A stretch of DNA of 64,000 bases, taken from positions 1 through 64,000 of the IMG/VR virus record IMGVR_UViG_3300037258_000352; one strand, 5' to 3'. Position 1 is the stretch's first letter; the number at the start of each line of letters is the position of its first letter. A model generated the notes under the pieces. The model was not told the DNA's origin. It worked only from the letters and a program-made list of their open reading frames with translations, and searched no databases. The position numbers were made by a program, and so were the translations under genes. Shown here piece by piece: positions 1-64,000 of this stretch. The DNA comes from a virus.

Positions 1-2
1 CG

Positions 3-2888
3 ATCACCACGGTCGCTATGTCGGTCGGGGACCGGGTCTGCGTCGAGATCGGATACCGGGCCCGGAACACCACCTCGTCGTCCCGCACCGGGACCATGAA
101 CTATGGCGGTGCGTTCGTCACCGACCTGTTCAAAGGTGACACGGTCGTCACCACCCTTAACGGCTACATCCAGTTCTCGGACCCGAATCAGGTCCTGCAG
201 GCGAAGTCCCCGAACCCTAAGAACTTCTGTAAGAACCCATCGGGTGGGTCGAGTGTCACTACTGGTTGGTCGATTTCCGGGACGGGAATGACCCAAGCCG
301 CCGGGTCGGTAGTGGGAATGTCCCGGTCGACTGGTGTCAAATACACAGTGACCGTGGGTGGTTCCACCGCGCACATAAATACACCACCTGCACCAGCGGC
401 GGTGGGCGAAGTCTGGTCGTTTTACGTCGAATTAGCGGAGACGATAAGCGAATCGATTACCGTCTTCTTCAATTTCCATGACGCGGCCGGTGCATTCCTC
501 AATAACCTTTCAACGGTCATTAACCCGTTGACGACCGCGCAAACCGCTACCGCGTGGAACGCGACCGCGCCCGCGAACACCGCGTTCGTCGACATCGACA
601 TCGAAGCGTCTACCAGCCACACCAACGGGAACGTCATCTCCGTCTCGTGTGTCCGCTACGACTGGTCCACAGCCCAGCTCGCTTACGCCGACGGGGACAC
701 CACAAACTGGTCGTGGGACGGGACATCGGAGGTCTCCACCTCCCACCAGTCGACGATAACCGGCACCGGTACCGCGCCCCTGGGGTCCGCGACGGGTACA
801 GCGACCGGTGTCAAAAAGGTATTCGGCACTGGTACGGCGCCACTCGGTGCGCTGGCCGCGACGGCGACGGGGACACGGAAGGTCCTCGGTTCCGGTTCCG
901 CGCCGCTCGGGACCGCAGCCGGGACGGCAGCCGGGAAGGTTTCCCACACCACCGCCACCGGCAGCGCGCCGCTCGGGGGCGTCGCTTCGGCCACCGGGGT
1001 CCGACGCACGACCGGGACCGGCAGCGCACCACTGGGCAATGCGACCGGGACAGCGACGGGGATCAAAACGGTCCTCGGCGTCGGGTCCGCGCCGTTGGGT
1101 GCGTTGGCCAGCTCAGCAACAGGCACCCCGACGGTCCTCGGGACTGGGACCGCTCCGGTCACCCACACCGCGACCGCGACCGGCCGGCCTACGGTGTTCG
1201 GGACGGGCACGGCGCCGGTGGTGTCGACGTCGACCGCGACGGGTGTCCGGCGCGCCACCGGTACTGGCACTGCACCGCTGGGGGCCCTCGCCGCGTCGGC
1301 AGCGGGTGACGACAACGTCCTCGGGACTGCGACCGCCCCACTCGGGGCCCTGGCCAGCTCAGCGACCGGCAGGAAAACGGTGTTCGGGGTGGGTTCCGCC
1401 CCACTGGGTGGGGTCGCGTCCGCTACCGGTGTCCCCACCGTCACGGGCACCGCCACCGCCCCCCTCGGCGCGCTGGCCGCTACCGCCACGGGCACCCCAC
1501 GTGTCACCGGTACCGCTACTGGCCCGTTGGGTGCTCTCGCCGCTTCGGCCACAGGTGTCCCGACGGTCACTGGGGCCGCTTCCACGCCTGTGGTGTTCAC
1601 CGCCACCGCGACCGGACTGGTGTCCCATACCGGGGTCGGGTCGGCGCCCGTCCTGGTCACCAGCACCGCGACCGGGGGCGTGGATGTGTTCGGGTCCGGG
1701 TCGGCGCCGTTGGGTGCGCTCGCGGCGACCGCGCACGGGGACGAGTACGTCCTCGGGACGGGCACGGCCCCCCTGGGTGGCCTGTCGGCGACCGCGACCG
1801 GGAAACGGGAAACGTTCGCTACCGGCACCGCCCCGCTAGGTGCCTCGACCGGGACCGCGACCGGGAACAAAACCGTGTTCGGGACCGGTCGCGCACCCCT
1901 CGGCGGTTTGGCCAGCTCCGCGACCGGCACCCGGATCGTTCTCGGGACGGCCACCGCGCCGCTCGGTGCGGATGTCTCCACCGCGGCGGGTATCCCGACC
2001 GTCCTGGGTACCGCGTCGGCGCCGGTCACGTTCGAGGCCACCGCGACCGGGACTGGCACTGGGGCGGGCAGCGGCACCGGCAGCGCCCCGCTCGGTGGGG
2101 TCGACGCGACCGCGACGGGTGTCCGCGACACCTTCGGTACCGGTACCGCGCCACTGACCGCGACGTCGACGGCCACCGGGATAAGGGGAACCCACGGGAC
2201 GGGCGTCGCGGTCCTGTCGTTCATCGCGGTCGCGGTCGGGACCGTCACCACCCCCGGCACGGCTACCGCCCCCCTCGGTGGATTGTCGGCGACAGCGGTG
2301 GGGCTGGTCACCGTCACCGCCGTCGGTGATGCCCCCCTCGGTGAGCTCACCGCGTCCGGGGTGGTGGTCCCCGACGACACCGGATCCGGGGACGCCCCGC
2401 TGGGGGACCTGCTGGCTACTGCGGTCGGTGTCGTCACCGTGCAGGGCACCGCCACCGCAGCACTCGGTGTGTTGCAGGCCGTCGCGGTGGGGACAGTCAC
2501 CCGGCACGGGACCGGCGCCGCCCCGCTCGGGGAACTAGCAGCGTCGGCGTTCGCGGCCGGGATCGTGTCCGGCACCGGAACCGCACCACTGGGTGGCCTA
2601 CGCGCTACCGCGGTCGGGTTGGTCACCGTCACCGGGGTCGGTTCCGCGCACCTCGGGGCTCTCATCGCGACCGCAGTCAGCTACCGGCAGCCCATCGCGT
2701 GGCCACCCACCGCCACCGGTGAAACCGTCCTCCCCGTCGCCACCGGTTACCCACGCGTCACCGGTCAGGCCACCGGAACCACCGAAGTTGAGTCGACCAC
2801 TAGCAACACCAGCACCGTCACCGGGCCCGGCACCACCAGCGGTGCCCGAGTCACCCGCACCGGGCAGGGGTCGGTCGTTGCCCGCTGA
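3..2888 (+). CDS. Giant repeat-containing structural protein, 5' end probably outside window
   Basis: The frame is open to the left edge. The first ATG (18) has no ribosome binding site, so the gene is probably cut. About 250 residues of beta-rich, carbohydrate-binding-like sequence are followed by roughly 30 tandem units of about 20 residues built on GTGTAPLGALAATATG, with a variant class having APV in place of APLG. The last 50 residues are Thr/Ser/Gly-rich. Such low-complexity units suggest an extended fibrous or decoration protein. It sits just upstream of the portal gene, an odd place for a tail fibre. Function is inferred only; a head fibre is an alternative. Confidence 0.6.
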   Translation: MTTVAMSVGDRVCVEIGYRARNTTSSSRTGTMNYGGAFVTDLFKGDTVVTTLNGYIQFSDPNQVLQAKSPNPKNFCKNPSGGSSVTTGWSISGTGMTQAAGSVVGMSRSTGVKYTVTVGGSTAHINTPPAPAAVGEVWSFYVELAETISESITVFFNFHDAAGAFLNNLSTVINPLTTAQTATAWNATAPANTAFVDIDIEASTSHTNGNVISVSCVRYDWSTAQLAYADGDTTNWSWDGTSEVSTSHQSTITGTGTAPLGSATGTATGVKKVFGTGTAPLGALAATATGTRKVLGSGSAPLGTAAGTAAGKVSHTTATGSAPLGGVASATGVRRTTGTGSAPLGNATGTATGIKTVLGVGSAPLGALASSATGTPTVLGTGTAPVTHTATATGRPTVFGTGTAPVVSTSTATGVRRATGTGTAPLGALAASAAGDDNVLGTATAPLGALASSATGRKTVFGVGSAPLGGVASATGVPTVTGTATAPLGALAATATGTPRVTGTATGPLGALAASATGVPTVTGAASTPVVFTATATGLVSHTGVGSAPVLVTSTATGGVDVFGSGSAPLGALAATAHGDEYVLGTGTAPLGGLSATATGKRETFATGTAPLGASTGTATGNKTVFGTGRAPLGGLASSATGTRIVLGTATAPLGADVSTAAGIPTVLGTASAPVTFEATATGTGTGAGSGTGSAPLGGVDATATGVRDTFGTGTAPLTATSTATGIRGTHGTGVAVLSFIAVAVGTVTTPGTATAPLGGLSATAVGLVTVTAVGDAPLGELTASGVVVPDDTGSGDAPLGDLLATAVGVVTVQGTATAALGVLQAVAVGTVTRHGTGAAPLGELAASAFAAGIVSGTGTAPLGGLRATAVGLVTVTGVGSAHLGALIATAVSYRQPIAWPPTATGETVLPVATGYPRVTGQATGTTEVESTTSNTSTVTGPGTTSGARVTRTGQGSVVAR

Positions 2889-2950
2889 CATCGCGTTCCC
2901 CGGTGGCCGGTACCCAGCCACGTCCGTGATCATGCGCTCTGGAGGTCTTC

Positions 2951-5722
2951 GTGGCTCTGTTTGACCGGTGGCGTCGCCAGTTCGTGGAAGACCTGACCCT
3001 CGACCAGGCCACGGACTACCTCGCGCGGGAACGGACCGCGTCGCTGCGGGTCCTCCGCGCGGACGGGCAACGCGTCGATTTGACCGCCCAAGACGCTGGG
3101 ACCCGCCTCGCGCTGGTCCGGCAGGAATGGCAAACCGACGCGTGGACCTACCGCGACATGATCGGCGAGTTGCGTTACGCGCAACGACTATTGGCCCGGT
3201 CGGTGGCCACCGTGCGGTTCTTCGCCGCTGAACTGCCCGAGGACTCCACCGAAGACCCCATCGAGCTGGCCGGCCCGGACTACAAAGGTGACCCGGCCCT
3301 CGCGAAGGACGCGGTCGAGAACCTCGCGCGGCTCCCCCTCGACGACGGCCCCGACGGGTTCCTCGCGACGATGACGGAGAACATCGAAACCGCGGGGGAA
3401 TGCTGGATCCACGGGCAGCAAGACGACGAGGACGGGGAGACGTGGTCGATCCGGTCGGTGTCGGAAATCATGGGCGCCGGCGACCAGGTGATGCTGCTGG
3501 AGTTGCCCACGATTTCCAGCTTGGGGCAACGCGCGATCAACCCGAAAACGGAGGAGCTGCTCCGCTGCTGGACGCGGCACCCGAGGTGGGGGAAGCTCGC
3601 GGACTCCCCGCTGCGCGCGATGCTCGACGTCCTCGAGGAAGTGGTGTTGACGGGCCGGGAGCAGCGGGCCGCTGCTAGGTCCCGGATCGCGGCGAACGGG
3701 GTCATGCTGGTCCCGAACTCGTTGGAGCTGCTCCAGTCCCGGGACACCGCTGAGGACTCCGACGCCCCGGAAGGGCTCGCGGACACCGATTTCATGCGGG
3801 ACTTCACCGAAGCGTTAACCGCCCCCATCCGCAATGAGGGGGACCCCGGTGCGGTCGCGCCCTTGATCCTCCGGGGTGAAGCGGAAGCGTTGAAAGAGGT
3901 CCGGCACCTCACCCTGACCCGGGACGACGCCGCGAAGCTGATGGACCGCCTCCAAGGCGCTGTCCTCCGAATGTTGCAGGGCCTCGACATCCAACCGGAG
4001 CAGGTCACGGGTATCGGGGCAACGAACCACTGGGGTGGGTGGCAGATCGAGGCCAGCAACATCCGTCACCAGGTCCTCCCCACTTGCGGGGTCGTCGCGG
4101 GGATGCTCACGAAAGCGTTTCTACGGCCAGCGTTGAAAGCACTGGGTTATCCACCGGAGAAGGTCCGCCGGATCGTGGTTTGGTACGACCCGACCGCGCT
4201 GGTCGAGTCCCCCGACCGGTCCCAAGACGCCCGGGACGCGTGGGACCGGGACGCGATCTCCAACGCCGCGCTGCGGGAAGCGTTGGGGTTCCCCGAGGAC
4301 GCCGTCCCCGAACCCCACGAGCATCTCGTCCGTCTGCTGTCCCGTGGCCGGTTGACACCGCAAGCGGTGCCGCTGGTCGCGGCCCTGTCGGGGGTGAAAC
4401 TCGACGACCCCGATTTGCAGGCCGCGCTCGCGATCGCGGTCGGGTTGGTCGCGCCCGCTCCACACGCGGGACCACCGACGGTGCAGGGGCAGGTGGTTCG
4501 GGCGTTACCTGCTGGTCAACCTGCACCCCCTGCAGCACCCGCAGGGTCGACCGCGACCCCAGCCGGGCCGGGGCAGGTCGTGCCCGAACAGACAGCTCCC
4601 ACCCCAACCGGCCCAGCGGCGCCACCTGCAGTCACCGCCGCTGGTGTCCCGGTCGAGGGGTGGCGGGTGGACATCGACACCGCGCGGCAACTCGCGCAGG
4701 TCGACGCGGTCCTCATGGACCGGATCCTCACCGCCGCTGACGCCGCGATCGTTCGCGCGGTGGAACGCGCCGGCGGTCGGGTCCGTAACGCCGCCCGGAA
4801 AACCCCGGCCCTAGTCGCGTCGATCGAGGGTGTTGAGGTCACCCTCATCGCGTCCGTTCTAGGTCGGGACACCGTCGGATCGTTCGCGTCAGTGTCGGAT
4901 CTCCTCGCCGGGGCCTACACCCGCCTGCGGGACCAGTTCGGTGGGTGGCTCGACCAAGCCGCCCGGTCCGCCGCGACCATCGTCGTGAAACTCTTGGGCC
5001 TGTCGACCAGCAGTCCCGCCGGCCGCGAAATCCGGGACCAGGTCATCACCAGGTACTCGGTGCACCGCGACGCCGCATGGTCGGCGCTGTCCGAGGCGTT
5101 GGACGCGGCCACCGACAAGGCCTTGTTCCGCGCGGATCCCTTAACCCCGGATCCGACACCGGGGGAAGCAGCGGACACACTCCTCTCCCCCGCCGCGGTC
5201 GCCCGCGCGCTCGTCATCGCCGGCGGTGGGACACCTGGGCAGCCGGGGGACTTCGGGTTCGGGACCGGTCCGGTCACTAGGCAGGCCATGACGCAGCAGG
5301 GTGGGGTGGTGTTGGGGTGGGAATGGCAGTACAACCCCGCGCAACCCCGTCGGTCCCATTTCCTGCCGCACCAAGTGTTGGATGGCGCCCGGTTCGGGAC
5401 GTGGACCGACCCGAAACTCGACACCACCCCCGGCAGTGAGTGGATCGGGTCCTACTTCCATCCCCAAGACCACGACGGGTGCTTGTGCTCGTCGACACCG
5501 GTCCTCGCGTTCCCCACCAACGACCCCGACGACATCGTCGGTCAGCGGATCCGCGCGGCGCAGCAATCCCACCGCGGGCGGGTCGCCGCCAAGGTCGCTG
5601 CGGAGGACACCGCCGCCGGTCGGATCGGAACGTCCATTCAGAACGAGGTCGAGACCCGTGATCGGATACTGGCCGGCGTGGAAGCTCTCCGCGCCCACTA
5701 CATCGAAGGGGTGTCAGTCTGA
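2951..5722 (+). CDS. Portal protein fused to a MuF-like head morphogenesis domain
   Basis: 923 aa, GTG start behind TGGAGGT. The N-terminal ~480 residues read as an actinophage portal (dodecameric DNA gate at the capsid vertex), starting MALFDRWRRQFVEDL. A Pro/Ala-rich linker (about 490-560) follows. The C-terminal ~350 residues end with the pattern HDGCLCSSTPV, resembling the Cys-containing end of MuF/gp7-type head proteins. Portal and MuF are usually separate genes, so this is a fusion. The ATGA overlap with the next gene indicates coupled translation. Portal identity is from overall resemblance; the MuF call is weaker. Confidence 0.8.
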   Translation: MALFDRWRRQFVEDLTLDQATDYLARERTASLRVLRADGQRVDLTAQDAGTRLALVRQEWQTDAWTYRDMIGELRYAQRLLARSVATVRFFAAELPEDSTEDPIELAGPDYKGDPALAKDAVENLARLPLDDGPDGFLATMTENIETAGECWIHGQQDDEDGETWSIRSVSEIMGAGDQVMLLELPTISSLGQRAINPKTEELLRCWTRHPRWGKLADSPLRAMLDVLEEVVLTGREQRAAARSRIAANGVMLVPNSLELLQSRDTAEDSDAPEGLADTDFMRDFTEALTAPIRNEGDPGAVAPLILRGEAEALKEVRHLTLTRDDAAKLMDRLQGAVLRMLQGLDIQPEQVTGIGATNHWGGWQIEASNIRHQVLPTCGVVAGMLTKAFLRPALKALGYPPEKVRRIVVWYDPTALVESPDRSQDARDAWDRDAISNAALREALGFPEDAVPEPHEHLVRLLSRGRLTPQAVPLVAALSGVKLDDPDLQAALAIAVGLVAPAPHAGPPTVQGQVVRALPAGQPAPPAAPAGSTATPAGPGQVVPEQTAPTPTGPAAPPAVTAAGVPVEGWRVDIDTARQLAQVDAVLMDRILTAADAAIVRAVERAGGRVRNAARKTPALVASIEGVEVTLIASVLGRDTVGSFASVSDLLAGAYTRLRDQFGGWLDQAARSAATIVVKLLGLSTSSPAGREIRDQVITRYSVHRDAAWSALSEALDAATDKALFRADPLTPDPTPGEAADTLLSPAAVARALVIAGGGTPGQPGDFGFGTGPVTRQAMTQQGGVVLGWEWQYNPAQPRRSHFLPHQVLDGARFGTWTDPKLDTTPGSEWIGSYFHPQDHDGCLCSSTPVLAFPTNDPDDIVGQRIRAAQQSHRGRVAAKVAAEDTAAGRIGTSIQNEVETRDRILAGVEALRAHYIEGVSV

Positions 5723-5892
5723 TGATCACGACCGATGGGCACGACTGGCGGTGGGTGTCGATCGCTGGGCACTTCACCGTGTACGCGAAATGCCGTCGGT
5801 GTGGGGTGCTCAGCTTCACCCCGGGTGATGACGTTGAGGAGTCGATCCCGGCATGTCGTTATCCGAGCGAACACGAGGAGATTTCAGTCTGA
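5722..5892 (+). CDS. Small Cys-containing protein
   Basis: 56 aa, start overlapping the portal stop (TGATGA). Contains CRRC and a later Cys (IPACRYP), so it may bind zinc. The identical junction TCTGATGATCA appears at both its ends, suggesting the next start arose by local duplication. Function unknown; co-translated with head genes. Confidence 0.65.
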   Translation: MITTDGHDWRWVSIAGHFTVYAKCRRCGVLSFTPGDDVEESIPACRYPSEHEEISV

Positions 5893-6266
5893 TGATCAGA
5901 ATCACGGATGAGGAGTTCCGGCGGGTCGGGGACAAACGCTCCGCGGTGATGATGGCGATAGGTGCCGCGTCGGTGTGCTGGGTCCCCGACCCGGGACCTG
6001 GGGTGTTCGACTCCGAGCGGGCCGCGGACCTCGCCGACGACTTGATCCGGTACCTCGCGGTCCCCGACGGCCTATCTGCGGAGGAAGCGAAGTGGCTGGA
6101 CACCCTGATTGACTCTGCGACCCCCGCGCATCCGGGTAGCCCCGCAGATTGGGAAGGGCTGGGACGAGCCCACGCGAAGAAGATCCTGCGGCGGGTCATC
6201 ACCGGTGGGGCACCCGAGCCGGCGGCGGACACGACTGGGATCAGACTCGTGGGGAGCGACCGCTGA
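5892..6266 (+). CDS. Hypothetical head-region protein
   Basis: 124 aa. The ATG at 5892 follows GAGGAGATTTC and overlaps the upstream stop, so it is preferred over the in-frame start at 5853. Acidic N-terminus, helical centre (LADDLIRYLAV, EEAKWLDTLID), no recognised motif. Lies in a chain of overlapping genes between portal and protease. Confidence 0.65.
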   Translation: MIRITDEEFRRVGDKRSAVMMAIGAASVCWVPDPGPGVFDSERAADLADDLIRYLAVPDGLSAEEAKWLDTLIDSATPAHPGSPADWEGLGRAHAKKILRRVITGGAPEPAADTTGIRLVGSDR

Positions 6267-6574
6267 TGCCGACACCCAGCGTGGGGCGGGTGGCGCACTA
6301 CGTCTCTCACGGGACACCGATCCGCCCGGACGGGACACAGGCCTACACCAAACAGTGCCGCGCCGCGGACATCACCGAGGTGGACACCGACGCCCCCGAA
6401 AACGTTGGGCTCCTCGTGAAGAACCCCACCGGTCTGTTCTTCCACCCATTGACAGACGGTGGCTGCGAGTACCACGCGGGGGACCCGACCATGACCGTCG
6501 GATGGTCCTGCACCGGACTTGATCACCAGGGCGGGACGTGGCACTGGCCGACCCGGACGGAGGGTCCGGCGTGA
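6266..6574 (+). CDS. Hypothetical head-region protein
   Basis: 102 aa, ATG overlapping the previous stop (TGATG). His- and Trp-rich toward the C-terminus (GCEYHAGD, WSCTGLDHQGGTWHW). Could be a small metal-binding or virion-associated protein; no family recognised. Confidence 0.65.
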   Translation: MPTPSVGRVAHYVSHGTPIRPDGTQAYTKQCRAADITEVDTDAPENVGLLVKNPTGLFFHPLTDGGCEYHAGDPTMTVGWSCTGLDHQGGTWHWPTRTEGPA

Positions 6575-6831
6575 CACAGTGCGTACTTAGTGTCGACTGC
6601 GAACTCGGGCTGCATGCGGCAGATGAGCACCCTTGCGGCCAACACAGCGAACCACCAGGAACGCCATGCCGATATTGTGAGGACCCCGTCCCGATGGACG
6701 GATCCTCGTGCCCGAAATGTTGGACACCGATCACGATCCCCTTAGCGAAGGCTCTGTTCGCGCCTTACGGGATCTCGGTTGATCCATGGCCTAACGATCG
6801 CCTTGATGAGAGTACCGGAGGTACCCGGTGA
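6571..6831 (+). CDS. Zinc-ribbon protein
   Basis: 86 aa from GTG 6571, which overlaps the preceding stop (GTGA). Central CRYCEDPVPMDGSSCPKCW is a CxxC-CxxC zinc ribbon; the N-terminus is Cys/His-rich too. Role in the head gene cluster unknown. Confidence 0.7.
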   Translation: MTQCVLSVDCELGLHAADEHPCGQHSEPPGTPCRYCEDPVPMDGSSCPKCWTPITIPLAKALFAPYGISVDPWPNDRLDESTGGTR

Positions 6832-9338
6832 CAGCACCAGCAGTTGATCAACCCGTGGAAACCGACGGGGAAGACACCGGCGGATATACCGGCGGGATGA
6901 TCGCCCTCATCCCGTCCGTCGGCGACGCGCAGCAACTCGCCGTCGCCGGTGGCGACGACCCAGACGAAATGCACCTCACCCTGATCTACCTCGGGGACGA
7001 CCTGTCGGACTGGGACGACGCGCAACGCGCGCAGGTTATGGCCGCCGCGCAGCAAACCGCCGCGACCATGAGCCCGGTGCAGGCCCGCGCGTTTGGGCAC
7101 GCCCAGTTCAATCCCGACGGTGGTGACGACGGCTCCCGGGACCCGTGCGCGGTCTATCTGATCGGGGACACCGACCAGCTCGGGCCCGCGCGAGACGCCC
7201 TCGCGAGCACCACCGACCAGGACCAGCACACCCCGTTCGTCCCCCACGTGACCGCTGGGACCGGGGTGAACGCGAGTGACCTCTCGTACACCGGGCCGGT
7301 CACGTTCGACCGGATGCGCGTCGCCATGGGTGACGACACCACCGACATACCACTAGGGGGCGACAGTTCCGTGACCGCTGCAGCACCGACCGCCGTCGAT
7401 GTCGGTTCGCCGGCGACGATCCTGTCCGACACCGGTGACCAGATCACCGTCCACTGGGACGCGCTCGCGGTGGAAGGCCTCGACACCGGAGACGGCCGGT
7501 ATTTGACTCCCGGTGGTGGGTCGACGAGGACACCACCGCTGTCTCTTCTCGCGTTGCCCTACGCGAACCACGGTGGGCAAGACGCCCCCGCTGCGGAGGT
7601 GTTCGGGGAGATCACCACCTTGACCCGCCGGCCCGGCCCGGAGGTCACCAGCAAACGCACCGGGGAACCGTTCCCTGATGGGACGTTCGTGTGGTCCGCG
7701 GACGCCACCATCGACGGCACCCACAAGTTCGCGGACATGGTCCGGAAAGGACACCTGCGGGGTGGGTCTGTTGACCTCGCGGACCTCGACGCTGAGTTGA
7801 TCGACGAAGACACCGCCGCTATGAGCGACAACCCGCGTCGGCGCGCTGTCCTCACCCGGTATGAGATCGCCGCCGCGACGATGGTCCCGGTCCCCGCGTT
7901 CGCCGACGCCTACTGCGACGTCGTCGGCTCCCTCCCCGCGGCGCTGGCCGCGTCCGCGCTGCCCACCGAGCTGTGGAAGGAGCCCGTCCCGATGTGGCGG
8001 TCCAGTGAGGTCGGGGACCTCGTCGCTCGCACCCCGGGGGGCAGCGTCAAAGCCAGCGCCCGGGACAAGGCCGCAGCGAAGGGCCACGCCCTGCCCGACG
8101 GGTCGCTGCCCATCGAAACCGCTGATGACCTCACTAACGCGATCAAACGCGCCGGGTCGGCGAAGGACCCCGTCAAGGCCCGCAAGTTCGTCATGGCCCA
8201 AGCGAAGCGCCTCAAACTGGCCGACAAGATCCCCGACAATTGGAACGCGGACGGCACCACCGGTGACGACGCTGTCACCGCAGCAGCGGTGACCCGACGG
8301 CCTCCCCTGTCGTGGTTCACCGATCCCAGCCTCAACGGGGAAACCCCGATCACCATCACCGACGACGGGCACGTCTACGGGCACGTCGCGGTGTGGTCCC
8401 GGCCCCACATCGGGTTCAACGGGCAACGGATCTACGCCAAGCCGTCCCGCGCGGACTATGCGTTTTTCAACACCGGCGCGGTCCGGTGCCTCGACGAGGA
8501 CGGGACCACGAGGATCGCCGCGGTTGGGCACCTCACCATGGGCACCGGCCACGCCGACCTCCAAGCCTCGTACACCGCAGCGGCACGGCATTACGACCAC
8601 ACCGGGTACGCGTGGGCTGACGTCGCCGCCGGCGACGACAAGTGGGGGGTGTGGGTCAACGGGATACTCAAGCCGGGGATCACCGAGGAGCAAATCAGTT
8701 ACGCCTACGCGCACCCACCATCAGGGGATTGGCGTCCCATAGACGGCGGGTTGGAAATGGTCGCGGCGTTGTGCGTGAACACCCCCGGGATCCCCGTGTC
8801 GAGGGCTCGGGTCGCGTCCGGTGAAGTCGTCGCGTTGGTAGCCGCTGGCGCGCTGGCCCCTGCACCTCCACAGGGTGGGATCGGTGCGATGGTGGATTAC
8901 GACCAGCTCGCTGATCGGGTCGCGGACCGGATCCTGACCCGGCAGCAGCACACCGCTGAGCTGGCCGCGCGCCGAACCGCGGCACTAGCGGCTACCGACG
9001 ACACCACCGAACGGATGGCCGCCGCACTCGCCGCGATCCCCGATGACGACGACGAAGTGTCGACCTTCGAGGCGGTCCGCGCTGACACCCTCGCGTCATT
9101 CCTAGCGGGGAAGGAGATAACCCCGAAAGACGCGGAGAACACGGCCCGCCTCAAGGAATACTGGACGCATGGGAAAGGAGCCGCGCTAATACGCTGGGGT
9201 GAGCCATCAGATTTCGACAGGTGTCGGACACATTTAGCTAAATACGTTCCACCTGGGGGAACCCTAGATGGCCTATGTGCAAACATGCACCATGACGCAC
9301 TAGGTGTTTGGCCGGGGAAGGAACATGGCAAGAAGTAG
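6828..9338 (+). CDS. 2H-phosphoesterase / capsid maturation protease fusion
   Basis: 836 aa, GTG start with GGAGGT, overlapping the zinc-ribbon stop. Residues ~22-165 carry the paired HxT motifs of 2H phosphoesterases (HLTLIYL at 49, PHVTAG at 139). Residues ~200-360 resemble an actinophage prohead protease (GGSVD, later RYEIAAATMVPVPAFADAY), expected to process capsid subunits. Next is a Lys/Ala-rich segment seen in actinophage head proteins (AAAKGHALPDGS, res ~405-465), a beta-rich region, a coiled helix (~690-750), and a C-terminal module (EYWTHGKGAALIRWG) that is less GC-rich than the rest. The protease call follows from position and motifs; the 2H substrate is unknown. Confidence 0.75.
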   Translation: MTAPAVDQPVETDGEDTGGYTGGMIALIPSVGDAQQLAVAGGDDPDEMHLTLIYLGDDLSDWDDAQRAQVMAAAQQTAATMSPVQARAFGHAQFNPDGGDDGSRDPCAVYLIGDTDQLGPARDALASTTDQDQHTPFVPHVTAGTGVNASDLSYTGPVTFDRMRVAMGDDTTDIPLGGDSSVTAAAPTAVDVGSPATILSDTGDQITVHWDALAVEGLDTGDGRYLTPGGGSTRTPPLSLLALPYANHGGQDAPAAEVFGEITTLTRRPGPEVTSKRTGEPFPDGTFVWSADATIDGTHKFADMVRKGHLRGGSVDLADLDAELIDEDTAAMSDNPRRRAVLTRYEIAAATMVPVPAFADAYCDVVGSLPAALAASALPTELWKEPVPMWRSSEVGDLVARTPGGSVKASARDKAAAKGHALPDGSLPIETADDLTNAIKRAGSAKDPVKARKFVMAQAKRLKLADKIPDNWNADGTTGDDAVTAAAVTRRPPLSWFTDPSLNGETPITITDDGHVYGHVAVWSRPHIGFNGQRIYAKPSRADYAFFNTGAVRCLDEDGTTRIAAVGHLTMGTGHADLQASYTAAARHYDHTGYAWADVAAGDDKWGVWVNGILKPGITEEQISYAYAHPPSGDWRPIDGGLEMVAALCVNTPGIPVSRARVASGEVVALVAAGALAPAPPQGGIGAMVDYDQLADRVADRILTRQQHTAELAARRTAALAATDDTTERMAAALAAIPDDDDEVSTFEAVRADTLASFLAGKEITPKDAENTARLKEYWTHGKGAALIRWGEPSDFDRCRTHLAKYVPPGGTLDGLCANMHHDALGVWPGKEHGKK

Positions 9339-9377
9339 CACACCGTGACCGGATGGTAGGATCTCACCAGAGATAAA

Positions 9378-9411
9378 GCCCCTGGCCGTGGTTGCTGCCA
9401 CTACCAGGGGC
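9378..9411 (+). terminator. Hairpin after the protease gene
   Basis: GCCCCTGG (9378-9385) pairs perfectly with CCAGGGGC (9404-9411), with an inner GTGG/CCAC stem. No U-tract follows, so it may attenuate or stabilise RNA rather than terminate. It marks the end of the first head-gene block. Confidence 0.5.
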
Positions 9412-9585
9412 ACAACGCCGAACCTGAGGATTGGTATGTAGATCCGTCAACTGGTGTCCGTCGTTGCCGGGGGTGCTGGAAGGTCAGCTATCGAGCCGCC
9501 GGGCTCGCGTACCGGTCGCGTCAGGCTGGCTGACGGATTGGTGACCGGTCCGCTCTTTTCCCTGGTAGAGGAGGATCCGGACCGG

Positions 9586-9691
9586 CCGCCAGCAGTGTAG
9601 GCGGTACTGTGGTCGGGTCGCACAGGTCGCGGGTTCAAATCCCGTCACCCTGCCCGGTGATCCGGGATGGTGTAGCGCAGCTCGGTAGCGC
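9586..9691 (+). ncRNA. tRNA-Pro-like remnants, possibly in permuted order
   Basis: A T-arm (GCGGG-TTCAAAT-CCCGT, 9629-9645) followed by CACCCTG is preceded by an anticodon-like arm with U33 and CGG (9613-9616) and a D-like arm (9586-9604). No upstream acceptor strand matches. A second D-arm of perfect tRNA-Pro type (TA-GCGC-AGCTCGGTA-GCGC, 9673-9691) lies downstream of the T-arm. Either decayed tRNA pieces or a permuted gene; function not supported. Confidence 0.3.
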
Positions 9692-9745
9692 GGTGCGCGC
9701 GTGGGTACCTTCACCCGCTCGGGGGCCACGTGCATATGGGCGGGG

Positions 9746-10252
9746 CTAATCCCGGTCAGGTCCGAACTGGCCGGGACGCGCCCGACCGACCCACACGTCG
9801 ATGACCTGCTGCAGGTCGTCCCGCAAGTTCGCTGCGCTGTCCGGGACGGTCGGGGTGTACGTCGTCGTGAACCCCGACAGGTCGGGGCTGCTGCACGTTG
9901 ACCCGTCGGCCATGTGACGACCGATCCGCGCGTCGCCCATCTGGTGGGCAGCTTCTGGGCAGTTCTCGCAGCACAGTTCGCCGGGCGGTTCACAGTTCCG
10001 GCCGTGGTAGAAGCAACCGCACCCGTCCTTGACTCGGGCGACGACGAAACTCTCGTCTGGGTTGTTCGGGTCCCGGGTGATCGTCACCAGCAGGTCGGGG
10101 GTCGTGATCCGGATCGAGTGCCCACCACCGGGATACCCAGCGTCGGCGTTGTACGGGATCGGTCCGGTGATCGGGACACCGTCGCGGGTGAGTAGCCACG
10201 TCCCCCCGGCGACGTCCCCGATGATCTGGTACTCAGGGGTCACGTCGGTCAT
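9746..10252 (-). CDS. Hypothetical Cys-rich accessory protein
   Basis: 168 aa. The start at 10252 has AAAGGACCCCTCAG upstream. A beta-rich N-terminal half is followed by a Cys/His cluster (GCGCFYHGRNCEPP, LCCENCP) that probably binds metal. Antisense to the surrounding head genes, first of three minus-strand genes in this island. Confidence 0.65.
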   Translation of the reverse strand: MTDVTPEYQIIGDVAGGTWLLTRDGVPITGPIPYNADAGYPGGGHSIRITTPDLLVTITRDPNNPDESFVVARVKDGCGCFYHGRNCEPPGELCCENCPEAAHQMGDARIGRHMADGSTCSSPDLSGFTTTYTPTVPDSAANLRDDLQQVIDVWVGRARPGQFGPDRD

Positions 10253-10431
10253 CTGAGGGGTCCTTTCAGGATGTCGCGGTCCCGGTCGGCTTGGGTTGTG
10301 CCTTGACCGTCCCACCTGAAAAGCAACCCGATCATCCCTACAGCCCCCAGGCATGTGCCTAACACGACCAAGGCCCCGACCCAGTTGTTCGGTTCGATCA
10401 CTGCCAGTAGCGCGGTCACGCGAGTGGCCAC
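10249..10431 (-). CDS. Small membrane protein
   Basis: 60 aa from GTG 10431. One hydrophobic segment (VGALVVLGTCLGAVGMIGLLF) then a charged tail. Overlaps both neighbours on the same strand, so it is probably co-translated with them. Confidence 0.55.
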   Translation of the reverse strand: MATRVTALLAVIEPNNWVGALVVLGTCLGAVGMIGLLFRWDGQGTTQADRDRDILKGPLR

Positions 10432-10646
10432 ATCGCGGTGATCGGTCCTTCGACCGCGACTGGGATGTACCGCACCCCTGGGTCCGGTGGGCGTTGCCAG
10501 ACGAGGTTCACGGTCACTCCGTCCCGGTTGACGGCTCGCGCCGCCCACCCGATGTCGTTGCTGCGGAGCTCCATATAGCGGTAGGGCTCGGTCATTCGGT
10601 CGACGAGGGCCTCGATCACGGACGGGGTCAGGGGTAGTTCAGCCAC
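10416..10646 (-). CDS. Hypothetical small protein
   Basis: 76 aa from GTG 10646; longer in-frame starts would run through the tRNA-like element upstream and are rejected. Helical N-terminus, beta-rich C-terminus (VNLVWQRPPDPGVRYIPVAV). Not recognised. Confidence 0.5.
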   Translation of the reverse strand: MAELPLTPSVIEALVDRMTEPYRYMELRSNDIGWAARAVNRDGVTVNLVWQRPPDPGVRYIPVAVEGPITAMWPLA

Positions 10647-10686
10647 TTGGCCAGTGTCCCATCGGCGCGGGCCGGTTCGGTGGAGC

Positions 10687-10795
10687 TGGCCGGGTGAGGG
10701 GATTTGAACCCCTGCGTCTGATGAGTTGCCCCCCATCAACGAACTTGAGCCTGTGAAGGCTCCCCGCTTCCGTTTGGCCGCTCCGGCACACCCGG
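10687..10795 (-). tRNA. Class II tRNA-like gene (Ser-like), anticodon uncertain
   Basis: On the minus strand, CCGGGTG (5') pairs perfectly with CACCCGG (3'), followed by discriminator C and CA. The T-arm is AGGGG-TTCAAAT-CCCCT, the D-arm has GAGCGGCC as in serine tRNAs, and a TGATG/CATCA variable arm is present. The anticodon stem GAGCC/GGCTC closes a six-base loop TTCACA, so the anticodon reads as TCA or CAC. It is about 15 bases longer than a normal serine tRNA. It may be degenerate or a suppressor. Confidence 0.5.
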
Positions 10796-11003
10796 CCAGC
10801 GGGACGAGCGTAACCGGCAATCGCGTTTCCGTTACCACCGTCACTGACCGTGAGCCTAGGTTGATCGAATCGTAGGGGCACCGCCCCCAGGGTCACCGCG
10901 CTTAGCGCACCGATCCCCGGGCCGCTGGTGGTTCTTGGCCTAGCCGACACCCCTTAATCACACTCTCGTGTTTTCGTGTGCGCCCGGAAAGGCCCCCACT
11001 CAG

Positions 11004-13151
11004 ATGACAATTGAGCAGCTCAGAGAGCTGATCGAGCGCCTGCAGGCGGACGCCACGCAGGTCACCAGCGACGAACTCGCCCAGGCCCGGTCTTTCATCC
11101 GGGACCAGCGTAAGCACCTCGCGGAGCAACCCGCGTCGGATGACGTGATTACCGGGTTGGAGGAGCTCGGTACGTCTTTCAAGACGGTCAAGGGTGTGCA
11201 GGAGACCCGTTCTGCTGACGCCGCGAAGTTGGAGGAGACCCGCAGGGGTCTACTCGCGGACCTCGACGACGACGAGCCCCCCGCTGCTGCTGGTGCTGAG
11301 GGTGACGCGCCTACCGGTGACGCGCCGGCGGACACCCCACCGGTGGAGCCGACTGGTGACGACACCGGCCAGACCGCCCCGGAGATCCCCACGCAGGGCG
11401 CCCCTGCCGACGCTCCGGCCCCCACCGCGGACGCTGGTACCCAGGTTGATGCGCCCCTCGCGGTCGCTGCTGGTGGCGGCAACGTCCCAGCCCGCCGGGC
11501 CCCGATCGGTACGTTCCGCACCGGTGGCGGCAACACCCCGACCCAACGGCCAGCGGCGATGATCCAAACCGCGACGACCGCTGCCGGTGGAGCCCCCGGG
11601 TTCGTGCAGGGCCAGAAGATCAGCAGCACCGCTGAGCTTGCGCTCGCGGTCACCGCGCAGCTCCGCGCGATGTCCTCCGGTCGCGGTGGCACCGGGGAAA
11701 AGGTGTACGTCGCGAACACCGCGATCACCTACCCGGAGGAGCGGCAGCTCCGGTCGAAGGACTGGGTTGGGAACTTCAGCAAGATCGAAGCGGTCACCGG
11801 GGAGCAGGCCCTGGTGGCTGCTGGTGGGTTGTGCGCGCCACCTCAGACTCTGTACGACGTGCAGGTCATCGGGTCGGTGCGCCGGCCGATCCGGGACGCG
11901 CTCGCCCGGTTCCAGGTCGACCGTGGTGCGATCCAGTTCCGGCCCAACAGCTCGGCCGCGACCGCGTTGACCACCGGCACCGGTACTGGTGTCGACACGT
12001 GGACCGTGGAGCAGGACGCCTCAAGCTCGGGGGACACCAAGGGTTGTTATGTGGTGGACTGCCCGTCGCTGCAGGAAGCTGAGATCCAGGCCATTTACCT
12101 GTGCTTGGAGTTCAGCAACGTCACCGCCCGCTTCGACCCGGAGACCACCGCAGCCAACATTCAGCAGGGCATGATCGCCCACGCTCGGCGCGCGGAGAAC
12201 GAACTCCTCCGGCAACTGCAGCTCGGGTCGAAGGTCTTGTCCGGTGCGCAGGTCGTCGGTGCGTCCCGCGACATCCTCGTCTATTTGGACAAGGCCGTCG
12301 CCTACTACCGCAACCGGCACCGCATCGACACCACCGTCACCCTCACGTTGCTGCTGCCCGCGTGGGTGCTGTACGAGATGCGGTCGGACCTGGCCCGTCA
12401 GATGGCTGCGGGGGACTGGGCCTCAGCCTTGTCGGTGTCCGACGCGATGATCATGGCGTGGTTCGGTGAGCGGGGCGTCAACGCCGTCTTCCATTTAGAC
12501 GGTGGCATCGGTGGCGTCAACGAGGTCCAAACCCTCACCGTGACCGGTACCCCCACCGGCGGTAGCTACACGTTGACGTTCAACGGGCAAACCACCGGCG
12601 CGATCCCGTACAACGCTGCAGTAGCGGACGTGCGGACCGCGTTGGAGGCCCTGTCGAACATCCAATTCGGGTCCGTCGCCGTCGCTGGTGGACCACACCC
12701 GGGGACCGCGATCACCGTCGCGTTCGGTGGTGACTACGCCGAGACCGACGTCCCGCAGATGACGGCCACCGGCTCGTTCACCGGTGGCTCCTCACCGGCG
12801 ATCGCGGTGACCACCACGACCACATCGTCTCTGACCAGCGTCGTCAACGGGGTGTCCATCGCGTCGCAGGTGTACGCCAACGCCGCCGCCGGGGCCGCGA
12901 TCCCGAACTACCCAGCGCAGATCGATGCGCTGCTGTTCGTGACCGGCACCAAGCTGTTCCTCGACGGCGGGAACCTCGACCTCGGGCTCGTCCGGGACTC
13001 CTCACTGAACTCCAGGAACCGTTACCGGCAGTTCTCCGAGACGTTTGAGGGCGTCGCTGACCGCGGTATCGAGAACCTGCGGCTCGTCCTGTCCGTCGTG
13101 CCCAACGGTTCCACCGTCGGCACGGTCAGCCCGTCCAGCGTCACTTCCTAA
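11004..13151 (+). CDS. Major capsid protein with N-terminal scaffold-like region and Ig-like insertion
   Basis: 715 aa; the ATG at 11004 follows GGAAAGGCCCCC. Residues 1-90 are coiled-coil and 90-190 acidic Pro/Ala-rich, which is scaffold-like. The HK97-fold shell follows. Before the typical C-terminus (KLFLDGGNLDLGLVRDSSLN) sits an inserted ~105-residue Ig-like domain starting NEVQTLTVTGTPTGG (res ~508-612), closely matching one in the tail tube gene at 14008. Substrate of the upstream protease by context. The 209-bp leader (10796-11003) holds a CACAC/GTGTG hairpin but no gene. Confidence 0.88.
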   Translation: MTIEQLRELIERLQADATQVTSDELAQARSFIRDQRKHLAEQPASDDVITGLEELGTSFKTVKGVQETRSADAAKLEETRRGLLADLDDDEPPAAAGAEGDAPTGDAPADTPPVEPTGDDTGQTAPEIPTQGAPADAPAPTADAGTQVDAPLAVAAGGGNVPARRAPIGTFRTGGGNTPTQRPAAMIQTATTAAGGAPGFVQGQKISSTAELALAVTAQLRAMSSGRGGTGEKVYVANTAITYPEERQLRSKDWVGNFSKIEAVTGEQALVAAGGLCAPPQTLYDVQVIGSVRRPIRDALARFQVDRGAIQFRPNSSAATALTTGTGTGVDTWTVEQDASSSGDTKGCYVVDCPSLQEAEIQAIYLCLEFSNVTARFDPETTAANIQQGMIAHARRAENELLRQLQLGSKVLSGAQVVGASRDILVYLDKAVAYYRNRHRIDTTVTLTLLLPAWVLYEMRSDLARQMAAGDWASALSVSDAMIMAWFGERGVNAVFHLDGGIGGVNEVQTLTVTGTPTGGSYTLTFNGQTTGAIPYNAAVADVRTALEALSNIQFGSVAVAGGPHPGTAITVAFGGDYAETDVPQMTATGSFTGGSSPAIAVTTTTTSSLTSVVNGVSIASQVYANAAAGAAIPNYPAQIDALLFVTGTKLFLDGGNLDLGLVRDSSLNSRNRYRQFSETFEGVADRGIENLRLVLSVVPNGSTVGTVSPSSVTS

Positions 13152-13167
13152 TTCCGGATAGGCGACT

Positions 13168-13992
13168 GTGTTCGAGCCTGTACAGGGGGTCCTGGCCGCA
13201 CCACCAACGACCGGGTTGGTGGTGTCGGCTGGGCCCGCACCCGACGACGGAGCCCGCTGGGAACAAGGGTTCTCGTGGGTCCCCGAGCGGTGCGGGGAGG
13301 TGTACCAACTCGTCCCGTGGTGCACCACCAGCAACCCCGACTCCTACACCCCACCCCGCTACGGTGGCGCGTTCTACCGGCCACCGGGGGTGAGGTTCGC
13401 TGACCAGTGCTCCACCCTCGGTGGCGCGTTGGACACCGAACGGCTCCAACGGATCGCGGAGGCCACGACCCCGTTCGTCGTCGCGCGGGAGTTATGGGAC
13501 GGGGTCCTGTCCCAAACCGACTCGTGGACCATCCAAGGCCAAACCCACACCAACGCTTACCTCGCGTCCCCGTCCGCGACGACGGTCACCAGTTCAGCGA
13601 CGGTCCTGCGGGATTCGCTCGCGGCGTTGGAGCAGGCCGCGGTCGAAGCCGCGCAAGGCCAACGGATCATGCTGCACCTGCCCACCATGGTCACCGGGTC
13701 GCTCACGGAGTACGTCCGCCGCGTCGGGCAGGACCTCGTCACCCGCCAAGACAACCTCGTCGTCGTCGACGCCGGCTACCCCGGGACGGGCCCCAACGGG
13801 GAAGACGTCGGTGCTACCGCGTGGGCCTACGCCACGAGCATGGTCCAGGTCCGCCAGTCCGATTTGGAGATCATCACCGCGCCGGGTCAAACGGTGGACC
13901 GGGCCACCAACACCGTCACCGCGTGGGCCGAACGCGTCTTCGCGGCGAGCTACGACCCGTGCGTCCACTTCGCCATTGAGATCACGATTTAG
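13168..13992 (+). CDS. Virion protein encoded after the capsid gene, role unassigned
   Basis: 274 aa from a GTG. Mixed alpha/beta with several Cys and Trp residues near the N-terminus (SWVPERCGEVYQLVPWC) and a central helix. Similar genes follow the capsid gene in actinophage head operons; a capsid-associated or vertex role is plausible, not shown. Confidence 0.55.
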   Translation: MFEPVQGVLAAPPTTGLVVSAGPAPDDGARWEQGFSWVPERCGEVYQLVPWCTTSNPDSYTPPRYGGAFYRPPGVRFADQCSTLGGALDTERLQRIAEATTPFVVARELWDGVLSQTDSWTIQGQTHTNAYLASPSATTVTSSATVLRDSLAALEQAAVEAAQGQRIMLHLPTMVTGSLTEYVRRVGQDLVTRQDNLVVVDAGYPGTGPNGEDVGATAWAYATSMVQVRQSDLEIITAPGQTVDRATNTVTAWAERVFAASYDPCVHFAIEITI

Positions 13993-14007
13993 GGAGTAGG
14001 GCCGACG

Positions 14008-14979
14008 ATGTCAGGTCAGTACGACGACGCGGGGACACTGTTCGCGCTGGGATTGCGGCTCACGAAACTCGATGTTGACGGCTCCCCCCTATCCGGGGAC
14101 CAGAACTGTTACGTCACCGACTCCCTCGTGTCGATGGGCGCCGGCCTGAACTTCACCAGCAACAAGGTCGTGGAGCAGGTCAACGGCCGCGGTCAAACCT
14201 GCGTGTCCTACCAGGCCCCCGACACCCTGCAGTCCGCGTCTATCAGCCCGTTGCAGGTGTGTGTCCCCGACCCCAACATTCTCGGGTTCCTTATCGGTGG
14301 GGACGTGATCCTGACCCCGTCGGAGGTACAGTCCCTCACGATCACCGGTGGCCCCACCGGGGGAACGTTCACCCTCACCTATTCCGGGCAGACCACCGCG
14401 ACGATCGCGTACAACGCCGCCGCTAGCGCGGTCCAAACCGCTTTGGAAGCCCTGTCGAACATTGACCCCGGGGACGTGACCTGCACAGGTGGCCCACTCC
14501 CCGGGACCCCCGTTGTGATCACCTTCGGGGGGCAGTTCGCGGGGACTGACGTCACCGAGATCACCACCTCGTCCGGATCACTGACCGGGGGCACCACCCC
14601 AACCGCAGCGATCTCCACCACCACCCCCGGTGGGACCGGCAACGCCATCGGGTGGCGCGCACCGCAAGTCAACGTCGTCCCCGTCCCCAACGGCGTCGCG
14701 ATCGAAGCGTGGGCCAACGCGATCGTTGACAACGCTGTCGCCTCAGTCCTCCCGTACTGGCACTTCATCTGGCCCCGAGTCCGATTGACCCTGTCGAAAT
14801 CGTTCACGTTGGACGCGGCGACCGTGTCGATCCCAGAGTTCGATGGGACCGCGGAGCAGAACGGGAACTTCGGGACCGGCCCCGTCGGGGACATCACCAT
14901 CCCCACCGACCGCTGCTGGCAGTTCGTGCGGGAAGCTGTGGACGTGACCGCGACACCCGGCTTCATAACCGTCACCTAG
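14008..14979 (+). CDS. Major tail (tube) protein with Ig-like domain
   Basis: 323 aa, ATG after AGGGAGTAGGG. The N-terminal ~100 and C-terminal ~110 residues look like a siphovirus tail tube subunit. Between them lies an Ig-like module (EVQSLTITGGPTGGTFTL, res ~109-205) nearly the same as that in the capsid protein. Such modules usually decorate the particle surface. It precedes the connector genes instead of following them. Confidence 0.65.
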   Translation: MSGQYDDAGTLFALGLRLTKLDVDGSPLSGDQNCYVTDSLVSMGAGLNFTSNKVVEQVNGRGQTCVSYQAPDTLQSASISPLQVCVPDPNILGFLIGGDVILTPSEVQSLTITGGPTGGTFTLTYSGQTTATIAYNAAASAVQTALEALSNIDPGDVTCTGGPLPGTPVVITFGGQFAGTDVTEITTSSGSLTGGTTPTAAISTTTPGGTGNAIGWRAPQVNVVPVPNGVAIEAWANAIVDNAVASVLPYWHFIWPRVRLTLSKSFTLDAATVSIPEFDGTAEQNGNFGTGPVGDITIPTDRCWQFVREAVDVTATPGFITVT

Positions 14980-14990
14980 AGTCGCGTCTC

Positions 14991-15728
14991 GTGACGGCAC
15001 CGCAACCAACGGACCCACCCCTGGTCGATGGGGTGTGCTTGGCGTGGGCGCAGGTGAAGGAACTCCCCGTCGAGGTCCAAGAACTCCACACCGAGGGGAC
15101 GTGGTGTTCGATCCTGGGGTTCACCAGCGACATCCTGTGGGCCGCGTCCGGTCGGCGGTGGCGGAACACGTCGGCGACGGAGACCGTGACGTTGGACCCG
15201 GCCGCGCCGGGGTGCGCGCCGGTGCTGTGGCCAGCGTCGGGGTACCGGTTCGGGTACGGGTGGCCCATCTTCACGAGACCCGGCCAACCCCACCGTGTTC
15301 GCCTACCCCGCCCCGACGTCACCGAAGTCACCAGCGTCGTCCTCGACGGGGTCCCGTTCACGGCGTGGCGGGTGTCCGGGAACTGGCTGATCCGCACCGA
15401 CCACCGTGGGTGGCCGATGTGCAACACCACCCTGGTCACCTACACCTACGGGAAACCAGTCCCGGCCGGTGGGCGGCTCGCCGCGATCGTCCTCGCGACG
15501 GAGCTGGGGAAAGCGTGCGCGGGGAAAGCGTGCGCGCTCCCCACCCGCGTGACCAGCGTGACGAGGCAGGGTGTCACGTTCACCGCGCTGGAGTCGTTGG
15601 AGATCCTGAAAGAGGACCTCGTTGGGGTCCACTCCGTTGATCTGTGGCTGCGGAAGGTGAACCCCGGGCAAGTCACCCGGGGTGCGCAGGTGTGGTCCCC
15701 GGACCTGATCGAAGCGAGGAGAACCTGA
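14991..15728 (+). CDS. Head-to-tail adaptor
   Basis: 245 aa, GTG start. Size, order and features (N-terminal helices, then LRKVNPGQVTRGAQVWSPD near the end) fit the connector family that docks under the portal in HK97/SPP1-type phages. The ATG of the next gene overlaps its stop. Confidence 0.6.
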   Translation: MTAPQPTDPPLVDGVCLAWAQVKELPVEVQELHTEGTWCSILGFTSDILWAASGRRWRNTSATETVTLDPAAPGCAPVLWPASGYRFGYGWPIFTRPGQPHRVRLPRPDVTEVTSVVLDGVPFTAWRVSGNWLIRTDHRGWPMCNTTLVTYTYGKPVPAGGRLAAIVLATELGKACAGKACALPTRVTSVTRQGVTFTALESLEILKEDLVGVHSVDLWLRKVNPGQVTRGAQVWSPDLIEARRT

Positions 15729-16027
15729 TGGTCAACGTCCGGACCCACGACCCCTACTCCCCGCACCTGGTGGGCGACGCTGATCCGGATCCGTTCGCGC
15801 CGAAGCAACCGGTGATCCCCGGCCGGCACCCCGCACCACCGGTGACCCAACCCCCCGTCGAGGACCCCACCCCCGACCCCGACCAGGTCGAGTTGGGGGA
15901 CGGGCTCGAGGATGAACTGAAAACAAACCTAGTAGACCTCGCCGCGCAGATGGGTCTCCCCACCAGCGGGACGAAAGCGGACCTGATAGACCGGATCCGC
16001 ACGGACCGCGCCAACAGCCCGGGATGA
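15728..16027 (+). CDS. Proline-rich protein with SAP/Rho-N-like C-terminal motif
   Basis: 99 aa. The first 60 residues are Pro/Asp-rich. Residues ~66-92 (VDLAAQMGLPTSGTKADLID) form the two-helix pattern of SAP-like nucleic-acid binding motifs, as often seen in actinophage head-tail operons. Confidence 0.65.
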   Translation: MVNVRTHDPYSPHLVGDADPDPFAPKQPVIPGRHPAPPVTQPPVEDPTPDPDQVELGDGLEDELKTNLVDLAAQMGLPTSGTKADLIDRIRTDRANSPG

Positions 16028-16557
16028 CCGCCGGTCAGTACATCGACGTCCCCGGAATCGCCCGGACCGTCCTCGACGGTGTCGTCGCCCACTTCGCGGG
16101 CAGCTCGATACAACTCCCCGGCCGGCGGCTCATCGCACCCGGTGACACCAGGGCGGTCGCGTGGGACTGCGAGGGCGTCACAGTTACTTGCGGGGGCATC
16201 GTGTGGGGGCAAGGCCCCGGTGTGTCCGCGAGCGTCGGCCGCGGCACCGGCAACCCCGTGAGTGTGGGGGCCCGGTACGCCGTGTTCAGCGTCCAGATCG
16301 TGAGGTCTACCGCAGAGGTGGAACACGACGGGATCGACCCACCCCCCGCAGGTGACCTCACCAAGGCTGGGCTCGCGTTGATGATCGACGCGGGGATGCT
16401 GTCCCAAGCCCTCGTCGAGTTGTGCGGGAAAGGTGGCCCACTGTCCCGCGCGGGGATGGCCACCGCTGGGGATGTGGTGTTCCTTGGGCCGTCGGGGATG
16501 TTCGCCGCGTCGGAAGGGCACCTGTCGGTCACCGCCGCAGCGATCAAGGCAGGATAA
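16024..16557 (+). CDS. Head-tail connector / tail terminator-like protein
   Basis: 177 aa, ATG overlapping the upstream stop. Beta-rich protein in the position of the tail terminator or second connector. Three Cys residues lie around residues 50-58 (WDCEGVTVTCGG). Assigned by position and length only. Confidence 0.45.
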   Translation: MTAGQYIDVPGIARTVLDGVVAHFAGSSIQLPGRRLIAPGDTRAVAWDCEGVTVTCGGIVWGQGPGVSASVGRGTGNPVSVGARYAVFSVQIVRSTAEVEHDGIDPPPAGDLTKAGLALMIDAGMLSQALVELCGKGGPLSRAGMATAGDVVFLGPSGMFAASEGHLSVTAAAIKAG

Positions 16558-16562
16558 CCCGT

Positions 16563-16742
16563 ATGGCCACCCCCCACGCGGAACTCCCCACCAACTTCGC
16601 GGTGACGTGCCAAACGTGCGCGGTCGTGATCTGGCAGGGTTCTCATGTGGTGGAAGACGACGGTCTGGTCCTCCTCAACGCCTACTCCGATGTGGCCTGC
16701 CGCCGCCCGGACTGCCCCCACAAGACACCCGCACCGGCCTGA
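16563..16742 (+). CDS. Zinc-ribbon protein
   Basis: 59 aa; CQTCAVVIW and later CRRPDC make a compact four-Cys site. The start at 16563 leaves 5 bases after the previous stop. Function unknown. Confidence 0.6.
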   Translation: MATPHAELPTNFAVTCQTCAVVIWQGSHVVEDDGLVLLNAYSDVACRRPDCPHKTPAPA

Positions 16743-16744
16743 AA

Positions 16745-17158
16745 ATGACTGTTCGCGCGGAGTACGAGGGCGACAAGGTCGATCAGACCGCGATCCGGGA
16801 CGAGTTCCGGGCCCAAGACGGCCCCGTCGGTCGCGAACTGGACCGGATGCAGCAACTCGTCCTCAACCAATCCCGGCACCTAGTCCGAGTCCGGACGGGG
16901 ACGCTGATCGCGTCGATCCGCCCAGAATCCGGGGTCAACGAGTTAGGCCCCTACCGGGACGTCGTCGCTGGTGTTCCCGGTCTCACCACCTACCTCGGGT
17001 ACGAACACGACGGGACCGAACCTCACATGATCTACCCATCGCGGCGGAAGTACCTCCGGTTCATCCAGAACGGGCAGGTCCGGTTCGCGCGGAAAGTTAG
17101 CCATCCCGGCACCACGGGAAGCTACTTCCTGACCCGCGCGCTGGACGTCCTGAAATGA
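16745..17158 (+). CDS. HK97 gp10-like tail completion protein
   Basis: 137 aa. Contains RTGTLIASIRPE followed by a short beta domain with YLGYEHDGTEPHMIYP, the signature arrangement of gp10-like head-tail joining proteins. ATG three bases after the previous stop. Confidence 0.6.
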   Translation: MTVRAEYEGDKVDQTAIRDEFRAQDGPVGRELDRMQQLVLNQSRHLVRVRTGTLIASIRPESGVNELGPYRDVVAGVPGLTTYLGYEHDGTEPHMIYPSRRKYLRFIQNGQVRFARKVSHPGTTGSYFLTRALDVLK

Positions 17159-17397
17159 CGAGGGAGACCGCGATGAGTCACGTCACCACCGATGACCTCA
17201 GGAAATGGATCCCGTCGGATCTCCCTGACGCGTTCGCGGAGGTCCTTAACCAGCTCCCGTCCCGCCGGCGTCGCCGGAAACTGATCCGGACCACGGTCCT
17301 CGTGTCCGTTCTCGCGGTGGTCGCTGGCCTGGTCGCGGTGATGGTGCAGATCCCGACTCTGCCCGGTGGGCAACCCGGGACCGACGACGAGGTTTGA
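17155..17397 (+). CDS. Small single-pass membrane protein
   Basis: 80 aa, ATG overlapping the upstream stop. Basic stretch RRRRRK then hydrophobic TTVLVSVLAVVAGLVAVMV (res ~46-64). The basic side is predicted cytoplasmic. Function unknown. Confidence 0.55.
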   Translation: MTRETAMSHVTTDDLRKWIPSDLPDAFAEVLNQLPSRRRRRKLIRTTVLVSVLAVVAGLVAVMVQIPTLPGGQPGTDDEV

Positions 17398-17612
17398 CCG
17401 TCGCTCTCCCGAAGGTCCCTCCAGCGTTCTACCGCAGGCTCCACGCGTTCGGGACGGTGGCGTGGCTGGTCCTGATGTACCCCACCATCCGTTGGTGGCA
17501 TGACTCGGTCCTTTTTGTCGGGTTAGTGTCTTGTTATGCCAATGCTGTTGGCCACTTTTCGGCCTACCAGGGGACCCGCGCGGAGGCCGCGAACAACGGA
17601 GACGCCCCGTAA
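17394..17612 (+). CDS. Small membrane protein
   Basis: 72 aa from TTG 17394. Two hydrophobic stretches (AWLVLMYPTI, SVLFVGLVSCYA). Its stop TAA is part of the GTAAC box at 17609. Confidence 0.5.
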   Translation: MTVALPKVPPAFYRRLHAFGTVAWLVLMYPTIRWWHDSVLFVGLVSCYANAVGHFSAYQGTRAEAANNGDAP

Positions 17613-17637
17613 CACTCGGCCAGCGCGTAGCGATACA
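17609..17637 (+). promoter_or_regulatory. GTAAC-N18-GATACA element
   Basis: GTAAC at 17609-17613 and GATACA at 17632-17637 with 18 bases between, one of ten such elements in the window. Presumed promoter for the gene at 17682. Confidence 0.6.
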
Positions 17638-17681
17638 CCTCATGTACGGCACACCAACGACATGAGAGGACGGCACACCGA

Positions 17682-17849
17682 ATGTTCCGTGCGTTGCGCC
17701 CGAAGCGGATCCTCCGCAGGGCCCGGAGGCGCACCACCCGCAAGGCCCTCGCGGTCGGCACGCTGGGTGTATCGGTCCTGTGGACCGCACCGAGGACCGC
17801 TCGGGCCCGGGTACGCAACGCCACGCGGATCCGGCCATGGTGGTTGTAA
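17682..17849 (+). CDS. Small basic membrane peptide
   Basis: 55 aa, ATG. Arg/Lys-rich (RPKRILRRARRRTTRK), then a short hydrophobic stretch (ALAVGTLGVSVLW), then basic again. Lies behind a GTAAC-N18-GATACA element, so probably separately transcribed. Function unknown. Confidence 0.5.
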   Translation: MFRALRPKRILRRARRRTTRKALAVGTLGVSVLWTAPRTARARVRNATRIRPWWL

Positions 17850-17929
17850 CCCCCTGCCGGAGCTGAGGCTGAGGGCAGAGGGATCGGTCCGACGCGGTTC
17901 ATCGGTTAACGGGGTGATATGGTAACCGT

Positions 17930-18163
17930 ATGACTAATGAACCGCCGCGTACCTTGGAAGATCTGCGACGTGTGACCGACCCGGTCGCCAGAGCCAAGGC
18001 AGCGCGGAGCTACGTAGACCAACGGAATGTGGCCATCGCCGAAGCGTTGAGTATCCGCGACGCAGCGATCCGGGAGTTACTGCGGACCGACGGCCCGTCG
18101 GCTGTCAGTCGTCGCTGCGACGTCAGCCTGTCCACCGTCAAACTCGCCAGGGGCCGACGGTGA
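17930..18163 (+). CDS. Small helix-turn-helix-like regulator
   Basis: 77 aa, ATG. C-terminal AVSRRCDVSLSTVKLARGRR reads like a recognition helix region of a sigma-like HTH; similar small proteins are common in actinophages and actinomycete plasmids. The preceding bases contain an imperfect GTTAAC/GGTAACC palindrome that could be autoregulatory. Overlaps the HNH gene start. Confidence 0.55.
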   Translation: MTNEPPRTLEDLRRVTDPVARAKAARSYVDQRNVAIAEALSIRDAAIRELLRTDGPSAVSRRCDVSLSTVKLARGRR

Positions 18164-18582
18164 CTAGAACCCCAGGGCGAGCAACAGTCGCTCGTGCCGA
18201 TTACGAGGCGTACATCCGATCCTCTGCATGGCGCTCCGTACGCGCCCAGTTCATCGCATCGAAGTTGAGCAAGGTTTGCGCAGGTTGTAAGCAACCTTGG
18301 GGCCGAGGTGATCACTTGCATCACCGGACTTATAAGAACCTCGGCGCGGAACGACTGATGGACCTCGTGCCGCTGTGTCAGCGCTGCCATGTCAAAGTGC
18401 ACCAGTTGTACGACAACGATCTGAGGTGGCGCAGGCGAGGTCTCTGGTACGCGACCAAGGCAGCGTTGAAGGGCCCCAAGCCAGCCAAGGTGGTGGCTCG
18501 ATCCCGTCGGTCTGTGGATGCTCGTATGGGCGTGGTTAGGCCCGCAGGCAAGCAGACTTTCCCCGGACCAGCCACTAGGTAG
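18160..18582 (+). CDS. HNH endonuclease
   Basis: 140 aa. CAGC and CQRC metal-binding pairs flank the core HLHHRTYKNLG...LVPLCQRCH, the HNH fold. Could be a homing nuclease or a packaging-associated HNH; placement between connector and tail genes favours a free-standing homing enzyme. A stem-loop starts at its stop codon. Confidence 0.8.
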   Translation: MTRTPGRATVARADYEAYIRSSAWRSVRAQFIASKLSKVCAGCKQPWGRGDHLHHRTYKNLGAERLMDLVPLCQRCHVKVHQLYDNDLRWRRRGLWYATKAALKGPKPAKVVARSRRSVDARMGVVRPAGKQTFPGPATR

Positions 18583-18616
18583 CGCCCTCGATCACGGTCC
18601 GTCCGTGCGGGGGCGC
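18582..18616 (+). terminator. Stem-loop after HNH gene
   Basis: GCGCCCTC pairs with GGGGGCGC (one G-U), plus inner CACGG/CCGTG, directly at the HNH stop, followed by TTAGTGTATT. Likely terminator. The 190 bases after it (to 18807) hold no gene I can support. Confidence 0.55.
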
Positions 18617-18807
18617 TTAGTGTATTCAGACCTCGCTAGCGGTTCACGCTACGTGCTGGGTGGGCTACGGCATCGCCCGTCGGGCTCGACTTACGTCTCG
18701 CGGCCACCCCGGGTGGCTCGTGCCCGATTCTTCGCGCCAGTTTCCCCCGCCGGGAGCGTCACCCGGCCTGCTACCCAGCCCGCACGTCAACCGTCAGCCC
18801 AGTCACC

Positions 18808-19002
18808 CTACCTTGGGGTTAGCCGAACGTCGGTTGCGTCCACGACTTCCCACACGCCACCGTCCCACGCCACCGAGAACGTTGGCGTCGCCGGTGACAC
18901 CCCGTGAGTGGCCACCGTGCCGAGCTGTCCACCGGTGATCCGTTCCACCCGCCGACCACGGGGAAACACCACACCGGACTGCTGCCCATACAGGGGTTTC
19001 AC
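18808..19002 (-). CDS. Hypothetical small protein
   Basis: 64 aa from GTG 19002. Short beta-rich protein (GGVWEVVDATDVRLTPR). Antisense to its neighbours; weak start signal. Not recognised. Confidence 0.4.
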   Translation of the reverse strand: MKPLYGQQSGVVFPRGRRVERITGGQLGTVATHGVSPATPTFSVAWDGGVWEVVDATDVRLTPR

Positions 19003-19276
19003 ACCAGCATCATGCCTACTGCACGTGCATCCGACCAGTCGTCGGACCACATCTACCACCCGCACCACCGACCGCGCGCCTTCCCTTGTGATCCACAACA
19101 GGACTGATACCTACTACCTGATCGCCCAGGACCGTCGCTTGTCCGGGTCCTCGACCGCCACTGACCGTGACTGAGTGACCGTTCGGCGTATCACACCGTA
19201 ACCACATGTTGATCACTTGCGTTGAGTCGCCGAGACCGGCCGCCCCCTGGCTGGGACAGGCGAAAGGACCAAACCT

Positions 19277-19846
19277 GTGGGACGGCATTCCGCACCACGT
19301 GTCACGCTCAGGCAGGTAGCCGCAGGAACCGCCGCCGCTGGTGGCCTCGCGATCGCCATGGCCGGTGTCCTCCCCGGCGCCGCATCCGCCGACCCGCTCC
19401 TCGGGAACTGCGGGCAGTACGGGCCCGGTGGCACCCAGAACCCCGCCGTTGATGTGTGCACCGACCGCGGGTACCGCGACGGTGTCCGCACTGACCGGGG
19501 TGACCGGATCCACGCGCTGGTCAAGGTTGACCCGGTGCTGTGTCTCCACGTCATCGTCGACCCGGAGGGCAACCGTCGGTTGGTGGGTACCCAGGGTTGC
19601 GGTCACCGGCATGAGACTCCCGTGACGCCGGTGTGCCCACCGTGCCCTCCCGGTACCCCCGCGGCCACTACTTGCCCAACCCCAGCACCCACCCCGGTTC
19701 CGGTCTCTCCGGTGGCTCCCGAGACTCCCGCGCCGGCGTCCCCGGTCGCGGAGTCACCCGGGTCGAGCTCGTCGAGCTCCTCATCGACCGTCGTGGAGGC
19801 ACCGGCCCCGTCGACTGTGTCCGGTGGCCCCGTCGTCACTCACTGA
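19277..19846 (+). CDS. Secreted Pro/Ser-rich protein
   Basis: 189 aa, GTG behind CGAAAGGACC. A clear signal peptide (basic start, hydrophobic core, AASA before D39; res 1-38) is followed by a ~75-residue domain with five Cys, then a Pro/Thr/Ser tail with an uninterrupted run of serines (~165-172). The MGRHSAP start recalls host Rpf-type secreted proteins, but no transglycosylase domain is present. Exported cell-envelope protein, perhaps superinfection-related; inference only. Confidence 0.6.
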   Translation: MGRHSAPRVTLRQVAAGTAAAGGLAIAMAGVLPGAASADPLLGNCGQYGPGGTQNPAVDVCTDRGYRDGVRTDRGDRIHALVKVDPVLCLHVIVDPEGNRRLVGTQGCGHRHETPVTPVCPPCPPGTPAATTCPTPAPTPVPVSPVAPETPAPASPVAESPGSSSSSSSSTVVEAPAPSTVSGGPVVTH

Positions 19847-19903
19847 CCCGGGGGATTGCAGTGGGCCCCTCGTCGGCTTCGGTCGGTGGGGGCCCACTGC
19901 TTG

Positions 19904-20134
19904 TTACTGGGCTGGTTGCCGGTCGGGTTGCTCAGCCGTCGCGGTGGCGTTCCCGGTGTCGGCGGTGATCCGCGCGACCCTCGGCCCGTCGGTCAGGTCG
20001 AACTCCAACACCCCCGCCGCGCGGATCACCGTGTCCCCCGCCAGGTGTCGGTAACCGATCATCTCCGCAACGAAATCCGCTAGGTCATCCAGAGTGATCG
20101 CGTGCCCATCAGCAGGGCTACGGCTATAGCGCAT
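19904..20134 (-). CDS. Hypothetical small protein
   Basis: 76 aa; ATG 20134 follows GGAAGGATCTGG. Acidic, with a helix (LDDLADFVAEMIGYRHL) then beta strands. Not recognised. Confidence 0.55.
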   Translation of the reverse strand: MRYSRSPADGHAITLDDLADFVAEMIGYRHLAGDTVIRAAGVLEFDLTDGPRVARITADTGNATATAEQPDRQPAQ

Positions 20135-20149
20135 GGACCAGATCCTTCC

Positions 20150-20178
20150 GTAACGCTGGTTAGTCCCCCGGCGATACA
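20150..20178 (+). promoter_or_regulatory. GTAAC-N18-GATACA element
   Basis: GTAAC 20150-20154, GATACA 20173-20178, exact 18-base spacing. It is followed by a GGGC/GCCC hairpin, but the + strand downstream shows no convincing gene before the antisense gene at 20264. It may give an antisense transcript. Confidence 0.5.
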
Positions 20179-20263
20179 CCTCATGTCGGGCCGCACGGCC
20201 AGCCCGAAGGGGGTTGATCACTCCCGAAGCCTGAGGGAAATACATGGGGAACCCCTGAAAACC

Positions 20264-20596
20264 TCAGCACTCCGACCGGCGGGGAGCTGTCGAGTCGGAC
20301 ACCGTGCACAACGGCGGGTCTCCCACCTGATCAGTGGGGGCCCGCCGTTTCCGTCGTTCGATCTCCTGGCGCAGGTAACAGGCCGCGTCGAGGATCTCCT
20401 CGTACGTGTCCTGCAGAGAATCCCGGCCGTTGTCGACCTGCAGGAGCGTCCCATGCTTGCGGAAACCGAAGTCTTTCCGACCGGTCACATCAGCGATCAC
20501 CAGGTCATGCACCGACACGGCACCGGGCACGTGCACCGGTGGTGGTTGCGCTGTCCACGGCCGGTCTGTTCGTTCGTAGTCAACGACGTCGCTCAT
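20264..20596 (-). CDS. Phage protein of nucleotide-metabolism-like helical family
   Basis: 110 aa, ATG 20596. The pattern GRDSLQDTYEEILDAACYLRQ is widespread in actinophage proteins resembling all-alpha NTP-pyrophosphohydrolase-type folds. No catalytic set was verified, so only family resemblance is claimed. Confidence 0.6.
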   Translation of the reverse strand: MSDVVDYERTDRPWTAQPPPVHVPGAVSVHDLVIADVTGRKDFGFRKHGTLLQVDNGRDSLQDTYEEILDAACYLRQEIERRKRRAPTDQVGDPPLCTVSDSTAPRRSEC

Positions 20597-20669
20597 GGTC
20601 TGGCAGGCTAAGGCAATCACGTGATCGCGTGAGGTGCGCCCACTAGTCACCGACCGTGATCCTCCCGGG

Positions 20670-21161
20670 GTGACGTTGAAGGAATACGCCCCGAAGACCC
20701 GCGGTGAACCACCCCCCGAAGTCCCGTTCGCGATGGTCTTCATCCGGGACGGGGTCGAGGAACGCCACGAGTTCGTCGCCCACCCCACCATGGGGTGGCA
20801 AGACGTCCGCGGCCTGATCCCCCTCATGGGCGGGAAAGCGTCCGACGACGCCCTGTCCCAAGCCGCAGTCCGGGTCGTCGACCGGCTCATCGGCCGGTCC
20901 TTGGACAACACCGACGGCACCCCAGAGAAGTGGCGCCCGAAGGTCGTCGACGGGCATTTCACCGCACCCAACGGGGACCACACACCCGTCGAGGTCCTCT
21001 CCGGGTTCGAGTCGTTCGACGCCGGTTCGTCCCGCCGGCGGTGGGTGCACCTCATGGAAGTCGACGACGACATCACCGTCGAACCCGACCAGATCGTCGA
21101 GCTCATGGCGGACCTGCTGGAGGCCGCAGCGAACCGCCCTACTACGAGGTCAGCGCCCTAG
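20670..21161 (+). CDS. Tail assembly chaperone (G)
   Basis: 163 aa from GTG 20670; an alternative GTG lies at 20634. Located before the tape measure as in siphoviruses. The C-terminus VELMADLLEAAANRP immediately precedes the overlap with a -1 frame, giving the longer GT-type product. Confidence 0.7.
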   Translation: MTLKEYAPKTRGEPPPEVPFAMVFIRDGVEERHEFVAHPTMGWQDVRGLIPLMGGKASDDALSQAAVRVVDRLIGRSLDNTDGTPEKWRPKVVDGHFTAPNGDHTPVEVLSGFESFDAGSSRRRWVHLMEVDDDITVEPDQIVELMADLLEAAANRPTTRSAP

Positions 21162-21472
21162 CGGGGTTGACCTCGGATCGGGTCCTGGGGGCGTACATGC
21201 GTGGCCGGTTGTTCCTGGCTGGGGTCGACGGACAGACCCCAGTGTCCGACGTCCTCGACGTCCTCACAGTGATCGTGGTCGACACCCCCGGGGAGGCTCT
21301 GGGCAAGTGGCGGTCTGGGTTGGATCGGGCTGCTGCGGTCGCGCGGGCCGACGCGACCCGAGCTCGGGGCACGGTCCCAAGTGGTGGCCGACCGGATAGG
21401 GCGACGTGGGGTTTGGCCCCCGACCAGATCGCGGCCACAGAGCGGTTCATGACCACGATGGGCGCCCGGTAG
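20670..21472 (+). CDS. Tail assembly chaperone (GT) by -1 frameshift
   Basis: The -1 frame is open through 21472 and encodes YYEVSALAGLTSDRVLGAYM onward, typical of the actinophage T extension, with no start of its own. The slip probably lies around 21132-21160 near CGCCCTACTAC; no canonical heptamer is seen. The G/GT ratio controls tape measure folding in lambda-type phages. Confidence 0.65.
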
Positions 21473-21477
21473 TGGCC

Positions 21478-22149
21478 CTATCTAGCGCGGACCAATGTCC
21501 GCCGCTGCCGGTACTCGGCTTGTCGCCGCGCCAGACACTTCCGGCACCCACGGCTACCGTCCGCGCGGATCACGAGGTTATCCCCGCTGTAGGGATGTTT
21601 CGCCGGGTCCGAGCAGTGGGTCTTCAACCGCTGGTAGTGAGGTTTCTTCGGCTGCAGCGCTGCCTTCGCGCGACGGTTGCGCCGGCTGTTGTCGATCTGG
21701 CATCGCTTGCACTGCCGGTGGCCGTCCTCGTCGTAATAGGTGTTCTCCGGCGTGAACGCGTGGTCATGGATGCAATGGTCGGCGACCGCGTTGCGCGCCG
21801 CGTGTCCCTTACCTGCGAGGACGTTGACCTTTGCTTTGACCGCCCTGAGGTGGTCTGGGTTGAGACACCTTCGGTGCAGACAGGTCGGGCCACCCGGACA
21901 ACTCTTGCTGCGGTTATGGCACCGGTGGTCGACCTGCCGGTGGTTCGGCTCCCCGCGTTTTTCAGGGAGCGGTTCAACGAGGAGCTCATAGACGTACCGA
22001 TGGACGAGGGCGTTCGCTCGGGATCCATCGGTTCTGCTCCCAACCCAGATATGCCCGTACCCCTGCTTGTCGATCTCACCTGTCCAGTGCCAGCAACCGT
22101 TAGTGGACTTTGTTGTGTTGGCCATGACTCGGATCGGCAGTGTCGGCAT
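21478..22149 (-). CDS. HNH homing-type endonuclease
   Basis: 223 aa. N-terminal GCWHWTGEIDKQGYGHIWVG, HRYVYELL, then VDHRCHNRSKSC...CLNPDHLRAV gives the HNH core. The C-terminal half has two zinc-finger-like segments (CKRC, CRKC). Inserted antisense between chaperone and tape measure, ending 6 bases from the chaperone stop, typical of free-standing homing genes. Confidence 0.85.
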   Translation of the reverse strand: MPTLPIRVMANTTKSTNGCWHWTGEIDKQGYGHIWVGSRTDGSRANALVHRYVYELLVEPLPEKRGEPNHRQVDHRCHNRSKSCPGGPTCLHRRCLNPDHLRAVKAKVNVLAGKGHAARNAVADHCIHDHAFTPENTYYDEDGHRQCKRCQIDNSRRNRRAKAALQPKKPHYQRLKTHCSDPAKHPYSGDNLVIRADGSRGCRKCLARRQAEYRQRRTLVRAR

Positions 22150-22177
22150 CGCATCATCGTAGCAGGTCAGATGGGCG

Positions 22178-25100
22178 GTGGCTAAAATCGCCCGCATCCT
22201 CGATGAGGCGTCAGTCCGGATCACTGCGGATACCCGCGCGGGGGAAGCTGACGCGGCGGCTGCGGGCCGCCGGTTCGGTCAGGCGTTCGCGGCTGGTGCG
22301 GACGCCGGCGCCGGTAAGTCCGATGTGTCGGACAAGCTCGCGAAGGACATCGAGACGTCGTCCGCGCGGGTCGTTAAGGCCCGGGACGCGGAAGCGAACG
22401 CAGCGGGTCGGGTTCGGGTTGCTGAGGCCGCGCTATCCGACTTGCGGGACAAGGAGCACGTCTCCGCTGGCCGGTTGGCTGCAGCGGAGGAACGGCTCGA
22501 ATCAGCGAAGCGGGCGCAGACCGCCGCGGCTACGGCGTTGGAAGGCGCGGAAACGAAACTCGCGTCGGCCCGTGCCGCGGCGGTGACCCTGACGGATAAA
22601 CTGTCCAATTCGTTCAAAACGCTGACCACGAACACCGACGGCAACACTAGCGTTGTTAGCCGGCTGCGGTCCGCGCTTCTCGGTCTTGGTGGTGACGGGG
22701 AAACCGTCGCTAAGAAAATCGACGCCGCGTTCAAAGCAGTCAATATCACTGGTCTTCTCACCAATTTAACGAAAATTGGTGGGGGGTTGATCGCGGCCGG
22801 GGTCGGGGCCTTAGCCGCGCACGCCGCGATCGGTGGATTGATCGAGGGTGTCGTCGGTCTGATCGGGTCGATCGGTCAGTTATCGGGGTTAGCTGTCGCC
22901 TTACCAGCAGCGATCGGTGCGGCTGGGCTCGCCCTGGCGACGTTGAAAGTCGGGTTCTCCGGGTTCGGTCAGGCACTGAAAGACGCTGGTAACCCCGCGA
23001 AGTTCGCGACCGATCTGCAATCCCTGGCCCCCGCCGCACAGGCCGCCGCTAAAGCGATCGCGGGCCTGGACCCCGCTTTCAAAGCGCTCAAACTCGATGT
23101 GCAGCAACGACTATTCGATGGGTTGTCCGCATCTATAACGAGTTTGGGAAATACGTACCTGCCGATATTGCGGACAACCCTCGATGGGGTTGCTAACGGT
23201 TTCAACCTTGCGGGGAAAGAAGTTGCGGGCCTGTTGTCGGCGCCGTCAACGGTTAACCAATTGACGGTTGCGTTCGGGCAGCTCCGGTCGGGGACGTCAT
23301 CAGCGACCGGAGCGATCGCTCCGCTAGTTGCGGCGTTCAAAGACATTTTCGTGGTCGGTGCGACGTTCGTGCCCCGGCTTGGGCAAGCGATCCAAACGCT
23401 AGCGACGAACTTCGCGGCGTTCATTGACAAAGCTAAGGACTCCGGGCAGCTCGCGACGTTCCTGCAGAACGGGATCACCGCCGCGAAGCAGTTCGGGCAG
23501 GTGTTCCTCAACATCGGGTCGACCCTTGCGGGGGTGTTCCACGCGGCGCAGTCCGCGACCGGTGGGTTCCTCAACTCCCTAGTGTCGGTCACCACGGAAA
23601 TGCGGAACGTCGTCAACTCCGTCGCCGGTCAGCAAGCCCTGACCGCGTTCTTCGCGGGGACCCAAGCCGCGATCAAGGCCCTACTCCCCGTAGTCGGTGG
23701 GCTAATCCAGGTCATCGGGGCACTGGGCCCGGCCCTGCAAAGCATCGGCACCGTCGCCGGGCCGATCATCGGTCAGCTACTCAACAACCTGGTCACCGGG
23801 ATTAAGAACGCGATCCCCGGGGTGACGGCTTTCGCTGATGCGTTCGCGCAGGCACTGGGGACGTTGGGCCCCCTGTTGCCGCCGCTAGGGTCTGTCGTGT
23901 CCGGGATCGGGACCGCGCTGGCCGGCGCCTTAAAGATCGTCACCCCGCTATTGAAAGTTTTCGTTGACGCGTTGAAGGATCTTGGTCCCATCCTCGGCCC
24001 GATCGCGACGGTAGTGGCGTCTGTTGCTCTCAGCATGGCTGGGATCGGGGTCGTTACTAAGACGTTGACCGCTGCGTTCAATTTACTTAAGCCAGCGATC
24101 TCGGCGATCACCACGGTGTGGAAAGCGTTATCTTTGGCGTTTGAGATCTCCCCGATCGGGGTTCTAGTCCTCGCGATCGCCGCGCTGGTCATTGGTGTGA
24201 TTTACGCCTATAACCACTTCAAAACGTTCCGGGACATCGTCGATGGTGCCCTCCGGGGAATCGGCGACGCGATCAAAGCAGTGGTCGGGTTCTTCAAGAA
24301 CTTAGGGCCGGACATCGTCAAGGCGCTAGAGGCGGTCGGGAAAAAAGTCGAAGACGCAGCGAAAGCCGCATGGGATTTCCTTTTCTCCACTCTCCCCGCT
24401 GCGATCGACAAGGTCACAAGCTTCCTCCTGAGCCTACCCTTGAAACTCGCGTTCGCTCTCGGGTTCATCGCCGGAGAGGTGTATAAGGGTGCGGTTGCTG
24501 TGTGGGATTTCTTGTGGAACACAGTACCCGCTGCGATCGACAAAGCGATCGGTTTCCTCGCTGGTCTCCCGGGTCGTGCTGTCGACGCGATCTCATCGCT
24601 CGGGCCGAAGATCGCGCAGGTCGCGACCGACGCGTGGAACGGGTTCCTCAAGATTTCGTCTGACATTGGTAACTCGATCCTGTCATTTGTTGAGGGGATA
24701 CCTGGGGCGGTGGGTGGTTTCCTGTCGTCACTTCCCGGGATAATCAGCAACGCGGCGTCGGCCGCATGGCACGGATTCCTCGATACCACGGAATCCCTCG
24801 CGAACTCAGCTGTCGACTTCGTCGCATCACTCCCAGGCAGGATAACCGGGTTCTTCGCCGACGCTGGGTCGTGGCTGTACAACGCCGGTGTGAACCTGAT
24901 CAACGGGATCATCTCCGGGATCGCGTCCGCCGCTCAGGGGGTCCTGGACTACATCGCGAACTTGGGGTCGGAAATCGCGTCCGGGTTCGCTGCGGCGGTC
25001 GGGATCCATTCCCCGTCGACGGTGTTCGCGGGGTTCGGGCAGAACATGGGTCAGGGCATCATCCAAGGGTTGAAGGCGATCACCCCCGCCGCTGTCGACG

Positions 25101-25348
25101 CAGCCGCGAAACTAGCCGCGGCGGTCACCAGCTCCGGGCAAATCAACCTGGGTCCGGGTGGGACCCCCCAGTCAGTGTTCGTCGGCGCGACCAACGCGGC
25201 GATCGGGTCCGGGAACCAGGGCATCGACCTGGCTGGGTTGTCGGGGGCGTTCGCTGACGCGATCAACGCCGCGCAGCTCGTCGCGAAAGGCGCGGACCTC
25301 ACGATGGTCGTCAACCGCGGCAACCGGAACCTAGCGAGGCGCGCCTGA
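22178..25348 (+). CDS. Tape measure protein
   Basis: 1056 aa, GTG start. Long Ala-rich helical N-terminus (heptads to ~150), several hydrophobic segments (about 190-270, 600-700), and repeated domains containing AAWDFLFSTLPAAIDK and AVWDFLWNTVPAAIDK, then a Gly/Ala-rich end with SGFAAAVGIHSPSTVFAGFG, usual for siphophage tape measures. It sets tail length, roughly 150-160 nm by the usual 0.15 nm per residue, and may act in DNA entry. Confidence 0.9.
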   Translation: MAKIARILDEASVRITADTRAGEADAAAAGRRFGQAFAAGADAGAGKSDVSDKLAKDIETSSARVVKARDAEANAAGRVRVAEAALSDLRDKEHVSAGRLAAAEERLESAKRAQTAAATALEGAETKLASARAAAVTLTDKLSNSFKTLTTNTDGNTSVVSRLRSALLGLGGDGETVAKKIDAAFKAVNITGLLTNLTKIGGGLIAAGVGALAAHAAIGGLIEGVVGLIGSIGQLSGLAVALPAAIGAAGLALATLKVGFSGFGQALKDAGNPAKFATDLQSLAPAAQAAAKAIAGLDPAFKALKLDVQQRLFDGLSASITSLGNTYLPILRTTLDGVANGFNLAGKEVAGLLSAPSTVNQLTVAFGQLRSGTSSATGAIAPLVAAFKDIFVVGATFVPRLGQAIQTLATNFAAFIDKAKDSGQLATFLQNGITAAKQFGQVFLNIGSTLAGVFHAAQSATGGFLNSLVSVTTEMRNVVNSVAGQQALTAFFAGTQAAIKALLPVVGGLIQVIGALGPALQSIGTVAGPIIGQLLNNLVTGIKNAIPGVTAFADAFAQALGTLGPLLPPLGSVVSGIGTALAGALKIVTPLLKVFVDALKDLGPILGPIATVVASVALSMAGIGVVTKTLTAAFNLLKPAISAITTVWKALSLAFEISPIGVLVLAIAALVIGVIYAYNHFKTFRDIVDGALRGIGDAIKAVVGFFKNLGPDIVKALEAVGKKVEDAAKAAWDFLFSTLPAAIDKVTSFLLSLPLKLAFALGFIAGEVYKGAVAVWDFLWNTVPAAIDKAIGFLAGLPGRAVDAISSLGPKIAQVATDAWNGFLKISSDIGNSILSFVEGIPGAVGGFLSSLPGIISNAASAAWHGFLDTTESLANSAVDFVASLPGRITGFFADAGSWLYNAGVNLINGIISGIASAAQGVLDYIANLGSEIASGFAAAVGIHSPSTVFAGFGQNMGQGIIQGLKAITPAAVDAAAKLAAAVTSSGQINLGPGGTPQSVFVGATNAAIGSGNQGIDLAGLSGAFADAINAAQLVAKGADLTMVVNRGNRNLARRA

Positions 25349-26220
25349 TGTCGACCCCGCTCACCGACGCGGACCTGTCCTACTTCTGGCTCGGGCCGCT
25401 CGGGTACCTGCAGGAGCTCCCCCTGCTGCCCGTGGATGGGTCCAGCGCGGCCAGCGAAGAACTGATCGGGGTCCTCCTCACCTCCCTGTCGGGTGGCGCG
25501 ACGTTGGACGTGTTCGGCCTGAAACGGACGTGGCAACTCGACTGGGTGTGCCTCACCCACGCTGACACCGCTGCGGTCGCCGCGTGGTTCTCCGGGTTGA
25601 CTACCGCACCGCTACGGCTGGTCGACACCCGCGCCGGGAACCGGCTCTCGAGAGACGCCGCCGCCGCTGGCTCCTACTCCCGCGACGTCCCCGCACACAC
25701 CCCCCTCGCGGGGTCCGGGTCGGTTGGGTTCGTGTCGGTCACCGACTACCCGGCCCCGTTCGCGGGACTCGTTGACGGTGGTGTCGCCTGGTCGGTGCCA
25801 GCCGCGACGGCCGCGACCCTGGTCCTCGACGGGACGACCCTGATCCCCCTGATCCCGGGGGAGCAGATCACCGCGACGGTGTGGCTCCAAGGCGCCGGCA
25901 CCGCCCAGGTCGGGGCGCAGTTCTATGACGTCACCGGCGCGACTGCTGGTACCGCGGTGGCCACGTCGACGGCCCTGGGGAGCTGGGCACCGTACTCGGT
26001 GACGTTCACACCCTCGGCTGGGCAGGTCGCGGCAGCGTTGATCGTGGCCGCCGCGTCCGGGTCCGGGCGGACCGTGAGTGTGGGCCCGGCGTTGTGGCAC
26101 CCCACGAACACCGACTGGGTCCCCGGTGTCGGCTGCCCGCAGGTGCTACCCACCGCCCGCACCACGTCCTACCCGGGTCTGGCTAACCAGGACACCGGCG
26201 TCACCCTCCGGGAGGTTTGA
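25348..26220 (+). CDS. Minor tail protein (distal-tail-like)
   Basis: 290 aa, ATG overlapping the tape measure stop. The first ~100 residues resemble a distal tail N-terminal domain; residues ~115-270 form a carbohydrate-binding-like beta sandwich (GEQITATVWLQGAG, GSWAPYSVTFTP). Probably at the tail tip. Confidence 0.65.
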   Translation: MSTPLTDADLSYFWLGPLGYLQELPLLPVDGSSAASEELIGVLLTSLSGGATLDVFGLKRTWQLDWVCLTHADTAAVAAWFSGLTTAPLRLVDTRAGNRLSRDAAAAGSYSRDVPAHTPLAGSGSVGFVSVTDYPAPFAGLVDGGVAWSVPAATAATLVLDGTTLIPLIPGEQITATVWLQGAGTAQVGAQFYDVTGATAGTAVATSTALGSWAPYSVTFTPSAGQVAAALIVAAASGSGRTVSVGPALWHPTNTDWVPGVGCPQVLPTARTTSYPGLANQDTGVTLREV

Positions 26221-26226
26221 CGGTGA

Positions 26227-26421
26227 TCACCAGATGACGGCGCCGGCGACGATCACCACGACAGCGAGAACGACCGCGGTGATCGCCCACCGCCATTCCC
26301 CCGTCCAGAGCCACCCCAACCCACCGATCGCTAACACTGCCACCGCGCCCGCGAGAGCGACCTGCAGGTGTTTATCCGGTGCCGGATCAACAAATCTTCC
26401 TCGTTCGCGTGTTCCGTCCAT
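26227..26421 (-). CDS. Antisense small membrane protein with early-type leader
   Basis: 64 aa, ATG 26421. Two membrane spans (ALAGAVAVLAIGGLGWLW, WAITAVVLAVVVIVAGAVI). Upstream GACACGGAGGTCAGCG matches the extended ribosome binding site of the early genes (26428-26437), although the gene sits inside the tail operon on the opposite strand. Possibly a superinfection-exclusion or lysis-timing protein; inference. Confidence 0.6.
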   Translation of the reverse strand: MDGTRERGRFVDPAPDKHLQVALAGAVAVLAIGGLGWLWTGEWRWAITAVVLAVVVIVAGAVIW

Positions 26422-26466
26422 CGCTGACCTCCGTGTCGTGAGCGGTTCATCCTTCCTGGTCGGTGG

Positions 26467-26826
26467 GTGGTGACGGTCCTGCGGTTGTGGCCGGATACCA
26501 ACGGGCCGACCGCGTTCTCGAAAGCCACCGCACAAGCCACGTTGGCGACGGAGTTCGAGGTGACGTCGGGGACGTGGTGGCTCACGGAGCTGCGGGTGTG
26601 GCGCGGTGCGTGGGACATGATCGGCCCGCTACGGGGCCGGGTCTACGTGGTGACCTCCCCCAGCGTTGGGGTCCCGGTCGCGGGGACGGATGTGGTCCTC
26701 AAGCTCAAGGGCCTGGGGTGGCAAACCGCGCCGCTACCCGCGCCGGTCCTGTTGACCACCGGACAGACCTACCGGGTGTGTTACTGGACCCCGTCCGGGG
26801 CGTGCAGCACAACCAACTACTGGTGA
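26467..26826 (+). CDS. DUF4082-like minor tail protein
   Basis: 119 aa, GTG. The pattern FSKATAQATLATEFEV ... WQTAPLPAPVLLTTGQTYRV matches DUF4082-type beta-sandwich modules found with polysaccharide-active proteins. Likely a tail-tip glycan-binding subunit. Confidence 0.55.
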   Translation: MVTVLRLWPDTNGPTAFSKATAQATLATEFEVTSGTWWLTELRVWRGAWDMIGPLRGRVYVVTSPSVGVPVAGTDVVLKLKGLGWQTAPLPAPVLLTTGQTYRVCYWTPSGACSTTNYW

Positions 26827-26835
26827 GGAGAGCTT

Positions 26836-27300
26836 GTGAGCATCAACGTCGCGCAATTCAACGGGGTCGCGATCACCGCGCAGCAGGACCTGTTCCAAAT
26901 CGTCGCGCCCGGGTTGAAAGCGGTCCGGTTGCGGATGGTGAAGCTGACCCAAACCACGGAGGTCGGCGACGCGCAGGAGGAGAACCTGTCGATCCTGTTC
27001 AAAAAGGGCCAGACCACGTCCGGGTCGGGTGGGTCGTCGCCGACAGTGGTGAATCTGCGGGGTGAGACAGCGGGGACCGCTGCGGTAACCGCGAACAACA
27101 CCACCAAAGCCAGCGTCGGGACGATCCTGACGTTCGACGCGGACGTTTGGTATGAGCGGTCCCCGTTCCTGTGGGTCCCGCCCGTTGATGACCTGATCCC
27201 CCTCATTCCTCCTGCTGTGCGGATGACGGTGGAGCTCGCGACGACCCCCGCAGACTCGATGACGTGCAACGGCACCATCTACTGGGAAGAGATCGGCTGA
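26836..27300 (+). CDS. Minor tail / tip protein
   Basis: 154 aa, GTG after GAGGAGAGC. All-beta, Thr-rich, no recognised motif. Located between two tail-tip genes. Confidence 0.5.
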   Translation: MSINVAQFNGVAITAQQDLFQIVAPGLKAVRLRMVKLTQTTEVGDAQEENLSILFKKGQTTSGSGGSSPTVVNLRGETAGTAAVTANNTTKASVGTILTFDADVWYERSPFLWVPPVDDLIPLIPPAVRMTVELATTPADSMTCNGTIYWEEIG

Positions 27301-27301
27301 G

Positions 27302-29890
27302 GTGGCTCAACCCCTGATGTCGACTCGCCGGCGAATGCTGGCGGTCACCGCGCAGTCCCGCCGGCCGCTGCCCCGGGTCCGGTTCGGCCTCTACCGACGT
27401 CGACGGTGGCCGGTCGGGTCAACCCGCGGGGTCGTCAACGGCGCCCTCTACGCCCCCGCCCGGATCAACTCGGTGGGAACCACCCAAGGCGCGACCGCCG
27501 CCGCGGGTGGTGGGCTCACGTTCCCCACCGTCGACGGCGCCGGCACCAACTGGTGGGTCGACGTCACCGTCACCGACCAACCCCCCGGATCGGTCCCCAC
27601 GGACCCGTTCAGTGCTGCGGTCGCGGCCGCGCGCCGGTCCCCGCTGACGTCCCTCGCGGCTGACTGGGACCGTGACGGGTACCAATCCCCGTACACCTAC
27701 CTCACCCCCGCCGTCGCGGAGGTGACCATCGAACGCGCCGCGACGGGTGACCTGCCCGACGAGGTGTCGTTGGTGGAGGGCTCCACCATCGCGCAGGTCA
27801 CCGTGGTCCTTGAGGGGCGAGTCAACGGGTGGGACGTGATGGAACTGTTCGCGCCCTACCGCACCGATTCCCCGTTCTTCCGGACCACCGTCATCACCAC
27901 CCCCGCGTTCCTGTGGATCGGGTTGCAAACCTCGACGGGACGGCAGTACATCCAACAGCTCCTCGGGCATATCCGGTCAGTGAAACCAGACAGCGCCGCC
28001 CGGACGGTGGAACTGGTCCTCCTCGACCCCGCCGATTTGCTGCGGGCCCCGATCACCCTGCCGGCGCACGCGATGAACCGGGACGACTACCTAGCCAGCA
28101 ACCACAAGTTCTTCATCAACTCCCAAGCCGTCATCGACTACGTCCTGCGGAAGAACGGGATCTACGCCTCCGTCGCACCGCACCCGAAAGCGCAAATCTC
28201 GTGCACCGCTCACGGGTGGCTCGCCGCCGAAGCCGGTCGCTCCGCTGTCCCCCGCGGTGTCGCCGCTGTCATCGCTGCGGACACCGCGTTCGTCCCTGGC
28301 CCGTTCGACCTCCTCGCCTTGGGTGGCATGTGGGACAACAACGGTGCCTATCAGGAGTTCTTCGCTGCGCAACCGTTCATCCCGACCGCGGGGAACGGGA
28401 TCGGGATGTCCGCGTGGTTGAAAGTCGGCAACGATATGGGGGTCACCGCCGGTGGGTGGGACGTGTTCGAGCTCATCCCCGTCGCGGATGTCACCGTGTT
28501 CGAGTATGTGCTGGCCATTAACTCCGACGGGTCCATTACCGGTGTAATCCGGCACAACACCATCGAGGATGGGTTCACTCAACCCGTCACCACGACCACG
28601 CAATGGCAGTACGTGGGTTTGCATTTCGTGCACAACTCGAACGGCACCACCACGATCAGGTTCCGGATCGGTGGGGTCACGACCAGCGGCACGATCACCA
28701 CCCCCGTGATCACGTCCCCGGTGTCCCCGTTCCTGCAGTGCACCGCGTGGACGAACCTGTCCTGGTCCGATTTTCAGGTCTGGTACGACCCAGCCGACCC
28801 GGGTCTTACCGGGGCGTGGCCCGGGGAAACCCCCCTCAATCAGGCTGACCTCGACATTGGTCTGAACAACATGACTCACCTCCCCGACATCACCAACGCG
28901 GACTCGTGGTCCACGATCACCGACGTTGTCAGCGCGGAGTACGGGCTCGTGGGGTTCGACGAAACGGGCCGGTTCTACTTCACGTCCCGGGACACCACCA
29001 GCGCCAACACCGGCACCGTGGATGAGACCCTCACCGCTGACCGGTCCCTCGTCGATTTGGTCACCGAAACATCAGCGGACAGTGTCCGTAACGTCGTCAC
29101 CACCGAAACGACAGCCGGGTTCCTCGTCTTCAACAACATCGTGTTCGAGGCCGACGGCGCGACCCAGTTCGACACCCCCACCGGTGTGTCGGTCTATAAC
29201 GTGACCCTGCCGTATGGGGCGATCGGGACGACCACCCAGAACCTTCCTCAAGTCTCGGACGCCTTGTGGACCGCTGATATCACGTGGGGGTTCGTCGCGG
29301 TCCAAGCACCACCCGGTAACCCCACCGTGGAGATCACCACCGCAGACGGGGACTTGGAGGTCCTGTTCGCGATGACCGGTGACCGCGCGGGGTCGCTGAC
29401 GGTCCGGAACAACACCCCACACCGGGCGAGGTTCGCGACCACCGGGGGTCAACCCGCGCTCCGCGTCGCCGGGTATTTGATCACCCTGACCCCCACCGCG
29501 GTTGAGTACAACGGTCGGCAAGGGTCGGTCACCACCTACGGGCCCCGGACCTTACCCATCGCGTCGTCCCCGTGGCGGCAGCTCCTGTCGTCGATGCGAC
29601 CTGTCGCGATCCGGCTCCTCGCGCAACTCGCCTACCCCACCCCCGTCATCGACCAGTTCACCGCCATCGGGAACCCCGCCCGATCAGTGGGTGACGTCCT
29701 GCAGCTAGAAGACCCCGACGGGCACGGGTCGATCAGGGCGTCGATCACGAAACTGTCCCGCCACGTCTCCGCGAGTTCCGGGTTGGTGGACACGCTCACC
29801 GTCCGGCCCACCGGCCCGTCGGGGATGTTCATCCTCGGCGACCCAGTGTTCGGGGTCCTGGGCGACCCGACCCTCTACATCGGCCCATGA
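27302..29890 (+). CDS. Large minor tail protein with concanavalin-like lectin domain
   Basis: 862 aa. The N-terminal ~280 residues resemble a tail hub/baseplate component. Residues ~325-505 look like a LamG/concanavalin-type module (GMSAWLKVGNDMGVTAGGWD, WQYVGLHFVHNSNGTTTIRF). The C-terminal ~330 residues again are hub-like. Probably the hub joining the tube to receptor-binding proteins; the lectin insertion suggests host-glycan contact. Confidence 0.65.
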   Translation: MAQPLMSTRRRMLAVTAQSRRPLPRVRFGLYRRRRWPVGSTRGVVNGALYAPARINSVGTTQGATAAAGGGLTFPTVDGAGTNWWVDVTVTDQPPGSVPTDPFSAAVAAARRSPLTSLAADWDRDGYQSPYTYLTPAVAEVTIERAATGDLPDEVSLVEGSTIAQVTVVLEGRVNGWDVMELFAPYRTDSPFFRTTVITTPAFLWIGLQTSTGRQYIQQLLGHIRSVKPDSAARTVELVLLDPADLLRAPITLPAHAMNRDDYLASNHKFFINSQAVIDYVLRKNGIYASVAPHPKAQISCTAHGWLAAEAGRSAVPRGVAAVIAADTAFVPGPFDLLALGGMWDNNGAYQEFFAAQPFIPTAGNGIGMSAWLKVGNDMGVTAGGWDVFELIPVADVTVFEYVLAINSDGSITGVIRHNTIEDGFTQPVTTTTQWQYVGLHFVHNSNGTTTIRFRIGGVTTSGTITTPVITSPVSPFLQCTAWTNLSWSDFQVWYDPADPGLTGAWPGETPLNQADLDIGLNNMTHLPDITNADSWSTITDVVSAEYGLVGFDETGRFYFTSRDTTSANTGTVDETLTADRSLVDLVTETSADSVRNVVTTETTAGFLVFNNIVFEADGATQFDTPTGVSVYNVTLPYGAIGTTTQNLPQVSDALWTADITWGFVAVQAPPGNPTVEITTADGDLEVLFAMTGDRAGSLTVRNNTPHRARFATTGGQPALRVAGYLITLTPTAVEYNGRQGSVTTYGPRTLPIASSPWRQLLSSMRPVAIRLLAQLAYPTPVIDQFTAIGNPARSVGDVLQLEDPDGHGSIRASITKLSRHVSASSGLVDTLTVRPTGPSGMFILGDPVFGVLGDPTLYIGP

Positions 29891-29906
29891 CCCCCGGGAG
29901 ACCCTT

Positions 29907-30542
29907 GTGACGTTGACCGCTCAGTTCGCGAACGGGCCCCTCGACGCGGACCAACTGAACACCAGCAGCATCCCCGTCGTCGACTTCACCAGCGACATCA
30001 TCGCCCCGTTCCAAGGGCAAATCGTTTTCAACACCACCGACGACATGCTCTACAAATACGAGTCGGGGGCGTGGATCGCGTTCTGTGCGACCGGGACCAC
30101 GCTCCACGAGGCCCGGTACGAGCAGCGGGCGTCGGGGCAGTCGGTGACCACATCGACGGACACGAAAATGAAGTTCGAGGCCACCAACACCTCGTGCGCG
30201 GACGTCACCGCGTCCGGGACGAACAACACCGACTTTCTCCTCAACCGCGGTGGCCTGTGGCGGGTGTCCGCGGGGTCCCGGTACCTCGGCAACGCTGGCA
30301 GCGGGGAACGTCACATCTACATCCAGACGGGGACCACGTTCGTCGTTGGGAACCGGATCGCGGAGCTCGCGTTACCCAACGTCGGGTCCGCGCCGTCCGC
30401 GGTGATGTGCTCAACCGAGGTCCGGTTGTTCGCTAACACGTCGATCTGCGTCGGTCTGTGGCAGAACGCGGGGGGCTCGACCACGTTGGACACCGGGTTC
30501 GGTGGGATCAACCACATCGCCCTCGCGTGGCTGCGCCCATGA
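29907..30542 (+). CDS. Tail fibre / receptor-binding-like protein
   Basis: 211 aa from GTG 29907. The N-terminus (IIAPFQGQIVFNTTDDMLYKYESGAWI) is the usual fibre attachment pattern; the rest is a jelly-roll-like beta domain ending GGINHIALAWLRP, C1q/TNF-like in layout. Likely trimeric; inferred. Confidence 0.55.
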   Translation: MTLTAQFANGPLDADQLNTSSIPVVDFTSDIIAPFQGQIVFNTTDDMLYKYESGAWIAFCATGTTLHEARYEQRASGQSVTTSTDTKMKFEATNTSCADVTASGTNNTDFLLNRGGLWRVSAGSRYLGNAGSGERHIYIQTGTTFVVGNRIAELALPNVGSAPSAVMCSTEVRLFANTSICVGLWQNAGGSTTLDTGFGGINHIALAWLRP

Positions 30543-30964
30543 CCGGCCCCAGCAGCGAACCAGTCCCTCCACTGGGGTTACGGGTGATCACCGCGCTGAT
30601 CCGGCATTCCACCGCGACCGGGCTCCCGGTCACCTTGATCCCCACCGGGTTGATCGCGGTGATCCTCGGGAGCCATGCCAGCAAAGCGTTCGACAACATC
30701 GGAGGCGCGTTCCTGGTTAGGTTCCTGGGGGCAGTGATGCTCATCGGGGGGACCACCATCGTCACCGGCATCATCCGCACCGACCCCGCATACGAACCGA
30801 TCGGGTTGACGTTCGTGTCCCTCGGGCTCGGGATCTACGGGACCGGCGTCATCATCGGGCTCGGCACCCAAGGTCTCATCGCCGGCATGATCGCGATCGG
30901 CGCTGGCTTAGGGTTCCTCGGTCGGGTCCTGCGGCTGATCCGGGCAGCGCCACCACGTGAATAG
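30539..30964 (+). CDS. Multi-pass membrane protein
   Basis: 141 aa; ATG overlaps the fibre stop. About three to four hydrophobic spans, Gly/Ile-rich. First gene of the membrane/lysis cluster; holin function possible but unproven. Confidence 0.5.
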   Translation: MTGPSSEPVPPLGLRVITALIRHSTATGLPVTLIPTGLIAVILGSHASKAFDNIGGAFLVRFLGAVMLIGGTTIVTGIIRTDPAYEPIGLTFVSLGLGIYGTGVIIGLGTQGLIAGMIAIGAGLGFLGRVLRLIRAAPPRE

Positions 30965-31391
30965 CAGCGTAATGCCCTCAGTTATTCAGATCCTGACGCT
31001 GGTCCTGTCCGGGTCCGCGATCCCCCTCATCACGTTCCTGTTCCGCCGGCGCCCGGAGCTCCGGAAACTCGGCACCGAAGCCGACGTGAACACCTCCACC
31101 GCAGCAGTGAACTACTCCGACGCGACCGACAAACTCATGAAGAACCTCCTCGCCGACGGCGAGAGATACCGGGGGATCACCGAGACCCTCCAAACGACGG
31201 TGGACCGGTTGCAGCGGGAATCGCTCGACGCGCAACGGGACTTCGCTCGGCAACTAGACGTCGCTCACGGTGAGAACGCTCGGCTCGTCACCCGGTGCGC
31301 GCAACTCACCACGGACCTCGACATCGCGCACCGGCAGCTCGGGGAATACAGCGCCCGGCACTACCCCGACCCCCACACCCGGGAGAACTGA
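30957..31391 (+). CDS. Membrane-anchored coiled-coil protein
   Basis: 144 aa, GTG. One N-terminal span (VIQILTLVLSGSAIPLITFLF) then RRR and a ~90-residue coiled coil. Layout fits holin-like or spanin-like accessory proteins of actinophage lysis cassettes. Confidence 0.5.
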   Translation: MNSSVMPSVIQILTLVLSGSAIPLITFLFRRRPELRKLGTEADVNTSTAAVNYSDATDKLMKNLLADGERYRGITETLQTTVDRLQRESLDAQRDFARQLDVAHGENARLVTRCAQLTTDLDIAHRQLGEYSARHYPDPHTREN

Positions 31392-31582
31392 TGAACACCG
31401 TAACCAGATGGCTGACCCGGTTGTTCCCTCCACGACCCCGGCCCGCGACCGGAACACTGCTGCAGGAGATCGCAGCGACACGGGAACAACTCGCCGACCT
31501 GACGATCACACTGCGGGCGTTCGACGAACGGCTCGTACGGTTCGCAGACGCACACCCCACCGAGGAAGGCCCGAACCCGTGA
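31391..31582 (+). CDS. Small hypothetical protein of the lysis cluster
   Basis: 63 aa, ATG overlapping the previous stop. Amphipathic N-terminus (MNTVTRWLTRLFPPRPRP) and one helix. Could be peripheral to the membrane. Confidence 0.5.
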   Translation: MNTVTRWLTRLFPPRPRPATGTLLQEIAATREQLADLTITLRAFDERLVRFADAHPTEEGPNP

Positions 31583-32145
31583 CCGACGCCCCAGACCCCG
31601 GCCTCACACCCGGTTACATCCTCCCACCACCCCTATCCGACACCGCTCTGATGACCGTCGGTGACGCCCGGAAACTCCACGAGTCGATGGACGTGACCGT
31701 CCGGACGGTCGGCACGTTCAATGAGCGGCTCGCTGGTGGAGAACGCCGGTGGGCGGTCCTCACCGCCCTCAGCCTCGCGATCGTCCTGGTCCTCGGTGGG
31801 GTGATCTGGCTCGGTTACGGTGTCCGTGGCATCGCCCGCTGTCAGGCAGCGCAGAGCGACGCGATCATCAGTGCGTCCGCGGCGTCCCGCACGACCCGCG
31901 ACGCCGCCGATGACCAGCAAGTAATCCAACTGGGCCAGTTCCGGGGGCAGCTTCAGCAGCAGATCGCGTTGCTCAACGCGAGCCTGAACCCCGATTCAAC
32001 GGTCCAAGACCGGATCGGCGCGACTAAGGGTTACCTTGACCAGCTCCAACAGTCCGACCAAACCGCGTTGAAGAGCCAGCAAACGATCCTCGCCGCGAAG
32101 AAGACGAGAGCGGATAACCCCCTACCGACGGGGAAGTGCACATGA
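31579..32145 (+). CDS. Single-pass membrane protein with coiled coil
   Basis: 188 aa from GTG 31579 (GTGA overlap). Soluble N-terminal 55 residues, one span (VLTALSLAIVLVLGGVIWLGY), then a ~100-residue Gln/Ala-rich coiled coil. Directly upstream of and overlapping the endolysin; a lysis-associated membrane protein by position. Confidence 0.5.
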   Translation: MTDAPDPGLTPGYILPPPLSDTALMTVGDARKLHESMDVTVRTVGTFNERLAGGERRWAVLTALSLAIVLVLGGVIWLGYGVRGIARCQAAQSDAIISASAASRTTRDAADDQQVIQLGQFRGQLQQQIALLNASLNPDSTVQDRIGATKGYLDQLQQSDQTALKSQQTILAAKKTRADNPLPTGKCT

Positions 32146-33158
32146 TTTTCGGTGTGGATGTTCACCCCCAGTTCCAAGCCGGCCTGAACATTGAGCAGGT
32201 CCGGAGTGAGGGGTTCGATTTCCTGGCCGCGAAAGTGTCCCAGGGGACCACCGTCTACGACTCCCAGGACTGGCTGCGGCGAGCGAAAGCGTGCGGGCTG
32301 CTGGCCATGGGCTACCACTACCTAGAACCGGGGAACGAGGTCGCGCAAGCCAGGACGTTCGCTGCGCAGCTCCGCGCGGGCGGGGTCCCGGGGATGCTCG
32401 ACGCGGAATACCCCCTCGCGAACGGGGACACCCTGTCCGTCCCCGGGATCCAGTCGTTCCTCACCGCGGCCCGGTCGTTCGGTGCGCAGGTGCCGCTGGT
32501 GTACCTACCCCACTGGTACTGGCAGCGGATGGGGTCCCCTGATTTGAGTGGCCTCCCGGGGTTGTGGGCGTCGTCGTACGTCACCGGGTCAGGGTTCGCG
32601 GCCGCGCTGATCGGTGCAGTCCCCCCGTTGTACTGGGCGGACTACGGGCACCGCCCGGTGCAAGTGCTGCAGTTCACCGACAAGGGTGCCGTCGCCGGGA
32701 TGAGTATCGACGTCGACGCCTACCCCGGTACCCGCAGCGAGCTCGTCGCGCTGCTGTCCGGTCTCAACGGATCCACCAGAAGACGGAAGGAATCGACCAT
32801 GACCTACCGGCTCGACCCCACCACCACACCCACCGGTGCAGCGGATGACGCGTCCCCGGACGGCACGTGGCCGGCCGTGGAGGACACCATCACGTCCCCC
32901 GGCCCGGCGGGTGGATGGCCAGGGCGGGTCCTGCAGCACCTGACGTTCGGGTTCCGTGGCGGGTTCATTCAGGAGGCCTGGTCGGCACCGTCGGGGCATC
33001 ACTACGTGACCCGGTACGACCCGACCGCGAAAACGGGTGGTCAGTTCGTCGACGGGTTCGTCACCCAGAACTGGGAGCTCCCCACCGGGGACATCGCGTT
33101 GATCGTTCGCTACGCGACCCGCGCTCGTGGTTCGGTCACACCCGAGGTAGAGCACTAG
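32142..33158 (+). CDS. Endolysin, GH25-like muramidase
   Basis: 338 aa; ATG 32142 follows GGGAAG and overlaps the upstream stop. Residues 1-205 show GH25 features: FGVDVHP at the start, MLDAEYP (acidic catalytic pair region), WASSYV, LYWADYG and SIDVDAYPG. A ~100-residue C-terminal domain with Trp/Gly-rich strands likely binds the wall. It would cleave glycan strands of peptidoglycan. Confidence 0.75.
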   Translation: MIFGVDVHPQFQAGLNIEQVRSEGFDFLAAKVSQGTTVYDSQDWLRRAKACGLLAMGYHYLEPGNEVAQARTFAAQLRAGGVPGMLDAEYPLANGDTLSVPGIQSFLTAARSFGAQVPLVYLPHWYWQRMGSPDLSGLPGLWASSYVTGSGFAAALIGAVPPLYWADYGHRPVQVLQFTDKGAVAGMSIDVDAYPGTRSELVALLSGLNGSTRRRKESTMTYRLDPTTTPTGAADDASPDGTWPAVEDTITSPGPAGGWPGRVLQHLTFGFRGGFIQEAWSAPSGHHYVTRYDPTAKTGGQFVDGFVTQNWELPTGDIALIVRYATRARGSVTPEVEH

Positions 33159-33256
33159 GAGCGTCGATCATTGAGGGTAAGATCGAACTAAGGACCCCGG
33201 CGGGTGTGCAACCACCCCCGGGGCATGGCAAGTACCTATGTCTGGGAGGTGCTCGC

Positions 33257-33927
33257 ATGAGCGAGTCTACGTGCAGCGTTGACGGTTGCGACCGGGAGCA
33301 CGCCGCCCGGGGCTGGTGCCTGATGCACTACAGACGGGCTAGTAAACGTGGGTGGTCGCTGAGTCCGCGTGCCTGTTCGGTGTGTGGAACTGACATTTCA
33401 GATCGGAAGTCAGACGCCCTGGTCTGCAGCAAACAGTGTGGTTTCAAGGCGTCCTACGCCGGTCGACGGGTCGACCTGATCGCGTACCAGCGAGCTAACT
33501 ACCGAGATAACCGGGCTACGATTCTCGCGCGGCAGCGGATATATGTGAAAGGACACGCAGATGAGGCGAGGCGACGGGGAACGGAGTGGGCCCGTCGGAA
33601 CCACGTCCGGGTAGCTCTTAGTGGGCATCGTCACCGAGCCTTACGGCGCAACGCCACTAGCGGGGGTTTTACATCTCTGAACGGGACTGGGTCCGGCTTG
33701 TCCGCAGACAGGCCGGACGGTGCCCGTACTGTCACATGCCGATGCCCCGGCCAACGATCGAACACGTTGTCCCTATCTGTCGAGGAGGTCGTCATTACAT
33801 AGGCAACGTCCTACCCGTGTGCTCGCCCTGCAATCTCAGCAAGAACCGACGGCTGCTCAGCGAGTGGAACCACTGGAAGCGAACCAACCCGAAATTAGAA
33901 GGAGCATCAAGTGGATCGGCATATTGA
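33257..33927 (+). CDS. HNH homing-type endonuclease joined by a -1 frameshift
   Basis: ATG 33257 follows GGAGGTGCTCGC. The first frame (to 33670) has two zinc-finger-like parts (CSVDGCDREHAARGWCLMHY; CSVCG...CSKQCG) and a basic linker. The catalytic part (RCPYCHMPM, IEHVVPICRGG, VCSPCNLSKN) is in the -1 frame to 33927 and has no start of its own upstream of it. The frames meet at GGGTTTT (33664-33670), a canonical X-XXY-YYZ heptamer. Either programmed shifting or a mutation. It separates the two lysin genes and is less GC-rich than they are. Confidence 0.75.
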
Positions 33928-34915
33928 AAGGGAAATCCACCCGACGCGGAGACTTGGATGGAAGCCGAAAGCGGCGAACCGGGATGTACTCAAGCTCGGG
34001 GATTATCTGACCGGAGTCATGCCGTCCCATCCCGGTTCGGTCGACTATTTCCAAAAAATAACTGCCTCCGGTGGTTGGTTGCTCGGATCCAATGATAAAT
34101 ACGGTACGTGCGGGCCGACAAGCCTTTCAAATCTACTTCTCCTGGTGTCGTCGTGGCTTGCTGATTCTCCCATTCGAGTGACTGATAATGACATTTTTGA
34201 CCTCTACCGTCGGTCAGGTAACCCCGACTTCAACCCCGTCACCGGAGCCGGTGACAACGGTGTCGACATGACCGTGATGCTGTCCGCGGCGATCAAGGGC
34301 GGTATCGGGGGGAACTTCCCCCTCGCGTTCGCGTCAGTCGACTCCACCGACCCCACCGAGGTATGGGCCGCTGGCGCACTGTTCGGGGGCACCCTGTGGG
34401 GTGCTGACCTCGACGTCGCGCAGCAACACCAAACCGATATCGGCTTGTGGGACTACGTCCCCGGATCCGGGCAGTGGGGCGGTCACGCGATCATGGCAGC
34501 TGGGCGGTACACCGACGCCCCCGGGACCACCACAGACCGGACCGGGCTCGTCACCTGGCAGATGCCCATCAACTCCACCGACCTTTTCATGTCCCGGCAG
34601 GTCCAAGAACGCTACGTGGTGATCTTCCCGTGGCATTTGGGGTCACGGCAGTTCCAGGCTGGTGTGAACATGCAAGCCCTCGCTGCGGCCTACACCGCGC
34701 TGACGGGGAAACCGTTCCCGCAGGCACCTACCCCACCGCCACCAGCGCCCACACCCACACCACCCGGACCCACACCAGCGCCCACCCCGACCCCTGACCC
34801 GGTCGATGTGCAACTCGTGAAGGACCTCGGGTCGTGGCCCACCGACACCCACGTCGGAGCCAACGCGAAAGCCGCCGTAGCGATTAACCGGTGGAGGACC
34901 GCTAAGCACCTGTAA
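33911..34915 (+). CDS. Papain-like (C39-type) cysteine peptidase, putative second lysin
   Basis: 334 aa, GTG after GAAGGAG. GTCGPTSLSN (Cys at ~66) and WGGHAIMAAGRY (His at ~193) fit a Cys-His peptidase of the C39/NlpC-like fold. A Pro/Thr hinge (~275-300) precedes a ~35-residue C-terminal piece. Sits beside the muramidase, so it probably cuts peptide cross-links. The first ~80 codons are less GC-rich, like the adjoining HNH gene. Confidence 0.65.
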   Translation: MDRHIEREIHPTRRLGWKPKAANRDVLKLGDYLTGVMPSHPGSVDYFQKITASGGWLLGSNDKYGTCGPTSLSNLLLLVSSWLADSPIRVTDNDIFDLYRRSGNPDFNPVTGAGDNGVDMTVMLSAAIKGGIGGNFPLAFASVDSTDPTEVWAAGALFGGTLWGADLDVAQQHQTDIGLWDYVPGSGQWGGHAIMAAGRYTDAPGTTTDRTGLVTWQMPINSTDLFMSRQVQERYVVIFPWHLGSRQFQAGVNMQALAAAYTALTGKPFPQAPTPPPPAPTPTPPGPTPAPTPTPDPVDVQLVKDLGSWPTDTHVGANAKAAVAINRWRTAKHL

Positions 34916-34932
34916 CCAGTCCGCTACCGTCA

Positions 34933-35002
34933 GTAGCCCCCCGACCGGTTCCGGTGCCTTCCCCCTGACGGGGTAGGTCACGGGACACGGTCGGGGGCCT
35001 AC
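34933..35002 (+). repeat. Long inverted repeat between lysin and holin-like genes
   Basis: GTAGCCCCCCGACCG (34933-34947) pairs with CGGTCGGGGGCCTAC (34988-35002) at 14 of 15 positions, loop of 40 bases. It may terminate or process RNA before the next gene. Confidence 0.5.
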
Positions 35003-35022
35003 TCCCACACCAAGGGGACCTG

Positions 35023-35823
35023 ATGGCGCGTCGACGCCGTACCCGCCTCACGGTCCTCGCTGTCCACGTCGCCACCTCCGGGGTGTGGCTCGGGTTGCTC
35101 ACCGCGACCGCCCTCACTCCCACCATCGGTCCACGGATCGTGGTGGTGATGGCCCCGGCCGCCGGCGTCGCGGTCATCACCGGCCTGGTGATCACCCCGG
35201 GGCTACTGCGGTTCGGGTGGGTCCGCGCGAAGCTCGCGCTCACCGCACTGATTGTGGCCCTAGCCGGCGGCACCTGGGAACTCCACCTCACGGGCCGGGC
35301 CGTGGCGGGTGCTCGTTATACCGCTGTCACGGTCCTGCTGGCCGCGACCGTCGTTGCTGTCGTCAAACCGCACCGCACCAGGAGGACCGCCCATGAAACT
35401 GATCAAGTGGTTCCTAGAACTGAAACTGATCAAAGCGATCTTCGGTCGCAAGGAAGGGGAATGATGGACCCCAGACGGGAACCGGCACTGATCCTCGGGC
35501 TGTTCGCTGCGGCGGTGCAGATGGTGTCCGCGTTCGTGTTCCACCTCACCATCACCCAGCAGGGCACCCTCAACGCGGTCGCGATCGCTGTCGCGGGACT
35601 CGTCACCGCGATCTCCGTGAAGTCCGACCAGCTAGCCCCCCTGATCCTCGGGCTAGCGCAGGCGCTCCTCGCGGTGGGTCTCGCGTTCGGTCTGTACTTG
35701 TCCCCCGACAACCAGTCGGTGATCATGTCTTTCGTCGCGGCGGTGGTGGCCATGTTCATCAGAACTCAAGTCACCGCGCCCGCCGGCGCTAAGCTGGTCC
35801 CGGCAGGTTCGGTCGTGGCCTGA
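35023..35823 (+). CDS. Membrane protein frame, probably two genes in one frame
   Basis: 266 aa. Residues 1-120 form three to four spans (DUF2269-like appearance). Residues ~147-266 are a separate holin-like membrane protein beginning at its own ribosome binding site (35461). No stop divides them, so a 266-residue fusion and the internal 120-residue product may both be made. Confidence 0.5.
   Translation: MARRRRTRLTVLAVHVATSGVWLGLLTATALTPTIGPRIVVVMAPAAGVAVITGLVITPGLLRFGWVRAKLALTALIVALAGGTWELHLTGRAVAGARYTAVTVLLAATVVAVVKPHRTRRTAHETDQVVPRTETDQSDLRSQGRGMMDPRREPALILGLFAAAVQMVSAFVFHLTITQQGTLNAVAIAVAGLVTAISVKSDQLAPLILGLAQALLAVGLAFGLYLSPDNQSVIMSFVAAVVAMFIRTQVTAPAGAKLVPAGSVVA
35393..35464 (+). CDS. 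23-residue amphipathic microprotein
   Basis: Starts behind AGGAGGACCGCCC, the best ribosome binding site in the region, and ends overlapping the ATG at 35461. Sequence begins MKLIKWFLELKLIKAIFG, an amphipathic helix. It is nested in another frame of the 35023 gene. Similar tiny proteins occur near lysis genes of actinophages. Confidence 0.55.
   Translation: MKLIKWFLELKLIKAIFGRKEGE
35461..35823 (+). CDS. Holin-like membrane protein (internal start)
   Basis: 120 aa. AAGGAAGGGGA precedes ATGATG; translation is coupled to the 23-residue microprotein. Three to four hydrophobic segments, weakly charged ends. Alternative to reading it as the C-terminal half of the 266-residue protein. A holin would permeabilise the membrane for the lysins upstream. 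Confidence 0.55.
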   Translation: MMDPRREPALILGLFAAAVQMVSAFVFHLTITQQGTLNAVAIAVAGLVTAISVKSDQLAPLILGLAQALLAVGLAFGLYLSPDNQSVIMSFVAAVVAMFIRTQVTAPAGAKLVPAGSVVA

Positions 35824-35847
35824 CCCCCCGGATCCCCCCTAAAGAAA

Positions 35848-35885
35848 GGGGCCCGGTCACCGTATCCAACGGTTGACCGGGCCCC
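35848..35885 (+). terminator. Strong bidirectional terminator between arms
   Basis: GGGGCCCGGTCA (35848-35859) pairs perfectly with TGACCGGGCCCC (35874-35885), with an inner CCGT/ACGG. It lies between the convergent late (+) and early (-) gene sets. Confidence 0.75.
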
Positions 35886-35961
35886 GCCACTTATTCGATT
35901 AGGGGCCCGGCCACCGGAGCAGCTCGGGCACCACCACTCTATCTTGACTCCTCCGTCCCGG

Positions 35962-36057
35962 TCACCACACCACCACCAGCGACGACAACACCACCAGGTA
36001 CAACCCCGCCGTGGACACCGCGAGTAGCACGGTGACCGCGTCTAACACTCGATCCAC
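35962..36057 (-). CDS. 31-residue single-span membrane peptide
   Basis: GTG 36057 after GAGAGGGGGGATT; almost entirely one membrane span (VTVLLAVSTAGLYLVVLSSL). Last gene of the minus-strand early arm. Confidence 0.5.
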   Translation of the reverse strand: MDRVLDAVTVLLAVSTAGLYLVVLSSLVVVW

Positions 36058-36070
36058 AATCCCCCCTCTC

Positions 36071-36718
36071 TCATTTCAGGAGCCGCAGGTTCTGCGCCCC
36101 CATCTCGTACGCCATCACCGTGAGCAGGCCCGCGATCAGGACCGCCGCGATCCCGTTCCACACCGCGCTACCGGTCAGGATCTGCAAACCGATCCCCACG
36201 ATCGCCAACGCCAGACCGGCGACGTCCATCGCGTCCTCCGCGGCCTGCGTTTTCATGGCCGTGTCGGTGGTGGTCCGCAGGAACCGAACCCACGGGATCC
36301 CGGCCCGTTCCCGGTTCAGGGTCCCGACCGCCCGCAGGAGCGACGTTCCCTCCAACATCGCCGAGCCGGTGAGGACCGCGAGCGCGACCAGCATCGACAT
36401 CCCCGCGACCTGCGGGTCGAGGATCGACTTCACACCCTCGTACGCGGCGAATAACCCACCGGTGACGAAAATGTTGATCGCCGCGACCAGGCCCCAGAAG
36501 AACCTGGCCTTCGTCCACCACTTCGAGTGCCACACCCCAGCGAGCAGGATCGGTGCGGTCAAGGAATCGACGAGGGAGTGGGTTGCTTCGGCGAGCATCG
36601 CCGCGCTACCGGTGATGACCCCGAGGACTGTTTTCGCGACCAGGATCGCGAGGTTCACACCGAGGGAGTAGAAGAGGTTCCCGGTGGTTTCGCTGGCCTC
36701 GACGGTCGTGGTGCTCAC
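36071..36718 (-). CDS. Cation diffusion facilitator-like transporter
   Basis: 215 aa, GTG after GACACGGAGGACAGC. Six predicted spans. The motif MLAEATHSLVDS in the second span matches the metal-site HxxxD of CDF proteins, and AEDAMDVAGLA in the fifth span supplies the second acidic pair. The usual cytosolic C-terminal domain is absent, so it is a minimal CDF. Probably exports Zn2+/Mn2+/Co2+-type ions by proton exchange. Unusual cargo for a phage; host-derived origin likely. Confidence 0.65.
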   Translation of the reverse strand: MSTTTVEASETTGNLFYSLGVNLAILVAKTVLGVITGSAAMLAEATHSLVDSLTAPILLAGVWHSKWWTKARFFWGLVAAINIFVTGGLFAAYEGVKSILDPQVAGMSMLVALAVLTGSAMLEGTSLLRAVGTLNRERAGIPWVRFLRTTTDTAMKTQAAEDAMDVAGLALAIVGIGLQILTGSAVWNGIAAVLIAGLLTVMAYEMGAQNLRLLK

Positions 36719-36726
36719 TGTGCTGT

Positions 36727-36793
36727 CCTCCGTGTCTGGTAGGTCTCCGCTGACCTACACCCGGTGTATCGCCGGTCGGGTCCGGTCCGTTAC
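36727..36793 (-). promoter_or_regulatory. Early leader: GTAAC-N18-GATACA, hairpin, GACACGGAGG
   Basis: On the minus strand GTAAC (36793-36789), 18 bases, GATACA (36770-36765), then a GTAGGTC/GACCTAC hairpin and GACACGGAGG (36736-36727). The upstream gene stop TAA is inside GTAAC. Drives the CDF gene. Confidence 0.65.
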
Positions 36794-37977
36794 AGCGAAC
36801 CGTTCAGGAGAAGCGCGACCGCTTCAGCGGCTTGGTGGGGTACGACCCCGTTCCCTGCGAGGCGGATCATGTCGTTCCTGGACAGCCCGGGGACGGTGGT
36901 GACCCACCCGTCGGGCCAGCCCTGCATCCATTCCGTGAAGTAGGGGCTTAACTGCTGGCCACCTCGCTGGCCGGTGACGGTTGGGTTGGGTGCTCGGCGC
37001 CCGAGGATGGTCTCCCACCTATAGATGGCTGGCCCGTAGTCGGTTCCATCGACACTGACCCAGGATCGTGGGGAATGAGCATCCTCACGGCCATCACCAG
37101 TGGTGTTCCGATCCCGTTGCCGTTGCGGCCCTTCTCTTTCTCCCGTTCTCTCCTGGCTTGCCAGGACTCCACCGATTCCCCGTCGTTGAAGTTCCCCGCG
37201 GTCGGAGTCGGGAGCAGCGCAATCGCATCGTCCAGGTTCCGTTTGCCTTGCGAGTACCGCAACCTCGCCGTCCTGACCGACATCGACCGACTCGAACCGT
37301 CGCCGTCCCGTGCTTGCGGTGTTGGGAGTAGCTGCATCACCGCACTGGGCAGCATCAAATCCCCACTGCTGCCCCGCTGGTTCGGTCCGCCCTTCTCCCC
37401 ATCCGACGCCCACACCGTCGACAGCAGGGCGGGCGACGATGAAGACCCTGAACCGGCCATGGGGGGCGCCAACGTCGGACGCTCGTAAACTGACCCATTC
37501 CGCATCGAACCCGAGGCTGGCCAGATCTCCGCAAACGGCGCCGCATGCCCGCAAAGCGCTATCCTCGTCGTCTCCCACACACCACGGGCAGGGTTCCAAG
37601 TCGCAAGCGGCTGCGGTGCTGAGTAGGCCGCGCACATTTTCGATCACCACCAGCTTCGGTCGTAGTTTGTTGATCGCGTAAGCCATGTGGGACCACAACC
37701 CCGACCGGGTCCCCGGCCGCAGCCCAGCGCGTTTCCCGGCGGAGCTGACATCAACGCAAGGGAACCCACCGGTTAGCACGTCGATCGGCTCGACCGTGTC
37801 CCAATCAACGGTCGTGATGTCCCCGGAGTTGGGCACTCCGGGCCAGTGGTGCGCGAGGACCTTCGACGCGGCGGGGTCGTTCTCCACGAACCACACCGGT
37901 TCCACGTCGAGGACCGAACCGACGGCGAGTTCCAACGCGCCCGCGCCGGCGAAGAGGCACCCGCTGCTCATGGTCAC
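36790..37977 (-). CDS. C5-cytosine DNA methyltransferase
   Basis: 395 aa. Motif I FAGAGALELAVG, motif IV GGFPCVDVS (catalytic Cys ~74), motif VI VVIENVRG, motif VIII-like PHGRFRVFIVA, and C-terminal LSRNDMIRLAGNGVVPHQAAEA (motifs IX-X) are all in one frame. It would transfer methyl from SAM to C5 of cytosine, likely protecting phage DNA from host restriction. In the middle (about 37080-37440) the overlapping +1 frame encodes the LLPTPTA-type linker usual in such phage enzymes. A GACACGGAG leader precedes it. Confidence 0.85.
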   Translation of the reverse strand: MTMSSGCLFAGAGALELAVGSVLDVEPVWFVENDPAASKVLAHHWPGVPNSGDITTVDWDTVEPIDVLTGGFPCVDVSSAGKRAGLRPGTRSGLWSHMAYAINKLRPKLVVIENVRGLLSTAAACDLEPCPWCVGDDEDSALRACGAVCGDLASLGFDAEWVSLRASDVGAPHGRFRVFIVARPAVDGVGVGWGEGRTEPAGQQWGFDAAQCGDAATPNTASTGRRRFESVDVGQDGEVAVLARQTEPGRCDCAAPDSDRGELQRRGIGGVLASQERTGEREGPQRQRDRNTTGDGREDAHSPRSWVSVDGTDYGPAIYRWETILGRRAPNPTVTGQRGGQQLSPYFTEWMQGWPDGWVTTVPGLSRNDMIRLAGNGVVPHQAAEAVALLLNGSL

Positions 37978-37981
37978 TGCT

Positions 37982-38010
37982 GTCTCCGTGTCTCAGGTCC
38001 CGTTGACCTG
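37982..38010 (-). promoter_or_regulatory. Hairpin and extended ribosome binding site
   Basis: CAGGTC/GACCTG hairpin (38010-37994) followed by GAGACACGGAGA just before the methyltransferase start; no promoter box identified here. Confidence 0.55.
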
Positions 38011-38016
38011 TGGGGG

Positions 38017-38124
38017 TTATCGGCCGGTCCGGTCCATCCACTTCGCTAAGGAGATCGCCCCACAGGTGATGCCCATGATCGGGATGGTGGCGATCGCCGC
38101 GAACTCCACAAACAGGGTGAGCAT
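38017..38124 (-). CDS. 35-residue membrane peptide
   Basis: ATG after CCAAGGAGAACCTG; one span (FVEFAAIATIPIMGITCGAI) and basic C-terminus. Unknown function. Confidence 0.5.
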   Translation of the reverse strand: MLTLFVEFAAIATIPIMGITCGAISLAKWMDRTGR

Positions 38125-38168
38125 CAGGTTCTCCTTGGGTGGGCTCCGGTGCGGTGCCCTACATTCCC

Positions 38169-38197
38169 TGTATCGCTGGCCGGGTCGGGTTCGTTAC
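38169..38197 (-). promoter_or_regulatory. GTAAC-N18-GATACA element
   Basis: GTAAC 38197-38193 and GATACA 38174-38169 (minus), 18 bases between, upstream of the 35-residue peptide gene. Confidence 0.6.
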
Positions 38198-38325
38198 AGC
38201 CCGTTGGGTGGTGGGGTCCGGGGTCAGGCATGGAAGTCCGCAGCCGATCAGCCCGCTGCGCTCACCCCGGCTCTTAGGATCGGCCGCTCCATATCCTGGC
38301 TGCCTGGCCCACCACCCGAACACAG

Positions 38326-38394
38326 TCAACTAGCTGGGATTTCGATCAGGATCGTCTCATCTTCGTCCATGTCCAAACCATCAGGATCAGTCAC
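38326..38394 (-). CDS. 22-residue acidic peptide
   Basis: GTG after GAGAGGAGGAACA; encodes an Asp/Glu-rich peptide (DLMDEDET-like). An ATG at 38418 would add 8 residues and overlap the upstream stop. Excellent ribosome binding site; function unknown. Confidence 0.45.
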   Translation of the reverse strand: MTDPDGLDMDEDETILIEIPAS

Positions 38395-38414
38395 TGTTCC
38401 TCCTCTCGTGACGT

Positions 38415-38525
38415 TCATTCGCTAGCCGGTGAACCCGACCAGCGGTGCGGAGTACGGCAGGTGGGCAGACGCCAGCCTTTGACCCGGCTGAGTTGGATCC
38501 GCTGCGGAGTCACCAGCTCGGTCAT
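38415..38525 (-). CDS. Truncated DUF4326-like peptide
   Basis: 36 aa, TAATG overlap with the NUDIX stop. PQRIQLSRVKGWRLP matches the start of DUF4326 proteins, which normally continue with a GNPF-type motif missing here. Probably a remnant that kept its reading frame. Confidence 0.45.
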   Translation of the reverse strand: MTELVTPQRIQLSRVKGWRLPTCRTPHRWSGSPASE

Positions 38526-38998
38526 TAACTCAACCACCCGGACTGCGTCAGCATCTCCACCCACACCGGCTCCAACCCCGGCCGGTGCTGCCACTCCTCC
38601 GGACCGGATCTCATCGCGAGGTGATTACGAGTGACGGCCACCAACTCATCCAGCTCACCGGGGGTTACCCATCGCATCGCCCGGGTTTCGTCTTCGCTGC
38701 GGACCGGCTCACCAGTGGTGTCGGCGGTGAACACTTCCCAGGCGTGGTGATCCCCCCTGGGTCGCCGGCACCGGTTTCCGTACCGGGCGCGGTGGATCAC
38801 CGTCAAGCACGACGCGGTCAATCCGACTTCTTCGCGAAGCTCCCGCAGCGCAGCTTGCGCGTAGGTCTCCCCGTCGTCTACATGTCCCGCTGGTGGAGCC
38901 CACCCGTAGGGAGGTCGCCGACGTTCGATCAGCAGCAGTCGACCGTCCCGGTGGACGAGGATCCCGGCGCTGGTGTTGGTGCAAGACTCGATCGTCAC
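38525..38998 (-). CDS. NUDIX hydrolase
   Basis: 157 aa. GHVDDGETYAQAALRELREE plus VGL is a complete Nudix box (GX5EX7REUXEEXGU, residues ~38-60), so catalytically competent. The substrate, a nucleoside diphosphate derivative, is unknown. It may sanitise or hydrolyse nucleotides alongside the deoxyribosyltransferase-like enzyme in the same arm. Confidence 0.85.
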   Translation of the reverse strand: MTIESCTNTSAGILVHRDGRLLLIERRRPPYGWAPPAGHVDDGETYAQAALRELREEVGLTASCLTVIHRARYGNRCRRPRGDHHAWEVFTADTTGEPVRSEDETRAMRWVTPGELDELVAVTRNHLAMRSGPEEWQHRPGLEPVWVEMLTQSGWLS

Positions 38999-39273
38999 GT
39001 CGACTCCTCCCCGAGCTTGGTCCGGGTCGCGTCAATGAACGCGTCTAACCATGGGGGATGCCCATCCATGTTCGCTTCGAACACGTGCCCGATGTAGGAG
39101 TCCGTCAGCGGGGCAACGTCGATCCCGACGTCGGGGAGCGCAACCCACTGACCTGATTGGTCGCGGACGTAGGTGACGGTGACCGAGGTGATCCACACGA
39201 TCCGGTCACCGAGGTCCACCGGATCCTCCCCGGTCACCGTCCCCGTCACTTCCACCTGACTAGCCCGGATCAT
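38995..39273 (-). CDS. Paralogous small protein A
   Basis: 92 aa, overlapping the NUDIX start. VTGTVTGEDPVDLGDRIVWI and a C-terminus PPWLDAFIDATRTKLGEE align by eye with the next gene upstream, so the two arose by tandem duplication. No known family. Confidence 0.6.
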   Translation of the reverse strand: MIRASQVEVTGTVTGEDPVDLGDRIVWITSVTVTYVRDQSGQWVALPDVGIDVAPLTDSYIGHVFEANMDGHPPWLDAFIDATRTKLGEEST

Positions 39274-39551
39274 GACGAATCTCCCTGCTCGATGGTTGGG
39301 CGGGCAGCGTCGATGAACTCAGTCACCCACACCGGAAACTCCGGACCCAACTCGTCCACCGGGCCGGTGTAATCCGAGTCGAGGTACATGCCGTTGACCG
39401 GGACCCCGTACTGGTGGTGGACCCACGCCCCGGTTTGGTCCCGCTCGTAGGTCACTCCGATCGTGTCCACGTCGACCACACCGCAGGCGTACCGAACCGG
39501 TGTCTTCCCGGACACTTTCCCGGTCACCGTGATCCCCGTGATCTCAACCAT
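39270..39551 (-). CDS. Paralogous small protein B
   Basis: 93 aa; ATG 39551 follows TTGGAGGTTGACG. Shares the ITVTGKVSGKTPV start and FPVWVTEFIDAARPTIEQ end with protein A. Function unknown. Confidence 0.6.
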   Translation of the reverse strand: MVEITGITVTGKVSGKTPVRYACGVVDVDTIGVTYERDQTGAWVHHQYGVPVNGMYLDSDYTGPVDELGPEFPVWVTEFIDAARPTIEQGDSS

Positions 39552-39603
39552 CGTCAACCTCCAACCAGAAGCGGGCGACCTCGGAGTCGGTCCGCGTGAT
39601 CAC
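39544..39603 (-). CDS. 19-residue overlapping peptide
   Basis: GTGA overlap with the WhiB stop and ending just inside the next gene; codes MITRTDSEVARFWLEVDDG. Its main role may be translational coupling. Confidence 0.35.
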   Translation of the reverse strand: MITRTDSEVARFWLEVDDG

Positions 39604-39830
39604 GCTGGTACCCGCTTCATAGCTCGTCGCTCATCGGGAGTGGTGCCCCCGGAGATCCCCGCGTCCTGCCCTGTCGTCAGAGCCCAGTCCAAGCACTCCG
39701 AGTTGACCGGGCAACGCCGGCACACGGCCTTAGCCTCGGTGATCTGCAGCAACGCAGGACCCGACGTCCCGATCGGAAAGAACAATTCGGGATCTTCCTC
39801 CCTGCACGCTGCACGGTGCCGCCAGTCCAT
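39600..39830 (-). CDS. WhiB-family Fe-S regulator
   Basis: 76 aa; ATG 39830 follows GGAGGTGAGTGGG. Four Cys (AACREEDP, AVCRRCP, ECLDWA) and the GISGGTTPDERR turn are the WhiB signature: a [4Fe-4S] protein that binds the sigma factor. Phage WhiB proteins can interfere with host WhiB function in sporulation or septation. Followed by basic residues as usual. Confidence 0.9.
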   Translation of the reverse strand: MDWRHRAACREEDPELFFPIGTSGPALLQITEAKAVCRRCPVNSECLDWALTTGQDAGISGGTTPDERRAMKRVPA

Positions 39831-39883
39831 CCCACTCACCTCCATCGCTTCGGTTGGTGCCAGCGGCACCGGTTAGTTACAGC

Positions 39884-40063
39884 TCAATGTCCGGTGCTGA
39901 CCCCGAGGGTCAACCGCGGGGTGGGGGCTGGTGGTGCGTTGTTCGCGGTGTCCCGCCACGGCCCGCACTGCTCATGATCGTGCGCGGTCCCACCCCGACC
40001 GGCCTCGTTCGCGGCCACCCCCGAGCACTGCTCGACCTTGCTGTGTGTTCTACTCCCGAACAT
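39884..40063 (-). CDS. Hypothetical small His/Cys protein
   Basis: 59 aa, ATG 40063 after a hairpin and GACACGGAGGG. Disordered, Pro-rich end. No family recognised; supported mainly by the leader. Confidence 0.5.
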   Translation of the reverse strand: MFGSRTHSKVEQCSGVAANEAGRGGTAHDHEQCGPWRDTANNAPPAPTPRLTLGVSTGH

Positions 40064-40071
40064 TCCGTGTC

Positions 40072-40102
40072 CCTCCGTGTCTGGTGGTGTCCGCACACCA
40101 CC
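40072..40102 (-). promoter_or_regulatory. Hairpin plus GACACGGAGG leader
   Basis: Minus-strand GGTGGTGTGCGGACACCACC hairpin (40102-40083) directly followed by AGACACGGAGG. Confidence 0.6.
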
Positions 40103-40107
40103 CGTTG

Positions 40108-40302
40108 TCACCCGGCCCGGTCGAGCCGGCGGGTCCCTCGTCCCTGCGGGTAGGTCCGCAGCCACATCCCCGCGCATTTCACTGCGGTCTCGTACACCGC
40201 TGGGACCGTGTCCCTCGAGAACGCCATCAGCTCAACCATCGTCAGGGGGAGCCGTTCGAGGCAGTCCCCACAGGTCCCGCAGTCCCCACCGCAGTCACTC
40301 AC
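40108..40302 (-). CDS. Cys-rich small protein
   Basis: 64 aa from GTG (GTGA overlap). N-terminal CGGDCGTCGDC is a dense metal-site candidate, followed by helices. Unknown. Confidence 0.5.
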   Translation of the reverse strand: MSDCGGDCGTCGDCLERLPLTMVELMAFSRDTVPAVYETAVKCAGMWLRTYPQGRGTRRLDRAG

Positions 40303-40520
40303 TGGGGAAACGAGAGTGTTTCGCTGATAACGGTCATCGTGCCCCGCGCCCACCGGGGTAGCCGGTCGTCGGCCGCGATGTATCCGGTTGCGCGTGCGGC
40401 GATCTCACCGTCGTCAGTGGGATCCACTTCCCCGGGTGCGATCCATTCGGCTTCGAGTGCGGCTGCGTGCCAAGCTTCGGGGTCGACGTCGATCTCGATG
40501 ACGATTCGCGCTCTGATCAC
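40299..40520 (-). CDS. Hypothetical small acidic protein
   Basis: 73 aa, GTG after GACGCGGAGGGACACC. Begins IRARIVIEIDVDPEAWHAAA, a beta-helix pattern common in small actinophage proteins. First gene behind a TTGAC-type promoter. Confidence 0.6.
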   Translation of the reverse strand: MIRARIVIEIDVDPEAWHAAALEAEWIAPGEVDPTDDGEIAARATGYIAADDRLPRWARGTMTVISETLSFPQ

Positions 40521-40529
40521 TGTGGTGTC

Positions 40530-40603
40530 CCTCCGCGTCTACCGGCGTCCGCCACGCCAGTCTGTAATGTCACAAGACTACATCCGTGGGTGGTGACCGT
40601 CAA
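40530..40603 (-). promoter_or_regulatory. Sigma70-like promoter, hairpin and extended ribosome binding site
   Basis: Minus strand: TTGACG (40603-40598), 17 bases, TAGTCT (40580-40575), then GGCGTGGCGGACGCC hairpin and GACGCGGAGGG. Textbook spacing. Confidence 0.75.
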
Positions 40604-40751
40604 CGGTTACCGGGGAGGGTCCGAAGTCGATCGGACCGATCCGGATCCCCGACGGGTCCACCCCGTCCATCGCGGCGAGCTTGTCCCGCATCGAGGTCAA
40701 CACCTCAGCCAGGACCCGCTCCACACCCAACGAGACCTCACACCGGCACAT
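40578..40751 (-). CDS. Hypothetical small protein
   Basis: 57 aa, ATG overlapping the upstream stop (TGATG). Begins MCRCEVSLGVERVLAEVL. Its 3' end overlaps the promoter of the next gene. Confidence 0.5.
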   Translation of the reverse strand: MCRCEVSLGVERVLAEVLTSMRDKLAAMDGVDPSGIRIGPIDFGPSPVTVDGHHPRM

Positions 40752-41026
40752 CAGAGCAGCGCCAGCACGATCACCAAACAACCCACCACCATCAACGACA
40801 CCGCGAACGTCGCCAGCATCGCCCGGTACTCCGCGCGCTTCACCGCGATCATCAGGTCCTCATCCGCTAACACCGTCGCCAACGCTGCGGGGCCCTGCTC
40901 CACGACACCAACCGATCCACCCATGGTCAGGAACTTGGCCATCAACTCCGCTGCCTCCCGAGCAGTCCCACACCCCACAGTGAGGGAGTCGGCCCCGTTT
41001 TTCGTTTCGACTGTGTAGCTCTTCAT
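40751..41026 (-). CDS. C-terminally anchored membrane protein
   Basis: 91 aa, ATG 41026 behind GACACGGAGGG. Soluble ~65 residues then a span (FAVSLMVVGCLVIVLALL) at the very end. Tail-anchored topology. Confidence 0.55.
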   Translation of the reverse strand: MKSYTVETKNGADSLTVGCGTAREAAELMAKFLTMGGSVGVVEQGPAALATVLADEDLMIAVKRAEYRAMLATFAVSLMVVGCLVIVLALL

Positions 41027-41037
41027 GCTGATCAATC

Positions 41038-41103
41038 CCTCCGTGTCCTCGTTCCGCTGTGCCTTACATCCCGTATAATCGCGAGGGCCGGCCCGGGTGT
41101 TAC
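41038..41103 (-). promoter_or_regulatory. Early leader with GTAAC-N18-GATTAT
   Basis: GTAAC (41103-41099), 18 bases, GATTAT (41080-41075), then GGACACGGAGGG (41049-41038). Variant second box. Confidence 0.6.
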
Positions 41104-41131
41104 ACCCTGACCGGCCCTGGATTCCCGACGC

Positions 41132-41638
41132 TCACACCGCTTCGGAGGGTAACCCCGGGCCAGCGTGTTCGGTGAGGTATTCCCGCCACGTCCAATCCAG
41201 TCGCCCGTTCCACAGACCGTCCTCGACGGTGGCGGTGGAGAACAACGCCGCCCGGCTCGCTGCGACCCGCCCGACCCGGAAGTAGGCGCCCTGCGGGTCG
41301 AACCCTTCCACTCGCAACGCCCGCCCCGCCGCTTCGAGCGCTAGCCACGCGTCCCGCAGCTCCGGGTACGCGATGGCGACCACCTCCCGCCGGCGGTCGA
41401 GCTCGACACTGCGGCGCGCGGACCGGAGGGCCTGCTCGGCTTGGGCGTAGGTCAGGGTCCATCCGGTAGCGGCTTTGACGTGGGACCGCCCGAGGGTCAT
41501 CACCCGACCGTCGGGGTTGACGACGTCGTAGAGGTGTTTCAGTGGCCGGCCGCAGTGGTCACACGACCCCTCGGTGTGCCGGATCCCCGTCAAATACCAA
41601 GCGCTGGACCCGATCTGCGCTGCTGCGGTGGGGCTCAT
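41132..41638 (-). CDS. Phage zinc-binding protein
   Basis: 168 aa, ATG after GACACGGAGGACGAC. CDHCGRPLKHLYDVV followed by a VMTLGRSHVKAATG segment resembles a common phage Zn-ribbon/nutrient-type module; a long helix (~75-110) and a Trp-rich end follow. Function unknown. Confidence 0.65.
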   Translation of the reverse strand: MSPTAAAQIGSSAWYLTGIRHTEGSCDHCGRPLKHLYDVVNPDGRVMTLGRSHVKAATGWTLTYAQAEQALRSARRSVELDRRREVVAIAYPELRDAWLALEAAGRALRVEGFDPQGAYFRVGRVAASRAALFSTATVEDGLWNGRLDWTWREYLTEHAGPGLPSEAV

Positions 41639-41643
41639 GTCGT

Positions 41644-41714
41644 CCTCCGTGTCTCCGGGCCGGTCCGCTCCGGCCCTCTGACCTGTCTATCGCCGCCCGG
41701 GCGCGGTTCGTTAC
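41644..41714 (-). promoter_or_regulatory. Early leader with GTAAC-N18-GATAGA
   Basis: GTAAC (41714-41710), 18 bases, GATAGA (41691-41686), hairpin GGGCCGG/CCGGCCC, then AGACACGGAGG. The preceding gene stop TAA lies in GTAAC. Confidence 0.6.
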
Positions 41715-42034
41715 CGGTGCCTAAACCCCCGCTTCACCAGCGCGCTGGTAATCACCTGGTCCGTCTGGACGGCTTTCCGGGCCGCCGCCAGCGTCGGGTA
41801 AGGGCCCTGCTCAGGGTCGGTGGACCAGCAGATCCCCACCCACCACTGACCCTTACCTCCGGTCGCTACTCCGTCGGCGTCGCGTTTGGTGACGTACCCG
41901 CCGGTAGTGGACTCCGTCCCGGCCTGTAGCAACACCACCTCGTACAAGGGGTAGTCGGCCCGGGACACGCTGAACTCCCTCACCCGCAACCGCAGCGCGA
42001 CAGTGCGCGCCTTGCGGGTTTTCGTGGTGGACAT
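41711..42034 (-). CDS. Hypothetical basic protein
   Basis: 107 aa, ATG 42034 after GGGAGAGGCC. Basic N-terminus; C-terminal half (GPYPTLAAARKAVQTDQVI) is helical. Not recognised. Confidence 0.55.
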   Translation of the reverse strand: MSTTKTRKARTVALRLRVREFSVSRADYPLYEVVLLQAGTESTTGGYVTKRDADGVATGGKGQWWVGICWSTDPEQGPYPTLAAARKAVQTDQVITSALVKRGFRHR

Positions 42035-42057
42035 GGCCTCTCCCTGGTCGTTGGTGG

Positions 42058-42201
42058 TCACGAGTTGCCGACGATGGTCACAGCGCCGGTGATGATCAGG
42101 GCCGCGACCACGACGAGTACCGCACCGGTCACACCGACGAAAGCGGCACCACCGACAGCAACCGTGACCGTGAGCCCAAGCAGGATCAAAATCACGGCCA
42201 T
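42058..42201 (-). CDS. 47-residue membrane peptide
   Basis: ATG after GACACGGAGGAGGCACGCG. Nearly all hydrophobic, two spans (VILILLGLTVTVAVGGAAF, VLVVVAALIITGAVTIV). Confidence 0.6.
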   Translation of the reverse strand: MAVILILLGLTVTVAVGGAAFVGVTGAVLVVVAALIITGAVTIVGNS

Positions 42202-42210
42202 CGCGTGCCT

Positions 42211-42280
42211 CCTCCGTGTCTGGAGCGGGTCCGCACCCGCCCTACACACCTTGTATCGCTACCCGCCCCGCCGGTGTTAC
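42211..42280 (-). promoter_or_regulatory. Early leader with GTAAC-N18-GATACA
   Basis: GTAAC (42280-42276), 18 bases, GATACA (42257-42252), hairpin GCGGGTGCGGACCCGC (42240-42225), then GACACGGAGG. One of the clearest copies. Confidence 0.7.
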
Positions 42281-42504
42281 AGCGCGCACTCCGCGACGAT
42301 GGTCCGCATCGCCACCGTGACCGCGAGCCTGAACGCGTCGAGCTCGAACCTCGATCCCTCGATGACAACGTCGCATCCACCGGGACCGATGAGGACCAGA
42401 CCCCACCCATCGTTGGCGATCCGCGACCCGTCGGGCAGCACCTCCCCCGGGTAAGCGACCCGCACCGGCGCCGTCGCCGGCAGCGACTCCACACGCTCAG
42501 CCAT
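42277..42504 (-). CDS. Hypothetical small protein
   Basis: 75 aa. Beta-rich (LPDGSRIANDGWGLVLIGPG). Stop overlaps the next promoter element. Confidence 0.55.
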   Translation of the reverse strand: MAERVESLPATAPVRVAYPGEVLPDGSRIANDGWGLVLIGPGGCDVVIEGSRFELDAFRLAVTVAMRTIVAECAL

Positions 42505-42524
42505 CACCAATCACTCCGATCCGG

Positions 42525-42896
42525 TTAGGGGCAGCACACCAGGCACGGTGGGTGCGAGGTCGCGCCGCAGTAGCACTCCGTTGGTGCGTCGTACTCGGGG
42601 GCGGGCCCGTGGTCGGGTGCCACTGGGCCGTGGCCCTTGCGGATCACGTTGCCCCGCCCGGGGTCCTCCCCGTCGCACAACTCCCGGTCACCACCGACGC
42701 CAGCGACGACCGCCCGCCATGGGGCCTGGGTCGCGATCCGTTCCACCCCGACCCGGCACCGTTGGCAAGACCCGAGCAGCGCGTCCCCCGCTGGGTCCGG
42801 TGCTGGCGTCGGTCGTTGCCGTGGGCGAGGTCTGCTAGCGACAACCGCCCGGGCGAGACCGATCACGCCGGCGTAGAACTCATCGGCCGGGCCCAT
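42525..42896 (-). CDS. Cys-rich hypothetical protein
   Basis: 123 aa, TGATG overlap. SCQRCRVG in the middle and a C-terminal cluster CYCGATSHPPCLVCCP suggest two metal sites. Unknown. Confidence 0.55.
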   Translation of the reverse strand: MGPADEFYAGVIGLARAVVASRPRPRQRPTPAPDPAGDALLGSCQRCRVGVERIATQAPWRAVVAGVGGDRELCDGEDPGRGNVIRKGHGPVAPDHGPAPEYDAPTECYCGATSHPPCLVCCP

Positions 42897-43012
42897 CACG
42901 CGGTCGGATCACTGATCAGGCAGAGCGGGCAGTAATCCACACCGACCGGCACCGGTGTACCGCACCCGACGCAGTCGGCCAGCTTCACCCACAATCGACA
43001 TAGGTATCTCAC
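42896..43012 (-). CDS. 38-residue zinc ribbon
   Basis: GTGA overlap with the upstream gene. CVGCGTPVPVGVDYCPLC is a compact CxxC-CxxC ribbon. Confidence 0.55.
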   Translation of the reverse strand: MRYLCRLWVKLADCVGCGTPVPVGVDYCPLCLISDPTA

Positions 43013-43218
43013 GCCCTGCTCCCTCCTTTGTTGGGTCGGATCTCGAAACCGGACATGGCTAGCGCGTGGTGCAGTGCGACGACGTCCTCATCGAACATCA
43101 CCGGCCACGGGCACCCACCGAGATTGCACACCGTCATCCCGTATCGGCAGGCTCGGTGACCCGACCGGATTTGCTCCACAACCTGTCGCAGCGCGGTCAG
43201 GCCAGCGTCCCCGGACAT
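43009..43218 (-). CDS. Hypothetical small protein
   Basis: 69 aa, ATG overlapping the upstream stop. Helix, then CRYGMTVCNLGGCPW and a second helix ending SGFEIRPNKGG. Possibly metal-binding. Confidence 0.55.
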   Translation of the reverse strand: MSGDAGLTALRQVVEQIRSGHRACRYGMTVCNLGGCPWPVMFDEDVVALHHALAMSGFEIRPNKGGSRA

Positions 43219-43397
43219 CAGAGCCACCCGTTCGCGAATCCGACCAGGGCCAGTTCGCGGTGCATCTTCACGATGGGCTCGGCTGCGTGGTCGGGGAGGA
43301 TCCACTCCAAACCGGTGGGATCTACGGTCCGCCAGGATTCGGGGATCGCGTCGGCGACCTGCTCGAAATTGCGTAACCACACCTCGTGAGTGGTCAT
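43218..43397 (-). CDS. Hypothetical small protein
   Basis: 59 aa, ATG after GACACGGAGGACGGAAG. Trp-rich helical protein (VWLRNFEQVADAIPESW). Confidence 0.55.
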   Translation of the reverse strand: MTTHEVWLRNFEQVADAIPESWRTVDPTGLEWILPDHAAEPIVKMHRELALVGFANGWL

Positions 43398-43407
43398 TTG
43401 CTTCCGT

Positions 43408-43439
43408 CCTCCGTGTCCCAGCCGGGTCCGTCGCCCGGC
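43408..43439 (-). promoter_or_regulatory. Hairpin plus GACACGGAGG leader
   Basis: GCCGGGCGACGGACCCGGC hairpin (43439-43421) followed by GGGACACGGAGG; no upstream promoter box of either class seen. Confidence 0.55.
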
Positions 43440-43453
43440 GCTCGCTACCTGCG

Positions 43454-43669
43454 TCATCCCCTGGGGAGGATCCGTGTCCTCTCGCGGTACTCATTGCAAA
43501 TCCCGATGATCTGAGCGTCGCTGAGGTGTTGGACCACGCCGTGATCGGTGACCAATCGCCCCGCCGACTGCAAGATCTGTCGCATGACAGCCGGGACCAC
43601 AACCCGAGCTTTCTTCCCTTCCAGCGTGCGGTAGGTGACGAGGTGCTCAACCTCAGTGTCCGTGGACAT
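43454..43669 (-). CDS. Hypothetical small protein
   Basis: 71 aa, ATG after AGACAAGGGAGG. Begins STDTEVEHLVTYRTLEGKKA; C-terminal helix LSDAQIIGICNEYRER. Might be a small DNA-binding protein; unproven. Confidence 0.5.
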   Translation of the reverse strand: MSTDTEVEHLVTYRTLEGKKARVVVPAVMRQILQSAGRLVTDHGVVQHLSDAQIIGICNEYRERTRILPRG

Positions 43670-43675
43670 GGGGGC

Positions 43676-43744
43676 CTCCCTTGTCTCGGTGGCCCGGGTG
43701 GGGCCGCTCACTATCTGTATCGCCGCCCGGTGTGCGGGTGTTAC
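43676..43744 (-). promoter_or_regulatory. Early leader with GTAAC-N18-GATACA
   Basis: GTAAC (43744-43740), 18 bases, GATACA (43721-43716), GC hairpin and the variant GAGACAAGGGAGG. Confidence 0.6.
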
Positions 43745-43944
43745 GCCGCCCACGCGAGCAGTCCCGCATACACTGCTTCCTCGACCAGTTCCGGGTCCGG
43801 GATGTGGCGGATGAACTCCCGCTTCGCGCCGTCGTCGTGTTTCCCACCCGACTCGACCCGGATCGACCCGTACCCCAACAGGCGTTGCACGTAGGTCTGC
43901 TCCACCGTCAAATCGGTGTGCTCGCCCCCTGCATCTCCAGCCAA
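43741..43944 (-). CDS. Hypothetical small protein
   Basis: 67 aa from TTG. A good ribosome binding site upstream (GGTGGAGGTGAGG) instead serves a 19-residue frame, so the true start is uncertain. C-terminal helix PELVEEAVYAGLLAW. Confidence 0.4.
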   Translation of the reverse strand: MAGDAGGEHTDLTVEQTYVQRLLGYGSIRVESGGKHDDGAKREFIRHIPDPELVEEAVYAGLLAWAA

Positions 43945-43971
43945 CTAGTCCACGTCGTCGTGCACACAACC

Positions 43972-44424
43972 TCACCTCCACCTGTTAGCGCGGTCGATGG
44001 ACGCACCAACAGCCTCATCAACCGTGGGGTAGATATGGATCCCACGACGGGTGGCCAGTTCCCGGAGATAGGCGCGGGCACGGTTTAAGTCCTTCAACTC
44101 GCGCCCTGTGATGGTCTGGCCGTCGATCACAGTTCCGTCGGTGATGTTGTGGATGACGAGCAGGGCGTCGTACGAGTTGACGGTGGCCACGAACTCGGTC
44201 GCCTCCAGCATCGACGCGATGGCCCGGGTCTGGTGGTCGATGACGAACAGCACCTCAACGGACGCGATCTTCGCGTCGGCTTCGGCCTTCACGAGTTCTG
44301 GGGACCAGTCCTCAACTTGAGGGTTGTAGTAGGACACCCCCGCTGCCTCTAGCAGGGGGATGGCGATGTCCGCGCGCCACGTGGTCGGGTTGCAGCTTCC
44401 GCCTAGGAACAGGTGTGGCCTCAT
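43972..44424 (-). CDS. Nucleoside 2-deoxyribosyltransferase-like protein
   Basis: 150 aa, ATG after GACACGGAGGAGTAAACG. LFLGGSCNPTTWRADIAIP, YYNPQVEDW and SMLEATEFV match the Rossmann-like family that includes nucleoside deoxyribosyltransferases and NAD-glycohydrolase-like relatives. It could act in nucleotide salvage or remove a defence signalling nucleotide; the substrate is not deducible. Confidence 0.7.
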   Translation of the reverse strand: MRPHLFLGGSCNPTTWRADIAIPLLEAAGVSYYNPQVEDWSPELVKAEADAKIASVEVLFVIDHQTRAIASMLEATEFVATVNSYDALLVIHNITDGTVIDGQTITGRELKDLNRARAYLRELATRRGIHIYPTVDEAVGASIDRANRWR

Positions 44425-44433
44425 TCGTTTACT

Positions 44434-44540
44434 CCTCCGTGTCTGTGCTGGCCCGCACCAGCAACCCCCAGGGTAAACCTGGGTGGTCCCAGCGTCAACG
44501 CTTACAACCTGTGTATCGGCCGGGACCACCACCGCGTTAC
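44434..44540 (-). promoter_or_regulatory. Double early promoter and leader
   Basis: GTAAC (44540-44536), 18 bases, GATACA (44517-44512); then TTGACG (44498-44493), 17 bases, TACCCT (44475-44470); hairpin GCTGGTGCGGGCCAGC (44462-44447); AGACACGGAGGA. Same double layout as at 52544. Confidence 0.75.
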
Positions 44541-44728
44541 ACCCGCAGGTCCTCCCCAGGACACCGAGCCCGGAGACCCACCGGGTAATACCACCGGATC
44601 GTCGCGAAATCCTCCCCGGGAGCCAACAGTCCCAGGCGGGGTGTGTGACACCGGGCGCACCGCTGCTCGTACTCGGCGTGGTCACCCAACACCCCACGCG
44701 CCCCGGGTTCCCACACATGCCCACACAT
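44537..44728 (-). CDS. Small zinc-finger-like protein
   Basis: 63 aa, ATG 44728. CARCHTPR and a preceding CGH suggest a zinc knuckle. Overlaps the upstream gene by 47 bases, so one of the two starts may be wrong. Confidence 0.45.
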   Translation of the reverse strand: MCGHVWEPGARGVLGDHAEYEQRCARCHTPRLGLLAPGEDFATIRWYYPVGLRARCPGEDLRV

Positions 44729-44948
44729 GCCCACCCAGGTCCGAGACAGCGACCGGGGTCGCCGGGGCCGAGGGTGGAGCGCCCACCGGCACGATCACAT
44801 AATCCGGATCGAGGGTCACCCCGTGGGTGTCGTAGGCACCGCACCGCAACGGCCGGCGGATCACGACGCCACCCGCCGGATCCGCACCACCACCGGCACG
44901 CCACCCGCACCGACCCGCCCTGCTCGTGGTGGACCTCGAAACTGTCAT
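44682..44948 (-). CDS. Hypothetical small protein
   Basis: 88 aa, ATGA overlap with the upstream gene. Basic Gly-rich N-terminus, then LDPDYVIVPVGAPPS. Not recognised. Confidence 0.45.
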   Translation of the reverse strand: MTVSRSTTSRAGRCGWRAGGGADPAGGVVIRRPLRCGAYDTHGVTLDPDYVIVPVGAPPSAPATPVAVSDLGGHVWACVGTRGAWGVG

Positions 44949-45271
44949 CCGGGAGCCGGCTCCACGCCCGCGCGGTGCTCCACCATCAACACATCCACCA
45001 CATGCCGAGTCAACCGCGGCGCGTACGGGTGCCCGTCATGCGGCGCGTCCCACGTCATCCACGGGATCCCCTGCTGCGCCTTCCCCAGGTCCGGGCGCAG
45101 CACGTGGGGGGCACCGCAAGTTCGGCATCCTGCGAGCCATTCCCACGGCACGTCCCCACCCAGCGTGAGGATCCCCACCTGGTGGGCGCTGCTTACCCCA
45201 CTCGCGGCGGCCGGGCCCACCGCAGGTTCTGGGGTTCCGTCACCCACCGGGTGACTACCACCTGTCGTCAC
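44945..45271 (-). CDS. Hypothetical Cys/His protein
   Basis: 108 aa, GTG overlapping the previous stop. CRTCGAPHVLRPD and a His-rich C-terminus (HDGHPYAPRLTRHVVD). Unknown. Confidence 0.5.
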   Translation of the reverse strand: MTTGGSHPVGDGTPEPAVGPAAASGVSSAHQVGILTLGGDVPWEWLAGCRTCGAPHVLRPDLGKAQQGIPWMTWDAPHDGHPYAPRLTRHVVDVLMVEHRAGVEPAPG

Positions 45272-45762
45272 GATCCCGGCGGCGTCCCCAAGAGCCGCAA
45301 CCCATCGACGTCGACGACGACCCGGACCCCCGGCGCCAACACCCCACCATTACGCGCGGCAGTCGCCGCCCCAGACGGCTCCAACCCCGCAGACACCAAG
45401 ACGTGCATCAACTGCGCCACCTCCACCTCACCAGCCGGCCACGACCGTCGACGACCCGACCCGCAACCAGGGTTCGCGGCCTGCAGGTAACCGCTCCGCG
45501 TCCAGTAGTCCAACGTCCGGTACGTCAACCCCGGGACCGCCTCCTGAATCTCCCGGTACGACACCGGGGCCTCCGTCACGACGGAGATGCACTTCTCGCA
45601 CCGCCGGCCGCGCCCGGTGTCCCGCCACGGCACCACCCGAGCTGGTTCCCCGCACAGGGTTTTCGCGCCGTCCACCGCGTGCGCGACAACGAATTCCGGG
45701 TCAGCGTGGCGACCTACCGTCTCCCGCCACACGACTGGTGTGTCCTCCCCTGGCCCGGGCAT
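45268..45762 (-). CDS. MerR-like DNA-binding protein
   Basis: 164 aa. N-terminal part with RRCEKC; then VSYREIQEAVPGLTYRTLDY and WTRSGYLQ form the MerR/excisionase winged HTH with a wing and VEVAQLMHVLVSAGLEP. Likely a regulator or excisionase-like factor of the early arm. Confidence 0.65.
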   Translation of the reverse strand: MPGPGEDTPVVWRETVGRHADPEFVVAHAVDGAKTLCGEPARVVPWRDTGRGRRCEKCISVVTEAPVSYREIQEAVPGLTYRTLDYWTRSGYLQAANPGCGSGRRRSWPAGEVEVAQLMHVLVSAGLEPSGAATAARNGGVLAPGVRVVVDVDGLRLLGTPPGS

Positions 45763-45989
45763 CAGCGGGACCCCGCGAGGAGGTCCCCCGAGTCACCGGA
45801 ATGAGCTGGCCCACGCACCGGGGCGACTGGCTCATCCTTGGGTGGGTTCGGGCAGAACCCCGGCGTCGACCCACACGCCACCACCGGGCCCTCCCGCATC
45901 ACCGCCCCCGCAGCGCCACCCACAACCCCCACCGCGAACGCCAACACCAGCGACACCACAAACACCACAACCTGCCGGTTCACCGCCAC
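45762..45989 (-). CDS. Membrane or secreted small protein
   Basis: 75 aa, GTG. N-terminal span (VVVFVVSLVLAFAVGVVGGA) then a Pro-rich exterior segment with two Cys. Confidence 0.5.
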   Translation of the reverse strand: MAVNRQVVVFVVSLVLAFAVGVVGGAAGAVMREGPVVACGSTPGFCPNPPKDEPVAPVRGPAHSGDSGDLLAGSR

Positions 45990-46258
45990 CGCGGACCTCC
46001 TAACCGACTGAGCAAATCCACGAGGGGACCCACCTCAGTCACCGGTACCGATATTTGCCTCGTCGGATCCGAGTCAAGGTAAAACGACCAAGCGTCTCGT
46101 TCCGGGCTCCGGATCACGATCAGCGTCGATGGTGCCCCATCATGCCGCCGACCGGGTATCGCCACCCGAAGCTGCTCATTCTGCGGGACCTCCGCGTGCG
46201 GGCCAGGCAGGTCAACCAACTGCACGACACCTCCCCTATCGGAACGGACTGTCACCAT
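45980..46258 (-). CDS. Hypothetical protein
   Basis: 92 aa. ATG 46258 chosen to limit overlap with the upstream gene. Beta-rich with an AWSFYLDSDPTRQISV segment. Confidence 0.5.
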   Translation of the reverse strand: MVTVRSDRGGVVQLVDLPGPHAEVPQNEQLRVAIPGRRHDGAPSTLIVIRSPERDAWSFYLDSDPTRQISVPVTEVGPLVDLLSRLGGPRWR

Positions 46259-46500
46259 CGGTGGGTGTCCGCTGTCCACCCGAAGAACCGGGATAAACGA
46301 CGCGGGTACCAACCTCGCCCACCACATTTACGGCACGCCCCCCGCACCACCACCCGGAAGATCAACGAAACCGCTTTCCGCCACCCAGCACCGTTGCACC
46401 GCAGGCACGCCTTTTCGGGACTTCGCCACGCGTTGTAGAGCATCGCCCCGGACCCACCGACAACGGCGACACCGGCCGCCTCAATCACGATCATGTCCAC
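46252..46500 (-). CDS. Membrane protein with DnaJ-type CxxCxGxG motifs
   Basis: 82 aa from GTG 46500 after GGGAGG. An N-terminal span precedes CLRCNGAG and CRKCGGRG, the paired zinc-binding motif of DnaJ-like proteins. First gene after the GTCACG repeat cluster. Confidence 0.55.
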   Translation of the reverse strand: MDMIVIEAAGVAVVGGSGAMLYNAWRSPEKACLRCNGAGWRKAVSLIFRVVVRGACRKCGGRGWYPRRLSRFFGWTADTHRW

Positions 46501-46524
46501 CGTGGACCTCCCGGGTCCCTCGTG

Positions 46525-46690
46525 TGTCACGGGCACCTCCCGTGACACCGTCACGGCTAGTCACGGGCCGTGTCACGGCGTCGTCACGCGGGTTTGTCAC
46601 GGGCTGTCACGCGTGACAAACCCGGTGACCTCACACCCACCGCCCGCACCGTCCCCCCCGACTGTCACGGCTGTCACAGGGCCCGTGTCA
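46525..46690. repeat. Cluster of GTCACG repeats (iteron or transfer-site candidate)
   Basis: About ten copies of TGTCACGGG-like units in 165 bases: direct at 46525, 46549, 46560, 46571, 46583, 46595, 46605, 46663 and 46672, inverted at 46539, and one perfect palindrome TGTCACGCGTGACA (46605-46618). It lies between the end of the transfer-like operon and the next operon. Could be an origin, a partition site, an operator, or the recognition locus of the TraB-like ATPase. Confidence 0.6.
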
Positions 46691-47137
46691 TACCTTGCTC
46701 GCGGCCATACTCCTTCGCTGGTGCAACATCCGCGCACCGCGCTCCAGCCTATGGAAATTGCGCATCAACAGCGGGGTCACTTCCCGCCGAGCGGTACGTA
46801 AATCGCCCACACCGAACAGTCGCCTAAATTCGGACAGGTCATCACACCCGGAGTCGTCTCCCCATGACTGGGAGTACCTGACGTCGTAGCCGTGGACTTT
46901 GTGGAGCCACAGGGCGATGGCTTGGACCCCAGCGACGAGGACGAGCCCGTATTCGTGGGGTTTCGCGTCGCAGTCGTTCCCGGAGAGTTCCACTTTCCCT
47001 TCCGCGCCGCCGCGGATGGGTTGGACATGCGCTTTCCGGGTTCGGATTTTCAGTTCCGTCGCGGTCAACGCATGCCCAGCTTCGTGGATAGCGACACCCA
47101 TGAGCAGATCAATCTCACGGGGTGGGGTGGGGGTCAT
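46688..47137 (-). CDS. HEAGH metallopeptidase-like protein
   Basis: 149 aa, ATG overlapping the ATPase stop. AIHEAGHALTATEL gives the HExxH zinc site, as in M41/FtsH-type peptidases, but there is no AAA domain. A later acidic residue could be the third ligand. Last gene of the transfer-like operon. Confidence 0.65.
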   Translation of the reverse strand: MTPTPPREIDLLMGVAIHEAGHALTATELKIRTRKAHVQPIRGGAEGKVELSGNDCDAKPHEYGLVLVAGVQAIALWLHKVHGYDVRYSQSWGDDSGCDDLSEFRRLFGVGDLRTARREVTPLLMRNFHRLERGARMLHQRRSMAASKV

Positions 47138-48579
47138 GCTGCTGCCTCATTCCCCCCGACCTGCGGGTTCCGCACCGGAATCCACCCACGGTCAGACTTC
47201 TCGATCCGACCGTCCTTGGCCATGTACTTATAGAGACTGGCCCTTGACCACCCGCAATCAGCGAGGAGGTTGATAAACGAGTTCGCTTCCAACCGGTCCG
47301 TGCCGCTGGCCAGGAACTCGGTGACTACTTCGGCGAGGACCTCCGCGAACTCCTCCGGGGTCAGACCGTCTTTCGGGGGGTCCCCGATCATCCGGGCGAC
47401 TGTGGGGTGGGTGGGGGCGTCCGGGTCAGCGAGTTCCGTGTCATCGTCAAGGTCGGATGCGTCGAGCTCGAAATCAACGTCTCCGTCGTCGTTGGTGACG
47501 ATGATCCGGTCTCCGACCAGGGCCAGTTCCGACTCCTCAAGCTCGGGGTCGTCGTCGTAGAGCTCCTCGAGCGCGGCGAGGTACTCCGCGTCGTCGGGAT
47601 CGAACCCATCGATTTCGTCGTCATCAGCGTCGACGTCTATGGGGGTCGGTGCGACGGCTTGCGCCGCAGCGACCAACGCCGACCCAGTCACAGGACCGGG
47701 GACGATCATCCCGTTCTGCTTGACTAGGTCCAACGGGGTGATGTGAGTGGTCCACAAGTCCCCCAGCGAATCTGCGGTGACCTGGCACATGTCCCCGAGG
47801 TTCGCGGCGACATACGCGGCAGCCGACGCGAACGTGTGCTCACCGACCCCATCGGACCACGACCGGTGGGTCATCAACTTCTCCCGGACCGTCATCCCGG
47901 GACCGACGAGGTAGTGCATCCCGGGGTCGTCGGCGCCCCACTGCGACGGTTTCGCGCCGGCGTTGACGACTTCCTCTGGGAGGGAGTACTGGTCGTATTC
48001 GGAGTCGGTGATGCCGTACGCGCGGTAGGACCCCATCTGGTTCCGGACGGTGGTGGGGATGTTGTCCCAGGTTGGTTGCTGGATGCTGTACGTGAGTTGC
48101 CCACCAGCGGACCGCAACGCGACCGCGAGCCCGACGATCTCCTTGGACTCGGCCAGTCTCCACGCCTCTTCGATGTGGATCCGCAGGAACCGCAGGCTCG
48201 ATGACGGGGCCCACTGCTTGAGACCTTCCCTCGAGAGGTGGCTGGTCCGCTCCGGCAGGGTGCGGTTGAGGAGTTGCCGCAGGAGCCGCTTCGCGCGACC
48301 GGGGTCGATCTCGTACATCTGCAGGCACCCAGCGACGTCTTGGTAGGACTGGATGCCTTTGACGGTGTCAATCAAAATCTGGTCGATGCGCATCGCACCG
48401 CAGGTCAGCAGGACCGGGAGTTCCCCCCACGTCTTCCCGGAGCCGGTGGTCCCGGAGATCAGGCAGTGGACCCCACCCTCGGGTCGAGCGATTCTGAACA
48501 GGCCGGTTTCCCCGTCGGAGCGGCGGCTGACGGGGATCCCGGAGAACGGGTTCGCGCCCTTGAGGAGCTTGATCTTCAT
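47134..48579 (-). CDS. TraB/FtsK-like DNA translocase ATPase
   Basis: 481 aa, ATG 48579 after TAGGAGTGAAG. Walker A GTTGSGKT (~res 45), Walker B-like QILIDTVKG, then HIEEAWRLAESKEIVGLAVA, ALRSAGGQLTYSIQQPTWDN and GAKPSQWGADDPGMHYLVG, features of actinomycete plasmid transfer ATPases. An acidic linker (~320-400) leads to a winged-helix-like end. In Streptomyces, TraB alone moves double-stranded DNA between hyphae; here it would need the adjacent membrane proteins, since it lacks spans of its own. Confidence 0.75.
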   Translation of the reverse strand: MKIKLLKGANPFSGIPVSRRSDGETGLFRIARPEGGVHCLISGTTGSGKTWGELPVLLTCGAMRIDQILIDTVKGIQSYQDVAGCLQMYEIDPGRAKRLLRQLLNRTLPERTSHLSREGLKQWAPSSSLRFLRIHIEEAWRLAESKEIVGLAVALRSAGGQLTYSIQQPTWDNIPTTVRNQMGSYRAYGITDSEYDQYSLPEEVVNAGAKPSQWGADDPGMHYLVGPGMTVREKLMTHRSWSDGVGEHTFASAAAYVAANLGDMCQVTADSLGDLWTTHITPLDLVKQNGMIVPGPVTGSALVAAAQAVAPTPIDVDADDDEIDGFDPDDAEYLAALEELYDDDPELEESELALVGDRIIVTNDDGDVDFELDASDLDDDTELADPDAPTHPTVARMIGDPPKDGLTPEEFAEVLAEVVTEFLASGTDRLEANSFINLLADCGWSRASLYKYMAKDGRIEKSDRGWIPVRNPQVGGNEAAA

Positions 48580-48581
48580 GA

Positions 48582-49409
48582 CTACTTCACTCCTACGAGC
48601 AGACCGGGCCACGGTTGGGCATCTTCGATGGGGTTGAGGTGCATGACGGTGACGTCACAGATTTGGGCGTTGCGGGACTTCGGGCGGGCGTAGACCTTCA
48701 TTGATCCGGGGGGGAACCCGTGCGCGGACTCCACCGAAGCGATGTCCCGCTGGAACTCCAGCATCGTGTCCCCCGGGGCGAGCCGGAGTGTGCCTTCGCT
48801 GCGGAACTCCGACACCCGCCGCAACGCGAGGGACGCCCCGTCGTGGCCGGCCATCTTCATGGGGGTGTCGGGTGGGTTCTGGGCGGCGAGGATCTCCGCG
48901 AGCTCCGCGACCCGATGCCTAGCGTTGATCCTGGTGTTCCAGATCGCGGCCAACGCGGACCCACCAGCGAAGAACGTCGCGATGGTGAACCCGTGGGTGG
49001 AGAACACCCACCCCGGGTTACCGGTGGTGAAGGTGATGAACCCGGTGATGGTGCACAGCGACAGCCACGCCCCCCCGAACGCGGTGGTGGCTACCCCGTG
49101 CCAGCGGGCGGTCCCGGTGTGGGACCGTTGGGTTTGCCACACCGAGTACGTCATCCCGATCGTCGCGACCATGATCAGCGCCACGGTCCCCGCCCGGCTC
49201 CACGCGGTTTCAACGAACGCGTGGAGCACGGTCCCCGCTAGCCAGAACAAGCCGAGGACGACCCACGGGATGAAGTGGACGGCGTGGTCGTGCAACGCGT
49301 GCCCGACCACGCCTCCGGATCCGGTGCGGGCACCCGTCCCAGCGCTGGGACCGCGCGGAGGAGCCGGCGGGCGTGTCTGCCGGGTGCTCGACCTGAATCC
49401 CTTACCCAT
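48582..49409 (-). CDS. Four-span membrane protein of the transfer operon
   Basis: 275 aa, ATG after AGGGGAACGGAA. Spans around residues 45-160 (FIPWVVLGLFWLAGTVLHAF etc.) then a ~110-residue cytosolic domain. Immediately upstream of the soluble ATPase; probably its membrane anchor, as in split FtsK/TraB systems. Confidence 0.6.
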   Translation of the reverse strand: MGKGFRSSTRQTRPPAPPRGPSAGTGARTGSGGVVGHALHDHAVHFIPWVVLGLFWLAGTVLHAFVETAWSRAGTVALIMVATIGMTYSVWQTQRSHTGTARWHGVATTAFGGAWLSLCTITGFITFTTGNPGWVFSTHGFTIATFFAGGSALAAIWNTRINARHRVAELAEILAAQNPPDTPMKMAGHDGASLALRRVSEFRSEGTLRLAPGDTMLEFQRDIASVESAHGFPPGSMKVYARPKSRNAQICDVTVMHLNPIEDAQPWPGLLVGVK

Positions 49410-49424
49410 TTCCGTTCCCCTGTC

Positions 49425-49817
49425 TTACGCGGCGTTACGCCGACGGTTGCCGCCGTTGTTCTGATTATTGTTCTGTCCACCCTGACCGTTGTTCTGGCCC
49501 TTCCGGGAACGGCTCGGGACGAACACGGCGCTGAGGATCCCTTCCGCGTTGCCCATCATTTTCGAGCAATGCGACATCAGCAACGCGGACCGGTGAAGGT
49601 CCCGAGCGATTCGAGCTGCCGCTTGCTCCTTCTCTTTCTGCGACATCAACGCCCCCCGCGACGGGGAATGAGCGAGACGCTTTTTAGCGACCCGGGAAAT
49701 GATTTGCATCTCCATTCCAGCGTTGAGGAACAAGTTAGCCATGTCGTGGATCCATGCGCGCATCGCACCGGGGTCACGCAATACTGCTTCGTCCGCTGTG
49801 CGCCTCGTGATACCCAT
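49425..49817 (-). CDS. Helical protein with Asn/Gln/Gly-rich tail
   Basis: 130 aa. Helical residues 1-95 (MANLFLNAGMEMQIISRVAK), then a low-complexity Asn/Gly/Gln tail ending RRRNAA. Part of the transfer operon; unknown function. Confidence 0.55.
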   Translation of the reverse strand: MGITRRTADEAVLRDPGAMRAWIHDMANLFLNAGMEMQIISRVAKKRLAHSPSRGALMSQKEKEQAAARIARDLHRSALLMSHCSKMMGNAEGILSAVFVPSRSRKGQNNGQGGQNNNQNNGGNRRRNAA

Positions 49818-49861
49818 TGCCTTTTACCCTCTCTCGATTTCCTTGGTGTGCCTGACTTCGA

Positions 49862-50365
49862 TCAGCCGTTGCAGCCGGCGCAATGGACGGGGATCCCCGC
49901 GCAACCCTTCCCGCTGCGGGACATGGCCAGCAGCATCACCAGCGCGAGGACAATCCCTAACCCGACTGTCCCCTCAGCGACCGCGGCGCCGTGGACCCCG
50001 AACCACGTTCCGATCCCGTGGATGATCCGGTAGAGCCCGTACATTCCCAGCGACGCGCTGCCGGCGATCAGGGCGTATTTCACGATCGGGCCGGCGGCGA
50101 TGACGTAGTCGATGGCTTCGACTTGGGATCCGTCGGGGATCCCGATGGGGATGGTGGGTGCGCCTGGGGTGACGAACACCCGGTAGGTGACCTGCCCCGG
50201 GGTGACCGGGGTGAGTTGCTCCGGGGTGCGGACCGCGACACCCATCTCCTGGTACCGGCCCGCCGTGTACATCACGTCAGCGAGGTAGCCGTTCAGGACC
50301 CGTTCCTCGATCTGGGTGATCGTGGTGGTCGGGTGGGTGGTGGGGATGAGCTGGGTGGGTGACAT
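49862..50365 (-). CDS. Membrane protein of the transfer operon
   Basis: 167 aa, ATG. Soluble N-terminal ~90 residues, two spans (~95-150), Cys-rich end (GCAGIPVHCAGC). Spd-like by position. Confidence 0.5.
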   Translation of the reverse strand: MSPTQLIPTTHPTTTITQIEERVLNGYLADVMYTAGRYQEMGVAVRTPEQLTPVTPGQVTYRVFVTPGAPTIPIGIPDGSQVEAIDYVIAAGPIVKYALIAGSASLGMYGLYRIIHGIGTWFGVHGAAVAEGTVGLGIVLALVMLLAMSRSGKGCAGIPVHCAGCNG

Positions 50366-50389
50366 GGCGGGGTCTCCGGGGTGGGTGGG

Positions 50390-51256
50390 TTACGCCGCGA
50401 GGACGCGGGCGAGTTGGCGGGCGGTGGTGTCGGTGACCCGGTACCCCACCGGGAGGCGGGTGGGGAGCTCAGTCATGAGGACCCGACGGCCGGTGGTGAG
50501 GCCCCGCTGCCCCCGCTCGTCCCGGAGTTCCCGGGCGGCGGCGTAGATGGTGGGGTCCACCCCGGGGGGTGGGGTGGTGGCGTTCGGTGTGGGGACGAGT
50601 TCCAGCTCCACCCCGGGGTGCGGAGTCCCGGGGTGGGCTGGCTCGTCCCCCGCGGGGGTGTGGGTGGGGGGCACCGTCACCCGGGGGAAGTCCCCCGCGG
50701 GGTCGAGGTCTGGGGTGGGGTCACCCGTGGTGCGGTCCGAGAGGCCCCGGAGGTCGGCCAGGAGGGATTCGAGTTCCGCGTCGACGTCGTCGAGTTCACC
50801 CGTGGGGGAGGTGTCCAGCTCGGTGCGGATCTCCGCGAAGTGTCGACGGACCCGGGGGGCGGCTTCCGCTAGGAGCAGGATCAGGCCGGGGGCTACGGAG
50901 TGCAGCAGGATCCCCGACGGGACCGCTGCGGCGGCGGACACCCAAATGTTCATCGCCCAGGTCGCGATGCCGGCGAACCACATGGTCCCGGTGAGCCAGG
51001 GTTCTTTCCGGCCGTAGTCGGCGAGGATGCTCCCGAACACGATCGCGGTCCCGAGGGTGATGGAGGCCATTGGGTCGAGGAGCCACGCGATCCACCACTC
51101 GAAGCTGTGCCAAGGGTGGCCTGCGGATGCGAATCGTTGGACGTTGACCATCGTGAACACGAGGGCCAGCACAGCGACGGCGGTCAGGGCGTAGGCACCC
51201 CAGCGGCCCATGCGGGTCAACCATTCCGCCTCGTCGCGCTGGTTGGTGGTGTCCAT
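50390..51256 (-). CDS. DUF2637 (SpdB-like) plasmid spread protein
   Basis: 288 aa; ATG 51256 follows GGGGAAAGGACC. Four spans: WGAYALTAVAVLALVFTMV, then DPMASITLGTAIVFGSILAD, WFAGIATWAMNIWVSAAAA and LHSVAPGLILLLAEAAP, the DUF2637 pattern of Spd proteins that aid intramycelial plasmid spread. A long Pro/Thr/Asp-rich linker and a helical C-terminus (DPTIYAAARELRDERG, TARQLARVLAA) may bind DNA. Heads the operon. Confidence 0.75.
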   Translation of the reverse strand: MDTTNQRDEAEWLTRMGRWGAYALTAVAVLALVFTMVNVQRFASAGHPWHSFEWWIAWLLDPMASITLGTAIVFGSILADYGRKEPWLTGTMWFAGIATWAMNIWVSAAAAVPSGILLHSVAPGLILLLAEAAPRVRRHFAEIRTELDTSPTGELDDVDAELESLLADLRGLSDRTTGDPTPDLDPAGDFPRVTVPPTHTPAGDEPAHPGTPHPGVELELVPTPNATTPPPGVDPTIYAAARELRDERGQRGLTTGRRVLMTELPTRLPVGYRVTDTTARQLARVLAA

Positions 51257-51389
51257 CGGTGCTGGTCCTTTCCCCGTAGGTTGTTTGGTGGTGCCGTCCG
51301 GTCGAGGTCTGTAATCGGCGCCCGACCGGACAGCACCTTGTGATGTTACATCCCTACGTGTTAGCACATGCGACACCCGGTCACGTTAC

Positions 51390-51407
51390 ATACTGAATAC
51401 CCAGTAT
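51390..51407 (+). promoter_or_regulatory. Palindromic operator and promoter of the XRE gene
   Basis: ATACTG-N6-CAGTAT (51390-51407) lies just before a -10-like TAGACT (51411-51416) and the XRE start at 51424, between two divergent operons. A natural site for autoregulation and for control of the transfer operon. Confidence 0.5.
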
Positions 51408-51423
51408 AGGTAGACTCCGTGAC

Positions 51424-52260
51424 ATGACGGGATCAATCGGGGCCGGGCTACGCCGGCGACAACTCGCGGAGATACTCACCGAGCTCCGCAAGACCAGCGG
51501 TAAAGACCAGGTCGCCGCTGCTGCGGCGTGTGACTGCTCCCGACCTCAGATCAGCAATTTCGAGTCCGGGAGATACGTCCCGAGCCGGTTGGAGCTCCCC
51601 GCCCTGCTGGAGTGCTACGGCGCGCTGGACCGGCTCCCTGAGCTGGAGGAACTCCGGGCCGCGGCGAACGAACCAGGCTGGTACTCGACGTATGGCCTGC
51701 CGGTGTGGTTGCAGTCCTATGTGCGGCTTGAGGACGACGCGATCCAGGTTCGGTGTTTCGCGTCTGGTCTGGTCCCGGGGCTGCTGCAAACCCAGGACTA
51801 CGCCCGGACGGTTCAGCAGGAACACGGGGCCAGCACCCCGGAGGTTCAGCGGCGGCTCGCGGTCCTCGCGGGACGGCAGAAGCGGCTAGGGATAGGGATG
51901 ACCCTGTCCGTGGTGGTGTCGGAGGCGTTGCTGCACCTGACCGTGTGTATGGGTGAGGTGGGGGTGGAACAGCTCGCGAGTCTCGCGGCGACGAGGGTCG
52001 CGGAGGTCCTGGTCCTGCCGTACTCGGCGGCCCTGACGCGGGGGATCGGTCACTGGACGGTCCTCGACTTCCCGATGGGGGTGTCCCCGGTCGCGTATGA
52101 GGAACATGCGATCGGTGGGCACCTAGCGGATGATCGGGGACTGGTAGGGAAGTTGGCCTCGCTGTATCAGGAGCTGCACTCCGCGGCTCTATCAGTGGAG
52201 GACAGTGCAACGAAGATCAGGCAGGTCATGGGTCTAACCAAGGAAGGGACAAGGCGATGA
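51424..52260 (+). CDS. XRE-family regulator with DUF5753 (Scr1 type)
   Basis: 278 aa, ATG. N-terminal HTH (residues ~12-70: RRRQLAEILTELRKTSGKDQ, CSRPQISNFESGR) then the DUF5753 ligand-like domain (VRCFASGLVPGLLQTQDYAR). Such proteins pair with DUF397 partners across Actinobacteria and control development or act like antitoxins. Being at a divergent switch with a palindromic operator, it is the best immunity repressor candidate here. Confidence 0.85.
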   Translation: MTGSIGAGLRRRQLAEILTELRKTSGKDQVAAAAACDCSRPQISNFESGRYVPSRLELPALLECYGALDRLPELEELRAAANEPGWYSTYGLPVWLQSYVRLEDDAIQVRCFASGLVPGLLQTQDYARTVQQEHGASTPEVQRRLAVLAGRQKRLGIGMTLSVVVSEALLHLTVCMGEVGVEQLASLAATRVAEVLVLPYSAALTRGIGHWTVLDFPMGVSPVAYEEHAIGGHLADDRGLVGKLASLYQELHSAALSVEDSATKIRQVMGLTKEGTRR

Positions 52261-52478
52261 AGATCGAAGGCGTCGACGTTGGGCAGGTTGGGGAGTTCGT
52301 GAAGGCGACCGCGAGCGAGTCGGTGGACAAGTGTGTGTCCGTCGCGGTGACGAGCACGGGGCATCGGGTGGTGCGGCATTCCACGCGGGTCGGTGGTGCG
52401 GAGATCCCGTTCGATCGGGATGAGTGGTCCGCGTTCCTCGTCGGGGTCCATGCGGGTGAGTTCGACATCGCCGACTGA
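52257..52478 (+). CDS. DUF397 protein
   Basis: 73 aa, ATGA overlap with the XRE gene. GHRVVRHSTRVGG and EWSAFLVGVHAGEFD are the DUF397 core; the usual N-terminal CVEVA pattern is only loosely kept (KCVSVAV). Partner of the XRE regulator, possibly its co-regulator or toxin. Confidence 0.85.
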   Translation: MKIEGVDVGQVGEFVKATASESVDKCVSVAVTSTGHRVVRHSTRVGGAEIPFDRDEWSAFLVGVHAGEFDIAD

Positions 52479-52543
52479 CCGGTGTGGTGTGGGGCGGTCC
52501 CTTCGCGAGACGCGGGCGAGGGGACCGTCGCCGTTTCCGGGGT

Positions 52544-52648
52544 GTAACGCCGGCTGGGGTGTGGCCGATACAGGGGTGTAAGCGTTGACACCCGCACACC
52601 ACAGGTTTACTCTTGAGAGGTCGGTGCGGACCGACGGGACACGGAGGA
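52544..52648 (+). promoter_or_regulatory. Double early promoter and leader
   Basis: GTAAC (52544), 18 bases, GATACA (52567-52572); TTGACA (52585-52590), 17 bases, TACTCT (52608-52613); hairpin GTCGGTGCGGACCGAC (52620-52635); GACACGGAGGA (52638-52648). Mirrors the minus-strand copy at 44434-44540. Confidence 0.8.
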
Positions 52649-52657
52649 ATCAAGGCG

Positions 52658-53080
52658 ATGGGCAAGTACAACCTCGGCGACATCAGGGTCAGCTACCACG
52701 CCACCGCCTACGCGGTGAACGGCAAAGCCATCAACCATGGTCACTTCTACGCTGACTTCGACTCGATCGAGGCTGCCCGTGAATGGGCTGGCCGGTTGTT
52801 CCGCGACCAGCACACGCGCTACGGACAGTCTCAGGTCGGCTCGGTCCAGATCCACGGCCGGGAGATGACGCTGGGGATCGAGGGTTGGAACGAGACCAGC
52901 GATTTCAGCAAGTCGCACTACGAGACGGTCCTGACCGACCAACCCATCGTGCTGGGCGCTGCTGATCTAGCGCTGCGCTGCTACGACACGACCGTGATGG
53001 ACTACTTCGAGACGGTCCACCCCCGCCGCGTTGACGGCACCTGCCACTGCGGGGACCCAACCCGCAACGTGAGCCTCTGA
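52658..53080 (+). CDS. Hypothetical early protein
   Basis: 140 aa, ATG 9 bases after the extended ribosome binding site. Beta-rich start (DIRVSYHATAYAVNGKAINH), helix EAAREWAGRLFRD, C-terminal CHCGDP. First gene behind the strongest-looking promoter of the + early arm, so probably made early and abundantly. Unknown function. Confidence 0.65.
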   Translation: MGKYNLGDIRVSYHATAYAVNGKAINHGHFYADFDSIEAAREWAGRLFRDQHTRYGQSQVGSVQIHGREMTLGIEGWNETSDFSKSHYETVLTDQPIVLGAADLALRCYDTTVMDYFETVHPRRVDGTCHCGDPTRNVSL

Positions 53081-53171
53081 TCGTTTCCTCTACCCCCGGC
53101 TGGGATGACCTGCACCTGAGCGTCAGGCCGCTAATCCCCCCGGGGGACTCCCCCGACACGGAGGGCAAGCC

Positions 53172-53384
53172 ATGTTCACCATAGGGATCGTGTTGATCCT
53201 CCTGAAACTCGTGGGGGTGCTCTCCTGCTCGTGGACGGTCCTGCTGGTCCTCGTCGCGGTGATGGAGATCGCCCGGTGGGTGTGGGCAGTGATCCAGTTC
53301 GGGACCCTCGTCACCGCTGTTCGGCGGTCGCCGGTCCGGAGGACACGGCGGTCTCGCCCCCGGTCCCGCCAGCGGTTGTTCTGA
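53172..53384 (+). CDS. Small membrane protein with basic tail
   Basis: 70 aa, ATG after GACACGGAGGGCAAGC. Two spans, then an Arg-rich tail (RRSPVRRTRRSRPRSRQR). Confidence 0.6.
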   Translation: MFTIGIVLILLKLVGVLSCSWTVLLVLVAVMEIARWVWAVIQFGTLVTAVRRSPVRRTRRSRPRSRQRLF

Positions 53385-53408
53385 ACACGGGAGAGGAGGA
53401 CGGAGGCC

Positions 53409-53513
53409 ATGACTGACCGTCTGTTGGGTGACGAGTTCTACGCCGAGCTGGACGCGATCGACGCCCTGCTCGATGAGGCTGAGGCGGCGTTACCCATCGA
53501 AGCCGACAAGTAG
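53409..53513 (+). CDS. 34-residue acidic peptide
   Basis: ATG after GGAGGACGGAGGCC. A single acidic amphipathic helix (EFYAELDAIDALLDEAEAAL). Unknown. Confidence 0.55.
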   Translation: MTDRLLGDEFYAELDAIDALLDEAEAALPIEADK

Positions 53514-53550
53514 CGGGATCCGAGCACCACCGACACGGAGGACAGAGCGG

Positions 53551-53618
<68 letters not shown>

Positions 53619-53622
<4 letters not shown>

Positions 53623-54008
53623 ACCGTAAACCGTTCACCACCGACACCACTTTCCTGTTCGTTGACGGCCCCCCTGACGGCCGGAGGTTCCCGATCACCC
53701 TGGCGTGGTCACCGGAAGCACCGTTGGAGGTTTGGTTCCTGTTCCCCCACCCGCACCCGTGGTGGATGGTGTCCCGGGACCTCCTCGCGGGGGGCCTGAC
53801 CACCGACGCTGGTCAGGGGGATGTGAGAGTCAGCCCGCACCGCCCGGCCGGTGTCAATATCGTGCTCCACGGTCGGCAGTTCAGTGTGGCGGTGAGGGTA
53901 TCCCGCCGGATGTTGCGGGTGTTCCTGAACAAGACGTTTCAGCGGATCCCCGCCGGGCAGGAGGTGATCCCGGAGCTAGACCGCGAGTTACAGGAGCTGA
54001 CTGGCTGA
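53619..54008 (+). CDS. SsgA-family (SALP-like) sporulation/cell-division protein
   Basis: 129 aa, ATG after GAGGAGCAAAGCG. PLEVWFLFPHPHPWWMVSRD, LLAGGLTTDAGQGDVRVSPH and LRVFLNKTFQRIPAGQE follow the SsgA-like order: strand, W-x-ARELL-type helix, G-x-GDVR-type turn, C-terminal helix with PxG. SsgA-like proteins control septum placement and spore wall formation in morphologically complex actinomycetes. The phage copy may redirect host division or sporulation. The identification rests on motif order. Confidence 0.75.
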
Positions 54009-54055
54009 CTAGTACGGAGTGACCACCGTAAATCAACGAACACGGAGGAGTCATC

Positions 54056-54247
54056 ATGGCATGGCGGCGTAGGCGCAGGCACAACGAGGGCATCTTCTAC
54101 ATGGACACGAGCCGGTTCCGGCCGTCGTCGTGGGGTGTGCACATCGCGGCGTTGACGTACAACGTCACCCGGCATATCGGGAGTATCCGGTTGCCGTTTG
54201 GGTTCGGGTCGTTGACCTTCGGGTCTGGGCGGCGGGGGCGTCGGTGA
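54056..54247 (+). CDS. Arg-rich small protein, poly-Arg paralogue start
   Basis: 63 aa, ATG after GAACACGGAGGAG. MAWRRRRR start, then a beta-type segment ending LTFGSGRRGRR, faintly like DUF4236-type repeats. Unknown. Confidence 0.55.
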   Translation: MAWRRRRRHNEGIFYMDTSRFRPSSWGVHIAALTYNVTRHIGSIRLPFGFGSLTFGSGRRGRR

Positions 54248-54546
54248 TGCGCACGCTCACGGATCTCGTTCCGTTCCCGTTGGTGACGTCGGGCCGGCAC
54301 GGGTACTGGGGTGCGAGTCCCATGCTCAAAGTCCTGACCTACGCCCTGCGTGGCGCGCTCGAGACCGGGGAACCGACCGGGTCGATCGTGTTGCAGATCG
54401 GTGGGGAACTCCTCAACGAGCGGGCCCCGACACCGGATGAGATGGACTTCAACGAGGACGCGTACTGGGAGCGGCAGCGTGAGCTCCAGCAGGGCGTTGT
54501 GGGAGTCCGAGGTCGAGCCGCACTCGGAGGGTGTGTTCTCCCATGA
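54247..54546 (+). CDS. Hypothetical protein
   Basis: 99 aa, TGATG overlap. Helical core (SPMLKVLTYALRGALETG), acidic C-terminal half. Not recognised. Confidence 0.55.
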   Translation: MRTLTDLVPFPLVTSGRHGYWGASPMLKVLTYALRGALETGEPTGSIVLQIGGELLNERAPTPDEMDFNEDAYWERQRELQQGVVGVRGRAALGGCVLP

Positions 54547-55505
54547 GTGAGTTCCTGCCGTCGGACTACCTGACCCACGACACCCCCGCCGGACCGAGGT
54601 TCGCTTACCCGCGACCGCAGTTAGAGGACTACCCCTCTCATTGGCAAGACAAGCCAGCGGTGACGTGGGCGACCCCAGACGAGTCGTGGGTCACGATCGT
54701 TGAGGTCGGGTCGTGGCTTGTCGCGGACACCCCGGTTCGGGTGGTCACCGCGTCGTGGCTGCCGCCGACCCGACCGGGCCCATGGCGGAAGACAACGGAC
54801 CCACCGCTGGATCCGTACGCCCGGCCAGCGTGGGACGCGGCACCAGAGGTGCCTCCTGCGGAGGAGGTGGAGCATCACGACACCCACTTGGTGGAGACCT
54901 GTCTGCGGTGTGAACTCTTCCGGGTTCTGCACGACCGGCCCAGGGTTCAGTCACCACCAGAGACCCGGACCGTGGATTTCACGTCATGGGTCCCGCTGCC
55001 TGGTGCACCGGACCCCGACCCGGACAAGCAGTGGGTCCTCAACGATTCGAGCGCGGTCGCGGTCTACGGCGCGCACACCGCGCACCTGTGGCCCGGGTAC
55101 CTCCCCGGGTTCCGGGACCGGGTGTACGAGCTGCTGCAGGCCGACCCGCGGGTTCAGTACGTGTTCGACGCGAAGAACCACCGTGACCAGACACCCGGGT
55201 CGCTACAAACAACCGTGCCGATTAGGTGGGACACCCCGAAGACATCGATCCGGTCGAGGACCGGTGCCCGGGGTCAGAAGCTGCGGGGTCGGGAGGAGAT
55301 CCCGCAGCCGATCGCGCACTCCGCCCGGACAACGCTCGTGGTTCCCACCGGGGTATCCGGCGCGACCAAGGCGGAAGCGTTGGCCCGGTGGGACTCCGAG
55401 ATCGCCCGTTACGTGGGGCTGCTGGTCCCAGTCGATGTGGTCACCTGCAACCGGTGTGACGGGCACGGTCACCTGCTGGCCCGCGACGTCGAGGAGGAGA
55501 CATGA
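54543..55505 (+). CDS. Hypothetical 320-residue protein with zinc knuckle
   Basis: ATG overlapping the upstream stop. Cys pairs CLRC (~120) and CNRC (~308) could bind zinc; the middle is Pro-rich with a helix (GFRDRVYELLQADPRVQYVF). No known family. Translationally coupled within a ten-gene run. Confidence 0.6.
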   Translation: MSEFLPSDYLTHDTPAGPRFAYPRPQLEDYPSHWQDKPAVTWATPDESWVTIVEVGSWLVADTPVRVVTASWLPPTRPGPWRKTTDPPLDPYARPAWDAAPEVPPAEEVEHHDTHLVETCLRCELFRVLHDRPRVQSPPETRTVDFTSWVPLPGAPDPDPDKQWVLNDSSAVAVYGAHTAHLWPGYLPGFRDRVYELLQADPRVQYVFDAKNHRDQTPGSLQTTVPIRWDTPKTSIRSRTGARGQKLRGREEIPQPIAHSARTTLVVPTGVSGATKAEALARWDSEIARYVGLLVPVDVVTCNRCDGHGHLLARDVEEET

Positions 55506-55690
55506 CGGCGACCACCGTGGTCGTGTTGCCGTTGCTGTGCGGGACCGGTCTGGTCCTAGCCCTGGTCGGGCTCGCGCTCGTCGTGCAGCTACGCCGACTA
55601 CCCGAGGACGGGACGTCGTGGTTCGTGGTGGGTGTGGGGATCGTGGTGTTCCTCGCGATCCTGGGCTTGATGACCGCAGGAGGGGCGTGA
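55502..55690 (+). CDS. Two-span membrane protein
   Basis: 62 aa, ATGA overlap. Spans TTVVVLPLLCGTGLVLALVG and WFVVGVGIVVFLAILGLM. Confidence 0.55.
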   Translation: MTATTVVVLPLLCGTGLVLALVGLALVVQLRRLPEDGTSWFVVGVGIVVFLAILGLMTAGGA

Positions 55691-55914
55691 TGGCCGTCCC
55701 TCCCGATTGGACCTGCCTGCTCTCCGCGTTGAAACTCATCAGCCGGGGTGGCTACAACGACATCTCCCCGTTCCATTGCGAGACCGACGTGTTGACGGTC
55801 ATGGCCGACCCCGAGATGTTCACCAGCACCGAGCTAGATCAGCTCGCCGAGTGGGGTTTCGATGCCGGGCCGGATGCTGGCACGTTCACCTCTCGCCGTT
55901 TCGGGAGCGCGTGA
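55690..55914 (+). CDS. Hypothetical small protein
   Basis: 74 aa, TGATG overlaps at both ends. Acidic, helical (TSTELDQLAEWGFDAGPD). Confidence 0.5.
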   Translation: MAVPPDWTCLLSALKLISRGGYNDISPFHCETDVLTVMADPEMFTSTELDQLAEWGFDAGPDAGTFTSRRFGSA

Positions 55915-56261
55915 TGAGCCGGTTCGATTACAACGTCGCCCGGACCCTACGGATCGCGGACACCCCATTCGGCGGGCTGGTCATGGCCGCGATCCTCAAG
56001 TCCGACCCGCACAACCGGGCGCTGCTCCGCGCGGTGTTCCCCGACGTGTGGGACGAGCTCAACGCCCGGGAGAACGCTCCCGGTGGGCACCTGGACAGTG
56101 ATGACGTCCCGGTCCGGTTGGTCGTGACCGAGGTGGGTCCGGGCGAACCCCTGTTGCGGCCGGTGTGCCCGCGCTGCGAGCGACCGTGGACCGAGCCAGC
56201 GTGTGGGGTCATCCACCAGATCATCGGCGCGGACGGGCGCCTCCACATCTACCCGCTATGA
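55914..56261 (+). CDS. Hypothetical protein
   Basis: 115 aa. N-terminal helices, then CPRCERPWTEPAC, a zinc-ribbon-like half. Unknown. Confidence 0.55.
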   Translation: MSRFDYNVARTLRIADTPFGGLVMAAILKSDPHNRALLRAVFPDVWDELNARENAPGGHLDSDDVPVRLVVTEVGPGEPLLRPVCPRCERPWTEPACGVIHQIIGADGRLHIYPL

Positions 56262-56277
56262 CGACGCCTTCCGGGCC

Positions 56278-56568
56278 GTGAAGGGTCGTCGGCTCAACGT
56301 TCATCACACGTTCGTCCTCGTCGGAGGAGAGAGGTGGTACGCCGTGATCGACGGTGAGATCGTCAGTGTCCGGCCGGTGGAGCTCGCGGAGTCCCGGGGT
56401 ACCGGTACGTGTGTGCATTGCCAGGGGGAGTGCCGGTCCTATTGCAAGTCGTGTCGTAAGCCGGTGTGCTCGGGTGACTTCGACGTTCACCGGGGGGATC
56501 ACGACCCGGAGGACCGGACCGCGACGTGGACCCGAACCGCCTCCCTAGCCAACATTGACGGTATGTAG
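56278..56568 (+). CDS. B-box-like zinc finger protein
   Basis: 96 aa from GTG 56278. CVHCQGECRSYCKSC and CSGDFDVHRGDHD resemble a treble or B-box zinc site. The promoter of the next gene lies in its last codons. Confidence 0.5.
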   Translation: MKGRRLNVHHTFVLVGGERWYAVIDGEIVSVRPVELAESRGTGTCVHCQGECRSYCKSCRKPVCSGDFDVHRGDHDPEDRTATWTRTASLANIDGM

Positions 56569-56618
56569 GTTGAAGTGTAGCCTTGAGGGAGTCGGTGCGG
56601 ACCGGCAGACACGGAGGG
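56555..56618 (+). promoter_or_regulatory. Sigma70-like promoter, hairpin and extended ribosome binding site
   Basis: TTGACG (56555-56560), 17 bases, TAGCCT (56578-56583), hairpin GTCGGTGCGGACCGGC (56591-56606), GACACGGAGGG (56608-56618). Almost the same leader as at 52608. Confidence 0.75.
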
Positions 56619-56631
56619 ACCAAAGATCACG

Positions 56632-56772
56632 ATGGACAGGAAAGAGATCAGCCGGGCGCTGGCCAAGGCGATCGCCTACAAGAACTGCGGCAAAGAAGAC
56701 GAAGCCCGAGAGTGGGCCCGGAAGCTGATCGAACTCCTAGAGCTCGCTGAAATCCTGACCAAGGAAAGCTGA
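56632..56772 (+). CDS. 46-residue helical protein
   Basis: ATG downstream of the leader. Charged helix (ISRALAKAIAYKNCGKEDEA, then REWARKLIELLELAEIL). Strong promoter suggests abundant early product; function unknown. Confidence 0.6.
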   Translation: MDRKEISRALAKAIAYKNCGKEDEAREWARKLIELLELAEILTKES

Positions 56773-56813
56773 GCGCGGGTCTGACGGGGACCTGGGACAC
56801 GGAGGACACGATC

Positions 56814-57356
56814 ATGTTCCGCACCAAGAAAAGCATGCAGCAGGAGTGGGACGCATGCATCATCAGCTACGGTCGTGAATGCAACGACCAGCTCAACACT
56901 GCGCGGAGAATCGCGCGCTGGTCAGCGCGGATCCCTTGGTGGGAACTGCGGCTCCCCCTGAACCGGTGGGAGACCACCTGCCGAGCAGCAGCTGCTGACG
57001 CCACCGTTGAAGCTGACCGAATGGTCCTCGACCCAGACAACCCCCGCAACGGCGGTGACGGTGGCGATGAGTGGAAACCCGGCCCTGGGTTCTGGGAGGT
57101 GTTCACCGTTCGGGAGGTCGCGTCGACGCTGCTGTGGCTCGCGTACTCCCTGCTCGTCGGGATCGCTGTCATGGCCGGGGTCCTGATCCTCATCATCGGC
57201 CGCAACCGCGGGGTGTCCGACTCCCCCATGGACGTCCTCTACACGCTGGCCGCGATCGCGGCGGGGGTTTGGTCGGTGCTGGTGTTCCAGTGGGCCTGCC
57301 ACGCCCTTGCGGCCGGTGCTGGTCTCGCTCTGCGGTACGTGTGGGGTCCGCGATGA
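56814..57356 (+). CDS. Two- to three-span membrane protein
   Basis: 180 aa, ATG after GACACGGAGGACACG. Soluble N-terminal 95 residues; spans around 105-130 and 145-175. Unknown. Confidence 0.6.
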   Translation: MFRTKKSMQQEWDACIISYGRECNDQLNTARRIARWSARIPWWELRLPLNRWETTCRAAAADATVEADRMVLDPDNPRNGGDGGDEWKPGPGFWEVFTVREVASTLLWLAYSLLVGIAVMAGVLILIIGRNRGVSDSPMDVLYTLAAIAAGVWSVLVFQWACHALAAGAGLALRYVWGPR

Positions 57357-57610
57357 AACCGACACCCGACGTTGAGATCACCGGGACCGCGACCCGGATG
57401 AACGTCGAACCCGACCCGGTGACCGGGGGGATCGTCCTGGTCACCTACGCGGAAATGGACGACGGTCGAGTCGGTCGGGTGTGGCTGAGGATCCCCGCGG
57501 ACGCGCTCGCCTACTTCACGGACCGGCTCCCGCCGGCCCCGTCGGACCCGACGGTCGACCCGCCCTCGCCGGCCCACTGCACGGGCCGGCGTGTTGTTGG
57601 GCGGTGGTGA
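57353..57610 (+). CDS. Hypothetical small protein
   Basis: 85 aa, ATGA overlap. Beta-rich (VEITGTATRMNVEPDPVTGG), basic end. Confidence 0.5.
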   Translation: MKPTPDVEITGTATRMNVEPDPVTGGIVLVTYAEMDDGRVGRVWLRIPADALAYFTDRLPPAPSDPTVDPPSPAHCTGRRVVGRW

Positions 57611-57614
57611 CCAG

Positions 57615-57800
57615 GTGAGCGACCTCCGTCGGTTCCATCTGGACCCGGGCCGCATGCCGATCTGGCTGATGCTGGCTATCGTCGCGCTGTTCACGGTGGC
57701 TTCCGCGTTCCCGGCCATCGACACCGAGTGCGCATTAGTGGCCCTCGGGCTCACGGTGGGGACGTTCACCGTCCGGGTCATCATCAGGAGACCCCGGTGA
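57615..57800 (+). CDS. Small membrane protein
   Basis: 61 aa from GTG 57615 (57591 possible). Two spans (MPIWLMLAIVALFTVASAF, ALVALGLTVGTFTVRV). Confidence 0.5.
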   Translation: MSDLRRFHLDPGRMPIWLMLAIVALFTVASAFPAIDTECALVALGLTVGTFTVRVIIRRPR

Positions 57801-57964
57801 AAACGTGGCCGTGGCCAGTGTGGGTCGTCGTGCTGGTCGCGGGCCTGATCCTGACTGGGGTCGTGTTCCCCTATATCGGGGACTCGGTCACCGCCCGCGC
57901 TGCCGCGTTCCTCGGTGGGGTCTTCATCGGGTGGTCGGCGAACATCGCTGCGCGGAGGTTCTAA
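57797..57964 (+). CDS. Small membrane protein
   Basis: 55 aa, GTGA overlap. Two spans (WVVVLVAGLILTGVVFPYI, AAFLGGVFIGWSANIAA). Confidence 0.5.
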   Translation: MKTWPWPVWVVVLVAGLILTGVVFPYIGDSVTARAAAFLGGVFIGWSANIAARRF

Positions 57965-58743
57965 TGGCTCGCCGTCGCCGGTTCCGGTGCGGGACGGTGT
58001 ACTGCCTGCGGGTGATGCGCCGGTCCCGCTGGACTGGGCGACTGCGGTTGTCCCGTGGGTACATCGGTCAAACCAGGTACCGGGACTACCGCAAGAGAGT
58101 AGATCAACATCTTTACGGGGCTTGGTTCAATAATGAGTGGACCCCCCCGAAGTACTGGGCCCATGAGGTCGTTGACTACTACCCCCTGTGGCAGTCCGAC
58201 CGGTGGTGCGACTGGGGCCTCGACACCCGGGAGTTCCTGTGCATCCGGGTGTTGTTCCCACTGCACAACATCATTTGGAATCTTGGCAACCCGCGGCGGA
58301 TCATCCCCCCACCCATCGACCAGCGGTTGTACCCCACCCCGGATCAGATCACTGCCGTAGAGCGGTACCCCGGGAAACCTCGCCGCCCCGTGATCCCCGC
58401 ATGGCCCGCTGACATGCAACACGCATCCCGGGTCGCTGACCACTATCAGGCACCCACCACCCCGCGGGTGTTCAGTGGGTCGTTCCTGGTCAAGTGGGTT
58501 GTGTTGGCTGCGGTCCTGCTGATGTTCATCCCTGGATTGCCCGGGTGGGATGTGACCGCGGGGACCGTGGGGTGGGTAGCCAACGGAGTGGGGTGGGGTG
58601 TCACCCACGGGCGGGAGCTGGGTGGGTTACTGGCCCTCGGTGTGGTGGCGTGGCTGCTGTCCCGTCACCAACTCCGCCGGCGGGGGACCACCCGCACACG
58701 GACTCGGCGCCCGGCGCGTCGTCGTAAGACACCACTGTTCTGA
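57964..58743 (+). CDS. GIY-YIG-like nuclease with C-terminal membrane spans
   Basis: 259 aa, TAATG overlap. Residues ~12-110: TVYCLRVMRR, RGYIGQTRYRDYRKRVDQHL and later EFLCIRVLFPLHNIIWNLGN reproduce the GIY-YIG order (a CLR/GYIGQT variant of the name motif, a conserved Arg/His helix, a Glu, and the terminal Asn). Residues ~170-235 hold two spans, then an Arg-rich tail. A membrane-tethered nuclease is unusual; exclusion of incoming DNA is a possible role. Catalytic competence is unproven. Confidence 0.6.
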   Translation: MARRRRFRCGTVYCLRVMRRSRWTGRLRLSRGYIGQTRYRDYRKRVDQHLYGAWFNNEWTPPKYWAHEVVDYYPLWQSDRWCDWGLDTREFLCIRVLFPLHNIIWNLGNPRRIIPPPIDQRLYPTPDQITAVERYPGKPRRPVIPAWPADMQHASRVADHYQAPTTPRVFSGSFLVKWVVLAAVLLMFIPGLPGWDVTAGTVGWVANGVGWGVTHGRELGGLLALGVVAWLLSRHQLRRRGTTRTRTRRPARRRKTPLF

Positions 58744-58768
58744 TCACAGAGAAAAGGGAGGACACGTC

Positions 58769-58942
58769 ATGGTTTGGCCGCTGACCCCATGGGGTGCAGG
58801 ACGATCACCGGACCGCCCTGCAGAGCCCACGCTCACCGAGTACGACGCCGCAAAGAACTCACCAGGAGTCACCTACGGTCGGGTTCGGGGCAACATTTTC
58901 ACCGGGTACTGGTTGGAGCCGTCCGGACCGACCGGCGATTGA
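58769..58942 (+). CDS. Hypothetical small protein
   Basis: 57 aa, ATG after AAAAGGGAGGACACGTC. No motif. Confidence 0.5.
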   Translation: MVWPLTPWGAGRSPDRPAEPTLTEYDAAKNSPGVTYGRVRGNIFTGYWLEPSGPTGD

Positions 58943-58984
58943 AATCGCCAGCAAGCAGCGACTGATTCAGACACGGAGGAAGAG

Positions 58985-59152
58985 ATGACACCGCTCGTAG
59001 TTCCCCCCGAAACCTGGGTGCGTATCCCCGGGTCCAACTTCGAGGTGTGGCACCGGCAGTACCGGAACGTGGTCATCACCGACCACTACAAAGGAGCCCA
59101 CGGTCTCGGTCTTCGGATCGTTCCCACGACAGGAGAACCAACCGATGCCTAG
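58985..59152 (+). CDS. Hypothetical small protein
   Basis: 55 aa, ATG after GACACGGAGGAAGAG. Short beta-rich protein (ETWVRIPGSNFEVWHRQY). Confidence 0.55.
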   Translation: MTPLVVPPETWVRIPGSNFEVWHRQYRNVVITDHYKGAHGLGLRIVPTTGEPTDA

Positions 59153-59261
59153 GAACCCGAGCCCTGACGAGGTCCACAACCAAATCCAGGAACTGGAAGG
59201 CCGGACGATGGAAGACCTCCGGGACAACTGGACACTGCAACCCGTCAACGACGAGGACTGA
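59145..59261 (+). CDS. 38-residue acidic peptide
   Basis: ATG after GACAGGAGAACCAACCG, overlapping the upstream gene by 8 bases. Acidic helix (SPDEVHNQIQELEGRTMEDL). Confidence 0.5.
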   Translation: MPRNPSPDEVHNQIQELEGRTMEDLRDNWTLQPVNDED

Positions 59262-59265
59262 CCCG

Positions 59266-59394
59266 ATGCCGGGCGGGAGAAGCGACGATGACGTCCACCC
59301 CGAACGGGAAGAAGGCAACGGGAAAACCGACAGAGGACCCGACCCCGACACCCAGGACGACCGGAAAACCAGCGACAACGGGAAAGGGAAGTGA
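59266..59394 (+). CDS. 42-residue disordered peptide
   Basis: ATG five bases after the previous stop. Asp/Lys/Gly/Asn-rich, no structure expected. An alternative overlapping frame is also open, so weakly supported. Confidence 0.35.
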   Translation: MPGGRSDDDVHPEREEGNGKTDRGPDPDTQDDRKTSDNGKGK

Positions 59395-60479
59395 TGAGCC
59401 GTAGACGGCATTTCGTGGGGACGGTCCCCTGCCCCCACCCGGAGGAAGGCCTACAAACCGTCCTGCGGGGCTCCGACGACATCACCAGCATGAGCGACAC
59501 CGAAAGCACCGACGGGCGCGCCGACTGGATCATCCCGATCCTCCAAGCCCGTACCCAACACGCCAACATCGTCGCGCTTAAGGGCCTGCACTACTACGAC
59601 CGGGACACGTTCCACCTGTGGAACACGTGCGTGTGTATGCGCCGGCCGCGGCGGGACCTCACCTACTCGGCTATGGCGCTGCCGTACGCGCGGCACGCTG
59701 AGGCGTGGTTCCCCACCTTCGAGCGGGTCACCGCCGCCCTCGGGCTCGGTGACGTCCTCTATCAGGTCGACGTCGCCGCACCGTTCACGATGGCCGCGTT
59801 CACGTGGGGTCCCGGGGTGTTCGCGCATTACGACGACGAGGTCGCCGCCGCGGTCAAACAGATCGAGCAGGTCCTCCGGATCACCGGTGGGCGGGTCGTG
59901 TTCCAAATCAGCGCGCCCGTCGAAACGGTCCTGACCGCGTGGGCCCCGACAGCGGTCCGGGAAATGCAAGCCGAGGTGATGGCCGACCGGATCGTGGGTC
60001 TCGCTGCCGCGTCCCCGGCGGGGACCGAGTTCATCGTCCACGAGTGCGTGGGCCGACCGAGGGGGAAACCGGTGACAGTGTTGAAGGACCTCGGTCCGGT
60101 CGCGGACCTCACCTCGGCGATCGTCCGTCGGTGGCCAGCGGGGCGGGTCCTCAACGCGATCCACCTACCCATCGGGGACGTCACCCACCCAGCGCCGCTG
60201 GACCCGAACTATTACGCCCCGCTGCGGTGGCGGAACGTCCCCGCCCGGGTGGCTCTGATCGCGGGTCTAGCGAACCTCCACGTGCAGGACTCCCAGCAGC
60301 GCAGCGCGTTGCGGATCGCGGAGCTCGCCGCCGGCCGCGAGTTGGGGGTGTCCACCCCGTGCGGGTTGGGTGGTGATGAGGACCTGCTGGCCTCGATGAT
60401 CCGCCGGACCCGGGACCTCGCCGTGATGCCGACCACGGTCGGGTCGTGGGACACGCTGATCGGTGACCGTGATGAGTGA
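59394..60479 (+). CDS. MetE/UROD-like TIM-barrel protein
   Basis: 361 aa, ATGA overlap. HFVGTVPCPHPEEGLQTVLR at the N-terminus, a central VDVAAPFTMAAF, HECVGRPRGKPVT, and C-terminal LGVSTPCGLGG follow the layout of cobalamin-independent methionine-synthase-like barrels, but the canonical zinc His/Cys set is not evident. It may be a catalytically altered relative. Function unknown; low-moderate confidence in the fold. Confidence 0.45.
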   Translation: MSRRRHFVGTVPCPHPEEGLQTVLRGSDDITSMSDTESTDGRADWIIPILQARTQHANIVALKGLHYYDRDTFHLWNTCVCMRRPRRDLTYSAMALPYARHAEAWFPTFERVTAALGLGDVLYQVDVAAPFTMAAFTWGPGVFAHYDDEVAAAVKQIEQVLRITGGRVVFQISAPVETVLTAWAPTAVREMQAEVMADRIVGLAAASPAGTEFIVHECVGRPRGKPVTVLKDLGPVADLTSAIVRRWPAGRVLNAIHLPIGDVTHPAPLDPNYYAPLRWRNVPARVALIAGLANLHVQDSQQRSALRIAELAAGRELGVSTPCGLGGDEDLLASMIRRTRDLAVMPTTVGSWDTLIGDRDE

Positions 60480-61260
60480 CCGCGCGCTGCTGCACATCGT
60501 CCACATGGACGACTCCTTTACCGAAGTCGAGGTGGGCGTCGAGGGTGCGCAGCACTGGTTACACACCCCGATGGGTCTGGTCATCGACGCCGGTGACGAC
60601 ACGGGCATGTGGACCCGGTGGCCGTTCGCGACGGTCAAGAGCTACACCGTGACCCCCATCGATGGCACCAACGACGTCGCCGCCCTGGACCCGGGCACCA
60701 CCACAGCCGGGTCTGACGCCGGCGTCATAGACCCGGACGACGTGACCGAGCCCGGGACCCGATGGTCGACGCTGTGCGTCCGAGACGGCCGGCAGGACGG
60801 GGCAGTGACCGTCGGGGACTCCCGGCTCCCCGCCGCGGTGGTCCTCGACTCAATCCGGGTCCGTGGCGTAGCAGAAGCCGCGCGGATGTGGCCGGCGCTG
60901 ACTGACGACGACCTCAGGGTGTTGACGACTCTGGTGGTGGACCTCGACATGCGGGCCGCCACCACCGAACGGCCCGGGCCGTCGACGGTGACCAACCCGC
61001 ACCGGGTCCAGCTGTGCTGGGTCGACGACCAGAACCACGGGCGGGTCAGTGTGTTCCCGAACCGGGCCCCGGTCCACTCGATGGTCGCCCGGGTCCTGGC
61101 CGGGGAGGACCTCGGGGCCGTCGCCCGGGACTACGACATCCCCCGCCACGAGCTGGCGGTCGTGGTCCGGCTCGCGGAGGAACTGATCACCAACGTCGAC
61201 GGACCCGAGCACCTCGGGGCACCCGACCGGGCCACCTACGAGCAGCAGGGAGGGTTCTGA
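60472..61260 (+). CDS. Hypothetical protein with DUF433-like C-terminus
   Basis: 262 aa. The C-terminal ~70 residues (VFPNRAPVHSMVARVLAGED, LGAVARDYDIPRHELAVVV) resemble the DUF433/antitoxin-type HTH. The N-terminal part is beta-rich. Possibly a regulator of the adjoining genes. Confidence 0.5.
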   Translation: MSDRALLHIVHMDDSFTEVEVGVEGAQHWLHTPMGLVIDAGDDTGMWTRWPFATVKSYTVTPIDGTNDVAALDPGTTTAGSDAGVIDPDDVTEPGTRWSTLCVRDGRQDGAVTVGDSRLPAAVVLDSIRVRGVAEAARMWPALTDDDLRVLTTLVVDLDMRAATTERPGPSTVTNPHRVQLCWVDDQNHGRVSVFPNRAPVHSMVARVLAGEDLGAVARDYDIPRHELAVVVRLAEELITNVDGPEHLGAPDRATYEQQGGF

Positions 61261-61868
61261 TGTCCCGGGGCGCCCGGTGGGTCACCGCGGTCCTCGTCGC
61301 GGCTGGTGTCGCTGTGGCGGGGTGTCAGAGCACCACCGCGACCCGGTCCCCGATCGTGATCTCGGCGGTGGACCCGGGGACGGTCGCGCCACCGTATGAC
61401 CGGGACAAGGATTTCGGTCGGGGGTGGGCCACCGTCCACGGGCACTGCGACACCCGCGAAGCCGTCCTCGAGCGTGACGCTGCGCTCAACGCGGTCGACA
61501 CCGACGGTGACGGCTGCAAAGACGACGGCCCGATCGTCGATTTGTACACCGGGAACACGATCCTGCCGGCGCAGGCGCAGATCGACCACGTGTACTCCCT
61601 GCGGCAGGCGTGGGTGGGGGGTGCGTGGAAGTGGAGCGCGGTGCAGCGCCGGATATTCGCGTTGGACATGGGGAACCTGCGGGCGGTGACCAGCGCGGTG
61701 AACGACCGCAAGGGGGACCTCGGACCAAGCCAGTGGCGCCCGCCGGCGCGGTCCGGGTGGTGCGGTTACCAGATGATTTTCAGGGCGACAGCGGTCCGGT
61801 GGAACCTGCCGATCACCCCCGCCGACGACACCGCTCTGCGGGACATGGCCGGGACCTGCCCCAAATAG
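61260..61868 (+). CDS. Secreted lipoprotein HNH nuclease (DUF1524-type)
   Basis: 202 aa, TGATG overlap. Signal peptide with lipobox VAVAGC (Cys ~22). The DUF1524 core: QIDHVYSLRQAWVGGAWKWS, LRAVTSAVNDRKGDLGPSQW and WRPP, with catalytic DH and downstream NxxKG. Such secreted HNH nucleases occur in actinomycete chromosomes and plasmids. In a prophage or plasmid state it could degrade extracellular or incoming DNA. Confidence 0.8.
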   Translation: MSRGARWVTAVLVAAGVAVAGCQSTTATRSPIVISAVDPGTVAPPYDRDKDFGRGWATVHGHCDTREAVLERDAALNAVDTDGDGCKDDGPIVDLYTGNTILPAQAQIDHVYSLRQAWVGGAWKWSAVQRRIFALDMGNLRAVTSAVNDRKGDLGPSQWRPPARSGWCGYQMIFRATAVRWNLPITPADDTALRDMAGTCPK

Positions 61869-61870
61869 CA

Positions 61871-61912
61871 ACCGGCCCCGGCAGGTGATCTGGGGGGCCT
61901 GCCAGGGCCGGT
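61871..61912 (+). terminator. Terminator after the + early arm
   Basis: ACCGGCCC-GGCAGG pairs with CCTGCC-GGGCCGGT across a loop at 61887-61898. It separates convergent genes at 61868 and 61957. Confidence 0.7.
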
Positions 61913-61956
61913 GGGGGTGGGACGGAGGATCCCTTGGGGCCCTCAGATTACCTCAT

Positions 61957-62274
61957 TCAGCGGCGGTGGCCACGGTCGTCGCCGCCACGATCATTCCAAT
62001 GGCCGCGACCGTCGTTCTGCCAGTGATCCCACGACCCGTGGCCGTAGCGGTCACCGTGCCAGTACCAGCGGGTGTTCTGGTAGCAGGCCTGGTTCCACCG
62101 GTTACGCCAGTCATCACAATCGACCCACCAGTACGGCTGAGCGACGGACACAGCGGGGGCAGACGACGCGGCGGGGGTCACAGTGGCAGCGGACGCGCTA
62201 CCGGCACCGAGTACAGCGGTCGCGGCTCCAGCAACGAGCAGAGCGATGGTCCCACGTGTGGCATGTCCAACCAT
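61957..62274 (-). CDS. Secreted Trp/His-rich protein
   Basis: 105 aa; ATG 62274 follows AAGGGAGATCCCGA. Signal peptide ending SASA (res ~28). The mature part is rich in W, H, N, D (DCDDWRNRWNQACYQNTRWY) with two Cys and an HGxxxHxxxD tail. Exported; may coat or modify the cell wall. The leader to 62396 has no other gene. Confidence 0.55.
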   Translation of the reverse strand: MVGHATRGTIALLVAGAATAVLGAGSASAATVTPAASSAPAVSVAQPYWWVDCDDWRNRWNQACYQNTRWYWHGDRYGHGSWDHWQNDGRGHWNDRGGDDRGHRR

Positions 62275-62396
62275 TCGGGATCTCCCTTGCATCGAATCGG
62301 GTAGTACCCCATTGAGGACGCTGGGTGTCGTGTAGTCGTTGCCCGACTGGGCGGTAATCTAGACTGAGGGTGTAGCCGGTGGGGTGATGTACGTCG

Positions 62397-62690
62397 TTAG
62401 ACGTAGTTACCGTCGCCCGGGTCGATTTCTAGTTGCTCAGGTGGGATGTCTTCCCAGCCGGCGCTGTCTGCTGCGATCGCGCGGCAGTCCACGCACAGCA
62501 GGTGCGGTTCCCCCATGTACGCCGCCGGCATGACAGCGACCCCACCGCATTCCTCGACCTTCGGCACCGCACCCGTTACGAGGGAATGCGCGGTGTAAGC
62601 CCACCGCTGCCGGCAGACCCCGTCTCCACCGGTGACCCACCCGTTGATCGGATCAACCACGGGGGGTTCATCACTGGTCATCGCGCTCAT
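62397..62690 (-). CDS. Hypothetical Cys-containing protein
   Basis: 97 aa, ATG after TTGGAGGTGC. Four Cys including LCVDCRA; acidic C-terminus. Unknown. Confidence 0.55.
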   Translation of the reverse strand: MSAMTSDEPPVVDPINGWVTGGDGVCRQRWAYTAHSLVTGAVPKVEECGGVAVMPAAYMGEPHLLCVDCRAIAADSAGWEDIPPEQLEIDPGDGNYV

Positions 62691-62714
62691 GCACCTCCAA
62701 CACCGCCGACCGGT

Positions 62715-63299
62715 CTAGTACGTCGATCGCACTTCTAGGTAGAGGGCTGACGGTGCAGGTGGAGGGTCGATGCGGCACGACTTACTCATATGGCGGGAAT
62801 CGTCGTCAGCGACCAGCCGCAACCCAGGAAGGTCCCGGCGCGGACCACGGGCGAGGGCATCGCAGCACGCTTTAAGTAAGGGCCACCGGTTGTCTTCGTC
62901 CGCTCCCCGATTGTGGCCCGGTGCCCACACGAGGACGACGTCCATATGCCGGCAGGGCTGTAAACCAGATCTGGTGGCGACGACCGTGACGGCGTCGATG
63001 ACTTCTTTCACTGCATGATGACGCTTCGTCCAGTGCGCCCGGGAGTTCGCTTGCAGCGGGTCCCAGATGGGTCGGTGGGTGACCACCTTGCGTGTTTTCT
63101 GGTTGATCTTCGGCCAGCCACCCCGACCTGTTTTGACCTCGAAAGCGGTATCCCACCTCGGTAGCGGGAGGATCACCCACCCGTCTGGCGGAGGATCATC
63201 GAGGACAATGAGGTCCGCGATTGGTCCTCGGGTAGCCCGGTCCACGGGAAGTTCGAGCCCGTCGAGGGGGATCTGCCCGAAGTTATGACGGACGGTCAC
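62715..63299 (-). CDS. RusA-like Holliday junction resolvase
   Basis: 194 aa from GTG 63299 (GTGA overlap). LQANSRAHWTKRHHAVKEVI, then GADEDNRWPLLKACCDAL and LVADDDSRHM give the RusA order with clustered catalytic aspartates. Would cut four-way junctions during replication, recombination or packaging. It has a ~75-residue N-terminal extension. Confidence 0.7.
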   Translation of the reverse strand: MTVRHNFGQIPLDGLELPVDRATRGPIADLIVLDDPPPDGWVILPLPRWDTAFEVKTGRGGWPKINQKTRKVVTHRPIWDPLQANSRAHWTKRHHAVKEVIDAVTVVATRSGLQPCRHMDVVLVWAPGHNRGADEDNRWPLLKACCDALARGPRRDLPGLRLVADDDSRHMSKSCRIDPPPAPSALYLEVRSTY

Positions 63300-63523
63300 T
63301 GTGGATCCCCCGGCATCCGCCACTGCCCGTCCGCGGTGAGCGCGTCCTCAACCCCACCCGCTGCTGCTGTGTACCCCCCGGAGCGGGTGAAGTGGTCACC
63401 CCTGGCGCGTTGCCGCCACTCCGCGACCAGGACCCGCAGTTGCCCTCTCAGAGCGCCGTGGCGCAACGCGGCCTGTCGGGAGTACTCCGCGCACGCGCAC
63501 CGGCACGACCCGTGGTCATCCAT
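63296..63523 (-). CDS. Hypothetical small Cys/Arg protein
   Basis: 75 aa. SCRCACAEYSRQAALRHGAL then Arg-rich helix. Overlaps the resolvase start; co-translated. Confidence 0.5.
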   Translation of the reverse strand: MDDHGSCRCACAEYSRQAALRHGALRGQLRVLVAEWRQRARGDHFTRSGGYTAAAGGVEDALTADGQWRMPGDPQ

Positions 63524-63980
63524 GATCTGGTTCCGTCGGGCGGGCGCGGGTGTTCGCGGCGATGATGTGAGTCAGGAGCGTTTTCGTGTCCGTCGTTAGC
63601 GCGTCCTCAACGTCGCCGGCGGCCACGTCGTACGCCACCCCGACCGCGATGTTCCCGGTGGTGCCCCGCACGCGCAGAGTCCGTGCCAGGGCCCGCCACC
63701 CCACCGCCGCAGTGGTCAAGGTGTCCCGGAACGCGGCGTGAGCGAGCGCGATTTGGGAACACAGTTCCCCGTCGGGGTTGTCGACCGCGCGGGTCAGGTA
63801 CTCCGTATCAGTGGGCAAGTCGGGACCGTATTCGAGCCCGGACTCGACGTTGACCCACGTAGCACCTTCCCTCCTGACTAGGAGGTGACTGGTCAGGCCG
63901 TAGGGGATCACCGCGACCTCAGGGAAATTAACCACCGTTAACCACCCCTGACCTGGATGTTTGTGGGGTTCGCTGCCCAC
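63516..63980 (-). CDS. Hypothetical protein at the right edge
   Basis: 154 aa from GTG 63980, though an internal start may be real. Helical C-terminal half (VEDALTTDTKTLLTHIIAAN). The upstream context lies outside the window. Confidence 0.5.
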   Translation of the reverse strand: MGSEPHKHPGQGWLTVVNFPEVAVIPYGLTSHLLVRREGATWVNVESGLEYGPDLPTDTEYLTRAVDNPDGELCSQIALAHAAFRDTLTTAAVGWRALARTLRVRGTTGNIAVGVAYDVAAGDVEDALTTDTKTLLTHIIAANTRARPTEPDHG

Positions 63981-64000
63981 CGCAGCAGCGCGCGGCCGGT

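Follow-up and report, generated by a model that had tools for sequence, protein, structure and literature searches.

The available portions of Iyer et al. (2017, PMC5512222; 2022, PMC9503650) describe phage polyvalent proteins in which a 2H phosphoesterase domain is joined to MuF or portal. These fusions are regarded there as likely to enter the virion and be injected, and to work either as RNases or by countering nucleotide signals. In the same portions, the enzyme reported as fused to a capsid-processing peptidase is a Nudix domain and not a 2H domain (Iyer, Burroughs and Aravind 2022, PMC9503650). Actinophages also carry VIP2/ADP-ribosyltransferase–MuF fusions (PMC7302621). In T4, the prohead protease gp21, which cleaves after L/I-X-E, also trims the ADP-ribosyltransferase Alt, an enzyme encoded by a separate gene that is packaged and ejected into the host (PMC9026906), and in SPN3US the gp245 protease cleaves internal head proteins (PMC10052503). 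The phage-encoded Acb1 (T4 57B, FBB1; PMC9117128) has the 2H fold and an HxT/HxT tetrad and is a free enzyme. Finally, the Gordonia phage proteins GTE6 gp18, Zitch gp20, and Ali17 gp16 combine a 2H domain with a protease-like domain in a single chain, are encoded between the portal and major capsid genes, and are labeled "head maturation protease" or "capsid maturation protease", often with the automatic name "RNA ligase".

The window analyzed here covers the initial 64 kb of a virus record 104 kb long; the annotated phages most closely related to it have Gordonia and other actinobacteria as hosts. It contains an 836-residue ORF (6828–9338, plus strand, as are the portal and major head protein genes and the parts of these three given below) with a GTG start and a GGAGG six bases upstream. 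The ORF lies between the gene for a portal protein that bears a long extension at its C-terminus (2951–5722; PHROG 776 over residues 29–625, E 2e-95) and that for the major head protein (10968–13151; PHROG 777, E 3e-65), which begins with a scaffold region and contains an Ig-like insert; the order portal, protease, major capsid gene is that expected of a prohead protease. PHROG profiles match the chain as "RNA ligase" (residues 13–180), a portal/MuF-type profile (204–731), "head maturation protease" (482–832), and a small family (762–835). Together with Pfam matches and two relatives that are 63–68% identical (L002 and L003), these delineate a head polyprotein composed of a 2H phosphoesterase domain, protease domain 1, a small domain, protease-like domain 2, and a C-terminal domain. 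The small basic domain (residues 406–475; 8043–8252) is shared with Gordonia phage GMA6 (56% over residues 412–473) and has no match in Pfam; "duf6582" serves here as a working label for it. The C-terminal domain (residues 757–835; 9096–9332; PHROG 6439) is a module that recurs alone in related phages.

The chain therefore differs from the 2H–MuF/portal fusions in the available portions of PMC5512222 and PMC9503650, with which it shares a 2H superfamily domain in a head protein, in that its 2H partner is a prohead protease. GTE6 gp18, Zitch gp20, and Ali17 gp16 share its 2H domain, protease-like domain 2, and gene position, but have the 2H domain on the C-terminal side, whereas in the window protein it is N-terminal and accompanied by protease domain 1. 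The VIP2/ADP-ribosyltransferase–MuF proteins resemble it as enzyme domains fused to a head protein in a matching cassette, with another enzyme and another head partner. The initial annotation had suggested that joining an enzyme of the 2H fold to a head protein could serve its delivery at entry, an idea already known in outline from the available portions of PMC5512222 and PMC9503650; in those portions we did not find described the 2H–protease fusion, its wide reshuffling and re-insertion, or the candidate processing site considered below. The reshuffling and the candidate site are new here and attach a testable mechanism to the idea.

The 2H domain spans residues 18–180 (6879–7367) and carries, as the initial annotation noted, two HxT motifs at 2H spacing, HLT at H49–T51 (6972–6980) and HVT at H140–T142 (7245–7253); a third HxT, at H568, falls in the second protease-like region. 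Taken alone the pair is weak evidence, given that shuffled versions of the 836-residue chain hold 1.9 HxT motifs on average and 18% of them contain a pair 60–120 residues apart. That the 2H phosphoesterase domain is real is confirmed by the agreement of PHROG, Pfam, the AlphaFold2 model, and solved 2H structures, which goes beyond the motif pair. PHROG 2659, "RNA ligase", covers residues 13–180 (E 1e-37), and the isolated domain matches the Pfam family 2_5_RNA_ligase2 (PF13563; E 4e-6, 27.3 bits against a cut-off of 27), as do 60 of 65 relatives at E ≤ 0.1, with PF02834 matched by 40; by profile (PF13563/PF02834), the window domain is a LigT/ThpR-like 2′-5′ RNA ligase family member. The model (pLDDT 96.4, pTM 0.91) shows the bilobal 2H fold with one HxT/S motif per lobe at the superfamily spacing of ∼70–100 residues, and it superimposes on 1IUH with Z 15.0 (149 residues, 3.3 Å) and on numerous further 2H chains with Z 10–15. 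Against a library of predicted viral structures, the model first retrieves proteins of Gordonia and Mycobacterium phages that bear the name "RNA ligase".

The active site is conserved across the subfamily. Both catalytic histidines and the threonine of the first motif are invariant in 91 of 91 2H loci; although the pattern used to scan viral contigs contained the first HxT motif, L007–L015 were found independently of it by tblastn and all retain the motif. Close relatives show no loss of HxT, a point on which the initial annotation had staked its reading, since L002 and L003 keep both motifs. At the second motif the threonine position is occupied by Thr in 69 domains, Cys in 20, and Ile in 2, with the replacements found partly in Streptomyces-type phages. 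The HxC form (20 of 91, among them L014, L051, L055, and L076) is an unusual substitution in a catalytic motif.

This conservation bears on the notion that the 2H domain serves structure or assembly, for instance as a scaffold or chaperone segment within the protease, and that its enzymatic activity is irrelevant. Such a role would fit the residence of the domain in an assembly protein, and numerous relatives of the protease in Microbacterium and Mycobacterium phages work without a 2H domain, which would permit an accessory function. Retention of both histidines and the first threonine in all 91 loci while the remainder of the domain varies, together with the occurrence of the domain as a separate gene, makes this notion very improbable.

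The initial annotation linked the 2H domain to the anti-CBASS enzyme Acb1. The comparison with Acb1 and LigT folds that it called for bears out the 2H fold and places the domain nearest to LigT/ThpR, with Acb1 farther away: the top solved matches are LigT-type proteins of Thermus and Deinococcus (Z 15.0 and 14.7), followed by archaeal proteins, Bacillus YjcG, Usb1, and Escherichia coli LigT (Z 13–14), whereas Acb1 scores 10.5–11.2. The HxT/HxT tetrad is common to both, the window motifs aligning with H44/T46 and H113/T115 of T4 Acb1. The substrate contacts of Acb1 are not: Y12, W74, F107, E141, and W147 correspond to M24, F94, H134, A166, and T172 (hhalign with the motifs as anchors), such that four of the five have no counterpart and only the aromatic W74 is kept, as Phe, in an alignment of low identity and uncertain register. 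The Acb1 family of Pfam (PF23474) has no match to the window domain up to E 0.1 and weakly matches 12 of 65 relatives (best E 4.6e-5), and PADLOC returns no match for 65 members of the 2H subfamily. Fold ranking and contact residues thus give no support to a specific link, and the relation to Acb1, which also differs as a free enzyme from the protease-fused window domain, is at the level of the superfamily only. In T4 (L095:4592–5411), the Acb1 gene (57B) adjoins ipI, the gene for a head-packaged, injected protein.

The same fold ranking is relevant to the possibility that a virion-delivered 2H domain is an RNA enzyme, which would trim 2′,3′-cyclic phosphate ends or act as a Usb1-like RNase on RNA of the host, either countering RNA-cleaving defenses or attacking host RNA. 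The closest folds, at Z 13–15, are LigT/ThpR-type 2′-5′ RNA ligases and human Usb1, and an RNase or 2′-5′ oligoadenylate role was favored for such fusions in the available part of Iyer et al. 2017 (PMC5512222). Against this stand the strongly acidic character of the domain and, in the accessible portions of Iyer et al., the statement that such 2H versions were never seen with RNA ligases, as well as the genomic context. The initial annotation had raised RNA repair or tRNA processing on account of tRNA-like elements in the vicinity; the window yields no tRNA with ARAGORN, Rfam gives no match, the sole tRNA of the 104-kb record lies at ∼97.9 kb, and an RtcB ligase was looked for in the record and is absent, which leaves RNA repair coupled to nearby tRNAs unsupported. 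Overall, we consider a virion-delivered RNA enzyme unlikely. The 2H domains of the subfamily are all acidic (pI 4–5, with one at 6.3) and so have no obvious DNA anchor, which counts against the packaging mechanism proposed below.

The protease half is likewise confirmed: the prohead protease region recognized in the initial annotation matches PHROG 18402, "head maturation protease", with E 9e-85, and is seen in the fold, so that the 2H domain is fused to a prohead protease. In an AlphaFold2 model of residues 204–672, the first half (204–378) adopts the fold of the T4 gp21/herpesvirus assemblin clan, aligning with T4 gp21 (5JBL; Z 9.5, 114 residues, 2.9 Å) and with herpesvirus proteases (Z 7–8.6, the highest being pseudorabies pUL26N, 4V07), and the second half lies outside these matches. 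Protease domain 1 (residues 204–380; 7437–7967) contains H248 and S314; the serine is present in 45 of 45 non-gap rows of the alignment, and the H248 column is variable. Protease-like domain 2 (residues 490–665; 8295–8822; PHROG 18402), the portion labeled "capsid maturation protease" in many actinophages, contains H588 and S632, of which the serine is kept in 48 of 48 sequences and the histidine in 33 of 48. In MuF-fused relatives from Streptomyces-type phages a Gln replaces this histidine (13 of 48), and, given these variants, the active protease region may differ among phages. The interval 7437–8822 thus encodes two distinct protease-like regions within a single chain; a tandem duplication relating them has no sequence support (hhalign probability 1%). 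A search of solved structures with the protease profiles and the capsid protein yielded no relative that fixes a mature N-terminus.

The 2H subfamily is present in 377 phage records. An alignment query against IMG/VR returned 288 loci, the best 80 of which were kept; the window 2H domain used alone gave no match in IMG/VR. Among 91 2H loci, 54 are fused to MuF or protease domains, 33 adjoin head genes, and for 4 neither was found, so that 87 of 91 are fused to or beside head genes, a share that may drop in remoter relatives, as the 80 contigs are the best matches to the window. The domain orders comprise 2H–protease, protease 1–2H–protease 2, protease 2–2H, MuF–2H–protease, and a separate gene; that is, the 2H domain is positioned before, between, or after the protease domains, after MuF, or alone. 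Mapped onto a 2H-domain tree, the architectures require 21 changes, where shuffling the labels gives 46 and the lowest possible number is 6. The architectures therefore cluster on the tree, yet the domain has repeatedly moved or split off, indicating an association with the head that persists and is not one frozen fusion.

Separate 2H genes within the head cassette include Wally gp94 and Evamon gp17, and Evamon carries both an ADP-ribosyltransferase–MuF fusion and a 2H gene. In Evamon (L010:5956–6534) and YungMoney (L101:4956–5507) the 2H gene and the end of the protease gene have four bases in common, and the 2H proteins as annotated start with MTAAG; the arrangement looks like a fusion that came apart at the candidate site described below. 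Stand-alone 2H proteins from myophage-like loci (L011, L012, L015, L036, L047, L052, L058, L089, and L094) have ADAE[QE] directly preceding the domain, with N-termini that are otherwise variable ahead of it; considered as a second processing motif, the ADAEQ segment is absent from the neighboring head proteins. Orf10 of Gordonia phage GMA2 (L007:3811–6462) places a C-terminal 2H domain after a long unidentified region with three copies of the candidate motif; a stretch of this protein that by eye resembles an ADP-ribosyltransferase was confirmed neither by Pfam nor by a PDB sequence search.

The linkers of the window protein contain four copies of an Ala-rich pentamer, three of them in stretches with pLDDT < 50. 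VTAAA (residues 182–186; 7371–7385) lies directly C-terminal of the 2H domain, at a position identical in L002 and L003; LAASA (residues 373–377; 7944–7958) is in a low-pLDDT linker C-terminal of protease domain 1; a second VTAAA (residues 483–487; 8274–8288) is in a linker with pLDDT < 50 N-terminal of protease-like domain 2; and LVAAG (residues 670–674; 8835–8849) follows the latter domain. The pattern, [LVIM][TVAI]A[AS][GAD], was derived after reading the linkers beside the 2H domain. Among 33 non-redundant fused proteins, it occurs within 30 residues on the N-terminal side of the 2H domain in 13 (0.7 expected from composition-preserving shuffles) and within 30 residues on the C-terminal side in 14 (0.6 expected); within the domain it does not exceed expectation (1 of 33 vs 2.6). 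The strict motif flanks both sides in only 5 of the 33. Among 26 non-redundant relatives it precedes protease-like domain 2 in 21 and follows it in 24. In the major head protein of the window, LVAAG (residues 282–286; 11811–11825) marks the junction between the scaffold region and the HK97 fold and is followed by GLCAPPQ, and in most of 20 non-redundant major capsid proteins the motif sits at the scaffold/shell junction, with G(G)[WYL]C[AS]P following immediately.

Since the flanks had already been seen when the pattern was drawn up, it was applied to a hold-out set of eight further, previously unused phages with 23 control proteins. The protease proteins contain 36 copies (3.1 expected) and the capsid proteins 22 (3.1 expected), with the junction motif in all eight phages. 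The controls are also enriched, with 10 copies against 3.8 expected (2.7 times the shuffled level), and an Ala-rich linker style therefore accounts for some of the signal; relative to the controls, the motif density is about five-fold for the protease and four-fold for the capsid proteins. From this placement in the sequences, we infer that proteases of this clade cut at the pentamer during maturation and that the protease would excise the 2H enzyme inside the prohead. The T4 protease, which shares the fold of protease domain 1, has its own Glu-based specificity, whereas the candidate site is Ala-rich. The literature yielded no usable virion proteomics, cleavage data, or cleavage sites for 2H-fusion proteins or their phages. 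The form [LV][TVI]AAG directly before G(G)WC[AS]P recurs at the scaffold/shell junction in the window (11811–11825) and in the major capsid proteins of L099–L106, extra copies of the motif occur in the scaffold region, and the junction motif is also present in phages that have no 2H domain.

These observations can be assembled into a mechanism in which the 836-residue chain, a head polyprotein of modular build, would process itself. The protease part would bring the entire chain into the prohead and would cut at [L/V/I/M]-[T/V]-A-[A/S]-[G/A], both at the scaffold/shell junction of the capsid protein and in its own interdomain linkers, liberating a compact (19 kDa) 2H phosphoesterase within the head. 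The freed enzyme would be retained in the virion, be ejected alongside the DNA, and, once inside the cell being infected, hydrolyze a 2′,3′- or 3′-5′-type phosphodiester by metal-free HxT/HxT chemistry. The likeliest substrate would be a nucleotide second messenger of host immunity, followed by an RNA end or short RNA; the messenger is favored because such an enzyme would be useful immediately at entry and because a superfamily relative, T4 Acb1, acts on one. Fusion to a head protein, a conserved active site, and a strong association with the head cassette make packaging and delivery of the 2H domain a reasonable reading; the observation of the initial annotation is confirmed and its interpretation partly supported. 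Trimming of Alt by gp21 (PMC9026906) and cleavage of internal head proteins by SPN3US gp245 (PMC10052503) provide precedent for the proposed steps, though with a Glu-based site. Peptides released in proheads frequently leave via pores (PMC10052503), and the freed 2H domain could be lost in this manner. As a whole, a self-processing head polyprotein that frees a 2H enzyme for injection, with an immune nucleotide as the likely substrate, is our best explanation, held tentatively and at somewhat less than an even chance.

Structural genes are normally expressed late, which is compatible with a role of the 2H domain in the producing cell, where, synthesized alongside the head proteins, it would remove immune nucleotides raised on capsid sensing and its fusion would merely tie the dose to head synthesis. 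In staphylococcal Thoeris, the trigger is the major head protein and the signal is gcADPR (PMC11312562); that a capsid protein triggers at least one nucleotide-signaling defense makes late action a serious rival. Separate 2H genes in the head cassette, such as those of Wally and Evamon, need no packaging, and freed domains may escape from proheads via pores. However, a cytoplasmic role does not require repeated fusion to proteins of the head interior (MuF and protease), and we judge late action rather unlikely.

If packaging and release of the 2H enzyme take place as proposed, siphophages that have no T4-type targeting peptides would possess a concrete route for effector loading, in which the effector is fused to the maturation protease and the protease's own cleavage sets it free. 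The candidate site would then predict mature capsid termini in phages of Gordonia, Mycobacterium, Rhodococcus, Microbacterium, and Streptomyces and would bring further hidden cargo to light in these phages, which have been well collected and in many of which the 2H enzyme goes by the label "RNA ligase". A more general form of the proposal, that actinophage head proteases are self-cleaving polyproteins serving as interchangeable carriers, in which a domain at any joint flanked by LVA[A/S]G would be packaged, freed, and injected, and in which the nucleotide-cleaving 2H domain here would disarm host signaling before any phage gene is expressed, is doubtful.

Several other features of the window were observed. 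Upstream of the portal gene, a 956-residue ORF (18–2888) consists mostly of degenerate repeats of ∼16 residues (type 'GTGTAPLGALAATATG') and has no match in Pfam or PHROG. Ig-like inserts of one kind are present in the major head protein (10968–13151, residues ∼517–619) and the major tail protein (14008–14979, residues ∼107–205), and these resemble a tail-tip cage protein (9d93). A phage-borne transporter of the cation efflux family is encoded on the minus strand at 36071–36718 (Pfam E 5e-23), and a protein matching the C-terminal, nuclease-type domain of GmrSD (E 6e-6) is encoded on the plus strand at 61260–61868.

Follow-up and report, generated by a model that had tools for sequence, protein, structure and literature searches.

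The window analyzed here covers the initial 64 kb of a virus record of 104,286 bp. It contains a minus-strand operon of six genes between positions 51256 and 46688 (51256-50390, 50365-49862, 49817-49425, 49409-48582, 48579-47134 and 47137-46688), with intergenic gaps of 24, 44, 15, 2 and −4 nt in this order. In a preliminary description it had been presented as one overlapping operon. The single-strand arrangement is borne out, but strict overlap is limited to the last two genes, encoding an ATPase and an HEAGH protein, which share 4 bp. The two genes encoding the halves of a TraB protein, the second of which is this ATPase, would overlap too if an upstream GTG at 48612 were used as start.

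TraB-N (48582..49409, minus strand) represents the membrane or N-terminal half of the translocase and ends at the conserved WPG linker. It matches positions 5-211 of NF041214, the NCBIfam plasmid_TraB profile (E 4.6e-14), with further matches to phrog_24831 (6e-4) and, by phmmer, to a Nonomuraea TraB (4e-13). A TM segment was seen in its hydropathy profile, and the N-terminal membrane domain of TraB resides on a separate upstream gene. TraB-C (47134..48579, minus strand) is an FtsK-type ATPase with the Walker A motif GTTGSGKT; it matches positions 249-626 of the same profile (E 1.3e-43) and phrog_24831 (5e-38), its C-terminal region aligns with the DNA-binding end of TraB, and tblastn found matches to 50 actinomycete plasmids. 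Its NF041214 score does not reach the equivalog cut-off of 800 bits; the same holds for other diverged TraBs (402 bits for the Nonomuraea TraB). The two genes match successive parts of one TraB profile, with the break placed by the alignment at the WPG linker, in agreement with the split membrane/ATPase pair proposed earlier. TraB-C has its own GGAG ribosome site and an ATG 2 nt past the TraB-N stop, and the two reading frames differ by a shift. In contrast, TraB is a single open reading frame in all 34 homologues that we read. The TraB of this element sits on a very long branch of 3.16 changes per site. When solved structures were searched with the TraB profile, FtsK ranked first, which, together with the plasmid TraB match, speaks against an unrelated P-loop family; the assignment to a transfer module of the actinomycete plasmid or AICE type holds. 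A structure model of the ATPase, built from a three-row alignment, was discarded (pLDDT 34). Single-protein scans of IMG/VR and GTDB gave no close relatives of the ATPase, HEAGH, SpdB-like or VirD4 proteins, and the first IMG/VR match was rejected because it was a DnaB helicase.

The first gene of the operon (50390..51256, minus strand) encodes a 288-aa membrane protein with three TM helices predicted from hydropathy. By phmmer, it is a homologue of the protein encoded directly 3′ of traB in two linear Streptomyces plasmids, NZ_CP108371 (2.4e-26) and NZ_CP109420 (8.4e-25), and it also matches phrog_25954 (1.7e-6). The protein had been described as DUF2637/SpdB-like; of this, the SpdB likeness stands, but DUF2637 membership was dropped in the absence of a Pfam match, whereas counterpart proteins of other plasmids do score for this domain. 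The second gene (49862..50365, minus strand) encodes a small protein of 167 aa with a single C-terminal TM segment by hydropathy and no family in Pfam, PHROG or NCBIfam searches. The third gene call (49425..49817, minus strand) is a small soluble protein of 130 aa without meaningful match in family-profile searches. The HEAGH protein (46688..47137, minus strand, 149 aa) is indeed present as last gene of the operon. Sub-threshold Pfam matches (M50 0.03, M41 0.1) make it a possible metalloprotease of M50/M41 type. Homologues were found neither in plasmids nor in viral contigs; the pRL1 traB region also encodes a small M50B-like protein.

Between the operon and the next minus-strand gene lies a conspicuous repeat array (46525..46673, minus strand). 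It contains 10 copies of CGTGAC, seven of them extended to CGTGACA, in both orientations, and a perfect inverted repeat of 13 nt. This is the densest 6-mer cluster in the 104-kb record, where the runner-up has seven copies, and in 25 Markov simulations short-motif clusters likewise reached a maximum of seven. The array is thus not random; its folding z-score is −2.9. Furthermore, its position and motif are conserved: in 19 of the 34 homologues a TGACA cluster of 4–12 copies within about 250 bp directly follows the traB stop, with a density far above that of its own surroundings, and in one set of the homologues such clusters were counted in eight of 11 relatives. Previous work mapped the clt of pWTY27 by transfer assays and footprinting and found that it contains TGACACC repeats (PMC3583192); in our test, the pWTY27 region showed the same TGACA pattern 3′ of traB. 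Beside traB homologues that lack TGACA, the CCGCACA class published for pJV1 recurs. From the motif and position shared with the homologues and pWTY27, we read the array as the putative clt of this element. The inverted repeat would suit a transcription terminator, but a site with a T-run is missing; the ten copies, which occur in both orientations and have the clt motif, are better explained as a clt. Downstream of the array lies a gene at 46252..46500 (minus strand), for which a longer version from a GTG at 46554 is possible. Its small product combines a TM segment with cysteines of the DnaJ zinc-ribbon type (Pfam DnaJ_CXXCXGXG 4e-5, below cut-off).

Divergent from the operon, an XRE-family regulator with a DUF5753 domain (51424..52260, plus strand; PF19054 8.8e-30, PF13560 7e-11) is followed by its DUF397 partner (52257..52478, plus strand; PF04149 3.7e-7, above cut-off), so that Pfam confirms both genes of the switch noted earlier at this place. 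Several plasmid tra operons have a GntR-type regulator instead; a GntR candidate at record positions 86487-87170 was rejected, as its product matches the T5orf172 family. An SsgA-family sporulation and cell-division protein (53556..54008, plus strand; PF04686 1.2e-17), a WhiB protein and a sigma factor are encoded in the same genome. Outside the window, at record positions 90497-92164, lies an orphan VirD4-type coupling protein. A TrwC-type relaxase was not found, and among the Pfam-scanned proteins, a subset of the genes, there were neither other relaxase nor VirB4 families, nor was a type IV secretion system detected.

The transfer operon is linked to a complete tailed-phage set of virion and packaging genes, as had been proposed. 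On the plus strand of the window are encoded a portal protein (2951..5722; phrog_776 2.4e-95), a head maturation protease or fused head protein (6828..9338; phrog_18402 8.6e-85), a major capsid protein with an extra tail-type domain (11004..13151; phrog_777 3.3e-65), a major tail protein (14008..14979; phrog_792 2.8e-21), a tape measure protein (22178..25348; phrog_305 1.7e-82) and an endolysin of glycosyl hydrolase family 25 (32142..33158; PF01183 2.7e-10); the set in the record also includes a terminase. The record has an even GC content and ends in an exact terminal repeat of 127 bp, as a circular assembly gives. The element is best read as a siphovirus of circular type, probably temperate, with a mycelial actinomycete as host. 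Its genome encodes a DnaB helicase, an HTH_36 protein and an IstB/DnaC-like ATPase; a genome search gave no match for ParA, and Rep was likewise not identified. Neither a tyrosine nor a serine integrase was found (PF00589, PF00239), so that the integrase of an AICE is not seen here. Together with the terminal repeat this is compatible with a stable extrachromosomal prophage state, but no proof of it.

The pairing of TraB with virion genes is already known from Streptomyces phage-plasmids, and the element hence is a deeply diverged variant rather than a new kind. pZL12, pFP4, pCQ3, pCQ4 and the related pSLE1 are circular, carry virion genes and have sizes of about 85–90 kb, below that of the element described here; pZL12 reportedly forms particles. 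For plasmid-phages, one report mentions both conjugation and infective particles and cites pFP4 (PMC4170104). When we re-read pCQ3, its capsid and tail genes and a terminase match turned out to lie next to traA-traB. However, TraB is a single polypeptide in these elements, and that of pCQ3 is only about 25% identical to the split TraB; pCQ3 furthermore has ParA/ParB and an integrase, whereas we found neither ParA nor integrase, and it lacks the VirD4-type protein. Two IMG/VR contigs, 3300047321_000445 (97 kb) and 3300042934_000712 (38 kb), also have traB with 3′ TGACA repeats near phage genes, the latter with a DUF2637 protein upstream. Their TraB is full-length (694–707 aa) and of another clade, and a VirD4 protein is absent. 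With pSVH1, pIJ101, pJV1, pWTY27 and AICEs the element shares an FtsK-like transfer protein of the single-motor type, spread-type membrane genes and clt-like repeats 3′ of the motor, yet it differs from these Streptomyces TraB/clt systems by the split motor, by a virus genome as carrier and by the HEAGH gene between traB and the repeats. FtsK-type motors also occur in Bacillus phages and in Streptomyces phage Gilgamesh; these match only the motor core of pCQ3 (25–29% identity), and a search of the phage collection with our ATPase did not match them.

We consider it fairly probable that the virus carries a TraB-type dsDNA transfer module usable for particle-free passage between hyphae. TraB-N would anchor the machine in the membrane and assemble with TraB-C. 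The latter would form a hexameric FtsK-like motor and bind the array at 46525-46673, whose CGTGACA repeats would be the clt where DNA is loaded. Spread of the incoming DNA through recipient hyphae would be aided by the SpdB-like protein and the small membrane proteins, and the operon may be under the control of the XRE/DUF397 pair. In a quiet state, the genome might persist extrachromosomally and could pass between hyphae or compartments of one mycelium without particles. The element may thus spread through the mycelium as well as by virions, as had been suggested, and the clt-like array strengthens this assumption. Points against this reading are the split and the long branch of TraB, the HEAGH gene between traB and the array, a position not seen in the relatives, and the negative searches for ParA and integrases, which bear on how a quiet state would be maintained. 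More tentatively, a two-subunit TraB with its own clt and the orphan VirD4-type protein might provide lysis-free cell-to-cell genome transfer in mycelia as a second route beside particles.

The clt-like site points to selective loading, in cis, of the element's own DNA, a property that would fit inter-mycelial use and use within one mycelium alike. Instead of passing between strains, the module could serve the lytic or carrier infection itself by moving phage genomes into spores or, in a Spd-type role, across the cross-walls of one infected mycelium. In favor of this, many of the operon's products are spread-type membrane proteins, and SsgA, WhiB and the sigma factor point to a manipulation of hyphal development. 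In studied plasmids, however, TraB and clt account for the inter-mycelial function and Spd genes for spreading (PMC4170104, PMC3218068), and we regard a role confined to one mycelium as rather unlikely.

The split has no precedent among the 34 homologues and may therefore be the mark of a relic, broken at this point, or an indel of the assembly. A non-working leftover of recombination with a conjugative plasmid, disabled by the split, would also agree with the long TraB branch. On the other hand, the six genes are tightly packed, Walker A and conserved residues of TraB-C are intact, and the motif of the dense repeat array belongs to the class that one would expect in this TraB clade. Moreover, a chance frameshift is unlikely to put a good ribosome site and an ATG exactly at the domain linker, and we accordingly hold a relic for improbable. 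Even less credit is due to a phage/plasmid assembly chimera or an indel introduced by the assembly. The frames of the TraB halves do differ by a shift, and the record is known from its assembly without reads; but the exact terminal repeat, the even GC content and the linkage of traB to phage genes in other contigs and pCQ3 all speak against a chimera, and an indel would leave the ribosome site unexplained.

The TGACA class found 3′ of 19 of the 34 traB genes offers an easy means of predicting clt sites. A motor split naturally at its domain linker would, furthermore, let the TraB membrane anchor and the DNA pump be studied separately. pZL12 and its kin have given hints that phages of filamentous bacteria might travel without particles by conjugation-type pumps, but this lead has so far been taken no further. 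Now that the motor and the virion genes are defined to the base, as is the probable loading site, particle-free spread becomes directly testable.

The six minus-strand genes running from 51256 to 46688 are separated by successive gaps of 24, 44, 15, 2 and −4 nt. The fifth (47134-48579) encodes an FtsK-type ATPase; its Pfam FtsK_SpoIIIE match was weak, and it matched the NCBIfam plasmid_TraB profile at 1.3e-43 over residues 249-626. The preceding gene (48582-49409) matched residues 5-211 of the same profile (4.6e-14), and PHROG 24831 divides between both ORFs likewise. Our analyses hence confirm the TraB/FtsK-like ATPase of the preliminary description, and its split membrane/ATPase pair corresponds to successive halves of one profile, here TraB-N and TraB-C. 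In tblastn searches against plasmid and phage sets, the ATPase matched 50 actinomycete plasmids (26-35% identity) and no phage record. The first gene (50390-51256), previously described as DUF2637/SpdB-like, is homologous to the gene that directly follows traB in two linear plasmids of Streptomyces; this plasmid kinship stood, but Pfam did not place it in DUF2637. The HEAGH protein (46688-47137) gave weak metalloprotease matches only. In pRL1, a small M50B-like gene lies about 3 kb after traB, and by analogy small proteins of this type may recur in transfer regions. The operon almost certainly is a TraB-type module, and it is probably functional.

In alignments, TraB-N ends in ...PWPGLLVGVK where intact TraBs read PWPGPS, and TraB-C begins just beyond the PWPG linker. 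The junction reads GGAG, then TGAAG-TAG-TC-ATG; with GGAG ahead of its ATG, TraB-C has a ribosome site of its own. From its sequence, the break resembles a functional division of the gene more than a chance frameshift. An assembly indel is a less likely alternative, kept in view by the lack of relatives sharing the split. All 34 other traB genes that we read are uninterrupted, each with one open frame of 600-830 aa; nine come from plasmids, two from IMG/VR phage contigs and 23 from genomes of actinobacteria. In the tree, the neighbors of this TraB are Thermobispora and Nonomuraea plasmid TraBs; its branch is very long and the support for its placement modest (91/71).

The full record, of which the window is bases 1-64000, comprises 104,286 bp of even GC (61-73%), and an exact 127-bp repeat is common to both ends, as expected of a circular or circularly permuted genome. 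Gene calls and profile searches identified portal, head protease, major capsid, major tail, tape measure, GH25 endolysin and terminase. Judged by recognisable families, the virion, packaging and lysis set thus is complete, in agreement with the linkage to capsid, tail and lysis genes described earlier. Among phages, the terminase is nearest to those of actinobacterial phages (~35% identity); against Streptomyces and Rhodococcus plasmid records identity was 31-39%. Major capsid (11004-13151, plus) and major tail (14008-14979, plus) proteins are both fused to the same repeat-type domain of ~95 aa, which shares 64-68% identity with part of the gene directly before the capsid gene of the Streptomyces plasmid-phage pCQ3. 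Directly before the portal gene, a 956-aa protein (18-2888, plus) of many degenerate GTG(S/T)APLGALAATATG-type repeats starts inside the terminal repeat and matched no Pfam or PHROG family. A cation-efflux family membrane protein is encoded at 36071-36718 (minus; PF01545, 5.4e-23). Genes for WhiB, an SsgA-family sporulation/cell-division protein (53556-54008, plus; PF04686, 1.2e-17) and the XRE/DUF5753 and DUF397 pair (51424-52260 and 52257-52478, both plus), the latter recovered as previously noted, point to a developing, mycelial actinomycete as host. Streptomyces phage Dagobah is likewise reported to carry an ssgA gene (PMC7650747).

Beyond the window, in the later pieces L003 and L004 of the record, an orphan VirD4/TraG-type coupling protein is encoded at record 90497-92164 (L004:6497-8164, plus; PF12696 4e-20, PF02534 3e-16). 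It has relatives in 582 plasmid records and none in 50,697 phage records, and is absent from pCQ3 and both traB phage contigs. The record contains no TrwC-type relaxase, nor any other relaxase among the proteins scanned with Pfam. In DnaB helicase (record 82507-84900, L003:18507-20000 plus L004:1-900, minus), a long intein-like insert separates the N-terminal part from the ATPase part. The record as a whole also has genes for an HTH_36 protein and a DnaC-like ATPase. Further genes beyond the window specify a sigma-70/ECF-type sigma factor (record 87304-87954, L004:3304-3954, minus) and a Mom-family DNA modification protein (record 97297-97989, L004:13297-13989, plus; PF25680, 1.8e-48); the latter gene adjoins one for a ParB-like N-terminal domain protein and overlaps a predicted tRNA-Gly(TCC) at L004:13894-13966.

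The combination of phage genes and plasmid transfer operon is real but, as a kind, not novel, since Streptomyces plasmid-phages already show it. According to PMC4170104, which cites pFP4, these conjugate as episomes and also produce infective particles, and pZL12 is cited in PMC3583192 and PMC4487206. On re-reading, pCQ3 carries traA-traB at 19.7-22.4 kb; its terminase match lies at 26.2-28.6 kb and its capsid gene at 32.8 kb. It also encodes ParA/ParB and an integrase, whereas neither a ParA match nor an integrase was found in the present record. The novelty here lies in the split of the motor, the depth of divergence, the HEAGH gene lying between motor and repeats, the extra coupling protein and a predicted clt, the TraB loading site. 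The module may carry the phage genome from one mycelium to another independently of particles, a reading that we put forward tentatively; its main rival is a role within one mycelium.

A repeat array (46525-46673) lying between the HEAGH gene and its neighbor was first revealed by a self-match. It holds CGTGAC ten times, and seven of these copies extend to CGTGACA. In the rest of the record, 200-bp windows hold at most three CGTGAC, and no other 6-mer is as densely clustered; simulations with a third-order Markov model of the record gave densest 6-mer clusters of 5-7. In our first traB set, 8 of 11 genes carried 4-9 TGACA copies in the 200 bp that follow the stop codon, and at each of these loci no other window was denser. 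In an independent genome set, 11 of 23 genes had 4-12 within 250 bp. These clusters lie directly 3' of traB at loci L009, L012, L014, L015, L017-L020, L030, L031, L033-L035, L040-L042, L045, L046 and L048. Several of the remaining 12 genes have another repeated motif, such as CCGCACA or CGGACG, and other traB clades carry these two in place of TGACA; the published pJV1 repeat, CCGCACA(C/G)(C/G), belongs to the CCGCACA class. The G(TGACA) form also occurs beside the Thermobispora and Nonomuraea traB genes, whose products are nearest in the tree. As positive control, pWTY27 showed six TGACA in the same test; its clt, located experimentally with transfer assays and DNase footprints, holds four TGACACC (PMC3583192). 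Given these clusters and the control, and with the motif length picked after the data were seen, the array most likely is the clt of the present TraB. TGACA clusters directly after traB form a general pattern that can be used for predicting clt sites.
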